From IMG/VR virus record IMGVR_UViG_3300031857_000713, positions 1-34,094 of that record: DNA of 34,094 bases, one strand, 5' to 3'. This document shows positions 1 to 34,094 of this stretch, in pieces; positions within the stretch are counted from its first letter, which is position 1; each line of letters starts with the position of its first letter. The translations under genes were made by a program, and so were the position numbers. Origin of the DNA: a virus. The notes under the pieces are model-generated. The model saw nothing but the letters and a program-made list of their open reading frames with translations, did no database searches and had not been told where the DNA came from.

Positions 1-44
1 GTCCTCACCTTCCAGCGTTCGCGCGACCCTCCCCCCCTATTCGC
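1..44. other. Genome-end segment, candidate cos side
   Basis: These 44 bases follow the stop codon of the HNH nuclease gene and hold no ORF. They contain a run of seven C on the plus strand (31-37) next to CGCGCGACC. If the two ends of the window are joined, only 97 bp separate the HNH gene from the large terminase gene, which is where HK97-type phages keep cos. The joined junction completes a short inverted repeat (CGAGT, seven bases, ACTCG). Both the cos assignment and end-joining are inferences from gene order. Confidence 0.35.
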
Positions 45-464
45 TTAGGGCTGAGAGCGCTCTCTAGCGCGTCTGCGCGCGTCTGCGCGGTTATGGCACG
101 GTCGGCATAGCGTGACGAGGTTCGAGGGCTCGAGAGGGTCCGCTACGCGCTCGGCGGGGATGACGTGGTGAACGCTAAGAGAGTCGGCTCGTCCGCACTT
201 CTGGCAGAGATGACCGTCGCGGTCGAGGACGAGCTCGCGGACGCGGCGCCATGCAGCGGTCTTGTAGAGCTTCCGTGCTCGCGTGCTCTTCTCTCGATCG
301 GTGTACGTGCGCGGCCGTGGCCGGTAGCACCGGGCGCAGACTGCGGCGTTCCCTTCGTGCAGATCTCCGCAGCGGTTACAGACCTTGAGAACCTGCGTCA
401 CTTGACGCGCTCGGATCCTCGCCACTTCGTAGCCGGCAGAGTCCGGCGTGCCGGACGCTTGCAT
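45..464 (-). CDS. HNH endonuclease with N-terminal zinc ribbon
   Basis: The protein has an N-terminal zinc ribbon (CxxC at residues 29-32 and 43-46). A classical HNH fold follows: CQKC at 87-90, HH at 99-100, Asn115 in NLVTLC, and C120/C123/H124. HNH proteins beside the terminase and cos in HK97-type phages assist terminase in cutting and packaging DNA, and this position fits that role. A stop codon lies three codons upstream of ATG 464, so this ATG is the longest possible start. An alternative GTG at 401 would form a GTGA overlap with the small ORF 398-550 and give a 118-residue protein that keeps both zinc modules. No strong SD precedes ATG 464. The HNH fold is clear; the exact start is uncertain. 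Confidence 0.85.
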   Translation of the reverse strand: MQASGTPDSAGYEVARIRARQVTQVLKVCNRCGDLHEGNAAVCARCYRPRPRTYTDREKSTRARKLYKTAAWRRVRELVLDRDGHLCQKCGRADSLSVHHVIPAERVADPLEPSNLVTLCRPCHNRADARRRARERSQP

Positions 465-550
465 GCGGCGCTAAGCCATTCGATCCGACGTTCTTCTGCG
501 AGACGCTCGAGCCAGTAGCGCTGAGCTTCAGTCACGTAGAGAGCCGGCAT
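398..550 (-). CDS. Possible small basic protein (50 aa)
   Basis: This short ORF reads MPALYVTEAQRYWLERLAEE and then a basic C-terminal half. It starts at ATG 550, with GAGGA about nine bases upstream. It overlaps the 3' end of the preceding gene by 23 bp and ends in TGA overlapping a GTG (401) that could start the HNH gene, a junction type used throughout this operon. The overlap with the longer HNH start (67 bp) argues against it unless HNH starts at 401. No family is recognised; the N-terminal half looks helical and amphipathic. Confidence 0.35.
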   Translation of the reverse strand: MPALYVTEAQRYWLERLAEERRIEWLSAACKRPARRTLPATKWRGSERVK

Positions 551-779
551 AGCGGAGTCCTCGTTCGGGGAGTAGTTCGTGCGATCGGCGAGCTACTGCG
601 AGCATCGCGCGGATCCTCACGGCGTAGCTCGGATGAAGAAGGCTGAGCATCGCGACGGGATTCGGGGAGAGCGCGACGACTGCCACGTCCGGCTCGTCAT
701 CGGCCGTATAGACCGGGATGCACGTAACGCTCATCGTCTCGTCGAGAAACGCTTCGGCGAGCTCGTATGCGTCTTCCAT
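528..779 (-). CDS. Hypothetical protein (83 aa)
   Basis: Acidic N-terminus (MEDAYELAEAFLDET), a beta-rich middle with VAVVALSPNPVAML, and an alpha-helical Arg-rich end. ATG 779 has a strong SD (GGAGGAG, six bases upstream). It is the first gene behind the promoter-like motif at 873-889, with a leader of about 85 nt that contains a stable hairpin. No family is recognised. As the last group of genes before HNH and the genome end, it is probably accessory. Confidence 0.6.
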   Translation of the reverse strand: MEDAYELAEAFLDETMSVTCIPVYTADDEPDVAVVALSPNPVAMLSLLHPSYAVRIRAMLAVARRSHELLPERGLRYAGSLRD

Positions 780-800
780 CGATCGCTCCTCCGAAACGAG

Positions 801-828
801 AAGAGCCGACCCTCGAGAGCCGGCTCTT
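801..828 (-). other. Leader hairpin upstream of the 83-aa gene
   Basis: A perfect 8-bp inverted repeat, AAGAGCCG at 801-808 and CGGCTCTT at 821-828, encloses a 12-nt loop. It lies between the promoter-like element at 873-889 and the SD of the gene starting at 779. There is no U-run on either strand, so it is not a standard intrinsic terminator. It could be an attenuator, an mRNA-stabilising hairpin, or the terminator of the upstream gene. Confidence 0.4.
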
Positions 829-872
829 CAATAGCTGCGGCAGGCATGCCGCTGCCCCGTCGTTAGGCGGTA

Positions 873-889
873 AGTATAGACCCCTAACC
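873..889 (-). promoter_or_regulatory. Promoter-like element, third copy of the TTAGGGGTCTATAC motif
   Basis: On the minus strand the element reads GGTTAGGGGTCTATACT. The 14 bases GTATAGACCCCTAA (plus strand) also occur in the two promoter cassettes at 2760 and 4061. TATACT (873-878) would be the -10 hexamer. No -35 consensus lies 16-18 bp upstream, so an activator or the TTAGGGG block may substitute for it. It would serve the 83-aa gene at 528-779. Confidence 0.5.
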
Positions 890-903
890 GGCGGAAGCGT
901 TAC

Positions 904-917
904 TCCGGCCGGCCGGA
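904..917. repeat. 14-bp palindrome TCCGGCCGGCCGGA, intergenic copy
   Basis: A perfect palindrome just after the stop codon of the 75-aa gene and 15 bp upstream of the promoter-like element. Exact copies occur at 8241-8254 (extended to 18 bp) and 15614-15627, but those lie inside genes and encode SGRPD. This copy may act as a short hairpin ending the upstream transcript. Confidence 0.35.
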
Positions 918-918
918 C

Positions 919-1146
919 TTACGAGGAGGGAGTGAACTTCCAGATCTGCGCGGGATCCGCGGGATCCCTGCGGAACTGCTCTCCCTCGACGGGACCGATC
1001 GCGTACGGACCGGCTTCGGGATCCTGATCGAAGAGCTCGCCGATCCGCTCTTCGGCTTCGGCCTGCGAGTTCGCGACGCCGATTACGTCCCACTCCGGAA
1101 CGTGAATCACGTCCGCATCGACCTCGAGGTAGTAGATAACGCTCAT
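919..1146 (-). CDS. Hypothetical acidic protein (75 aa)
   Basis: A small acidic protein starting MSVIYYLEVDADVIHVPEWD, with a helical section QAEAEERIGELF and a C-terminal DPADPAQIWKF. ATG 1146 has a strong SD (TAGGAGGAG). The DPADP peptide also appears in the 86-aa gene at 2847-3107, with variants (DPANP) in the 227-aa and 241-aa proteins. The domain is not recognised. The beta-alpha pattern suggests a compact single domain. Confidence 0.65.
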   Translation of the reverse strand: MSVIYYLEVDADVIHVPEWDVIGVANSQAEAEERIGELFDQDPEAGPYAIGPVEGEQFRRDPADPAQIWKFTPSS

Positions 1147-1177
1147 CGTCTCCTCCTATCTTGACCGATCGCTCGGA

Positions 1178-1342
1178 TCAGATTCCGTTCACTCGGCGAC
1201 CGTACTCGCGCGCGGCCGCTTCGTCCAAGATCGCCTTACGGCACTTTCGGCTCTCGCAGACCTCGAGGATGACGCCATACTGCGCCATCTCGACGATCTT
1301 CGATCCGCAGCGCCGGCAGTTCCCTAGCTCGCGCGGCTTCAT
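1178..1342 (-). CDS. Small zinc-ribbon protein (54 aa)
   Basis: This small protein carries Cys9-x2-Cys12 and Cys29-x4-Cys34, consistent with a four-cysteine zinc ribbon, followed by a basic helix (AAAREYGRRVNGI). ATG 1342 overlaps the stop of the upstream gene (ATGA), and the SD GGAGG sits in the EEVAA codons of that gene, so translation is almost certainly coupled. Such phage zinc ribbons often bind nucleic acid or RNA polymerase, but nothing in the sequence decides this. Confidence 0.7.
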   Translation of the reverse strand: MKPRELGNCRRCGSKIVEMAQYGVILEVCESRKCRKAILDEAAAREYGRRVNGI

Positions 1343-2022
1343 GCTGCCACCTCCTCACGTACTGCCGGCCACTCGAGGATCTTATAGCGCGTCCGGAACT
1401 GCGCGATCGTTTCGTCGCCAATGCAGCCATGACGACCGCTCATCCAGTTTCCGGAATCGGCATCCTTCGTCCACTCATCGCGACCGCGACCACGATATCT
1501 ACGGATCCGCGTCCCCGCCGGCGCCGAGCTCCAGAACTCCTCCGAACCGGAGAGCACGTCCCCGGCCTGCGGATTCGCCGGATCGCCGCTGATATCCGAC
1601 GAGCGGAGGATCTCGATCGCGACGTACTCCTGCGCGAGCTTGAACGCTCCCTCGAGCGATCCCGCTCGGAGATCGGTTCCATAGGGACCGCCGCCGTAGC
1701 TCTTCAGGATCCAGCGCTGACGCTCGTCGTCCTGCCAGATATAGAACGTCGAGCTCGCGTTCTTCGGCTCGTAGATGCCGGGACGATGCTCTCCGGCCGG
1801 ACCCCACTCGACCGGGAACTCGGCGGCGACCGCATTACGTCCAGCGTCCGTGAGCACGTAGCCGCCGGTCATCGGCAGTCCGCGCCACTCGATGAGCCCG
1901 CGCTTCTCGAGCCCCGGCGTGACGCGCTTATCGGCGACGGGATGACCGTTGCCGGCGTTCACGTCGCGGACCTCGCGGAGAACGCGGTACTGCGAGTCCG
2001 TGAGATTGAGAAGCGAGCTCAT
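1339..2022 (-). CDS. Hypothetical protein with winged-helix-like N-terminus (227 aa)
   Basis: Residues about 5-70 (LTDSQYRVLREV, PGLEKRGLIEWRG, YVLTDAGRNAV) follow the helix-helix-wing pattern of a MarR/PadR-like winged helix. The rest is aromatic- and Gly-rich (FYIWQDDERQRWILKSYGGG) and holds the DPANP peptide shared with other early proteins. The protein ends EEVAA, whose codons supply the SD of the zinc-ribbon gene downstream. The start overlaps the upstream stop (ATGA). A DNA-binding regulator is plausible; the C-terminal part is unrecognised. Confidence 0.65.
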   Translation of the reverse strand: MSSLLNLTDSQYRVLREVRDVNAGNGHPVADKRVTPGLEKRGLIEWRGLPMTGGYVLTDAGRNAVAAEFPVEWGPAGEHRPGIYEPKNASSTFYIWQDDERQRWILKSYGGGPYGTDLRAGSLEGAFKLAQEYVAIEILRSSDISGDPANPQAGDVLSGSEEFWSSAPAGTRIRRYRGRGRDEWTKDADSGNWMSGRHGCIGDETIAQFRTRYKILEWPAVREEVAA

Positions 2023-2360
2023 GCTGCGACTCCTTCCTCGTCAGCCCACCGGATGAATACGCACTCGCGCTCCAACGCCTTGAACGCGCGAGACTTGTCG
2101 GAGCTCTCGCCGCAGATCAGATCGTCGCCGACCGTGATCCCCGTCATCGTCGTAACGAGACCGGCCGGCGTCTCCTCGACGTAGCCGAGCTCGACGAGCT
2201 TCTCGACGTGAGCGGGCTCGAGAGCGTCCGTGAACGGAGCCCGATCGCCGCTGAAGTTGCAGCGAACGATCTTGACCATCGCGACGCCCTCCTCGCGAGT
2301 GAGCTCGTTCTTACGCGCGAACCCGTAGAACGAGCTCCGCTCGATGCGATGGCGACTCAT
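2019..2360 (-). CDS. Hypothetical protein (113 aa), possible fused leader peptide
   Basis: The core from residue 28 (MVKIVRCNF) includes HVEKLVELGYVEETPAGLVTTMTG, which resembles a small wing or helix pair. ATG 2360 lies in the GAGGAGGTGGCAGCATG coupling module. An internal ATG at 2279 also has a strong SD (GAGGAGGG), preceded by codons for EEGVA, the same tail that ends the full protein. The first 27 residues may therefore be a former small gene fused in frame, and the true start may be either ATG. Function unknown. Confidence 0.65.
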   Translation of the reverse strand: MSRHRIERSSFYGFARKNELTREEGVAMVKIVRCNFSGDRAPFTDALEPAHVEKLVELGYVEETPAGLVTTMTGITVGDDLICGESSDKSRAFKALERECVFIRWADEEGVAA

Positions 2361-2719
2361 GCTGCCACCTCCTCATCGACGCGCTCAAGCTGCGGAGATG
2401 CAGTATCCGAGAAACCGGCGACGAAGCGGTACACCCCCGGAACGTGGTCGATCGTGAACTCCTCGCCGAGCGTGAGCTTGATCGCCCGCTCGCGAGCGCT
2501 CGCGCCGGTGCCGGCTCCGTCCACGACGACGGCATGACCGAAGCTATACGCCCACGGTCCCGGTACGAACTCGCCGCCGGCCACGCGGACCCGCTCGACT
2601 CCTTCGGCGACGACGCCGATTCCGACGAGCTTCCCGTAGCGGCCCGCGTCCGTGACGAGGATCTCCGGCGAGTTGTAGCCGTCCTCGTAGCGGTTCATGG
2701 TCGTTTCGATGTTCTTCAT
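2357..2719 (-). CDS. Hypothetical protein (120 aa; 130 aa if leaderless start used)
   Basis: Predicted mainly beta: KLVGIGVVAEGVERVRVAGGEF, YSFGHAVVVDGAG, then a helix (ASARERAIKLTL) and VYRFVAGF. ATG 2719 has SD GAGAGAGGTAGG. An in-frame ATG at 2749 adds MESIEREVGT and lies only 2-4 nt after the predicted transcription start, so a leaderless start is possible. The protein ends EEVAA, giving the SD for the next gene. It is the first gene behind the consensus promoter at 2759-2786. No family recognised. Confidence 0.65.
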   Translation of the reverse strand: MKNIETTMNRYEDGYNSPEILVTDAGRYGKLVGIGVVAEGVERVRVAGGEFVPGPWAYSFGHAVVVDGAGTGASARERAIKLTLGEEFTIDHVPGVYRFVAGFSDTASPQLERVDEEVAA

Positions 2720-2776
2720 GGTTCCTACCTCTCTCTCGATTGACTCCATGCGTAGGAGTGTATAGACCCCTAAGCA
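2717..2776 (-). repeat. 60-bp promoter/start cassette, copy 1
   Basis: Identical to 4018-4077 except for one base (position 2723). It carries, in transcription order, TGCTTAGGGGTC, the -10 TATACA, a possible leaderless ATG (2749), the SD GAGAGAGGTAGG and the ATG 2719. Outside these 60 bp the two loci are unrelated, so it is a mobile or duplicated expression cassette and not a whole-gene duplication. Confidence 0.9.
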
Positions 2777-2786
2777 CAGAAGTCAA
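2759..2786 (-). promoter_or_regulatory. Sigma-A type promoter (TTGACT-16-TATACA)
   Basis: On the minus strand TTGACT (2781-2786) and TATACA (2759-2764) are separated by 16 bp, close to the vegetative sigma consensus. The TTAGGGG block in the spacer is shared with 873-889 and 4060-4077. The start of transcription is expected near 2751-2753, two to four bases before ATG 2749. Confidence 0.75.
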
Positions 2787-2788
2787 GA

Positions 2789-2824
2789 GCTCTCCGGGAG
2801 ATCTTTATCTTACCCCCGGAGAGC
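2789..2824 (-). terminator. Terminator-like hairpin upstream of the promoter
   Basis: A perfect 10-bp inverted repeat (2789-2798 with 2815-2824, GCTCTCCGGG and its complement) encloses a 16-nt loop. It lies after the stop of the 86-aa gene and immediately before the -35 at 2781-2786. It has no U-run, as is common in high-GC genomes. The likely role is to end upstream transcription before the new promoter; an operator role is also possible. Confidence 0.5.
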
Positions 2825-2846
2825 CCGTGAATAAAGGGATTAGCCC

Positions 2847-3107
2847 CTAGCGATAGTCCTCCGGATCGCGATCGTCGGCATCGAACGCGCGCTCCACGGC
2901 GAGCTCGACGAGTACCCGGTCTCCCGGCTCGAACCGGTAGCCAATCAGCGCCGCGGCCGCGAGCGCCGCGTTCTCCGGCGAATACGGCGCCTTCCACGGA
3001 TCCGCCGGATCGACCTTCCATCCGCCGAGCCCGATCGCGATCTGCGCCACGTCGAGGAGATCCCCGCCCGCGATCGCCTCTTCTACCTGCGTTCTGTTCT
3101 CCTGCAT
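2847..3107 (-). CDS. Hypothetical protein (86 aa)
   Basis: A small acidic protein with helix VEEAIAGGDLLDVAQIAIGLGGW, the shared DPADP peptide (residues about 32-36), an Ala-rich helix and YRFEPGDRVLVELAVERAF. ATG 3107 follows AGAGAGGTAGGGAG, the start-associated sequence also used at 2719, 4020 and 13148. It is the last gene of the transcription unit that starts at the 4060 promoter. No family recognised. Confidence 0.65.
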   Translation of the reverse strand: MQENRTQVEEAIAGGDLLDVAQIAIGLGGWKVDPADPWKAPYSPENAALAAAALIGYRFEPGDRVLVELAVERAFDADDRDPEDYR

Positions 3108-3125
3108 CTCCCTACCTCTCTTTCT

Positions 3126-3545
3126 CTAGTCGCGGTCGAGCGCCAAAACTGACGCGCCGACCATTCCGCTTACTTCCTCATCGGTCATCTCCGCCACTTC
3201 CCGCCGAGCCCGCTCGACCGTGCGATCGAGATCGAGCTCGTAGGGATCCCGCGTGATCGCGAGCATCGCGACGAGCCGCTCCCGCGGATCCGTCGAGAGA
3301 TGGTCCCGAAGCGGATCCCGGCGAAACTCGTCGATCATCTGGCAGAGTTCGCACCATTCCTCCGGATGCGCCGCGAACTCCTCCGCGAGCTTGCGCGTCT
3401 TATGCGAGAGGAGCGTCGCGTGATCGTGGCACTCGTTGATCCAGTCCTCCGGATCGTCGGAGTACCAGCGATCGCGGTTGTCGATGACGGTCGTCACGGT
3501 CCCGGTCTGCCGGTTCCGCGCGATCCGCAGATAGCGGCCGGTCAT
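3126..3545 (-). CDS. Hypothetical protein (139 aa)
   Basis: Beta N-terminus (YLRIARNRQTGTVTTVIDNRDRW), then a helical acidic body with HDHATLLSHKTRKLAEEFAAHPEEWCELCQMI (broken here: two CxxC-like cysteines lie in WCELC) and a C-terminal acidic helix with EEVSGMVG. It starts at ATG 3545, overlapping the upstream stop (ATGA) with SD GAGGAG. No family is recognised and no catalytic motif is evident. Confidence 0.65.
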   Translation of the reverse strand: MTGRYLRIARNRQTGTVTTVIDNRDRWYSDDPEDWINECHDHATLLSHKTRKLAEEFAAHPEEWCELCQMIDEFRRDPLRDHLSTDPRERLVAMLAITRDPYELDLDRTVERARREVAEMTDEEVSGMVGASVLALDRD

Positions 3546-3832
3546 CGTGAGCTCCTCGAAGCCGCGAGGCGAGCCCTACGGAGCGCCGCCGGCCTCTTCG
3601 AGTGCAGGATCCGCCAATCGATCCCGCGACCCTCCTCGATCAGACCCTCGCCCTCGAGGAGCTCCGCGAGCTTCGCGTAACCCTGCGCGATCGGGACCGG
3701 CGTCGAGCCGGGAGCCATGATCCAGCCCCCGGACTCGCGCCATCCCTTCGCCTCCGCTACGACGCGCGCGAGATCCTCCCGCGTCATCTGCCACGTAGCC
3801 GTCCGGCGACGCGGACCCGCGACCCGGTTCAT
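3542..3832 (-). CDS. Hypothetical basic protein (96 aa)
   Basis: Basic at both ends (MNRVAGPRRRTATW and ALRRARLAASRSSR). The centre, MTREDLARVVAEAKGW and YAKLAELLEGEGLIEEG, looks like two helices with a turn, as in a small helix-turn-helix or winged helix. ATG 3832 was chosen because it overlaps the upstream stop (ATGA) and sits right behind GAGGAGGTGGCAGC; a longer frame to 3871 has no SD. DNA binding is possible but unproven. Confidence 0.65.
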   Translation of the reverse strand: MNRVAGPRRRTATWQMTREDLARVVAEAKGWRESGGWIMAPGSTPVPIAQGYAKLAELLEGEGLIEEGRGIDWRILHSKRPAALRRARLAASRSSR

Positions 3833-4020
3833 GCTGCCACCTCCTCGCCGCCGATACCGAGATACTCGCATTGACGCTTCCAGATCAGACGCTCGAGCTT
3901 CTTCGTCGCCTTCAATAGCTCCCGGTCGTGAACGTCGAGATCGATCGCGGCCTGCCGCAAATCGAAAGCCTGCCGGCTAATGCTGAGTAGATCGTCGAAA
4001 TAGTTCTCTTCGTGCTGCAT
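3829..4020 (-). CDS. Small helical protein (63 aa)
   Basis: MQHEENYFDDLLSISR followed by one long amphipathic helix with heptad-like spacing (LRQAAIDLDVHDRELLKATKKLERLI) and the tail GGEEVAA. A short coiled-coil protein is likely. ATG 4020 has SD GAGAGAGGTAGG. An in-frame ATG at 4050, at the predicted transcript 5' end, could give a 10-residue longer leaderless form. The EEVAA codons supply the SD of the next gene. Confidence 0.65.
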   Translation of the reverse strand: MQHEENYFDDLLSISRQAFDLRQAAIDLDVHDRELLKATKKLERLIWKRQCEYLGIGGEEVAA

Positions 4021-4077
4021 GGTCCCTACCTCTCTCTCGATTGACTCCATGCGTAGGAGTGTATAGACCCCTAAGCA
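4018..4077 (-). repeat. 60-bp promoter/start cassette, copy 2
   Basis: Matches 2717-2776 at 59 of 60 positions. It contains the same TGCTTAGGGGTC block, -10 TATACA, in-frame leaderless ATG (4050) with the codons for MESIEREVGT, SD and start codon (4020). The near identity over non-coding bases implies recent duplication or strong selection on the regulatory module. Confidence 0.9.
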
Positions 4078-4087
4078 ATATTCAAGG
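4060..4087 (-). promoter_or_regulatory. Promoter, cassette copy 2 (weaker -35)
   Basis: TATACA at 4060-4065 (minus strand) with the conserved TTAGGGG block upstream. The -35 region differs from copy 1: TTGAAT is present but only 14 bp from the -10, or CCTTGA at 16 bp. Strength or regulation may therefore differ from the promoter at 2759. The predicted start is at about 4052-4054, just before ATG 4050. Confidence 0.6.
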
Positions 4088-4323
4088 GTATTCGGCAATC
4101 TTTATCTTTCGATGCTTAGAGCCCTAAAACTCAGGCTTTCGATGCCAGATACAGCACTCCCTAGAGGCGCCCCTACCCGCAACTCGCGAGCCCTCGACCC
4201 CGGCACCCGTCCCTCCCGGACGGCATGCAGCCGCCCTGCCCCTCTAACGGGCGAAGCGACGATCGGCACCGCGGGCGAAAAGCCTCCGCGGTCATCGCCC
4301 GCCGGCACGCGGCCGGTCTTCAG
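4088..4323. other. 236-bp intergenic region with direct repeats and hairpins
   Basis: No convincing gene. CTTTCGATGC occurs twice, at 4106-4115 and 4136-4145, exactly 30 bp apart. The string ATCTTTATCTT (4099-4109) also occurs beside the other promoter cassette (2801-2811). Inverted repeats lie at 4207-4212/4218-4223 (6 bp) and 4271-4278/4295-4302 (8 bp, GCGGGCGA), the latter possibly ending the upstream operon. The direct repeats lie just upstream of the 4060 promoter and could bind an activator or repressor. Confidence 0.5.
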
Positions 4324-4623
4324 CTACGCGATCCGGTCAGCCCTACGACTGCGCGGACGCGCGCCCCTCACCTGCTCACGCTCAGACCGCTTCAAGCGAT
4401 CGATCACGCGAGCCCACGACTCGTAAGCCTGCACTCCGTTATCGCGACGCCTCGAGCAAAGAACGAGACGGCCGACGAGACGATCGAGCTCCCGGATGAT
4501 CTGCCGGCGAGTGAACTCCCCATCGAACCGCGCCTCGAGCTCGTCGAGCGTCATCTCGCGACGATCGAGCATCTGCGAGAGCCGCACGGAGAGCTCGCGG
4601 CGACGACGCTTCGCAGCGCTCAT
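4324..4623 (-). CDS. Small putative DNA-binding protein, winged-helix-like (99 aa)
   Basis: A very basic protein. Residues about 12-70 (RLSQMLDRREMTLDELEARFDG, FTRRQIIRELDRLVGRLVLCSRR, VQAYESW) match the helix, recognition helix and beta-wing order of a small winged helix; the C-terminus is an Arg-rich tail. ATG 4623 overlaps the upstream stop (ATGA). It is the last gene of the operon carrying integrase and nucleases. A regulator or nucleoid-like role is plausible; no family name is assigned. Confidence 0.65.
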   Translation of the reverse strand: MSAAKRRRRELSVRLSQMLDRREMTLDELEARFDGEFTRRQIIRELDRLVGRLVLCSRRRDNGVQAYESWARVIDRLKRSEREQVRGARPRSRRADRIA

Positions 4624-4817
4624 CGCCGGACCCCGCGCCTCGCGGCGAGACCGATCTCATGCAGGACCGCTTCGAGATGCGCGATGCGGCCGGCCATCTG
4701 CGCGCGCTCGAGCTCGAACTGAGCCCACGCGCGATCCTGACCCTCCCGCCACGCCCGCGTCACGTCCTGCGTAGGCGTGATCCCCATCGCCTTGAGCTCC
4801 TCGTAAGGATCGATCAT
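4620..4817 (-). CDS. Hypothetical helical protein (65 aa)
   Basis: MIDPYEELKAMGITPTQDVTRAWREG followed by a long amphipathic helix (AWAQFELERAQMAGRIAHLEAVLHE, here shown as 25 residues in two heptad blocks) suggests a short coiled coil. ATG 4817 overlaps the stop of the 54-aa gene upstream (ATGA), and its own stop overlaps the next start. No family is recognised. Confidence 0.6.
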   Translation of the reverse strand: MIDPYEELKAMGITPTQDVTRAWREGQDRAWAQFELERAQMAGRIAHLEAVLHEIGLAARRGVRR

Positions 4818-4978
4818 CGCTCGCGACCCTCGATCCAGTCGCGATCGGCCTCGAGGGAGAGCTCGACGGACTGCGGCATATAGCGGGCGCGATGCTCGAG
4901 CGCGCGGCGATACCCCTTACGGCGCATCCGAGCGTCCCTCGCGCGGATCCGCTTCCAGAACCAATCGACGCGCGTCAC
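4814..4978 (-). CDS. Small basic protein (54 aa), GTG start
   Basis: Reads VTRVDWFWKRIRARDARMRR and ends EADRDWIEGRER. GTG 4978 overlaps the TGA of the PD-(D/E)XK-like gene (GTGA), with SD GGAGG four bases upstream, and its TGA overlaps the next ATG (ATGA). This double 4-bp overlap and the SD support it as a real gene. The basic first half could bind nucleic acid or membranes. Function unknown. Confidence 0.65.
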   Translation of the reverse strand: MTRVDWFWKRIRARDARMRRKGYRRALEHRARYMPQSVELSLEADRDWIEGRER

Positions 4979-5427
4979 GCCGCCTCCGCAATCTCGACGG
5001 GCGCCTCGATCCGGTGAAGCTGCTCGATCGGAACGTCGATGATGAGCTCCTGATCGTTCGGAGCATCTACCCGATCGATCCGGCCCGCGATCCGGTTCCG
5101 GCGAGCGTCGATCTCATCGGCCTTCACGTAGCCGACGACTCCATCGGTGAAAGCGAAGACGTACAAGCCGGGAACGCCGAGCGCCTCTCCGAACCGCAGA
5201 AGGTAGAACCACTTCGCCGCGCTCGCGAAGACGGTCGGATAACGGTTCGACTCGTTCCGGCGAACCTTGATCTCCGCGACGAAGCGCGTAACGCCGTTCT
5301 CGACGCCGAACCGGTCGAGCCGATCGAAGCGCCCGAACTTCCGCATCTGCACTCCCCACGCGCGTTCGATGAGCTCGGCGACGCGCTGCTCGTTTCGCTC
5401 GTCGTTCTCATCGACGCGAACGATCAC
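4975..5427 (-). CDS. PD-(D/E)XK-like nuclease (150 aa)
   Basis: The motif order is that of PD-(D/E)XK nucleases: an N-terminal helix with Glu (RVAELIERAWG), Asp38 in RLDRFGVENG, then AEIK at residues 51-54, and a helix and strand (FASAAKWFYLLRFGEAL, LYVFAFTDG) as in phage resolvase-like or RecB-type nucleases. GTG 5427 overlaps the upstream stop (GTGA) with SD GGGAGGG. The neighbour upstream is an HNH nuclease. Candidate roles are processing of recombination intermediates or degradation of foreign DNA. The fold call rests on motif spacing only. Confidence 0.55.
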   Translation of the reverse strand: MIVRVDENDERNEQRVAELIERAWGVQMRKFGRFDRLDRFGVENGVTRFVAEIKVRRNESNRYPTVFASAAKWFYLLRFGEALGVPGLYVFAFTDGVVGYVKADEIDARRNRIAGRIDRVDAPNDQELIIDVPIEQLHRIEAPVEIAEAA

Positions 5428-5741
5428 GATTCCCTCCCGTTGATCTGCCGGCGCGCGAGCTCGAGCCCTCCGGCGATCAGAACCGCCGCGGCTTCCTCGC
5501 GAGCGGTCAGATAGCCGAGAAGGGAGATCTCATGCGCGTCGTAGCGCTGATGACAACCGGGACCGCTCGCGTCGCCGGCGCAAAGCGGAACGACGTTGAT
5601 CGCTCCCTGATTCGCCGGACCGGGCGCAACGCTGCGCGGGATGACGTGAGCGGCCTCGAGCCGGCGATCAGAGCGCCCGCAGTACCGGCACCGGCCCTCC
5701 TCATCGACCTTCGCTCGAGGCTCCGCCCAATCGCGCCTCAT
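5424..5741 (-). CDS. Second HNH endonuclease (105 aa)
   Basis: A compact HNH protein: Cys18-x2-Cys21 in CRYCG, LEAAHVIPRS with His32, then NVVPLCAGD (Cys54) and GCHQRYDAH (Cys63, His64). ATG 5741 was chosen because it overlaps the upstream stop (ATGA) and has SD GGAGGG; the frame is open further upstream, but that stretch overlaps the 3D-domain gene. It sits in the accessory operon, away from the terminase, so it is more likely a recombination or homing-type nuclease than a packaging factor. Confidence 0.75.
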   Translation of the reverse strand: MRRDWAEPRAKVDEEGRCRYCGRSDRRLEAAHVIPRSVAPGPANQGAINVVPLCAGDASGPGCHQRYDAHEISLLGYLTAREEAAAVLIAGGLELARRQINGRES

Positions 5742-6157
5742 CCGGCCCTCCATACGAGCCGAGCTCCCTTCGCTCCCCGGCGAAACTTGTAGCCGCCGAT
5801 CGGCCGGCCGCGGTAGAGCTCCGATCGCGGGACGACGCGGATCGAGACCTGCCGCCTTCCCCACGCCTGCATAAAGCCGCAGTACCGGCCGGCGTAGATA
5901 TCGATCAGAAAGCCGGGACCGCCGGTATCGCGGACCCTGAAGTATCGGTAGCGCTTCGAGCCGATCGTGACCGCACGCGGACGCTTGAGCTCGATCCACG
6001 TCCCATACGCGAGATCGTTCGATGCCACGTCGCCGAGCCGAAGCGCGTTCCCTCGAGATCCGATCGAGACGCTGCCATCGCACGGCGCGTAAGCCGTAGC
6101 GGAGCCCGTAAGAACGAGAGCGCTCGAGACGGCGAGCTCGGCGATCACGGAGCCCAT
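5738..6157 (-). CDS. Secreted 3D-domain (cell-wall) protein
   Basis: The N-terminus (IAELAVSSALVLTGSATAYA) looks like a signal peptide or membrane anchor. The rest matches the 3D domain named for three Asp residues in MltA- and YocH-like lytic enzymes: Asp48 in NDLAYGT, Asp77 in RVRDTGG, and Asp86 in LIDIY, followed by WGRRQVSIRVV. Such domains act on peptidoglycan outside the membrane. A GTG at 6148 that overlaps the upstream stop (GTGA) is an alternative start and still gives the signal sequence. It is far from the lysis cassette, between an HNH nuclease and small early proteins, which suggests a role during infection or lysogeny rather than in final lysis. Confidence 0.65.
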   Translation of the reverse strand: MGSVIAELAVSSALVLTGSATAYAPCDGSVSIGSRGNALRLGDVASNDLAYGTWIELKRPRAVTIGSKRYRYFRVRDTGGPGFLIDIYAGRYCGFMQAWGRRQVSIRVVPRSELYRGRPIGGYKFRRGAKGARLVWRAG

Positions 6158-6354
6158 CCCCGCCGCCAGCGCCGCTCAGCGCGCCTCTCGCGCCCCTCAC
6201 GCTGCATCTCGAGCCCCTCGACGCGGACGCTCAGCCGCCGGAGCTCGCGAACGGCGTCATCTTGCGACCATCCCCACTCGGCGACCGGCTCGCCGGCACG
6301 CTCCGCAAGATGACGGATCGAAGCGATCTGAGTACGAGTCGCCCTAGCCGGCAT
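6145..6354 (-). CDS. Hypothetical basic protein (69 aa)
   Basis: MPARATRTQIASIRHLAERAGE, then SQDDAVRELRRLSVRVEGLE and an Arg-rich tail. The pattern of a short helical pair with a basic tail is typical of small nucleic-acid-binding phage proteins (compare the SAP-like segment ATRTQIASIRHLAER), but it is not diagnostic. It overlaps the upstream gene by 11 bp and the 3D-domain gene by 13 bp. Confidence 0.5.
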   Translation of the reverse strand: MPARATRTQIASIRHLAERAGEPVAEWGWSQDDAVRELRRLSVRVEGLEMQREGRERRAERRWRRGWAP

Positions 6355-6640
6355 CCTCGACCCCTTCGTCCTTCGGGCGCGCGTCGTACTCGCGCATCGC
6401 CTCGCGCGTAGTCATCGGCCGGCCCTGCGCGCGAGCGAACTTGAAGACGGCGACCGGGATCACGTCGTAGGCGCGCTGATTCGGAACGGGCTCGGCGAGC
6501 TTGGCGGCGTGCTCCGGAGTGAAGCCGAACGGATCGCACGCGGCCGGGTACTTCAAGATCCGCACGTCCTCGCGCTCGACGATTACGTGACGCTCCGGCT
6601 CCGGCTTCTCCTTACGCTCACGCTTCTTCCGGCGGATCAT
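6344..6640 (-). CDS. Hypothetical protein (98 aa)
   Basis: It begins with a strongly charged stretch (RRKKRERKEKPEPERHVIVE), followed by FGFTPEHAAKLAEPVPNQRA and a helix. ATG 6640 overlaps the upstream stop (ATGA). No family or catalytic motif is recognised. Confidence 0.55.
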   Translation of the reverse strand: MIRRKKRERKEKPEPERHVIVEREDVRILKYPAACDPFGFTPEHAAKLAEPVPNQRAYDVIPVAVFKFARAQGRPMTTREAMREYDARPKDEGVEDAG

Positions 6641-6834
6641 TCGTGCTCCTTCACCGCGGAGCGCAGACGCTCGGCCAACTGCTCACGGCGACGCTCGGCT
6701 GACTCGACAGTTGAACGCGCATCGCGAAGCTGAGCTTCGGCCTCGACAAGCTCGCGAGCCCAATAGAGAAGAACGAGCGGATTCGGCGGATGCGGAGGTA
6801 GCTCTCGAGCGATGAGTTTCTTCCCGGCAGTCAT
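6637..6834 (-). CDS. Small coiled-coil protein (65 aa)
   Basis: MTAGKKLIARELPPHPPNPL leads into a continuous helix rich in Glu, Arg and Ala with heptads (LVEAEAQLRDARSTVESAER and on to the C-terminus). It probably forms a dimeric coiled coil. Both ends join neighbours by 4-bp ATGA overlaps. Function unknown. Confidence 0.55.
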   Translation of the reverse strand: MTAGKKLIARELPPHPPNPLVLLYWARELVEAEAQLRDARSTVESAERRREQLAERLRSAVKEHE

Positions 6835-7064
6835 CCGGCCTCCTCGATCTCGTCGCGGAGCTCGTTCACGCGAGTTACGAGCTCGAGGATGATCTCCGTC
6901 GTCAGAAGCTCCCGGAGAAGAACGCCGGTCTCGACCTCGAGCCGCGAGTCGTCATCGAAGAGGAGAACCGTTCGCGTATCGATCCGCTCGATCCAGACGA
7001 CCTCCGGATACGGAGCTTCCTCGCGCCCGAAACGAACCGCGGCAAACATTCCCTCAGCGGCCAC
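6831..7064 (-). CDS. Hypothetical acidic protein (77 aa), first gene after integrase
   Basis: A small beta domain (VVWIERIDTRTVLLFDDDSR, LEVETGVLL) and a C-terminal acidic helix (LVTRVNELRDEIEEAG). GTG 7064 overlaps the end of the integrase gene by 11 bp; ATG 7049 is an alternative start. A role as a recombination directionality factor was considered because of its place beside int, but it is acidic and lacks a helix-turn-helix, so no function is assigned. Confidence 0.5.
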   Translation of the reverse strand: MAAEGMFAAVRFGREEAPYPEVVWIERIDTRTVLLFDDDSRLEVETGVLLRELLTTEIILELVTRVNELRDEIEEAG

Positions 7065-8157
7065 TTCGCACCGCCTCCGGATATCGTGCGTTCCTAGCGC
7101 GTTCTATCTCCGCTTCTACTACCCGCAGACGAGCCTCGAGAGCCTCCGACCCGTCAGAAAGCCTTATTCCTACGTCACCTTCCGACTTCACCGGTTCGAG
7201 TCCGGTCGTCGCCTTCTCTCCCGCAAACGGGGAAAGCCGATCGAGCTCATCGGAATACGTGCTAGATCCGGTATCGAAACGCAGTCCATCCACGGCAGTT
7301 CGGAGCTCGTCCGTCGAAGGCTTCGACGTATAGATCTGAATCGTCGTCGATACGTCCGCATGACGGAGGAGAGCCTGCGCGAGCCTCGAGTCGCGGTTCT
7401 TCGCGACGTGATCTCCGAAGGCGTGCCGGAGAAGATGCGGGCGCAGCGCGTACGGAAGGTTCGCGCGCTCGCCGAGCTTGACGATCATCTCCCATAGCGC
7501 CTTCTTACTCGTCGGCCGATTCATGAGAAGCCGGTATCGCGTATTCATCGGAGGATCGATCGAGCGGCGAGCCGGGATCACGTACTCGTCATCGGCGACG
7601 TGCTCGCGGATCTCGGAGATCACCGGCTCGAGCTCCGGGATGACCGGCAACCACGCCTCCTTACCTCCCTTCGCGATATCGCTCGAGATCCAGATCAGAC
7701 CCGGCCGCGCAACGTGGCGACCCTGCATGAGCCGAACCTCGTTCGCGCGACCGCCAGCGCAAGCCATGAGATGAGCCGCGCGATACTCGCGGATATCCGA
7801 GCGGCTCGTCGTGAGAACGTGCGCGACCTCCTCCGGCGTCATCCGCGTAGTCGAGACCGGACGCGGCTTGACGCGCTTCACTTGCCGCGCGGGATTCTCC
7901 GGCCGATAGCCCTCCTCGACCATCCAGTCGAAGAACGATCGGAAGATCGAGTGAGCCGTCCGCGCAGTATTCGGCTTCCAGCGCCGGAGAGCGCGCTTCA
8001 CGTCATCGCGGGAGATCTTCTCCGGCGGCTTGTCGCCGCTCACGTCTCGCAGAACCTCGAGCCGGCCGCGGTAGTTGATCTCCGTCGATACGGAGTTGAA
8101 GCGGCCGGTCGCGATCTGATCGGCCACGTACTCGTCGATGAGTTGATCGGTAGTCAT
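7054..8157 (-). CDS. int: Tyrosine integrase (367 aa)
   Basis: The N-terminal SAM-like core-binding domain spans residues about 1-100 (DQLIDEYVADQIATGRF, AHSIFRSFFDWMVEEGY). The catalytic domain holds Arg137 (GGRANEVRL), Lys163/Lys166 (IAKGGKEAWLP), His241-x-x-Arg244 (HLLRHAFGDH), His266 (LLRHAD) and Tyr276 (TIQIYTS). It integrates the phage into the host chromosome. The protein continues about 90 residues beyond Tyr276, and that tail contains TGLEPVK, the reverse-strand reading of a tRNA T-arm (see the attP candidate at 7190-7214). The tail is therefore probably phage-form specific and would be exchanged on integration, while the catalytic core would not. ATG 8157 has SD GGGGG at some distance. 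Confidence 0.95.
   Translation of the reverse strand: MTTDQLIDEYVADQIATGRFNSVSTEINYRGRLEVLRDVSGDKPPEKISRDDVKRALRRWKPNTARTAHSIFRSFFDWMVEEGYRPENPARQVKRVKPRPVSTTRMTPEEVAHVLTTSRSDIREYRAAHLMACAGGRANEVRLMQGRHVARPGLIWISSDIAKGGKEAWLPVIPELEPVISEIREHVADDEYVIPARRSIDPPMNTRYRLLMNRPTSKKALWEMIVKLGERANLPYALRPHLLRHAFGDHVAKNRDSRLAQALLRHADVSTTIQIYTSKPSTDELRTAVDGLRFDTGSSTYSDELDRLSPFAGEKATTGLEPVKSEGDVGIRLSDGSEALEARLRVVEAEIERARNARYPEAVRSGR
7190..7214 (+). other. Candidate attP core: tRNA 3'-end-like sequence inside int
   Basis: Read on the plus strand, ACCGG (7190-7194), loop TTCGAGT (7195-7201) and CCGGT (7202-7206) form a perfect five-pair T-arm with the invariant TTCRA. CGTCGCC (7207-7213) follows as the 3' acceptor strand and T7214 as the discriminator. 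No D- or anticodon arm lies upstream, so it is a tRNA end only, as in attP cores of phages that integrate into tRNA genes. CCA is not encoded. The host tRNA cannot be named. Confidence 0.6.
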
Positions 8158-8164
8158 CTACTGA

Positions 8165-9088
8165 TTATCCCCCTAGCGCGGCGTACCGGCGCCGGAGCTC
8201 GTCGAGTACCTGATCCGGAATCCCCGCGCAACGCGGACAGTCCGGCCGGCCGGACTCGTTCTCCTCCTCTTCGCCGCGGTACTTCGCGCGCAGATCACGC
8301 CGGCCGAGCTCCTCGCAGTCGCGCAGCGCCTCCTCTACATCGACCTCCCCATCCGCGAGAGCTCGCAACGGGATCGAGAGCTTCGAGACGCCGGCGACCT
8401 GAAGCTCGCGAGGATCGGCGCCGCCCTCGAGGATGTATCGCTCGTAGATCGACGCGAGATCGAAGAACGTAGTCCGCGAGATGCAGATCGCGGGATCGGC
8501 GAGAAAGTCTGAGAGCTTCTCGTAGCCGAGATCCCGGTACGCATGATCGCGACTTAGCTCGTAGCACGCCTCCGCGACGACCGCCATCGCAAGCCGCGAA
8601 GCCGAGAGCCCGTCGATGAGCTTCTCGTAGGATTCGTGCGCGGTCTGCGCCCGTACCTCGATCTCGCCGTGAACGGTCATCGTCCCGGCATCCGTCGAGA
8701 TCCGAACCCCGGTCGGCCGCGCGTGCATGAAGATCGTCCGGTGCGGCGTATGAGTAACCGTTACGTTCACGGACTCGCCGAGCATCTCCTGAAGAGCCGC
8801 GACGATCGCCTCCGGATCGGTCTCCGAGATCCCGAACCGCTGAGCGAACTCGACCATCCCGCGACGCTGACCGGCGCTGAGATTGAACGGGTACTGCTCA
8901 TCGTCGGAGAGCCGGCGCTGCTCGCGCGCGTAGGAGCCGGCGTCGTTCTGCGAGACGATCCGCAGCCAATGACCGCCCTTCTTCCGCCGGACGACGCCGA
9001 CCTCGCGCAGAGTTACAAGATGCGTACCGTCCGGGAACGCTCCGACTTCGGTCGCCTCGATCTGCCGGACGAGCTTCTCAGCGGTCAT
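8165..9088 (-). CDS. Conserved-type phage protein of early operon (307 aa)
   Basis: The N-terminal half (residues 1-135: HLVTLREVGVVRRKKGGHWL, REQRRLSDDEQYPF, VTVTHTPHRTIFMHA) is beta-rich and could be an OB-like domain. The middle is helical (SRLAMAVVAEACYELSRDHA, YEKLSDFLADPAICISRTTF) and resembles a helix-turn-helix core followed by coiled helix. The C-terminus has CPRC, half a zinc ribbon. ATG 9088 has SD GGGGAG; the longer open frame lacks support. The place between integrase and replication genes suggests DNA binding. The family is not recognised. Confidence 0.6.
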   Translation of the reverse strand: MTAEKLVRQIEATEVGAFPDGTHLVTLREVGVVRRKKGGHWLRIVSQNDAGSYAREQRRLSDDEQYPFNLSAGQRRGMVEFAQRFGISETDPEAIVAALQEMLGESVNVTVTHTPHRTIFMHARPTGVRISTDAGTMTVHGEIEVRAQTAHESYEKLIDGLSASRLAMAVVAEACYELSRDHAYRDLGYEKLSDFLADPAICISRTTFFDLASIYERYILEGGADPRELQVAGVSKLSIPLRALADGEVDVEEALRDCEELGRRDLRAKYRGEEEENESGRPDCPRCAGIPDQVLDELRRRYAALGG

Positions 9089-9284
9089 CGCTTCGCTCCC
9101 CGGAGCCCGGATGCAGGAGACCTCGAGCGTCGATGATCGCGCGCTCGTAGTCGCGCTCGACGCGGCGCCGCTCATCCTCGAGCTCGACGATGCGCCGCAG
9201 CACTCCACGCAGAAGCGCGGCGCGTCCCTTCTGCCGCTGAGCCTCCTCGCGGAGAGCTTCGGTCTCGCCCCTACGCCTCAGCAT
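9078..9284 (-). CDS. Small coiled-coil protein (68 aa)
   Basis: MLRRRGETEALREEAQRQKG and VLRRIVELEDERRRVERDYE show strong heptad character; the protein is one long charged helix with a short Gly/Ser tail. ATG 9284 has SD GGGGGAG. It overlaps both neighbours by about 11-14 bp. Function unknown; it may partner with the 307-aa protein downstream. Confidence 0.5.
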   Translation of the reverse strand: MLRRRGETEALREEAQRQKGRAALLRGVLRRIVELEDERRRVERDYERAIIDARGLLHPGSGERSDDR

Positions 9285-9480
9285 CGAGTCTCCCCCGCGC
9301 GATCCTGCAAGCGTGCTCGAGCTCGCCGAGAAGCCGCTCGAGCGTAAGACGAGTGATCTCGTCACGCGAGCCGGCGGCGTACCGGTACATCGTCGGCATG
9401 AGCTCGCCGGCCATGACCGCGACGTGCTCGACGTACGGCTCGAGCTTCGGCTTCGGCTTCGGTCTGAGATCGATCTTCAC
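9271..9480 (-). CDS. Hypothetical protein (69 aa), GTG start
   Basis: It starts with a Lys-Pro repeat (MKIDLRPKPKPKLEPYVEH), then MAGELMPTMYRYA and an alpha-helical C-terminus (ERLLGELEHACRIARGRL). GTG 9480 overlaps the upstream stop (GTGA) with SD GGAGG. No family is recognised. Confidence 0.5.
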   Translation of the reverse strand: MKIDLRPKPKPKLEPYVEHVAVMAGELMPTMYRYAAGSRDEITRLTLERLLGELEHACRIARGRLDAEA

Positions 9481-10202
9481 GCCGCCTCCGGTGAGTTCGG
9501 AGCGCCGGTCTCCGGATCCAGTCCGAGATCCGCTCGACGTTCGGCGATCTGCCGCGGGAGTCCCTGCTCAGGATCCATCTTCGCCACTTCTCCCGGCGTG
9601 CGGTTCCGGTAGTTACGAAGCCGCGCGTCGCGGTCTCCCTCCTTCACCGGCGGAAGCGGCGAGCGGCGCGCGCGCTCCACGGCGGCCTCGAGGCGATGCA
9701 CGGTCGCGAGAGCGATCCCGCGAGCCCTGCGGTACTCATCCGATCGCCGGTCGGCGAGCACCTTCGAGGGATGCTCGACCGTGCCGATGATCTCGCCGTC
9801 GATCCGAACCGTCGAGCCTTCGCTTACGACCTGCAAGCTCGCGAGAGCACGCTCGATCCGGGCGCCGATCGAAAGCCCTCTACTGAGCTCCGCAGCCTCC
9901 CGGCTCTCACGGTCACGTCGAGCACGCTCGGCCTCGATCTTCTCGCGCGCCTGCTCCTTCTCGCGCTGCACGGCGCCCCGTGCAGACTTCGCGCGATCCT
10001 CGAGGATCTCGAGCGCCCGCGAGGGACCGCGCTCACGAATCAGATACTCGCAGTAGTCGTTCGATGGCGACCAGCACTCCACGCCGGGAACGTGATCCGG
10101 ATTCGCCGGATCGCTCGACGTGATCTGATTCGCGAAGACGCGGAGCTCCGCGGCGTACGCGAGAACTTCGTCCCTCGAGGCTTTCCGCTCGACCTTCGCC
10201 AC
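9477..10202 (-). CDS. Hypothetical protein with central coiled coil (241 aa)
   Basis: The N-terminus has DEVLAYAAELRVFANQITS and SDPANPDHVPGVECWSPSN, the DPANP peptide shared with other early proteins. Residues about 60-110 form a long charged helix (GAVQREKEQAREKIEAERAR). A beta hairpin follows (STVRIDGEIIGTVEHPSKVL), then a basic tail. It lies directly after the SSB-like gene, so a role in DNA metabolism is possible. No enzyme motif is evident. Confidence 0.55.
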   Translation of the reverse strand: MAKVERKASRDEVLAYAAELRVFANQITSSDPANPDHVPGVECWSPSNDYCEYLIRERGPSRALEILEDRAKSARGAVQREKEQAREKIEAERARRDRESREAAELSRGLSIGARIERALASLQVVSEGSTVRIDGEIIGTVEHPSKVLADRRSDEYRRARGIALATVHRLEAAVERARRSPLPPVKEGDRDARLRNYRNRTPGEVAKMDPEQGLPRQIAERRADLGLDPETGAPNSPEAA

Positions 10203-10204
10203 GG

Positions 10205-10630
10205 CTAGAACGGAATCTCGACCTTCGGCTCGATCGTCGGAGCCTCGACCTCTTCATCGAGCGGGAAGTACCGATCGATCTTCGCCTGCGGCTTCCCGTT
10301 GTATTCCTCTTCGATCGTGACGATGCCGCACGTCTTCCCGATCAGATCTGACGGCGCGAGCTCGAACTCGCCCTCCGGGATCTCCCGGCCGACCGCGACG
10401 AGTACCTGCGCGAGCTTCCACTTCGCGCCATCCGTGAATACGAGGTAGTCACGAATCGATCGCGACTTCTGATCGCCGCGAAGGATCTCCACGTTCACGA
10501 CGATCATCGGATTATTAGAAGACTGCGAGACGGTCTCCTCCGCATCGATGAACGCGGCCACGTACTGACCGGCCGGCACGATCGGCGGAGCGCCCTTCGC
10601 ATCTTCAGCGCTGATTCCGGATAGCTTCAC
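10205..10630 (-). CDS. SSB-like DUF669 protein (141 aa)
   Basis: The sequence follows the DUF669 pattern: GQYVAAFIDAEETVSQSSNN, MIVVNVEILRGDQKSRSIRD, YLVFTDGAKWKLAQVLVAVG, then a beta segment. It ends in an acidic linker and EIPF, very like the DDDIPF tail by which SSB recruits partners. DUF669 proteins are phage single-strand DNA-binding proteins. The gene overlaps by 4 bp and follows the Sak4-like ATPase, matching the known pairing in which SSB stimulates Sak4 annealing. Confidence 0.75.
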   Translation of the reverse strand: MKLSGISAEDAKGAPPIVPAGQYVAAFIDAEETVSQSSNNPMIVVNVEILRGDQKSRSIRDYLVFTDGAKWKLAQVLVAVGREIPEGEFELAPSDLIGKTCGIVTIEEEYNGKPQAKIDRYFPLDEEVEAPTIEPKVEIPF

Positions 10631-11394
10631 TCTTCTTCCTCTCTCTCGTTATCGGTTAGAAACGGAACGTCGCTCACGTCGAGCGCGAGCGCCGCGCAGA
10701 ACTCCTCCTGCCACTCGGCAAGATCGAGCGGCCGATAGACGCCGAGAGCGCCGGAGCGATCCTTCGCCCTGCGCCCGTGAGCCTCGACAAGCTGCCCTAG
10801 ATACTGAGTTCCGTCTTCAGTCGTGCGAGCTCGGCAATACGCGAGAACGTCCACTTCGCCGCACCACTCCTGCGTCGTACGACCGCCGATGAGCGGCTGC
10901 ACGATTAGCTCCTCGTCCTGCACGATCTCTTCATGCGCGACGACCACGGTCGTAAAGCGCGCATCGCGGAGCTCGAGGATGATCTCCGTCATCGCTCGCG
11001 CCACGGCTCCCCACTCCGGCCGAGTTACCTCCTCGCCGGCGCTGATCGCCTGCGCGAGCGCTGAGCGGAGCTTCGCCGCGGTATCGATCACGAAAGCGTC
11101 CGCGCCCTTCGTGCTCGCGTACCAGAACGCCTCCTCGAGACGCTCCCGCGGATCCTCGCCCGGTCGGACGCGAACCTCGCGGATCGTCGTTCCGAGCGCT
11201 TCAGCGCGCTTACGTGCGAAAGCCATCGCGCCGGCGCCCTCGAGATTGATCCAGACGATCTCGCCTCCCGGAGCTACGCCGGCCGCAGCCGTCGTCTTCC
11301 CGGAGCCGGCCGGCCCGTAGAGCATGAAGTTGATCGCGCCCTGCGGTCCGAGAACCGGCGGCGAGTCGAAGAGCTCCTTCTCAGAGGTACTCAT
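10627..11394 (-). CDS. sak4: Sak4-type RecA-like ATPase (255 aa)
   Basis: A RecA-fold NTPase: Walker A GPAGSGKT at residues 27-34 and Walker B AFVIDT around Asp104, followed by TVVVAHEE (a histidine-sensor-like strand) and GRTTQEWCGEVDVLAYCRA. Size and motif order match the AAA_24/Sak4 group of phage single-strand annealing proteins. It would load on SSB-coated DNA and anneal strands for phage recombination and repair. The adjacent DUF669/SSB-like gene is its likely partner. ATG 11394 overlaps the upstream stop (ATGA). Confidence 0.8.
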   Translation of the reverse strand: MSTSEKELFDSPPVLGPQGAINFMLYGPAGSGKTTAAAGVAPGGEIVWINLEGAGAMAFARKRAEALGTTIREVRVRPGEDPRERLEEAFWYASTKGADAFVIDTAAKLRSALAQAISAGEEVTRPEWGAVARAMTEIILELRDARFTTVVVAHEEIVQDEELIVQPLIGGRTTQEWCGEVDVLAYCRARTTEDGTQYLGQLVEAHGRRAKDRSGALGVYRPLDLAEWQEEFCAALALDVSDVPFLTDNEREEEE

Positions 11395-11594
11395 GCCGGC
11401 GCCCCGGTGCCGATCATCGTCTCAATCTCGTCGAGCTTGTCGCGCATACGGCCGACGAGCCGGTCGAGCTCGACGATGCGATCGCGATCGGGCTCCCGGT
11501 GATCGAGAGCGGTTCGCTGCGCCATCTCCACGAGCTCGGCGATGCGTTCGGTCGTCTCGCAGACGTACTCGATGATCTCATCGTCGAGCCTCAT
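11391..11594 (-). CDS. Small helical acidic protein (67 aa)
   Basis: MRLDDEIIEYVCETTERIAE and DRDRIVELDRLVGRMRDKLD give two amphipathic helices, probably a helical hairpin or coiled coil. ATG 11594 overlaps the upstream stop (ATGA) with SD GGAGGAT; its TGA overlaps the Sak4 start. A longer open frame to 11708 lacks an SD and would cover the membrane-protein gene. Function unknown. Confidence 0.6.
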   Translation of the reverse strand: MRLDDEIIEYVCETTERIAELVEMAQRTALDHREPDRDRIVELDRLVGRMRDKLDEIETMIGTGAPA

Positions 11595-11740
11595 CGCATC
11601 CTCCGATCCAGCGGACTCTCCCCGTAAATACGCTCGCCGATCAGATCGACGAGCACGTAGCCGAAGAAGACGATCACTCCGACCGCTCCGACAATGAACG
11701 CGAACCACGCGGCCGCGAACAGAAACTCACTTATGAGCAC
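11591..11740 (-). CDS. Small single-pass membrane protein (49 aa), GTG start
   Basis: Residues about 4-32 form one strong hydrophobic segment (FLFAAAWFAFIVGAVGVIVF then GYVLV), followed by a charged tail ending PLDRRMR. GTG 11740 has SD GGGAG; the TGA overlaps the next ATG (ATGA). The positive C-terminal tail predicts N-out, C-in topology. Small early phage membrane proteins can act in superinfection exclusion or membrane modification; here that is inference from position and size only. Confidence 0.6.
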   Translation of the reverse strand: MLISEFLFAAAWFAFIVGAVGVIVFFGYVLVDLIGERIYGESPLDRRMR

Positions 11741-11945
11741 CAGCACTCCCTACTCCTCTCTCTCGTTTCTCTTTCTCGATCGCACGCCGACAGGCGTCCG
11801 CTTCGAGCTCGGCGAAGCGAAGGAGAAACGACTGCACCGCCCATATCTCGGCCGGAGTGAAGTCGCGCAGATACAACGGCGCGCGCTCCGCACAGCTATA
11901 AAGCTGCTCAGTCGCGTAAACATGAGTTCGCGCGGATTCGCTCAT
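11727..11945 (-). CDS. Hypothetical protein (72 aa)
   Basis: MSESARTHVYATEQLYSCAE, then APLYLRDFTPAEIWAVQSFL and a helical, charged C-terminus (CRRAIEKEKRERGVG). The DFTPAEIWAVQSFLLRFAEL stretch looks like a helix pair. ATG 11945 overlaps the upstream stop (ATGA). It is sandwiched between two small membrane-protein genes. No family is recognised. Confidence 0.55.
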   Translation of the reverse strand: MSESARTHVYATEQLYSCAERAPLYLRDFTPAEIWAVQSFLLRFAELEADACRRAIEKEKRERGVGSAGAHK

Positions 11946-12067
11946 CGAACGAGCCCCACGATCAGATCGACGAGGAGAACCGCTGCCGCAGCTACCGCCA
12001 CCGCGAATAGAATCCGCGGCGTGCTCGCCTCTCCGGTTCGACTCCCTCTCGTTCGGTCGTATCTCAT
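11942..12067 (-). CDS. Tiny single-pass membrane protein (41 aa), first gene of early operon
   Basis: A basic head (MRYDRTRGSRTGEASTPR) is followed by one hydrophobic helix (ILFAVAVAAAAVLLVDLIVG) and the end LVR. ATG 12067 has GAGGG four bases upstream; the TGA overlaps the next ATG. A cytoplasmic basic N-terminus is expected (N-in). It shares the LVDLI segment with the second small membrane protein (VLVDLIGERI), a hint that the two are related. Confidence 0.55.
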   Translation of the reverse strand: MRYDRTRGSRTGEASTPRILFAVAVAAAAVLLVDLIVGLVR

Positions 12068-12252
12068 TCATCCCTCGTTCCTACCGTGCTTCTCCCGAAG
12101 TCTTCGCCGCTAAGACGGCTAATCCTCCGACTACCTAGCGCGAACCTATATCACTCGTCGGACGAACCGATAGCGCACCTGCGGCAAAAACCCGCGGAAG
12201 TTGCGTAAAACTCCTGATACAGGGCGTTATAGGACTGAGCTACGATCGCGCC
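12068..12252. promoter_or_regulatory. Divergent control region between early operon and repressor
   Basis: 185 bp without a gene. TATAGG occurs on the plus strand at 12228-12233, about 20 bp before the repressor ATG, and on the minus strand at 12145-12150, about 78 bp before the first early gene. Both are possible -10 elements with weak -35 regions. An inverted repeat, CCTG-ATA-CAGG (12213-12223), lies inside the plus-strand promoter and could be an autoregulatory operator. The 12160-12200 stretch also holds short GC-rich inverted repeats. Confidence 0.5.
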
Positions 12253-12603
12253 ATGAAGGACGCGGAAGCGATCGGCAAGCGCATACGGGAGCTCCTCGAC
12301 GAGCGCCATCCGGGAAAGCCGCGGCGCCTCATCTGTACCGAAGCCGGCGTGAGCTATAAAACGCTCAGCGATTCCCTAGCCGGAAAGACGATCCCGCGGT
12401 ACGCGACGATCGAGCGGCTCGCAGCGTATCTAGACGTATCCCCCGGCTCCCTCTACACCGGCGAGGATGACGAGATCGAGCTTTCAAACGCCGACCGGCT
12501 GCGGTCGATCGAGCGGCAGATAAGCGAACTGACCGGAACGCTCGACGAGCTCGCGAAGCGCGTCGCGGCCGATGAGCGTCAGTCGCGCGGCGCCGGCAAC
12601 TGA
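12253..12603 (+). CDS. XRE-family repressor (116 aa)
   Basis: The N-terminal helix-turn-helix of the Cro/CI type covers residues about 5-70. Its core is ICTEAGVSYKTLSDSLAGK (residues 27-45), followed by IPRYATIERLAAYLDVSPGSL. The C-terminal 40 residues are a charged coiled coil (RLRSIERQISELTGTLDELA) that probably dimerises it. It lacks a LexA-type peptidase domain, so induction would not be by RecA self-cleavage. Divergent from the early operon across a control region, it is the best candidate for the immunity repressor. There is little SD, and the leader is short. Confidence 0.8.
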   Translation: MKDAEAIGKRIRELLDERHPGKPRRLICTEAGVSYKTLSDSLAGKTIPRYATIERLAAYLDVSPGSLYTGEDDEIELSNADRLRSIERQISELTGTLDELAKRVAADERQSRGAGN

Positions 12604-12779
12604 GCTTCGGCTAGATCGCGTAGCCGGCGGAGCCGGTCGTGAACCTCCCGAAGCTCGCCGCGAAAGCGATCTCGCCGATCGACGCGAGGTAGCTCCTCAT
12701 CGACTAACTCAAACATTCGCGCGAATACCGCTAGAGCTTCACGACCACTTACCGGCGGATCCTCTTCTGCTCCGAGCAC
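12579..12779 (-). CDS. Small protein antisense-overlapping the repressor 3' end (66 aa)
   Basis: It begins MLGAEEDPPVSGREALAVFA and continues as a charged helix (ELREVHDRLRRLRDLAEAQL). GTG 12779 has a good SD (GGGGAGG, five bases upstream). Its last 25 bp overlap the repressor gene on the opposite strand. It could be a Cro-like or anti-repressor partner, but no helix-turn-helix is clear. Transcription would oppose the repressor message. Confidence 0.5.
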   Translation of the reverse strand: MLGAEEDPPVSGREALAVFARMFELVDEELPRVDRRDRFRGELREVHDRLRRLRDLAEAQLPAPRD

Positions 12780-13147
12780 TAATCCTCCCCGTTCTTTCTA
12801 CTGGTCCTAAAAGCTATACAGAACTCGCCACGCTCTTTCCACCTAGACGGCGCGACTAAGCGCTTTTGCATCTTCTCGAGAACCACTCGCCCTACCCGAA
12901 CCGGGTAGTTCGCGTGATCGACCCCTGAAACGCCGAAGCGCCCGCCCCCGCGCGAAGCGGAGACGGGCGCCGGTGCGCGAGAGAGAGCGCGCAACCGATC
13001 AAGCCAGCGGGTAGGGACGCGGGCTCGATCGTCTTCGGCCGCAAGCTGCGGCGAAGCGTTATGAAGTTATTCGCTTAGCCCCCTTGACGCGGAGACGATA
13101 AGCTGCTTAGCTCCCTATACAAGTTCTTCTAGAGAGAGGAGTAGGGA
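12780..13147. other. 368-bp hairpin-rich gap before Prim-Pol; candidate origin or regulatory RNA
   Basis: No supported gene. Hairpins: CTACCCG/CGGGTAG at 12892-12898 and 12902-12908; GCGCCCG/CGGGCGC at 12938-12944 and 12964-12970, with an inner CCGC-GCGAA-GCGG stem; GCCGC/GCGGC at 13038-13042 and 13048-13052. CTATACA occurs at 12814-12820 and again at 13115-13121 on the plus strand. TTGACG at 13084 is badly spaced for either. An AT-richer patch follows at 13058-13075. The position in front of the primase gene favours an origin; a structured leader RNA is equally possible. Confidence 0.45.
13103..13121 (+). promoter_or_regulatory. Plus-strand variant of the TGCTTAG-CTATACA promoter
   Basis: TGCTTAG (13104-13110) and CTATACA (13115-13121) keep the blocks and near-spacing of the minus-strand cassettes at 2759 and 4060. 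TATACA would be the -10, with a start near 13128 and about 20 nt of leader that includes AGAGAGGAGTAGGGA before ATG 13148. No good -35 at 16-18 bp. Likely drives Prim-Pol. Confidence 0.5.
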
Positions 13148-13714
13148 ATGGAAATGAGGGAGTTCTACACCGAATGGAACCGGCGCTATTGGCTAGAATC
13201 GCAAGCCGCCGACCGGCTAGCCGTGCTACGCGACGGGCGCCTCGACGAGCTGCTCGAGCTCGCAAAGCTCGGCCCGATCCTTCCATGCCGCGGAAAGCGA
13301 CCGCTCACCCGTCACGGCGTAAAAGAGGCAAGCTCAGACCGCGCTCAGATCGAACGATGGCAGCGTGAGTACCCGGCCGCGAACTTCGCGCTTGCGACCG
13401 GTCGCGTGACGGTCGTAGATATCGACGGTCACGAAGGAGCGCTCAGCCTGCGCCGCCTCGAGCGTGAGATCGGCGAGCTTCCGGAGACCTTGACGGTCGA
13501 GACCGGACGCGGCCGGCATCTTTACTTCGCATCGAGTAAGCCGCTGCGATGCAGCGTCGGCAAGCTCGGACCGGGACTCGACACTCGAGGCGCCGGCGGT
13601 TACGTGATCGCGCCTCCGAGCGTGCATCCGCAGACCGACGAGCCGTACGAGTACGTCGATCGGAACGCGCGTATTGCGCCGCTGCCGACCGCTCTCGCGA
13701 GGAGGCTCGGATGA
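13148..13714 (+). CDS. Stand-alone Prim-Pol (primase/polymerase) domain protein (188 aa)
   Basis: It matches the bifunctional DNA primase/polymerase N-terminal family: GKRPLTRHGVKEASSD (residues 49-64), ANFALATG, the metal-binding VVDID (Asp91, Asp93), GRGRHLYF with His124, and LDTRGAGGYVIAPPSVHP (145-161) that closes the active site. It ends after the Prim-Pol fold, with no helicase or D5 domain. In other phages this domain is usually fused to or next to a helicase. It could prime replication with a host helicase. ATG 13148 follows AGAGAGGAGTAGGGA. Confidence 0.85.
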   Translation: MEMREFYTEWNRRYWLESQAADRLAVLRDGRLDELLELAKLGPILPCRGKRPLTRHGVKEASSDRAQIERWQREYPAANFALATGRVTVVDIDGHEGALSLRRLEREIGELPETLTVETGRGRHLYFASSKPLRCSVGKLGPGLDTRGAGGYVIAPPSVHPQTDEPYEYVDRNARIAPLPTALARRLG

Positions 13715-13791
13715 CAGTCCAGATGCTCGACGCGCGCTGCCACGACCGCGAGAAGTGTCAGAAGCGCCGGTTCGACAAGCGGAGCCGGTAG
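13711..13791 (+). CDS. 26-aa Cys/His peptide coupled to Prim-Pol
   Basis: MTVQMLDARCHDREKCQKRR plus six residues. Cys9, His10 and Cys15 with a basic tail suggest a metal knuckle, too small for a full finger alone. ATG 13711 overlaps the Prim-Pol stop (ATGA) with a strong SD (GAGGAGG). Good SD and overlap support expression. The function is unknown; it could be half of an intermolecular zinc site. Confidence 0.5.
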   Translation: MTVQMLDARCHDREKCQKRRFDKRSR

Positions 13792-13792
13792 C

Positions 13793-13996
13793 GTGCTCAG
13801 CATGGAAGATCTCCGACGACTACGCGCGCTCGAGAAGCGCTACCGCAAAGCCGCTGAGCGCGCCGAACGGCTGCGAGCCGAACGGAACGCCGGGATCCGA
13901 GAAGCCGTACAGAACGGCGAGCGGCAAGCTGAGATCGCGCGCGAGCTCGAGCTAACCCGCGGCCGGATCGCGCAGATCCTAAGCGGCAATCAGTAG
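13793..13996 (+). CDS. Small HTH protein, sigma region-4-like (67 aa)
   Basis: The first half is a basic helix (LRRLRALEKRYRKAAERAER). The second half (VQNGERQAEIARELELTRGR, IAQILSGNQ) is a clear helix-turn-helix of the type found in sigma-70 region 4 and in small phage regulators. GTG 13793 starts two bases after the preceding stop; ATG 13802 is an alternative. The 3' end overlaps the convergent rusA by 7 bp. It could be a Cro-type switch protein, an excisionase-like factor or a sigma-mimic; the sequence does not decide. Confidence 0.65.
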   Translation: MLSMEDLRRLRALEKRYRKAAERAERLRAERNAGIREAVQNGERQAEIARELELTRGRIAQILSGNQ

Positions 13997-14397
13997 CCCT
14001 CGATCTCCTCGACGACGAGCTCCGTCCGCGGCTCTCCCCATCTCTTCACGGCGGAGAGCTCGATCACGGCTGAGTCCGAAGTAAGGATCCCTCCCTGCTC
14101 GGCGGCGTCGAGCGCGTTCCGCGAATACTTGTCGATATCGCCTCGAGACGGGTACGGATACGTCGGCTTCTTCGGCTCCGGGAAGTAGAAAGTCAGCGTC
14201 ACCCGGTACGGCGGCGAGAGCGGACCGGTCGGATGCTGCCGGCGAAGATCCTCCCTCGCCATCTTCAACCACTCCGAGCTCCGGGGATTCGACTCCCGGT
14301 TGAAGCGGCGACCGTCCTTCGTAACTCCGGCTACCCGTGAGCCCTTCGGCCGCGGGATGCCCTCGACCGTATAGGTCGAGAGCGTTCTAGGAGTCAC
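13990..14397 (-). CDS. rusA: RusA-family Holliday junction resolvase (135 aa)
   Basis: RusA signature: VEGIPRPKGSRVAG at the N-terminus and RGDIDKYSRNALDAAEQGGI with Asp87, Asp89 and Asp97, then LTSDSAVIELSAVKRWG (Asp108, Lys118). These acidic residues bind Mg2+ and the lysine aids cleavage of four-way junctions. Length is typical. It would resolve recombination intermediates before packaging. GTG 14397 overlaps the upstream gene by 11 bp. Confidence 0.9.
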   Translation of the reverse strand: MTPRTLSTYTVEGIPRPKGSRVAGVTKDGRRFNRESNPRSSEWLKMAREDLRRQHPTGPLSPPYRVTLTFYFPEPKKPTYPYPSRGDIDKYSRNALDAAEQGGILTSDSAVIELSAVKRWGEPRTELVVEEIEGY

Positions 14398-14767
14398 GCT
14401 GCCGGTACTCGAGGAGAGCGCCGTAAGCCGTGCAGGACGAGGCGAGCGCGATCCGAAGGAGCATCCAGAGGACGCCGAAGTCTTCGTTATCGCCCTCGTC
14501 CTTCACGCGCTCCTCGAGCCGATCCATCTCGGCGCAGAGATACGCGCTGAGATCCGCGATCTCTTCCGCGCTCTCCTGAATCCAGTCGCGCTCGGACCAG
14601 CGATGCCAGTCGGCCGAGATCGACCGCTCCTCGCGAAAGCGATTGAGCGCCTGCGCGACCCCGATCGGATCGCTGAGATAGCTCGCGACCGAAGCCGCTT
14701 CGAGCGTGTACGCGCGCTCACGATCGAAGTCGCGAACGCGGTCATCCGTCATCGTCTGACTCGCCAT
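14387..14767 (-). CDS. MazG-like all-alpha protein, possible NTP pyrophosphohydrolase (126 aa)
   Basis: Almost all helix. The segment DWHRWSERDWIQESAEEIAD followed by LSAYLCAEMDRLEE has the EExxD pattern and spacing of MazG/dUTPase-like all-alpha NTP pyrophosphatases, and a later helix (ASSCTAYGALLEYR) could complete the fold. If so it would hydrolyse nucleotides during infection. ATG 14767 has a near-perfect SD (AAAGGAGG). The match is by pattern only. Confidence 0.45.
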   Translation of the reverse strand: MASQTMTDDRVRDFDRERAYTLEAASVASYLSDPIGVAQALNRFREERSISADWHRWSERDWIQESAEEIADLSAYLCAEMDRLEERVKDEGDNEDFGVLWMLLRIALASSCTAYGALLEYRQRDS

Positions 14768-14796
14768 AATCGAGCCTCCTTTATCTCTCTCTTACT

Positions 14797-14811
14797 CCGG
14801 CGCGAAGCCGG
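14797..14811 (-). terminator. Short hairpin after the metallophosphatase gene
   Basis: CCGGC (14797-14801) and GCCGG (14807-14811) pair around GCGAA directly after the TAG at 14812-14814. The stem is only 5 bp and no U-run follows, so it is a weak terminator candidate at the end of the lysis/late operon. Confidence 0.3.
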
Positions 14812-16035
14812 CTAGTAACGGTTCCCGCGCCAGAGAAGAACGTCGTCTTCTCCCGGCACGTAAACCGCAAGATCGAGCGAGAACCTCCCCGCCTGATCTC
14901 CCTCCGTAATCACGGAAGCCGTGCAGAACCCCATCTGCCAGTCCGGGCGGTTCGAGTGTCCGAGCCCGCCGGTTATCTCGGCAAGAGTTCCGGTCTCAGC
15001 GGCGACGAGCGTCTTCGCTTCGTCGTCGATAGTGAAAGTAGTTCGATAGACGATCGACTGCCGGTGCGTATGCCCCTGAATCGTCGAGACGCGCATATGA
15101 TCGAGCGTCTGAAGCGCCGAAGCGCCGGAGCCCTTACGCGCGATCCATCCGTGAATCGCTTGTAGCTCGTCGGAGATTCGGATCCGGGCGCCGTCATAGG
15201 CGCCTCCGTTCGTCTCCCACTCGATGCCGAGCTCGTCCATCCGGAGAAGAAACGGCGTCGAGAGGATGCTCGGCCCGTCCGAGTCGGCCTGACGGATCCC
15301 GTAGAGCGGCCCTACGTTCTTTATGATCGAGTTCCGCAGCCGGTCCTCATGATTGCCGGCGAGCGCCTGAAAGCGCGCGTTCGGCGCCGCGGTCCGGTAA
15401 TCCCGGAGCACGGCGTAAGCCTCATCGATCGTCTCCTGCACGCCGGCCGTCCACTCCGGTTCCGGCTGCCAGCGCGAAAGCTGATCGAGATCGAGAAGAT
15501 CGCCGAGTAGGACGACGCGATCCGGCTGCTCAGCCTCGAGCCACGCGCAGACCCTCGAGTGAAGCTCGCGGGAATGGAACGGTACGTGCTGATCGGAAAG
15601 AAACGCGACGAGATCCGGCCGGCCGGACTTCTTCTGCGGCTTCGGCTTCGGCGCCTTCCACCCGTCACTCCGAGCCGGGACGATAATCGACGTGATCGGC
15701 TCGAGATCGACGCGAAGCTGCGCGTTCGAGGAGCCCTCTTCGGACCCCCATTCATTCACGCGGGCGCGCTTGACGATCCACTCGTCCGGATCTAAGCCGC
15801 GGGACCGGAGAAGCTCGCGAATATCGCCCCACTCCTCCGGCGAGGAGCTCGTCACTCCCTCGACGGCCTCATCGGATGAGTAGTCGTCGATCTTCACGCC
15901 GAGCCGCAGCGCCCGATCGCGGACGGTAGTCGGCGCGAGCCCTAGATGACGCGCGGCTTCAGCCCACGTATCGAAGCGGCCGGCGAGATCGACAAGCTCC
16001 GCGCGCGAGAGCGGCTCGCGCTTCTGAGAGCTCAC
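14812..16035 (-). CDS. HTH-calcineurin-like metallophosphatase fusion (407 aa)
   Basis: Residues 18-46 (AGRFDTWAEAARHLGLAPTT, VRDRALRLG) form a helix-turn-helix. After a linker with KAPKPKPQKKSGRPD comes a calcineurin-like fold: SDQHVPF (Asp148, His150), LLGDLLD (178-182), AGNHEDR (226-232), AIHGW (His295) and GHTHR (321-325), all metal ligands. Such enzymes act as nucleases or phosphodiesterases; the attached DNA-binding module suggests a DNA substrate. It overlaps the holin gene by 4 bp, so it is probably late expressed with the lysis genes. Confidence 0.85.
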   Translation of the reverse strand: MSSQKREPLSRAELVDLAGRFDTWAEAARHLGLAPTTVRDRALRLGVKIDDYSSDEAVEGVTSSSPEEWGDIRELLRSRGLDPDEWIVKRARVNEWGSEEGSSNAQLRVDLEPITSIIVPARSDGWKAPKPKPQKKSGRPDLVAFLSDQHVPFHSRELHSRVCAWLEAEQPDRVVLLGDLLDLDQLSRWQPEPEWTAGVQETIDEAYAVLRDYRTAAPNARFQALAGNHEDRLRNSIIKNVGPLYGIRQADSDGPSILSTPFLLRMDELGIEWETNGGAYDGARIRISDELQAIHGWIARKGSGASALQTLDHMRVSTIQGHTHRQSIVYRTTFTIDDEAKTLVAAETGTLAEITGGLGHSNRPDWQMGFCTASVITEGDQAGRFSLDLAVYVPGEDDVLLWRGNRY

Positions 16036-16196
16036 GCGCTCTTCAGGTAGCCGGCGGCGAACGCGATCAGAGTCGCAGCCGCAGCCGCAATCTCCGCGCT
16101 AACGGTCACTCCGAGCTCGGCGAGAAGCGCCGTAATCAGAGTGACGACCGCAGCGCCGACCGTCGCGCTCGTAACTTTCGGATTGATCTTCGTCAT
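16032..16196 (-). CDS. Holin-type membrane protein (54 aa)
   Basis: Two hydrophobic helices, VGAAVVTLITALLAELGVTV and EIAAAAATLIAFAAGYL, separated by a short polar turn, with a basic N-terminus (MTKINPK) and KSA end. This is the layout of small two-helix phage holins. ATG 16196 has SD GGGAGGG. It sits right after the amidase gene in transcription order, completing the lysis cassette. It would form the membrane lesion that releases the endolysins. Confidence 0.75.
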   Translation of the reverse strand: MTKINPKVTSATVGAAVVTLITALLAELGVTVSAEIAAAAATLIAFAAGYLKSA

Positions 16197-16206
16197 ATTC
16201 CCTCCC

Positions 16207-16764
16207 TTACTTCCAGCCGACGCGCCGGTAGAACTTCGCCATCGCGAGAACGCGACCGAACGGATAGCCCTTCCCCGGGTCGCCGTGGTTGCCGCCGAGC
16301 TCTCCGAGCTCCGCGTGAGTAATGACACCGGACCGGATAACCCGGCCGCGGCTTACCTGACCGCGCCGAATCGGAACTCCGATCTCGCGGGACCAATAAG
16401 CGATCCACTTCGCGGTCGTCTTCAACTGCGAGTCACGCTTCAGCCATTCACTTTCGGAGAAGCGCGACCATCCGATCTGCTCGATCGAAAGAGATACGTC
16501 GTTATATCGAGCCTGCGTCCACGCCTTCCGGTGCGGATCGACAAGCTGAGCGGAGTTCCCTTCGCGATCGACTACGACGTGCGAGCTCGCGGTCGCCTGC
16601 GGATTATCGAACCATTCGGCGATCGAGCGAAGATCGGCGGCTCCCGGCCGATCGTGCGATTCGGTCGAGTGAAGGACGATTAGTTTCGGCGGATACGACG
16701 AGCGCGCGGACTGATTGCGTACGTTCTTCGTGAACCGGCATCGCGGCCGCTTGAAGCCTCTCAT
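16207..16764 (-). CDS. N-acetylmuramoyl-L-alanine amidase, endolysin (185 aa)
   Basis: An Amidase_2 (PGRP-like) zinc enzyme: LIVLHSTES with His32, SSHVVVDREGN, NDVSLSIEQIGW (the NxxxxxIE motif), and GVITHAELG with His150 and GDPG with Asp162 as the remaining ligands. It cleaves the bond between MurNAc and the stem peptide. No separate cell-wall-binding domain or signal peptide is present, so it depends on a holin. ATG 16764 overlaps the stop of the M15 peptidase gene (ATGA). Confidence 0.9.
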   Translation of the reverse strand: MRGFKRPRCRFTKNVRNQSARSSYPPKLIVLHSTESHDRPGAADLRSIAEWFDNPQATASSHVVVDREGNSAQLVDPHRKAWTQARYNDVSLSIEQIGWSRFSESEWLKRDSQLKTTAKWIAYWSREIGVPIRRGQVSRGRVIRSGVITHAELGELGGNHGDPGKGYPFGRVLAMAKFYRRVGWK

Positions 16765-17234
16765 CGCTTCTTCTTCCCGGCGAGCTTCCGGCGGTTCCAG
16801 TAGAGCCGAGCCTTCCACGTAAGCCGCGTGCGGTTCGTGACTGCATGCCACGGCTCCGAAGGAGCGTCCGTCCATCCGGCGCCGGCGATCGTCCATCCGA
16901 ACTCCGGTCCGTGACGGCGCATAAGAGCCTGCATGCGAGCCGTAGGGAGGTCGCACGCCGCGCGGCCGGGGATGCCGGATCCGTGGTTCGATTCTCCGGG
17001 ACGCGCGGCAAGCGCGCCGGTCCCGTTCGTGTACCGCTGCCAGAGGATCCGCTGCTGCTCGAGCGATCGATAGGAGCTCATCGGACCGGTCGGAACGATC
17101 CAGACCCCGTAACGCTTGCCGAGATAGAACCGAAGCGCGAGCCATGACTTCGCCGGAGCCCCACGGCGCAGCCGGCCACCGGGAATAGGCGTGAGTTCTT
17201 CTGCCGGAACCCGGCCGTTCGGATAGGTCTTCAT
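16761..17234 (-). CDS. M15-family (VanY-like) peptidase, endolysin component (157 aa)
   Basis: Residues 53-61 (SSYRSLEQQ) and SNHGSG (His84), CDLP (Asp95) and EPWH (His130) give the zinc triad and substrate motif of D-Ala-D-Ala carboxypeptidases and L-Ala-D-Glu endopeptidases used as endolysins. The C-terminus is basic (RRKLAGKKKR). It would cut peptide cross-links or stems. ATG 17234 follows TAGGAGGACC, an SD shared over 15 bp with the terminase gene. It pairs with the amidase encoded directly downstream. Confidence 0.85.
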   Translation of the reverse strand: MKTYPNGRVPAEELTPIPGGRLRRGAPAKSWLALRFYLGKRYGVWIVPTGPMSSYRSLEQQRILWQRYTNGTGALAARPGESNHGSGIPGRAACDLPTARMQALMRRHGPEFGWTIAGAGWTDAPSEPWHAVTNRTRLTWKARLYWNRRKLAGKKKR

Positions 17235-17243
17235 GCGGTCCTC

Positions 17244-17447
17244 CTACTTGCCGAGAATGAAGCCGACGATCAAGCCGGCGATCACGGGAGAAGCGAAAGT
17301 GACGACGATCCACGCGCCGGTCATCCGGTCGCGCCACGACTCGAGACGATCGACGCGGCCGTTCTGCTTGACGATCTGCTCGGTCAGCCCGCCGAGCTTG
17401 TCATCGATAGCGTCGAGGCGATGCTCGAGTACGTCGTGGTCCGTCAT
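17244..17447 (-). CDS. XhlA-like coiled-coil membrane protein of lysis cassette (67 aa)
   Basis: The N-terminal 40 residues are a coiled coil (LEHRLDAIDDKLGGLTEQIV), then WRDRM and one hydrophobic helix (TGAWIVVTFASPVIAGLIVG) ending FILGK. This matches haemolysin XhlA-type proteins that sit with holins and endolysins and help membrane lysis. ATG 17447 has SD CAGGAG; an earlier ATG (17477) overlaps the upstream gene and is less likely. Confidence 0.7.
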   Translation of the reverse strand: MTDHDVLEHRLDAIDDKLGGLTEQIVKQNGRVDRLESWRDRMTGAWIVVTFASPVIAGLIVGFILGK

Positions 17448-17458
17448 CTTGTCTCCTG

Positions 17459-17968
17459 CTAGAAGGGTTGAATCCATGCGTAGAGCTTGCGGTTCGAGAA
17501 GGTTCCGGTCCCGGCGACCACGGAGTAGCGAAGCGAGTAGTCGCGCTGACCGGCGACCGTCACGATCGACGATACGAAGCCGCCGAACGTCGCGTTCGGA
17601 TCTACGCCCGTCGTGCTGCCGGGAACCGAAGCGCGCGTTACCGGTCCGACTCCGGTATAGGAGAGGATCTGACGCGAGCTAACGTCCGTTTCGTCATAGA
17701 GAAAGACGTTAGATGAGTTCACGCCGGTATTAGCGATCGTGACTTCGACGTAGAAGTGAACGATCGAGCGTGCAGTAGTTACGACTGAGATCCGATCCGG
17801 CGTAGTAAGCGCTACGCCGCCGAGACCAGTAAAAGCCGTGGTCTGCGAAGTAGTTACGTCGGAGTACGCGCGACGCGGGACTGCAAGCTGCCGCTCGATC
17901 TTTCGCAGCCGCGAGTCGCGCTCCGTCAGATATTCGGTTAGATCGGCGGAGCGGTTGATATCCGGCAT
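17459..17968 (-). CDS. Tail tip or fibre protein, beta-sandwich (169 aa)
   Basis: A short helical N-terminus (LTEYLTERDSRLRKIERQLA) that could anchor a trimer is followed by beta-rich sequence with VALTTPDRISVVTTARSIVHF, SSNVFLYDETD and a C-terminal SNRKLYAWIQPF. This resembles C1q/TNF-like or carbohydrate-binding heads at phage tail tips. The start overlaps the upstream stop by one base (TAATG). It is the last structural gene before lysis. Receptor binding is inferred. Confidence 0.6.
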   Translation of the reverse strand: MPDINRSADLTEYLTERDSRLRKIERQLAVPRRAYSDVTTSQTTAFTGLGGVALTTPDRISVVTTARSIVHFYVEVTIANTGVNSSNVFLYDETDVSSRQILSYTGVGPVTRASVPGSTTGVDPNATFGGFVSSIVTVAGQRDYSLRYSVVAGTGTFSNRKLYAWIQPF

Positions 17969-19227
17969 TACGCAAAGGAGTTGAAGAGGTTCCCGGAATC
18001 CGAGAAAGTGTCAGCCGTGATGGAAACGAGCCCGGTATCGTCCGTCTGAAGACCGCTCGGAGTTCCGCCGGCCTCTGTGTCGATCCGGTGATCGGTCTCG
18101 ACGCCTTGATCGTCGATCGAGATCGAGATCTCACGGACCCGGAGGAGACCGTCGTACCGAAGCGATCCGCGGTTCGCTCGAACCTTGACAAGATCGCCGA
18201 CGTTGTAATCGCGCAGCGGCCGGGGAGTGACCGCCGGCTGCGGAGTGAAGCTGACCGTCACGGTCCAGTCGAGCCGGACCGCTGAGTTCGCAGCGTTCAC
18301 GCAATCGGTCTCGAGGTAGAGATCGTTATTAGCGATCTGCCCCTGCCATACACCGACGCGACTCTCAGCGCTCGTCACGTCGCCGGTTACATCGCTCGCG
18401 CCCTCGATCTCCGAGCCGATGCAGATCACGCGCGTTAGCGGAGGCTGAACCTCCCACGAGAAGCCCGTCAGATTCGCGACCGTGCCGCCCCCATAGCCGA
18501 AGTTTGCGACCGAAGCGGTGCTCTTATAGAGACTCCCTACGTCGAGGATCCCGAACGTCGAGCTCCCGGACTGCGGCCGCACGCGAACGTCCGGACCGGC
18601 GACGATTGAACAGAGCTCGCGGAGCTTGTCATATGCAACGTCGCGCGAAGTGTTGAACGTCTCGACCCCTACGGAGCTCGTGACCGTGCCGGCGACGAGC
18701 CCGGTCGCGGCGAGGGTGTTCGCCTGCTCGAGAAGACTCTTTCCGCTCGCGAACGTGCCGGCAATCAAAGTCGAGGCGTCCTGATCGTAGTATTCGATAT
18801 CGGAGAGCGTGAGCCGGTGCTGAAGTGTCGCGAGAGCATCCGAGAAAGTGACGTTCATCGTCACGTCCTCTTCTCCCTGCTCACGGATCGCGGTTAGGAG
18901 ACCAGCGAAGTAGAGAACCTGATCGCGGTACGCATAGACGAGCGGGCGCGTCTGCGTGAGCTTCTGAATGATCGTATAGGCGCGATCGTCTTCGCCGGAG
19001 AGCTCGAACTCGAGGGTCGAGATCTCCGAGCGGCGCATCGTGAGCTCCGCGCGAACGATCGCGGGATCGAGCACGTCGGCCGCTGCGCCGTTCGAGTCGG
19101 CGAGGATGAACGTCCACTCGTTACGGGCGCCGGTCGTCTGCCCCTGCGCCGTGCCGGTGCTCTCCTCCGTCGTATCGGAGAGAAGCGAATCGACGTACTC
19201 GCGCTGAAGGAGAAGTAAGAGACTCAT
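17968..19227 (-). CDS. Minor tail protein, Gp37-like baseplate hub (419 aa)
   Basis: The sequence has the character of siphovirus Gp37-like/hub proteins: an early beta domain (AIVRAELTMRRSEISTLEFE), VLYFAGLLTAIREQGEED, repeats of beta sandwich (DVAYDKLRELCSIVAGPDVR), and a C-terminal module with YNVGDLVKVRANRGSLRYDG and VREISISIDDQGVE. The order after distal tail protein matches the tail-associated lysin/hub slot. It would link the tail tube tip to receptor-binding proteins. Confidence 0.7.
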   Translation of the reverse strand: MSLLLLLQREYVDSLLSDTTEESTGTAQGQTTGARNEWTFILADSNGAAADVLDPAIVRAELTMRRSEISTLEFELSGEDDRAYTIIQKLTQTRPLVYAYRDQVLYFAGLLTAIREQGEEDVTMNVTFSDALATLQHRLTLSDIEYYDQDASTLIAGTFASGKSLLEQANTLAATGLVAGTVTSSVGVETFNTSRDVAYDKLRELCSIVAGPDVRVRPQSGSSTFGILDVGSLYKSTASVANFGYGGGTVANLTGFSWEVQPPLTRVICIGSEIEGASDVTGDVTSAESRVGVWQGQIANNDLYLETDCVNAANSAVRLDWTVTVSFTPQPAVTPRPLRDYNVGDLVKVRANRGSLRYDGLLRVREISISIDDQGVETDHRIDTEAGGTPSGLQTDDTGLVSITADTFSDSGNLFNSFA

Positions 19228-19230
19228 CTT

Positions 19231-19707
19231 CTAGGCATGGAACGGCGCGAGCCACGTCGCGCGAAGAGTCGTGGTTGCCGTCAGATTCGCGGAGGTTGAG
19301 TTATGGTAAACCGTCGCTTGAGCGCCGTAGCCGGTGTTGTTGCCGACGTTGATTAGCGCTCCGGTCGATCCCGTAGTGGTCTGCGTAGTGTTCGAGTAGA
19401 TGTTCTGAGCGTGAGTTCCGCCAAAGAAGTTGAGACTAATGCTGACGGCTCGATAGCCGTTTACGTTGAGATCGGTTCCCCATATGACGGTCGCCGTGAC
19501 GTGCCATAGTCCCGCGCGCGGAAGGTTGATTACATCGCCGGCAAGATCGACCATCGCCGCGCCGGTCGTAACTGCCCCATTATCTCGAACTGAAGTCGTC
19601 AGATTCGCGCCGGTGAAAGTGTTCGTGGCGATCGTCTGCGCCGAAGTAGTCGCCTCCGCGTACGGACGCTGAAAGCGAACATCGCGCCATGAAAGCTCGA
19701 GAGTCAT
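19231..19707 (-). CDS. Tail-tip head-domain protein, paralogue A (158 aa)
   Basis: Beta-rich with the C1q/TNF-like layout: EATTSAQTIATNTFTGANL, AGLWHVTATVIWG, GYRAVSISLNFFGG, and an ending LRATWLAPFHA. It aligns along its whole length with the next gene (19711-20178), sharing EATT.SQTIAT, RAG(L/I)WHV, (Y/L)R.V.I.LN and ATWL.P. The fold and place at the tail tip fit a receptor-binding or adhesin role. Weak SD. Confidence 0.65.
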   Translation of the reverse strand: MTLELSWRDVRFQRPYAEATTSAQTIATNTFTGANLTTSVRDNGAVTTGAAMVDLAGDVINLPRAGLWHVTATVIWGTDLNVNGYRAVSISLNFFGGTHAQNIYSNTTQTTTGSTGALINVGNNTGYGAQATVYHNSTSANLTATTTLRATWLAPFHA

Positions 19708-19710
19708 CGT

Positions 19711-20178
19711 CTAGGCGATCGGTCCGAGCCACGTAGCCTTGAGAATCGAGGTAGTCGCGAGGTTCCCGCCGGAGCTCTGATTGACGCGACAATCGACGTA
19801 ATCGCCGGTCCCGCTTGCGTAGTAGAGAGTCTCCGTCGAGTGAAACGTCCCGAAGAAGCCGCCGTAGTTGTTGTTCACGTTCGCGGCGATCGTGGTCGTT
19901 CCGTTCAAGACGATATCCACGCGCCGAAGCCCGGTTCCGTTTACCGCCCATGAAGTAGAGACGAAGACGTGCCAGATACCGGCACGGCGCAGATAGCACC
20001 GGTTATTCGTCCCGTCGTGCATCGCGGTCCCGGCCAGCGCGAGCCCGTTATCGTAAGTAGCTGAAGCCGGCAGATCGGCGATCGTGGTCGTGCTCGTCGC
20101 GATCGTCTGCGATGCAGTCGTCGCCTCGTAGTAGAGACGCTGCGCGAAGATCGGATTCCGCGCGAGGGAGACGCTCAT
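19711..20178 (-). CDS. Tail-tip head-domain protein, paralogue B (155 aa)
   Basis: A paralogue of the gene at 19231-19707: YEATTASQTIATSTTTIADL, YLRRAGIWHVFVSTSW, GLRRVDIVLNGTTTI, and end ILKATWLGPIA. The cores are shared while loop regions differ, as expected for two receptor-binding heads under diversifying selection or for a heteromer. The start overlaps the upstream stop by one base. Confidence 0.65.
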   Translation of the reverse strand: MSVSLARNPIFAQRLYYEATTASQTIATSTTTIADLPASATYDNGLALAGTAMHDGTNNRCYLRRAGIWHVFVSTSWAVNGTGLRRVDIVLNGTTTIAANVNNNYGGFFGTFHSTETLYYASGTGDYVDCRVNQSSGGNLATTSILKATWLGPIA

Positions 20179-20621
20179 TACGTAAAGTAGGCGAACGTAA
20201 CGCCGTCGCCGCTCACGGTCGAGTCGAGATTCACGTCGGCGAGATTGTCGATCTCGAGCGAGATCGTATCTCCCGGATAGAGAGGGATCCCGCGCCGCGT
20301 CGCGAGAGCCGCGACTACCGTCGAGCCGCCAACGACGATGATCCCGGTGTTATCAGTCTCGGCGGTGATGACGACCTGCTTACAAGCGGTCGAGCTCGCA
20401 AGCGTCACGCGAGTTCCCGCAGTCGTGACAACCTTCCGGTCGTCCGCGATCCCGGTTATGCCCGAAGTCGAGGCGACCGGGAGAGGATTCGTAGCTGAAG
20501 CGTCGTTAGCCGTGCCATCGGCGCCCCACGTCACCTTTACCCGCTGATAATGATTGCCGCCGATATCGTCGGTTGCGACACTCGTTCCGGTGCCAGCGGT
20601 AATCGGTACGTTGTCAGCCAT
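20178..20621 (-). CDS. Virion structural protein, tail region (147 aa)
   Basis: The N-terminus MADNVPITAGTGTSVATDDIGGNHYQRVKVTWGADG (given here in pieces: ITAGTGTSVATDD and HYQRVKVTWG) is a pattern seen in many phage tail or decoration proteins. The C-terminal part is a beta sandwich (RVTLASSTACKQVVITAETD, IPLYPGDTISLEIDNLADV). ATG 20621 has SD AAGGAG. A trimeric tail-tip or decoration role is inferred. Confidence 0.6.
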   Translation of the reverse strand: MADNVPITAGTGTSVATDDIGGNHYQRVKVTWGADGTANDASATNPLPVASTSGITGIADDRKVVTTAGTRVTLASSTACKQVVITAETDNTGIIVVGGSTVVAALATRRGIPLYPGDTISLEIDNLADVNLDSTVSGDGVTFAYFT

Positions 20622-20630
20622 CGTTTCTCC

Positions 20631-21452
20631 TTACGTCCACGCGGAGCGGTAGATGAGATCCGCTCGCGGAGATCCACTTATCGAAGAGCCCGTGAGAGTG
20701 ACCGTGCCGGTCCCGGTCGGAAGCTCGAACCAATCAGAAGCGCCGGCGTTCAGCGTGCTAAGAGAGTTGATCGAACCGTTCGTTCTTACCGTGCGATTCT
20801 GCACGTCGATCTCGAGGTAATCCGTAGGCCCGACCGTTCCGGTGAAAGTCAGACCAGCGCCGCCACTCGTAAGCCGAATGACCGGCGAAGTGATCTCCCC
20901 GTAGATGCGGATGATCGGCGGCGTAGGGATCGAACCGGAGTTCGTGAAACTGCACGTATTACCCGTGGCCGCGTTCGTGACGACGTTCCCGATGCCGGTC
21001 GTCTGCGTCTGCGAGTAGACGCGAGGATCGCCGCAGACCAGCGTCGCGGCGTATTGAAGGAGACGCGAGCCGTCCGTTAGGACGAGCGGCTGAAGCGATG
21101 AAAGCTGAGCGCCGGCCTGAAGAGCCTCGCCGCTCGCGTCGCGCGTCCACTTCAGAGTCCCGGCGGTGCTGATCGCCGAATAGAACGCCTTCGAGATCGC
21201 GTCGAACTGATCGAAGGAGTCCTCGATCGACGATCCGACGATCTCGCCGTCGAGCGTCACGTAGCGCGGCCCGGAATACTTCGTTCTCACGTACGCGCCG
21301 GCCTGCTGACCGCGGTTCGTGACGAGCTCGCGAAGAGACGGCGTTCCCTGCAAGCCTTCCGCGCGGACGACGACGTTCTTCGTGCCGATCGCGGTCGAGT
21401 GAAGAGTGACGGCTGAGCCGGTCGGCGGCTCGAAGGTAATAGAAGAGATCAT
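20631..21452 (-). CDS. Distal tail protein (Dit-like, 273 aa)
   Basis: The order after tape measure and the sequence fit Dit: ITFEPPTGSAVTLHSTAIG, SLRELVTNRGQQAGAYVRTK, SGPRYVTLDGEIVGSS, a phage-tail fold N-domain, then a galectin-like beta domain (YGEITSPVIRLTSGGAGLTF) and DYLEIDVQNRTVRTNG, which is a typical Dit C-terminal motif. It forms a hexamer at the tail tip joining tube and hub. The ATG overlaps the tape measure stop (4-bp overlap). Confidence 0.8.
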   Translation of the reverse strand: MISSITFEPPTGSAVTLHSTAIGTKNVVVRAEGLQGTPSLRELVTNRGQQAGAYVRTKYSGPRYVTLDGEIVGSSIEDSFDQFDAISKAFYSAISTAGTLKWTRDASGEALQAGAQLSSLQPLVLTDGSRLLQYAATLVCGDPRVYSQTQTTGIGNVVTNAATGNTCSFTNSGSIPTPPIIRIYGEITSPVIRLTSGGAGLTFTGTVGPTDYLEIDVQNRTVRTNGSINSLSTLNAGASDWFELPTGTGTVTLTGSSISGSPRADLIYRSAWT

Positions 21453-24094
21453 CGCGTCGCCAACTGCCAGCCGATCTCCCGCGCGAGGAGCCGCGGATCA
21501 TCCGCTGCGCCTCGAACCGCGTTGATCGTAATATTCGTTACGCCGGCCGCTCCGCCCATTCGCTGAGTTCGCGTTCCGCTGAGAACGTTCATCCCGGAAC
21601 GCGAAGCCATGATGAGCTCCGGCCCGGTCTCGCCGACCATCGTCACGACGCCCGGAGAGAGCATCCCGCCGGAAGCCTTACCCTTCGTCTTCTTCTTCTT
21701 CTTCGGAGCCTTCGGGACGCTCGGAACCTTGAAGCCCTGCGTCTTCCCGATCACGCCCGCGGTCGCGTCCGTCTTACTGACTGCCGGACCGCCAGCGCCA
21801 GCAAGCTGCCCCGCGAACTGCGAGAACGAGATAACCCCGTTCATAAGATTGTCGATCAGAGATCGCACGCCTTCGGAGAACGCATACGTCGCCGCGGCCG
21901 CCTCGTTATTCGATCGAGCGATATCGTCGTTTCGCTGCTGCTCCTCGAGTACGAGACGCTCGCGCTCCTCCTTCGCGGCCTCCTGCCGAGCGGTCTCTTC
22001 CGCGCGGAGCGCGTTCTGCTCATTGATAAGCCGCTGAAGCCGATCGGCTCCGTAGCGCTCATCGAGCGCGGCAAGCTGCGAGTTGAGTTGATCCTTCAGT
22101 TCCAGATCGCCTCGGGCCTCCGCGCGCGCAATCTGCGCGTTGAGCCGCGTTCGCTGCCGCTGATAGTTCGCTTGAACGGCCGCGTTCCCGGCCTCGCCCT
22201 GCGTCTGCGAGATAAGCGCCGTGAGCTCCTGATCGCGAGACGTGAACTCACTCGAGGCGCCCATCTCGCCGGTGAGCCGCGCATAGTCGCGCTGAAAGTC
22301 TTCGAGCGCGTTCTGATTGCGCGCCGCGTTACGAGCCGCGTCGTTCTGATCGAGAGTTGCGTTCAACTGCCCGAGCCTCGCCTGCGCGATCTGATCCTCG
22401 AGAGCTCGCCGAGCCTGAAGGACCGTATTCGCGCGCTCGAGCTCGCCGAGCTCTTTATTCGTCGCCCGGAGGAGCTCTTTCTGATTCTTCAGCGCTCGAC
22501 GACCGGCCGCATCCTTACGTCCCGCGAGCCGCTCGAGGTTCTGCTCCAGAGCCGCCTTGAGCTCCGAGAGTCGCAGCGTACGCTCAGCGATCGTCGCCTC
22601 GTTCAGATCTGACGGATTCCCGGCGGTCGGACGGCCGGCACTTCCCGGAGCTACCGGTCCCGCAGCGGCGCGAGCTCGAGGCCCGCCTGCGCCGCGGGCT
22701 CCCGGCTCGACACTTCGCGAGCTAGCGCCGCCTCGCGGCTCGAAGTATGGCGAGCGCGGATCGCTTCCGCCACGGATGCCGAGAATCCCCTTCAGCCATC
22801 CGGGAAGGTTCGCGGAGAACCAATCATTGACGCGCTTCGCGAGCTCCGGACCGAAGAGGATTATTCCCGCGATGATTCCGGCCGCCAGTCCGCGGCCGAT
22901 CCACTTTCCGACGAACTTTCCGCCCTTCTCGAACTTCTTCCCGCGGCCGCCGGCAGTCATAACGCCGCCACTAGCGGAGTTAGCCGCCGAGTTAGCCGCT
23001 GAGTTCATCGCAGCGCTTCCCGCGGTCGAGCCGGACCTGCGAAGAGTCGAGACGAGCTTCCCGCCAAGCGTGCCGGCCGCCTTCAGAAACGAGCTCATCC
23101 CGGAGATCGCGCCGGCGAACTTGATCGCCTTGATCGCGAGCCCCACGGCGGCGAGGTACGCGGCCATCTTGACGATCTTCGGATTCGCAGCGGCGAACTC
23201 GAAGACGGCTTTCGCGGCGTCGCCGAGAGCGCTAACCGCCGGCTTGATCGCGTTCCAGATCTCCTTGAGTTTCGCGGCGAACTTTCCGCCCTCGCCCTTC
23301 CCTGACCGCATCTCGGCGATGAACTCAGAGAGCTTCTCGGCGCCCTTCGCGACGTACGGAAGGACCGCCGTTCCGAGAGTGACCCTCACGGCGTATAGCG
23401 CGGTATTGAGATCGCGCTGCGCCTTCGTAGCGGCGAGCCCCTGCTCGACCTGCTTCTGCGTGAGACCGGGAACGAGCGCCAACTGCTCGCGGAGAGCCTT
23501 CGAGCCGCCCTCGAAGAGCGGAATAAGCTCGCGAGCGTTACGACCGAAAAGAGCCTGCGCGACCTGCGCCTTCCCGGTGCTATCCCCTAAGCGCTTGAAG
23601 CCGTCGGCGGACTGAAGAAGGATCCGAGAAACGTCGCCGCGACGGATCGCGTCCTGCGAGACGCCGAGCTTGCGGAAGTTGTCGGCTGCGGCGCCGGTGC
23701 CAGTCTTCGCGGCCTCGATCGAACCGGCGAGCTTGACGAAACTCTTCGACGCCTTATCGGTGCCGATATTGCGCATCTTGAGCGCGCCGGCAAGCCGAGA
23801 GGCTTCATCTGCCGAGAGCCCCGTCGCGCGCTGAAGCTGCCGCGTCGCCTTCGCGAGATCGCTCGTCTCCTGAACGCTCTTCCGAAGCTCATTCGCTGCC
23901 AGAGAGACCGCGCCGATACCGGCCGCGGCGCCGAGCGCCGCCTTACCGATCGACCGGAAGTTATTCTTCTTCCCGGCTCCCTTGAGAGAGCGATCGAACT
24001 TGTCAGTCTGACCGATCGCGCGCTTGAGTTCACGCTTGTAGGCGTCGAAGTCTGCGCCGAACCGAATCGTCGGCTTTATCGCTTTACCGGCCAC
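21449..24094 (-). CDS. Tape measure protein (881 aa)
   Basis: A long mostly helical protein with features of TMPs: FDAYKRELKRAIGQTDKF at the start, KATRQLQRATGLSADEASRL and LVPGLTQKQVEQGLAATKAQ, hydrophobic segments around residues 300-345 and 395-415 (GLAAGIIAGIILFGPELA), a coiled coil (RAEETARQEAAKEERERLVL), and VGETGPELIMAS near the end, a motif typical of tape measures. At about 0.15 nm per residue the tail would be roughly 130 nm. GTG 24094 overlaps the end of the frameshifted chaperone. Confidence 0.95.
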   Translation of the reverse strand: MAGKAIKPTIRFGADFDAYKRELKRAIGQTDKFDRSLKGAGKKNNFRSIGKAALGAAAGIGAVSLAANELRKSVQETSDLAKATRQLQRATGLSADEASRLAGALKMRNIGTDKASKSFVKLAGSIEAAKTGTGAAADNFRKLGVSQDAIRRGDVSRILLQSADGFKRLGDSTGKAQVAQALFGRNARELIPLFEGGSKALREQLALVPGLTQKQVEQGLAATKAQRDLNTALYAVRVTLGTAVLPYVAKGAEKLSEFIAEMRSGKGEGGKFAAKLKEIWNAIKPAVSALGDAAKAVFEFAAANPKIVKMAAYLAAVGLAIKAIKFAGAISGMSSFLKAAGTLGGKLVSTLRRSGSTAGSAAMNSAANSAANSASGGVMTAGGRGKKFEKGGKFVGKWIGRGLAAGIIAGIILFGPELAKRVNDWFSANLPGWLKGILGIRGGSDPRSPYFEPRGGASSRSVEPGARGAGGPRARAAAGPVAPGSAGRPTAGNPSDLNEATIAERTLRLSELKAALEQNLERLAGRKDAAGRRALKNQKELLRATNKELGELERANTVLQARRALEDQIAQARLGQLNATLDQNDAARNAARNQNALEDFQRDYARLTGEMGASSEFTSRDQELTALISQTQGEAGNAAVQANYQRQRTRLNAQIARAEARGDLELKDQLNSQLAALDERYGADRLQRLINEQNALRAEETARQEAAKEERERLVLEEQQRNDDIARSNNEAAAATYAFSEGVRSLIDNLMNGVISFSQFAGQLAGAGGPAVSKTDATAGVIGKTQGFKVPSVPKAPKKKKKTKGKASGGMLSPGVVTMVGETGPELIMASRSGMNVLSGTRTQRMGGAAGVTNITINAVRGAADDPRLLAREIGWQLATR

Positions 24095-24532
24095 GCTCAG
24101 CGCTCCTCTTCAACTCGTTTACGTCTTTCGCGATCGCGTTCAACTCCTCGACCGTGAGCTCGTCGATCTCCCACGGCCGGATCCCATATATCCGCGCGAG
24201 CGTCGGAGTCCAGAAGCCGCGCGCGGTTAGGAAGGGTCGTCGGCCTTCTTCTTCGAGCTCTTCTTCTTCGGCTCGTCGTCCTCGAGCTCCTCATCGTCGA
24301 GAAACTCGATATCGGTTAGCGTCCAGTCGAGCGCGACCTGCTCACTTACGACGCGACCTGATCGGCCGGCGGCGATCATTACGAACGCGATAATCACGCT
24401 AGGGTCGCCGGCCTCGAGCGCGTCCGGCACCTGCGCCGGCATGAGCCCGGTCTGCGACTTCAGAAGCGCCATCTCGCGAAACGTGAGCTCCTCCGGCATC
24501 GCGTACGTTCCGATCGGTGTCTTTATCTGCAT
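24084..24532 (-). CDS. Tail assembly chaperone, G-T fusion by -1 frameshift
   Basis: The zero-frame product (24227-24532, 101 aa) has TFREMALLKSQTGLMPAQVP and ends after SSKKKADDPS. In the -1 frame, open beyond that stop to TAA 24084-24086, the sequence encodes LARIYGIRPWEIDELT and VEELNAIAKDVNELKRSAER, the hallmark of the T part of siphovirus tail chaperones. A programmed -1 shift must occur between about 24226 and 24270. No canonical slippery heptamer is present; candidates are CCCTTCC just before the stop and the AAG repeats. The chaperones guide tape-measure and tube assembly. Confidence 0.8.
24227..24532 (-). CDS. Tail assembly chaperone G (unshifted form, 101 aa)
   Basis: The product without frameshift. 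N-terminal helices (MPEELTFREMALLKSQTGLM, PSVIIAFVMIAAGRSG) are followed by an acidic-then-basic tail (DDEELEDDEPKKKSSKKKAD). ATG 24532 has SD TAGGAGAG. In well-studied siphophages the G form is more abundant than G-T, and both surround the tape measure during assembly. Confidence 0.8.
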   Translation of the reverse strand: MQIKTPIGTYAMPEELTFREMALLKSQTGLMPAQVPDALEAGDPSVIIAFVMIAAGRSGRVVSEQVALDWTLTDIEFLDDEELEDDEPKKKSSKKKADDPS

Positions 24533-24550
24533 GGTCTCTCTCCTATCTCT

Positions 24551-25075
24551 CTAGGTCAGTCGGACTTTCTGCATCGTCCGCTCCATTACGTCCTCGATCT
24601 CCCGGATTACCTCCGGCTCTTTGCCGGCGGCACCGGGCGCGAGGAAGGCGAGCGGTCCGAGCTCTTTCGGATACCCCGGCGGCGTCTGCCAGAGATCCGG
24701 TACTCGCGACGCCGTGGTCTGCGCCCAAACTGAGCGCTTGACGACGTTTCGATACCCGGTCTTCGCGCCGGTGTACCGAACCTGCGAGCCCCCGTACTCA
24801 TAGACCGCCGGGTACGGGAAGCCCTTATTCGTGGCCGAAGCCGTGAGCGCGATATCGGCGGCTCGAGGCTTGACGAGATACTTCGTAGAGAGCTTGCGCG
24901 TAGCGCCAATCAGTCTCTTTCTCGTAGCCTCGAGCTCGGCGCCTTTCTTGGCGCTCTCGCCGATCTTGCGGAGCTCAGCCTTGAACTCCTTCTGAAGCTC
25001 CGGATCAGAGTCCTTGAGAGCTTTCAGTAGATCCGAGTATCCATCGATTAGGAATCCCGGATCTGTAGCGGCCAT
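24551..25075 (-). CDS. HK97 gp10-like tail completion protein (174 aa)
   Basis: A basic helical N-half (YSDLLKALKDSDPELQKEFK, LRKIGESAKKGAELEATRKR) is followed by ALTASATNKGFPYPAVYEYG and QTPPGYPKELGPLAFLAPG with a final helix (EPEVIREIEDVMERTMQKVR). This is the pattern of HK97 gp10-like neck/tail proteins: the pairs Y-x-E-Y/F and P-a-l. The start at ATG 25075 was chosen because longer frames cover the tail tube gene. It probably sits at the head-tail interface or tube top. Gene order here is slightly unusual, lying between tail tube and chaperone. Confidence 0.65.
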   Translation of the reverse strand: MAATDPGFLIDGYSDLLKALKDSDPELQKEFKAELRKIGESAKKGAELEATRKRLIGATRKLSTKYLVKPRAADIALTASATNKGFPYPAVYEYGGSQVRYTGAKTGYRNVVKRSVWAQTTASRVPDLWQTPPGYPKELGPLAFLAPGAAGKEPEVIREIEDVMERTMQKVRLT

Positions 25076-25077
25076 CC

Positions 25078-26037
25078 TTACGGAGCGGAGTCCGAGTTCA
25101 CGACCGTTACCTTCAGCGGCGAATCGGTCCCGTTGTAGAGAGCCTTCGCCGTGAGCGGCTGCTGCACGATGCCGGGACCGTCCACGGTCGGAGTCGATCC
25201 GTCGAACCGGACGACCGGCATATTGAACTCGATCGAGCGCTTCACGCCGCCGGAGATCACGGAGCCTTCCCACTTCGCGACTAGCGAAGCCGTGGTTCCA
25301 TTGATTACGCGGTTGTATTCAGTCAGCGAAGCGAACTCCGCGTTCACTTCAGCGGTGATCTCGACCATGCTCGCCGCGACCGGCTCGCGAATAGTCGCGC
25401 TGCCGAGCGAATAACGCTCAGCATCCAGACCCGTATTGACGCTGATCGAGATATCCGTGCAGTTGTACGAACTGCCCCCCACGGAGATAGTCGCCCCCGT
25501 GAAAGATAGAAGCTCCTGCGAAGCCGGATAGCTCGCCGAAGTAATCGATCCCGTGGTCTCATCCTTCCCGATAACCGAGAACTCTCCGGTTAGAAGACCG
25601 TTCACTTCATTAGCGAACGTCGCCTCCGAGAGCTTCACGCCGGAATAAGTGAAAGCGCGGACGGTGCCGGAGTTATCCGGCCGGCCGACTTCCATCGTGA
25701 ACGCGAGCCCGTGCGGATCGCCGAGCGTACACTCGTGCGTGTACGGACCAGCGCCGGTTGTCGAAGCTGCTCCGAGAAGATGCTTGAACAGAATCCCGGA
25801 GTTCTCCGAGGTCATATCGAGAGCGAAGCTCCCCTCGACGCTGCGCTGCCCGGCGACCCATCGATCCGAACGGACGACGCGGTTCCCGGCTCGCAGACCC
25901 TCACTCTCGATCCTCTCGATCGTGAGCGCGAGACTCTCCGAAGTGAACTCAGTCCATCTATTCGGCGTAACGGCGGTTCCGACCGTCGATTCTGCGCCGA
26001 AGCCAAGCTGAGCGGCTAGACCGCTTCTGATTGCCAT
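25078..26037 (-). CDS. Major tail (tube) protein (319 aa)
   Basis: It begins AIRSGLAAQLGFGAESTVGT with TPNRWTEFTSESLALTIERI, very like actinophage and phage tail-tube proteins (phage_tube family), and has ALDMTSENSGILFKHLLGA, VKLSEATFANEVNGLLTGEF and further beta segments. The C-terminal third (from about residue 225) is an extra beta domain. It polymerises around the tape measure. It is preceded by connectors and followed by gp10-like and chaperone genes. Confidence 0.85.
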   Translation of the reverse strand: MAIRSGLAAQLGFGAESTVGTAVTPNRWTEFTSESLALTIERIESEGLRAGNRVVRSDRWVAGQRSVEGSFALDMTSENSGILFKHLLGAASTTGAGPYTHECTLGDPHGLAFTMEVGRPDNSGTVRAFTYSGVKLSEATFANEVNGLLTGEFSVIGKDETTGSITSASYPASQELLSFTGATISVGGSSYNCTDISISVNTGLDAERYSLGSATIREPVAASMVEITAEVNAEFASLTEYNRVINGTTASLVAKWEGSVISGGVKRSIEFNMPVVRFDGSTPTVDGPGIVQQPLTAKALYNGTDSPLKVTVVNSDSAP

Positions 26038-26040
26038 TGT

Positions 26041-26235
26041 TTACTCCTCCTCGCCCTTAGCGGGCTTCGTCTTCTTCTTGCCCGCGGAGCCCTTGAAGTC
26101 TCCACGTCCGACCAGTTCCCTTCCGAGCTCGGCGGAGACCTCGACGGTCCCGTCGCGATCGACCTCGATCTCCGGACCACCATCGGCCGGAACGATGACG
26201 AGCCGCTCGTGCGGCCCGAGATACTTCACCTTCAT
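26041..26235 (-). CDS. Small structural-region protein (64 aa)
   Basis: MKVKYLGPHERLVIVPADGG, a short beta hairpin (PEIEVDRDGTVEVSAELGRE, LVGRGDFKG) and a Lys-rich tail (GKKKTKPAKGEEE). Small proteins starting with K-V-x-Y-x-G-P next to tail tube genes recur in siphophages; a possible role is connector or decoration. No enzymatic motif. Confidence 0.6.
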   Translation of the reverse strand: MKVKYLGPHERLVIVPADGGPEIEVDRDGTVEVSAELGRELVGRGDFKGSAGKKKTKPAKGEEE

Positions 26236-26245
26236 AGAAAGCTCC

Positions 26246-26698
26246 TTAGAATCGGCGCGTCGCGGTAATGCCGAGCGTGACGACGCTTTGCCGCGCCTGA
26301 TCTGACGCGAACTCTTCGAGAGAGAACGGGCTCGCGACCTCGGCGACGCGAACCGTTCCGCTTACTTCGGGATCTTCACGAACGGCGTCTTCTACTTCTG
26401 CGGCGAGCTCGAACGCGCGCTCCGTGCACTCTTTCTGCATCTGCCCCTCGCGCAGACAGGAGCAATAGACGGTCATCGTGAAGGTTTCATCTTTCCGGCG
26501 TGCCGCGGCGGTAGCGCCGAGCGTCGCGTACTCCTGCGACCCGTCGATATCGCCGAGCGCCACGAACTCACGCGAGCCCGATCCGCTGACCGGAGCTCCG
26601 TAGCTGACCGTGACCCCGGAGAGCCCGGAGCGCGCCTGAAGCGCGACTAAGAGAGCCGCCTTGAACGCCGGCGCCGAGCTCTTATACGTCGCGCTCAC
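26246..26698 (-). CDS. Tail terminator or neck protein (150 aa)
   Basis: Starts at GTG 26698 (SATYKSSAPAFKAALLVALQ), forming GTGA with the upstream connector stop. The later parts are beta and helix: VTVSYGAPVSGSGSREFVAL, DETFTMTVYCSCLREG, CTERAFELAAEVEDAVREDP, VTLGITATRRF. The order and alpha-beta-alpha pattern fit tail-terminator (gpU-like) proteins that end tube growth and join the head. Longer frame extends upstream but overlaps the connector. Confidence 0.6.
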   Translation of the reverse strand: MSATYKSSAPAFKAALLVALQARSGLSGVTVSYGAPVSGSGSREFVALGDIDGSQEYATLGATAAARRKDETFTMTVYCSCLREGQMQKECTERAFELAAEVEDAVREDPEVSGTVRVAEVASPFSLEEFASDQARQSVVTLGITATRRF

Positions 26699-27321
26699 TT
26701 GAAGCCGTGGCGACGGTAGGGAGAGAGCATCCGGATCGACGCGGCCGGGAGCGCGTAGTTCGTCGGCCGATCCGGTCCTAGCTGACGGGGATCGTCGAGC
26801 ACGTCGCCGAGATCGAGCGCGGGAACGTCGCGACGGAGCGATGAAGCGGTCGCGACGATCGCGGCCTGCTTCACGTCGTTCGGGATCGAGGCGAACCCCC
26901 ACGCGCCCGCAATCTCAACCTGCGTCCGGCCGAAGTAGCGCGCCGAGTCGGAGTCGAAGAGCGTCACCAGAGACGAGAACCGAACGCGCGTATATACGCC
27001 GTGCGGAGCGGCGACGGGCTCGAGTTGATAGTCGCGCGTCGCGGTCAGAGTCTCCGGCTGCGCGTCTTCGGGATGAAGCCGCAGCGTCGAGATCGTCCGC
27101 AGATCGTACGGCGCGAGATCGACTGAGAGGTTCCCCACGGGGAGCTCGAACGTGCGAGTCGCCGAAGCGGTCGGCGTGAACTCGCGCTGCGTGTATTGCG
27201 TGATCGCAGCGGAGATCGCGGTGATCGTCGAGTCGATCAGAGTATCGCGGCCGGTGTCAGCGGCCGGGAGCTCGAGGAACGCCCGAACCTCCGATCGCGA
27301 GCATAGATCGCCGGCGGCCAT
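26695..27321 (-). CDS. Head-tail connector, gp6-like adaptor (208 aa)
   Basis: The N-terminal region SRSEVRAFLELPAADTGRDT, LIDSTITAISAAITQYTQRE (helical) resembles the HK97 gp6 / phage_connect_1 adaptor fold, and is followed by a beta insertion (TRTFELPVGNLSVDLAPYDL) and VKQAAIVATASSLRRDVP. Such adaptors form a ring below the portal. ATG 27321 has a weak SD. It follows the small protein at 27324-27503. Confidence 0.7.
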   Translation of the reverse strand: MAAGDLCSRSEVRAFLELPAADTGRDTLIDSTITAISAAITQYTQREFTPTASATRTFELPVGNLSVDLAPYDLRTISTLRLHPEDAQPETLTATRDYQLEPVAAPHGVYTRVRFSSLVTLFDSDSARYFGRTQVEIAGAWGFASIPNDVKQAAIVATASSLRRDVPALDLGDVLDDPRQLGPDRPTNYALPAASIRMLSPYRRHGFK

Positions 27322-27323
27322 CT

Positions 27324-27503
27324 CTAGCGCTTCTCAGTCTTCGTCTTCGAGGTTCGCTTCGTCGAGCGCTTCGCCTTCGGCGCGCCTTCGTGACCGTAGA
27401 ACTTCAACTGCTCATCGACGAGCTTCGCGCCGGCCTTGTCGCCGCGCTTCTCGTATGCCGCGCGCTCCTCGAGGAGACCGCGGATTACGTCTTCATTACT
27501 CAT
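27324..27503 (-). CDS. Small basic head-module protein (59 aa)
   Basis: MSNEDVIRGLLEERAAYEKR and GDKAGAKLVDEQLKFYGHEG form a helical hairpin, then a Lys/Arg/Thr-rich tail (KAKRSTKRTSKTKTEKR). ATG 27503 has a strong SD (GGGAGGG). The same design, helix pair plus basic tail, is common in small genes after capsid in actinophages. Role unknown, perhaps DNA or capsid contact. Confidence 0.7.
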   Translation of the reverse strand: MSNEDVIRGLLEERAAYEKRGDKAGAKLVDEQLKFYGHEGAPKAKRSTKRTSKTKTEKR

Positions 27504-27531
27504 AGATCCCTCCCGCGAGATCGGTAGTTAT

Positions 27532-27613
27532 GACGACGCCGGGGAATCGAACCCCGGCGAGCTCGGCGATCGAAGATCGCGCCAGAGCGCCGTCGAAGAT
27601 CCCGTAAGGGATC
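27532..27613 (-). ncRNA. Three-hairpin, tRNA-like structured element after the capsid gene
   Basis: Read on the minus strand: GATCCC-TTAC-GGGATC (27598-27613) overlaps the capsid stop; GCGATC-TTC-GATCGC (27566-27580); CGCCGGGG-TTCGATT-CCCCGGCG (27537-27559). The last has the exact GTTCGATTC loop of a tRNA T-arm. GACGGCG (27588-27594) can pair with CGTCGTC (27532-27538) like an acceptor stem, but the 63-nt span has no D arm and no credible anticodon loop. It may be a terminator, mRNA-stabilising structure or degenerate tRNA. Confidence 0.5.
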
Positions 27614-28889
27614 AGAGAACGTCGTTCAGCCCCGTACCGGAGATGACCGAAACGCCCTTCGGATAGCGCTCCGAGAGGAACGCGGAGTAACCGAACAGCT
27701 GAATACGCACTTCGAGAGTGTCGCTCAGCGGAGCGTCGAGGACGCGCGTACGCACGCCGCCCTCCATGACTGCCAGATCCGGCGCGTGAATCGCGAGCAC
27801 GCGATCCTCATCGGTTCCGCTTCCGAGATTGACCGGAATATTCGGATCGATGATGACCGGCAGACCAGCGATCGACGCGACCTGCGCGCCGTCCTGAGTA
27901 CCAGCGGCGAGCATGAGCGGTCCCTGCTGAAACACAGGAGCCGTGCTGCTCAGACCGGCCGCGAGGAAAGCCGCGCGACGCGGATGCATGACCAGATGCG
28001 TAGCCGGGAGATACCGGTTCGAGGCGATCTGCTCGATCGCCTTATAGATCTTCGGCAGCGTGTCGGCCGCGGTAGCGGTACCCGCGGTGTACGTCACGGA
28101 GTTTACGCCGGAGACGTTCAGGAGTCCGACGTGCTCATTCGACGCCGAAGCGCCGGCGATGAGCTGACGATCCAGTTCCGCGTCGTATGCGGACTGGAGA
28201 TCCCGGAGCACGATTACATCGAACGCGGGATCGCTGCGGTCGAGAAGCTGCTGAGAGATATCGACCTGACCGGCAATCGTGCGAACGTAAGTCGCCGGCT
28301 GCGAGGTAGTCGGATCGGTCTCCTGCACGCTCCCGCCGTCAGTCTGAGCGGCAACTGCGGAGCCGCCGGTGACCTTCGGAACCGTGAACGACGTACCGGT
28401 AGCCGGGAGCGGCGCCTTCGGCAGCGCATCGGCAAGCGGACGGCCTCCCCGCGGGAACTCCGCGGCGAGCTCGGCGAGGTACACCGGAGGAATGAAGCCG
28501 TTCGACGCGGAACTCACGTCGCGGCGTTCGCTCATCTCGGCATCGTGACGACGCATCCGCTCAGCGGAAGCCTCATCGCGATTACGCATCGCGAGATCAC
28601 GGAAGAACGAGAACGGCGTATCCTTACGGTACGTCGGCTCCTCCTTGACGACCTTCACGTCAGGGACCGCCGGCGAGGGAAGATCCTCACGGGCGCGCTC
28701 GATGCGCTCATAGAGAGCAACCTCGCGCTTAGCGGCCTCGACGGTCTGATCGCTTTCGTTCCAGCGCTGCTCGAGGGAATCAACGTCGGCGGACTCGTCC
28801 GCGACCTCGATCTCATCGGCGATACGCTGACGCTCGGCTACGGCCTCATCGAGACGCGCCTTCGCGGTTTCGAGCTTATCGCTCGGCAT
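27612..28889 (-). CDS. HK97-type major capsid protein (425 aa)
   Basis: An N-terminal coiled-coil delta domain (residues about 1-125: KLETAKARLDEAVAERQRIA, SLEQRWNESDQTVEAAKREV) serves as internal scaffold and is likely cut near the SSASNGF segment. The body has the HK97 pattern: FIPPVYLAELAAEFPRGGRP, GTSFTVPKVTGGSAVAAQTD, QPATYVRTIAGQVDISQQLL, MHPRRAAFLAAG and the end LFGYSAFLSERYPKGVSVIS. It forms the capsid shell after protease action. SD GGAGG lies eight bases before ATG 28889. Confidence 0.95.
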   Translation of the reverse strand: MPSDKLETAKARLDEAVAERQRIADEIEVADESADVDSLEQRWNESDQTVEAAKREVALYERIERAREDLPSPAVPDVKVVKEEPTYRKDTPFSFFRDLAMRNRDEASAERMRRHDAEMSERRDVSSASNGFIPPVYLAELAAEFPRGGRPLADALPKAPLPATGTSFTVPKVTGGSAVAAQTDGGSVQETDPTTSQPATYVRTIAGQVDISQQLLDRSDPAFDVIVLRDLQSAYDAELDRQLIAGASASNEHVGLLNVSGVNSVTYTAGTATAADTLPKIYKAIEQIASNRYLPATHLVMHPRRAAFLAAGLSSTAPVFQQGPLMLAAGTQDGAQVASIAGLPVIIDPNIPVNLGSGTDEDRVLAIHAPDLAVMEGGVRTRVLDAPLSDTLEVRIQLFGYSAFLSERYPKGVSVISGTGLNDVL

Positions 28890-28913
28890 ATCAGAACCTC
28901 CAAAGGTTCGGAG

Positions 28914-30185
28914 TTAGGTCCGGCTCCTGATTCGCTCACGAAGCCTTCGCAGATCAGCCCCGGACGGCGACTGATCGGTGCGAGCCTCGCCCTGCGGCGA
29001 CGACTCGCGCTCTTCTGCCGGGACCACTTCGGCAGATGAAGTTTCAGTTTCGTTCTCGAGCTCGCCGCGGTCGATCGCGCGAGCGAGAACTTCGGTCTTA
29101 GTTTCGGCATACGCCGGATAAGTGACGACGCTTACGTCGAACAGATCCTTTACGCGCTGCACGCGACGGAGCGGAGTTCCGTCATCGGCGGAGCCCCACG
29201 AATCCTCCTCGACCGTGAACGCGAAGCTCATCTGATCGATATCGCCGCGCTCGATCGCGATCCGGAGATCTTCGGCGTAGGAGTACGGCGCGACGCGCGC
29301 GTAGATCCGCAGACCGCGCTCATCTTCGGAGAGCTCGAGCGTGCCGCTCTTCGAGCGCGCGAGAACGAGGTTCGAGTCGTGGTTGATTAGAAAGCGAACG
29401 TCGAGATCGCTCTTACGCAGAGATTCAGAGAAAGCGCCGCGCTGAATCTCCTCGACGAAGCCGCCGAGATCCTCCGATCGCGAGTCGAAGAGAGCCGCGT
29501 AGCCGGTGACGACGAGCTCGTTCTTCTTCTGCGGATCGCCGGAGCCCGCGACGCGGAGCTCCTCGAGCTTCACTCTTACGCGCTCGACCTCGAGCGGCTG
29601 CGAAGTTTGCATCTGCGGTATCTCCTCCTCCGCCGGAGTCGGCGGCATCTCATCCCCTGCCGGCTGCACCGGCTCGTCCTCACGAATCGCGAGCTCCTCC
29701 TCGACGGGCTCCTCCTCGACGAGCTCCTCCTCGTCGTCGAGCTCCGGCTCCTCCGGCGTCTCGACTTCGGGCTCCTCGACCTCCGGCTCTTCCATCTCCG
29801 GATACTCGTTCTGCTCGACCTCGACCGTGATCTTCAGAGACCGCTCGGCCTCCTCCTTCTCCCGGTCGAGCTCGGCGACCTTCTTCTCTGCCCACGAACG
29901 GCCGGCATCGCCGCCCCATAGAGCCCACGCGACGCGGCCGGCGCCCGGATACTGCGGATCGTCCGGATCGCGGTTAGCGTCAGAAGCCATATCGACCTCA
30001 TGCCGCGCGAACCATCCCGGCATCTTTCGGACTTTCTGCTCGCTGAGCGGCTCGCGGTCAGCCATCTTTCGAGCGTCCGCGACGGTCCGCGGGACGAGCC
30101 CGCTTCCGGCGCGGCCATCTTCAGCCCACTTGAGACCGCGGCGAGCCTCGATCGCCATCGACGCGGTAGGAGTTAGATCAGCCAT
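28914..30185 (-). CDS. Prohead protease (S78) with N-terminal module and acidic linker (423 aa)
   Basis: Three parts. Residues 1-105 are a module seen in phage head proteins (TPTASMAIEARRGLKWAEDG, PGWFARHEVDM, GRVAWALWGGDAGRSWAEKK). Residues about 115-190 are a very acidic linker with repeated EEPEVE. Residues about 195-375 are the S78 protease with NHDSN (His269) and DQMSFAF (Ser320). The C-terminus is charged. It matures the capsid by cutting the delta domain. Most S78 proteases are about 200 aa, so this one is doubled by the N-terminal module and linker, which could act as an internal scaffold removed by self-cleavage. It overlaps the portal gene by 8 bp. Confidence 0.85.
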   Translation of the reverse strand: MADLTPTASMAIEARRGLKWAEDGRAGSGLVPRTVADARKMADREPLSEQKVRKMPGWFARHEVDMASDANRDPDDPQYPGAGRVAWALWGGDAGRSWAEKKVAELDREKEEAERSLKITVEVEQNEYPEMEEPEVEEPEVETPEEPELDDEEELVEEEPVEEELAIREDEPVQPAGDEMPPTPAEEEIPQMQTSQPLEVERVRVKLEELRVAGSGDPQKKNELVVTGYAALFDSRSEDLGGFVEEIQRGAFSESLRKSDLDVRFLINHDSNLVLARSKSGTLELSEDERGLRIYARVAPYSYAEDLRIAIERGDIDQMSFAFTVEEDSWGSADDGTPLRRVQRVKDLFDVSVVTYPAYAETKTEVLARAIDRGELENETETSSAEVVPAEERESSPQGEARTDQSPSGADLRRLRERIRSRT

Positions 30186-31401
30186 CGTTATTAGGAGACT
30201 CCGGGATCGGTTGCGGGTTAGGAGCGCCCCCTACCGGCGTTATCTGAATCTCATCGCCGCCGTTGATCGGCGGATAGTTCTCGAGCCGGCGGACTTCGTT
30301 CTGAGAGAGGATGCCGGTCTGAATCGCGGTCTTGTAGCTCTCGAAGCGCTCGCGAGTCGAAGGACGAAGGAGCCCATCGGCGAGGAACTCCGGGAAGAGA
30401 TCGCCGGTCGTCGCGAAGAGATCGGGATCGGCGGCGAGAGCGCGCTCGATCCTGCTCATCCGCGAGACGAGACAGAACTTGACGAACTGCTCCGTTAGCG
30501 CCTGCGTATCCATTCCGTTCCGATCGCCGGCATCGAGGAGCGCCGCGGGAACATTGAAGATCCGCGCAACCTGCTCGACGCTGAATCGCATCGATTCGAC
30601 GAACTGAGCATCGACCATCGAGACCGGGATCGTCTCTAGCGTTGCGCCTCCGCCGATGACTGCGGTCGAGCCCGCGCGATCGATCCCGGCGTGCTGCGAG
30701 TCCCACGTCTCGGCGAGCTCGCGCGCCTGCTCGCGCGTAACCTGCTGCGGCATCGAGAGGACGACGCCGGGACCGGCGCCCCTGCTCATATAGGCGTTGA
30801 GAAAGCGCTGCATCCCGGCCGGAGCCGCGAGCGCGTCGCGGTGAGCGGTGATCGGGGAGATGCCGACCGGCCCTCCCTGCGGAGCGAAGCCGCGAATATG
30901 AAGGATCTCACGGGAAGTCAGATCACGCTCGACGCCGGTCGAGCTCGCGATCGAGTACGAGAGCTCGCCGGTCTTCGAGTCCTGATTGACGGAGACGCTC
31001 GCCGGCGGAAGCGGGACGAGCTCGACGACCGTCTTCCCGGAGTAGATCTTCCGGATATAGGCGTTTCCGAATCCCTCGAGACTCGCGGCCACGTCCGAGA
31101 TGAAGTCGTGCGGCGACTGATCGCGGTTCGGCCGGACGCGGAAGAGCTCGTACTGAGTAACGTCGTCGGCGCGCTCGCGGTTCTCGCCGTTCTTTCGATA
31201 GACGAGAAGCGGCATCGAGGCGACGGTCTCCGAGATAAGCCGGATGCAAGCGGTCACGGCCGGCAAGCCGAACGCTACATCGGGAGTAACTGCGATCGGG
31301 ACGCCGGCGCCGCCACGGTCGAACGGAATCGGGATCGAGCTTGATCCGAACTCAGCGAACCGGAGCTCGACGTTGCGACCATCGCGAGAGAGAAGTTTCA
31401 C
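30178..31401 (-). CDS. HK97-family portal protein (407 aa)
   Basis: Classical motifs: AFGLPAVTACIRLISETVAS, LEGFGNAYIRKIYSG, REILHIRGFAPQGGPVGISP, MSRGAGPGVVLSMPQQV, RIFNVPAALLDAGDRNGMDT and a C-terminal NEVRRLENYPPINGGDEIQI. It forms the dodecameric ring at one vertex through which DNA is packaged. The Pro-rich tail (NPQPIPESPNND) is flexible. GTG 31401 overlaps the upstream stop (GTGA). Confidence 0.95.
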   Translation of the reverse strand: MKLLSRDGRNVELRFAEFGSSSIPIPFDRGGAGVPIAVTPDVAFGLPAVTACIRLISETVASMPLLVYRKNGENRERADDVTQYELFRVRPNRDQSPHDFISDVAASLEGFGNAYIRKIYSGKTVVELVPLPPASVSVNQDSKTGELSYSIASSTGVERDLTSREILHIRGFAPQGGPVGISPITAHRDALAAPAGMQRFLNAYMSRGAGPGVVLSMPQQVTREQARELAETWDSQHAGIDRAGSTAVIGGGATLETIPVSMVDAQFVESMRFSVEQVARIFNVPAALLDAGDRNGMDTQALTEQFVKFCLVSRMSRIERALAADPDLFATTGDLFPEFLADGLLRPSTRERFESYKTAIQTGILSQNEVRRLENYPPINGGDEIQITPVGGAPNPQPIPESPNNDG

Positions 31402-31628
31402 TTATCTAACACCTGAATAAAGATGACGTTCTCCTTCGGGATCTCGAGATGACCGGTCAGTTCGGCCGGCTCCGGATCTCGAAGGACTTTCGGAGTGAGT
31501 ACGACGTAACGACCGCCGGCTGCGCCGACGAGGAGCCCTTCGACACTCGGCGAGGAGCCGGTGAGATGCAGTCGCGCGAGTTTGCGCCCGCGCAACTTGA
31601 ACGCGAGACGCCAGATCCAGAATGGCAC
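31398..31628 (-). CDS. Small protein upstream of portal (76 aa)
   Basis: A basic start (MPFWIWRLAFKLRGRKLARL) is followed by a small beta barrel-like domain (SVEGLLVGAAGGRYVVLTPK, LTGHLEIPKENVIFIQVLD) with an LSm/SH3-like strand pattern. GTG 31628 has SD GAGAGGG. Small proteins with similar IPKENV endings occur upstream of portal genes in actinophages; the role is unknown. Confidence 0.6.
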   Translation of the reverse strand: MPFWIWRLAFKLRGRKLARLHLTGSSPSVEGLLVGAAGGRYVVLTPKVLRDPEPAELTGHLEIPKENVIFIQVLDK

Positions 31629-31645
31629 TATCGATCACCCTCTCT

Positions 31646-32419
31646 CTATGGCAGTTCGGCGATCTCGCCGTCCACGGTCTCCATGACAAGCCGGCCGACG
31701 CGCTCGACGCGCGCCTCGTCCCTTGTCGCGTAATACGCCTTCTGAAGCTCGGCGCGATGCGCGTTACGCTGCCGCGTCCAATGTTCGATCTCCACGTTCG
31801 GGAGATTCAGCGCCGGCTCGAGATTCCAGTTCTCCGGACCCCATAGATAGCGCCAGTCTTCGCCGTGCGGATACCGGTATATGAAGTGAGCGTTCACGAC
31901 TTCGAGCCCACGGCGAGCGCGAAAGAGCGCCCGGTGAGCGTGCGAAGTCTTCTGAGCTACTCCGGATCCGTCCGGCAGGATCGAGCGTCCGTCGTCCGTA
32001 TGCCAGTCGTAACGATCGACAAGCTGCACGGATGCTACGTCGAGCTCGGTCCCTTCTAGATCGTGTCGGAGCCCTAGAGCTCGAGTGACGACCATATCCG
32101 CATCGACCACTAGGAGCCAGTCGTCTTCCGACGTAACCTGCTCGGCGATGCGGAAAGCTAAGTTTCGTTTCTCGATCTCGTTCCCGATGAAAGCGTGATC
32201 GGGAACGTGCATCGAGAGCCCTAGACCGGAGGCGTGACAAGCGCGAACGATCGCGTCCTGCTGCTCGACTCCGCTAGAGCGTTCGGTCGCGCTATAGAGC
32301 GCGTAGGGACCATCGACCGCTACGACGTGAGAGCACCCGGCGCGAGCGGCGCCGGCGATGACGTGAGAGAGCCACGTCGGAGATTCGTCGTACCAGCACA
32401 GAACCGCGACAATCTTCAT
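31646..32419 (-). CDS. GT-A type glycosyltransferase between terminase and portal (257 aa)
   Basis: The N-terminus (MKIVAVLCWYDESPTWLSHV) is a Rossmann-like first strand, HVVAVDGPYAL a second, and WLLVVDADMV holds the DxD motif (Asp106, Asp108) for metal and nucleotide-sugar. His and Trp residues (HAHRALFRARRGLEVVNAHF, LWGPENWNLEP) could form the acceptor site. This is the GT-A (family 2-like) pattern. ATG 32419 overlaps the terminase stop (ATGA), so it is made with the head proteins. Likely targets are virion proteins or phage DNA; the sequence does not tell which. Confidence 0.75.
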   Translation of the reverse strand: MKIVAVLCWYDESPTWLSHVIAGAARAGCSHVVAVDGPYALYSATERSSGVEQQDAIVRACHASGLGLSMHVPDHAFIGNEIEKRNLAFRIAEQVTSEDDWLLVVDADMVVTRALGLRHDLEGTELDVASVQLVDRYDWHTDDGRSILPDGSGVAQKTSHAHRALFRARRGLEVVNAHFIYRYPHGEDWRYLWGPENWNLEPALNLPNVEIEHWTRQRNAHRAELQKAYYATRDEARVERVGRLVMETVDGEIAELP

Positions 32420-34041
32420 AGGAGCACGAACCCTTCCGGATCGGTCTCCGCGACCGATCTCCACGCTCGCCAATGAGCCATAACCGAAGCCACGAGACCG
32501 TCGATCCTGCGATCGCTCTCGAGCTTCTGAATCTTCCATCCGCGTTCGGTACGGCGAGCCGCGGTCGCCTCGACGTGAGAGGCGAGGACCGGATCGCCAT
32601 CGTGAACGATCCTCCGTTCCATCGCGCCGGCGTAGAACTCCGAATAGCCGGACTGCATCGCCGCGCTCGCCGGAATGATCGGCGCGCAGCGGATCCCTTC
32701 TCCGGCGAGCTCCTGCGCGGAGCGCTCGAAGAACCGGGGATCGAAGACGAGCTCGCGGAGATCGTACGTCTCGGCAAGCGAACGGATATAAGCCTCGACC
32801 TCCGCTAGATCGATTCGGCCGCCGGCGCAGTACGAGTGAGCCGGCGCGTCATCGACCGCGGACCAGACGTGAGCCTTCAGCGCGACCTTCCCGGAATCGA
32901 GCGGCCAACTGACGACTACCGCCGTCGAGTCGTGAACGAGTCCTACATCGACCGCGACGTAGATCGGCTGACCGGGCGCGAGCTCGAGCTCCGAATCGGT
33001 CATCTCCTCCCAAACTCCCGGAGGGAGCCAAGCGTTACGAGCCTTCACCCATCGATTGAGATGCAGCCGCGCGAAAGTGTTCTCGTCCATCGTCGGCGAG
33101 TCGAACTGCGCGCGAAGCGTCTCGTTATCGATCCACGAAGCCGGATTAGCTTTCTGCCAGTACGACTCGTCATCGATCGCGACGCTCTCCGGCGACGTGT
33201 ACCACCAGAGAAGAAAGTCATCTTCTTTCGCGACGAGAAGAGAGCCGCCGGCGCGCTCCTCGAGCTTCGGGCTCTTCAGCGCCTCGTCGTAGAGCCGGCC
33301 GAGAACCGTATCTTTGTTGAAGCCGGCCGTCGTGATCGTGACCGTGAGCGGCTCCTCGCGAGCTCCGGTCGCGGTCTGAAGCGCCGCCCATAGCTCCTCC
33401 TGCCGCGGAGTCTGCCACGAATGAAGCTCGTCGCAGACGATCAGCGGTCCGGGATTCAATCCATGAACCAACTTTCCGTCCGCGGCCACGCGGCGAATGA
33501 CGCCGTTCGAGTCCGGACACTTGATCGTGTACCGCTGCTGATCGAACCAGAGATCCAGAAGCGGATCCGAGCTCGCGAACGCGCGAGCCTGATCGAAGAC
33601 GACCGCGGCCTGATCGCGCGAACCCGCGGCGACTACCACGTCCGGCGAACGCTCTCCCTCGATCGACGCCGCCCATAACGCGAGCGCCGAGAGGAGCGAG
33701 CTCTTACCGTTCTTTCGCGGGAGCCCGATCAGAGCTTGCCGGATCTTCCGCTTACCGTTCTTATCGACCGCGAGGAGCTCGCCGATGAGCTCGCGCTGCC
33801 ACGGCTCGAGCACGAACGGCTCGCCGTACCAGCGCCCGATCGTATGGCGCAGCATCTCCGAAGCGAACATCTCGAAGTGTTCGGCCGGCTTGAGATCGCC
33901 ACCCTGACGAACGCTGCGATCTCGCCAGATATCGACGCTCGCGCCGAGCTCCTCGACGAGATGCTGATGGCGCGAACGAACGAACGTCCCCTCGCGCAGA
34001 TGCTCATCCAGCGTCTTCTTATTACTCGGCGGCTTCGCCAT
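32416..34041 (-). CDS. terL: Large terminase subunit (541 aa)
   Basis: The N-terminal ATPase has Walker A-like GLPRKNGKS (residues 106-114), Walker B LIVCDE (Asp204, Glu205) and coupling TTAG. The C-terminal RNase-H-like nuclease has VAVDVG (Asp365), VFDP and DRRIDGLVA. It packages DNA into the prohead through the portal and cuts genome ends. The first 30 residues (KTLDEHLREGTFVRSRHQHL) resemble the N-terminus often seen in small terminases; a separate small subunit gene is not visible nearby. ATG 34041 follows TAGGAGGACC. Confidence 0.95.
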   Translation of the reverse strand: MAKPPSNKKTLDEHLREGTFVRSRHQHLVEELGASVDIWRDRSVRQGGDLKPAEHFEMFASEMLRHTIGRWYGEPFVLEPWQRELIGELLAVDKNGKRKIRQALIGLPRKNGKSSLLSALALWAASIEGERSPDVVVAAGSRDQAAVVFDQARAFASSDPLLDLWFDQQRYTIKCPDSNGVIRRVAADGKLVHGLNPGPLIVCDELHSWQTPRQEELWAALQTATGAREEPLTVTITTAGFNKDTVLGRLYDEALKSPKLEERAGGSLLVAKEDDFLLWWYTSPESVAIDDESYWQKANPASWIDNETLRAQFDSPTMDENTFARLHLNRWVKARNAWLPPGVWEEMTDSELELAPGQPIYVAVDVGLVHDSTAVVVSWPLDSGKVALKAHVWSAVDDAPAHSYCAGGRIDLAEVEAYIRSLAETYDLRELVFDPRFFERSAQELAGEGIRCAPIIPASAAMQSGYSEFYAGAMERRIVHDGDPVLASHVEATAARRTERGWKIQKLESDRRIDGLVASVMAHWRAWRSVAETDPEGFVLL

Positions 34042-34094
34042 GAATCGGTCCTCCTACTTGAACCGCTGCCCCGCTGCGCGAGTGAAAAAAACTC
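34042..34094. other. Genome-end segment upstream of terminase
   Basis: It contains the SD (TAGGAGGACC) and a seven-A run (34084-34090) flanked by GAGT and ACTC. If the ends are joined, this inverted repeat is extended by one pair with base 1. No late promoter is obvious in these 53 bases. They may be part of cos or the HNH terminator; both are guesses from position. Confidence 0.3.

What the first reader, a model, noticed from the sequence alone, without database searches (positions are those of the whole stretch)
7054..8157. Candidate attP lies inside the integrase gene and would split the early operon on integration
A perfect tRNA T-arm with the 3' acceptor strand (7190-7214, plus strand) sits in the int coding sequence, 41 codons after the catalytic Tyr276. 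In this frame it reads TGLEPVK, typical of a T-arm read in reverse. If this is the attP core, integration would keep the catalytic core but replace the last 45-50 residues of Int. It would also separate the operon from 12.07 kb (Sak4, SSB and int) from the distal genes at 0-7 kb. Those distal genes carry their own promoters (4060, 2759, 873), so they could be expressed in the lysogen. This suggests an integration-dependent switch of both Int form and operon structure.
Basis: partly seen in the sequence, partly recalled or inferred. Interest (0 to 1): 0.75.

Follow-up and report, generated by a model that had tools for sequence, protein, structure and literature searches.

The report
Phage integrase trimmed by its own integration
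The site where this soil phage joins its host's chromosome lies inside the end of its own integrase gene, so joining a cysteine-tRNA gene cuts off the enzyme's last 44 amino acids and splits a gene cluster in two; related prophages show this has really happened, but whether the change regulates anything is not known.

Summary
A 24-nt tRNA 3' end (perfect T-arm plus acceptor strand) lies at 7190-7213 (+), antisense inside int. The same 24-mer is the 3' end of tRNA-Cys(GCA) in Conexibacter and other Solirubrobacterales. The three closest integrase relatives found in 399 genomes of that class (40-47% identical) all sit at a complete tRNA-Cys, with int running antisense into the T-arm and ending ...GIEPV* or ...GIEPE*; the stop comes from the host tRNA's variable loop. 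Two attL/attR pairs are clean: a siphovirus prophage split over two contigs (G037) and a 1,419-bp element (G397). Joined in silico, both give an attP in which Int reads on for 35-36 residues; the window gives 44. So attP inside int, Int truncation and operon splitting are well supported for this family, and inferred for this phage, whose own lysogen was not found. Not supported: that it is a regulatory switch. Tails are not homologous, 44-codon open stretches are common here, and a 47%-identical viral integrase ends without tail or T-arm. The proposed promoters exist as three copies of a 14-mer but lie beyond ten attR-proximal genes. New variant of a known kind.

The parts
7054..8157 (-). int: tyrosine integrase, 367 aa in the free (attP) form, catalytic Tyr276; core-binding plus catalytic domain only, no N-terminal arm-binding domain
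   Evidence: Pfam PF00589 E 6.6e-19 and PHROG 1 E 2.6e-38; catalytic residues invariant; profile matches full-length lambda Int only from its residue 90
7189..7215 (+). attP common core: tRNA-Cys T-arm (7190-7206) and acceptor 3' strand (7207-7213); antisense it encodes Int residues 315-323 KATTGLEPV
   Evidence: 26-28 nt identical to tRNA-Cys 3' ends of Solirubrobacterales; attL/attR cores of relatives 26-29 nt at the same Int position
7057..7188 (-). codons of the Int C-terminal tail (residues 324-367) predicted to be lost on integration
   Evidence: translation; in relatives Int stops at GIEPV*/GIEPE* at attL and the tail is left at attR
6831..7064 (-). small gene (77 aa) downstream of int, overlapping its end by 11 nt; moved to the attR end on integration
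   Evidence: ORF overlap; a small gene also follows int across attP in G037 and follows int in L099, those two homologous (43.6%, E 1.5e-10); g6831 itself has no significant match to them
7054..12071 (-). proximal part of the early operon (Sak4, SSB, g8165, int), which stays with the early promoter region in the prophage
   Evidence: gene overlaps and gaps of at most 7 nt; Sak4 and SSB matches
4324..7064 (-). ten tightly overlapping genes (including HNH-like and PDDEXK nucleases) separated from the early promoter by integration; no repeat promoter of their own
   Evidence: gaps all -4 to -13 nt; PF24579; HNH
4061..4074 (-). TTAGGGGTCTATAC promoter-like repeat, copy 1
   Evidence: exact 14-mer, within a 66-nt direct repeat that is 95% identical to the 2711-2776 copy; lies in a 225-nt gap
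2760..2773 (-). TTAGGGGTCTATAC promoter-like repeat, copy 2
   Evidence: exact 14-mer; the only sigma-70-like hit in 1-14800, with 1.6 expected by chance
874..887 (-). TTAGGGGTCTATAC promoter-like repeat, copy 3
   Evidence: exact 14-mer; lies in a 139-nt gap
12253..12603 (+). Cro/C1-type HTH protein, divergent from the early operon, likely lysogeny repressor; attP is not in this gene
   Evidence: PF01381, PHROG transcriptional regulators
34094..34094 (.). right genome end (cos); joined to base 1 through TCGCCGGAAGG (11 nt) in contig L004
   Evidence: about ten related or identical contigs start at the homologous base

Best explanation
The window is the linear virion genome (about 34,105 bp with an 11-nt cos overhang) of a temperate siphovirus of Thermoleophilia (Solirubrobacterales-like) bacteria. 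It carries a compact integration module: a small tyrosine integrase without an arm-binding domain, whose last coding bases contain the 26-28 bp attP core, a copy of the host tRNA-Cys T-arm and acceptor end. Int recombines this core with the 3' end of tRNA-Cys and rebuilds the tRNA. At attL the int reading frame now runs antisense into the host tRNA and meets a stop in the variable loop, so the prophage makes Int of about 323 residues with the whole catalytic domain instead of 367. The tail codons and the rest of the early operon move to the attR end. The gene rearrangement is shown in relatives and inferred for this phage. Most likely the tail is dispensable and the overlap reflects compactness of an integrase that needs only a core site, not a dedicated switch; separating the attR-proximal genes from the early promoter until excision is the consequence most likely to matter (inferred).
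For: 24-mer at 7190-7213 is the tRNA-Cys 3' end in Solirubrobacterales and Conexibacter. Closest Int relatives G397, G037 and G150 all at a complete tRNA-Cys with Int ending GIEPV*/GIEPE* inside it. attL/attR cores of 26-29 bp in the two clean pairs. In silico attP restores extended Int in G397 (+36, stop overlapping the next ATG) and G037 (+35). G037's other half is a 33-kb contig with phage genes (TerL and portal matches). Contig L004 of this same phage has cos joined and ends at base 7198, inside the core; chance about 0.0014 for two ends in 34.1 kb (own arithmetic). Operon overlap int/g6831 of 11 nt. No arm domain. A Ms6-type 26-bp core at a tRNA T-loop is a known precedent (PMC1762012).
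Against: No lysogen of this exact phage was found. L004 could end at the core by chance or through an assembly break. The G150 int is frameshifted and its core includes the variable loop, so its free form would also stop after PV. The G037 prophage is joined across two contigs by inference.
Confidence: 0.85

Rival explanations
1. The tail is functional: full-length Int from the circular genome and trimmed Int from the prophage differ in activity, stability or direction (built-in directionality without an excisionase, or a removable degron), so integration is a true switch of Int form.
For: Every clean attP examined (window, G397, G037) gives a longer Int than its attL; in G397 and the window the extended ORF ends on the start of the next gene. 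Integration-dependent immunity phages use the same trick on their repressor, with a stop at attL (PMC9262239, PMC8092301).
Against: Tails are not homologous. 43% of random 44-codon stretches in this genome are open. Window tail GC3 is 0.52 against 0.78. L099, a 47% identical viral Int, ends at 314 aa without tail or T-arm. The tail does not end in an ssrA-like AA tag. In G037 the tail overlaps the ribosome-binding site and start of the next gene.
Confidence: 0.2
2. The T-arm is a fossil or a transduced tRNA fragment, not the working attP.
For: No lysogen of this phage is available; the core was not tested for recombination.
Against: In three relatives the integrated junction falls at the same Int codons and the same tRNA; the match to host tRNA-Cys is exact over 26-28 nt.
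Confidence: 0.05
3. The operon split is the selected feature: genes 7064-4324 (nucleases and others) are silenced in the lysogen because integration removes them from the early promoter, and come back on only after excision.
For: Unbroken chain of overlapping genes from 12071 to 4324, with no promoter repeat before 4074. In the int-less relative G014 the homologous operon runs straight on from the g8165 homologue. A small gene again follows int across attP in G037.
Against: No expression data; a host promoter downstream of tRNA-Cys could read in at attR; most genes are of unknown function.
Confidence: 0.3

Closest known systems
Mycobacteriophage Ms6 integration at the tRNA-Ala T-loop (PMC1762012)
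   Same: about 26-bp core from the T-arm to the tRNA 3' end, not reaching the variable region; strand exchange probably in the T-loop
   Different: different tRNA (Cys); the core here lies inside the int coding sequence
Integration-dependent immunity of mycobacteriophage BPs and M. abscessus prophages (PMC9262239, PMC8092301)
   Same: attP inside a coding sequence of a tRNA-targeting tyrosine-integrase phage; the gene product is shortened by a stop created at attL; BPs-type systems need no arm-type sites
   Different: there the repressor loses its degradation tag; here the integrase itself loses its tail, which is not an obvious tag, and the repressor-like gene is 4 kb away
Archaeal suicidal (SSV-type) integrases (PMC8371274)
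   Same: recombination site inside the integrase gene
   Different: SSV-type genes are split into an N-terminal part and a catalytic C-terminal part; here the site is 39 codons after the catalytic Tyr and the catalytic domain stays whole. That review calls self-disrupting recombinases exclusively archaeal
Haloarchaeal pleolipoviruses with attP inside a CDS next to the integrase (PMC7911831)
   Same: attP inside an ORF of the integrase operon that exists only in circular DNA
   Different: the split ORF there is a separate gene downstream of int
Simple tyrosine recombinases, IntBrujita subgroup (PMC8138268)
   Same: core-binding plus catalytic domain only, phage-borne; profile hit to PDB 5vfz (Gp33)
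   Different: weak match (E 1e-9 over 87 residues); directionality not tested

Membership tests
Tyrosine recombinase (phage integrase family) | conserved R-K-H-x-x-R-H-Y active site | tested here: met
   R137, K163, H241, R244, H266, Y276 invariant; PF00589
Simple (arm-less) tyrosine recombinase | no N-terminal arm-binding domain | tested here: met
   core-binding domain match begins at residue 22; full-length lambda Int matched only from residue 90
tRNA T-loop (Ms6-type) integration | attP/attB core of about 26 bp from T-arm to tRNA 3' end | tested here: met
   26-28 nt shared with tRNA-Cys; 26 and 29 nt in the G037 and G397 attL/attR pairs
tRNA T-loop (Ms6-type) integration | strand exchange within the T-loop | not testable with these tools
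   needs recombination assays
Integration-dependent immunity (BPs type) | attP inside the repressor gene | tested here: not met
   attP is in int; the repressor-like gene is at 12253-12603
Integration-dependent immunity (BPs type) | ssrA-like C-terminal tag removed by integration | tested here: not met
   Int tail ends ...EAVRSGR
Integration-dependent immunity (BPs type) | new stop codon at attL | tested here: met
   TAA from the tRNA variable loop in G037, G397 and G150; predicted for four host genomes
Suicidal (SSV-type) integrase | integration splits the catalytic part from the rest and inactivates int | tested here: not met
   core lies after Tyr276; the catalytic domain stays intact at attL

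The most novel reading that the evidence does not exclude
Integration-dependent integrase: the circular phage makes a long Int and the prophage a short one with different activity, so that the host tRNA's variable-loop stop codon sets the direction of recombination without an excisionase, while the same event gates ten early genes on excision.
Probability: 0.15. Interest if true: 0.8.

Novelty: new variant of a known kind. Interest (0 to 1): 0.5.

Why it matters
It shows in bacteria, with natural prophages, that an integrase gene can carry its own attachment site and be rewritten at each integration without losing its active site. It is an intermediate between ordinary tRNA-targeting phages and archaeal suicidal integrases, and a counterpart of integration-dependent immunity in which the integrase rather than the repressor changes. 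It also gives a testable idea of how an arm-less integrase could obtain directionality, and a likely host class for an unknown soil phage group.

Tried and rejected
Prophage of this exact phage: integrase scan of genome contigs found none; the 25-mer and the right flank were found in no viral contig, the left flank only in L004. TerL relatives as a route to integrases: the complete relative G014 and the near-complete G008 carry none. G049 holds a broken prophage with TerL 51%, an HNH and an Int fragment, but no tRNA. Tail conservation: only a short, doubtful G397/G150 similarity; dropped as evidence. AlphaFold model of Int from three sequences was too poor (mean pLDDT 49.7; a tail helix at 336-358 of low confidence). 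Reading the tail as a degradation tag: rejected, no AA end. Full-text searches found no paper on an integrase truncated by its own integration in bacteria, but most subscription literature is not held; from memory, some phages and integrative plasmids of Gram-positive bacteria have attP overlapping the end of int, which I could not verify.

Full report
1. What is there. ACCGGTTCGAGTCCGGTCGTCGCC occurs once in the window, at 7190-7213 on the + strand. It has a perfect 5-bp T-stem, the canonical TTCGAGT loop and a 7-nt acceptor strand; no complete tRNA gene is present. It lies antisense in int (8157-7054, 367 aa), and bases 7189-7215 encode residues 315-323, KATTGLEPV, 39-47 codons after the catalytic Tyr276.

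2. Host and tRNA. A scan of 84,980 species genomes returned 21 stretches with this 24-mer. In every one with a complete tRNA at the match it is the 3' end of tRNA-Cys(GCA). Among them are Conexibacter sp. S30A1 and DBS9H8 and several Solirubrobacterales MAGs, with 26-28 nt of identity to the window. Conexibacter belongs to class Thermoleophilia. tRNA-Cys is an integration hot spot there: one MAG carries three copies of the tRNA end and S30A1 two.

3. Relatives show the mechanism. Six-frame search of 399 genomes of that class gave three strong Int relatives: G397 (44%), G037 (40-44%) and G150 (47%, frameshifted). Later profile searches of 31 family, 232 order, 399 class and 396 phylum genomes added none. 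All three sit at a complete tRNA-Cys with int antisense, and the protein alignment runs through the T-arm: KATTGIEPV, EAPSGIEPE, EATTGIEPV. Directly after it comes TAA, the antisense of the variable loop TTTAC. Second core copies mark the other ends: G397 1,419 bp away, G150 7.4 kb away, and G037 at the start of a separate 33-kb contig carrying a siphovirus genome with TerL and portal homologues. Joining the flanks in silico restores attP: Int then runs on 36 aa in G397 (stop overlapping the ATG of the next gene) and 35 aa in G037; in G150 the core includes the variable loop, so it stops at once. For the window phage the same junction gives Int ...KATTGLEPV* in four Solirubrobacterales/Conexibacter host genomes and ...VYTALQAAG* in two others.

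4. State of the genome. Contig L025 ends at base 34094 like the window, and about ten contigs in all from different metagenomes begin at the homologous base before terL. L004, 99.9% identical to the window, joins both ends with 11 extra bases, TCGCCGGAAGG. The window is therefore most likely linear virion DNA with cos ends, and L004 intracellular DNA. L004 stops at base 7198, inside the core, as expected near an integration site (chance about 0.0014), although an assembly break cannot be excluded.

5. Operon. Genes from 12071 down to 4324 overlap or lie within 7 nt, across attP as well (int/g6831 overlap 11 nt). Integration cuts this chain at 7.19 kb. The motif TTAGGGGTCTATAC occurs three times, only on the minus strand, at 4074, 2773 and 887, in three of the longest intergenic gaps. 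In the complete relative G014, which lacks an integrase, the g8165 homologue is followed at once by the distal genes, including one resembling g6344.

6. Is it a switch? Against: the tails of window, G397 and G037 are unrelated; a random 44-codon stretch of this genome is open 43% of the time; tail GC3 is 0.52 against 0.78 in 12 genes; a 47% identical viral Int (L099) ends at 314 aa without T-arm. For: all clean attP forms are longer than their attL forms, and the extended ORF ends on the next start codon in two of three. I put a dispensable tail first, a regulated switch at 0.2.

7. Comparison. The core resembles that of Ms6 (PMC1762012). The attL stop resembles integration-dependent immunity (PMC9262239, PMC8092301), but another gene is trimmed. 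Having the site inside int resembles archaeal suicidal integrases (PMC8371274), but the active site survives. It works like a mild form of these and is a member of none beyond simple tyrosine integrases.

Noticed in passing
window 27532-27594 (-), between the capsid gene and the next gene: tRNA-like fold: 7-bp acceptor-like stem, perfect T-arm CGGGGTTCGATTCCCCG and one hairpin; weak Rfam tRNA-Sec hit (23.2 bits, E 0.03), folding z -2.9. Present in L004 and L025, not found in more distant relatives.
   Followed up: partly
L093 (G397:C137) 8457-9898: an apparent 1,419-bp mobile element at tRNA-Cys holding only int, a ribbon-helix-helix (CopG-like) gene and one small gene, bounded by two 29-nt cores.
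   Followed up: partly
window 1 and 34094: conserved physical ends beside terL in many metagenomes (NNNTTTTTTTCAC...), with an 11-nt sequence TCGCCGGAAGG in the joined form: probable cos site.
   Followed up: yes
L029 (G014), L026/L027 (G008): relatives with the same structural genes have no integrase and no match to the HTH repressor or prim-pol genes of the window, so the lysogeny module seems to be gained or lost as a unit.
   Followed up: partly
L068 (G059:C148) and L069 (G293:C24): other integrases whose C-termini also read into a tRNA-Glu T-arm (AHTGFEPVPPP*) and into a tmRNA-like 3' end (AAGIEPASAAAPAEHLQA*): the overlap may be common in this class.
   Followed up: partly
L031/L037 (DAIDME010000099.1, Solirubrobacterales MAG): three tandem copies of the tRNA-Cys end, marking two stacked elements of about 4.4 and 1.1 kb whose cores reach up to the anticodon loop, unlike this phage.
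   Followed up: no
L110 (G049:C13): broken prophage with TerL 51% identical to the window's, an HNH gene and an Int fragment in a Thermoleophilia genome: supports the host class.
   Followed up: partly
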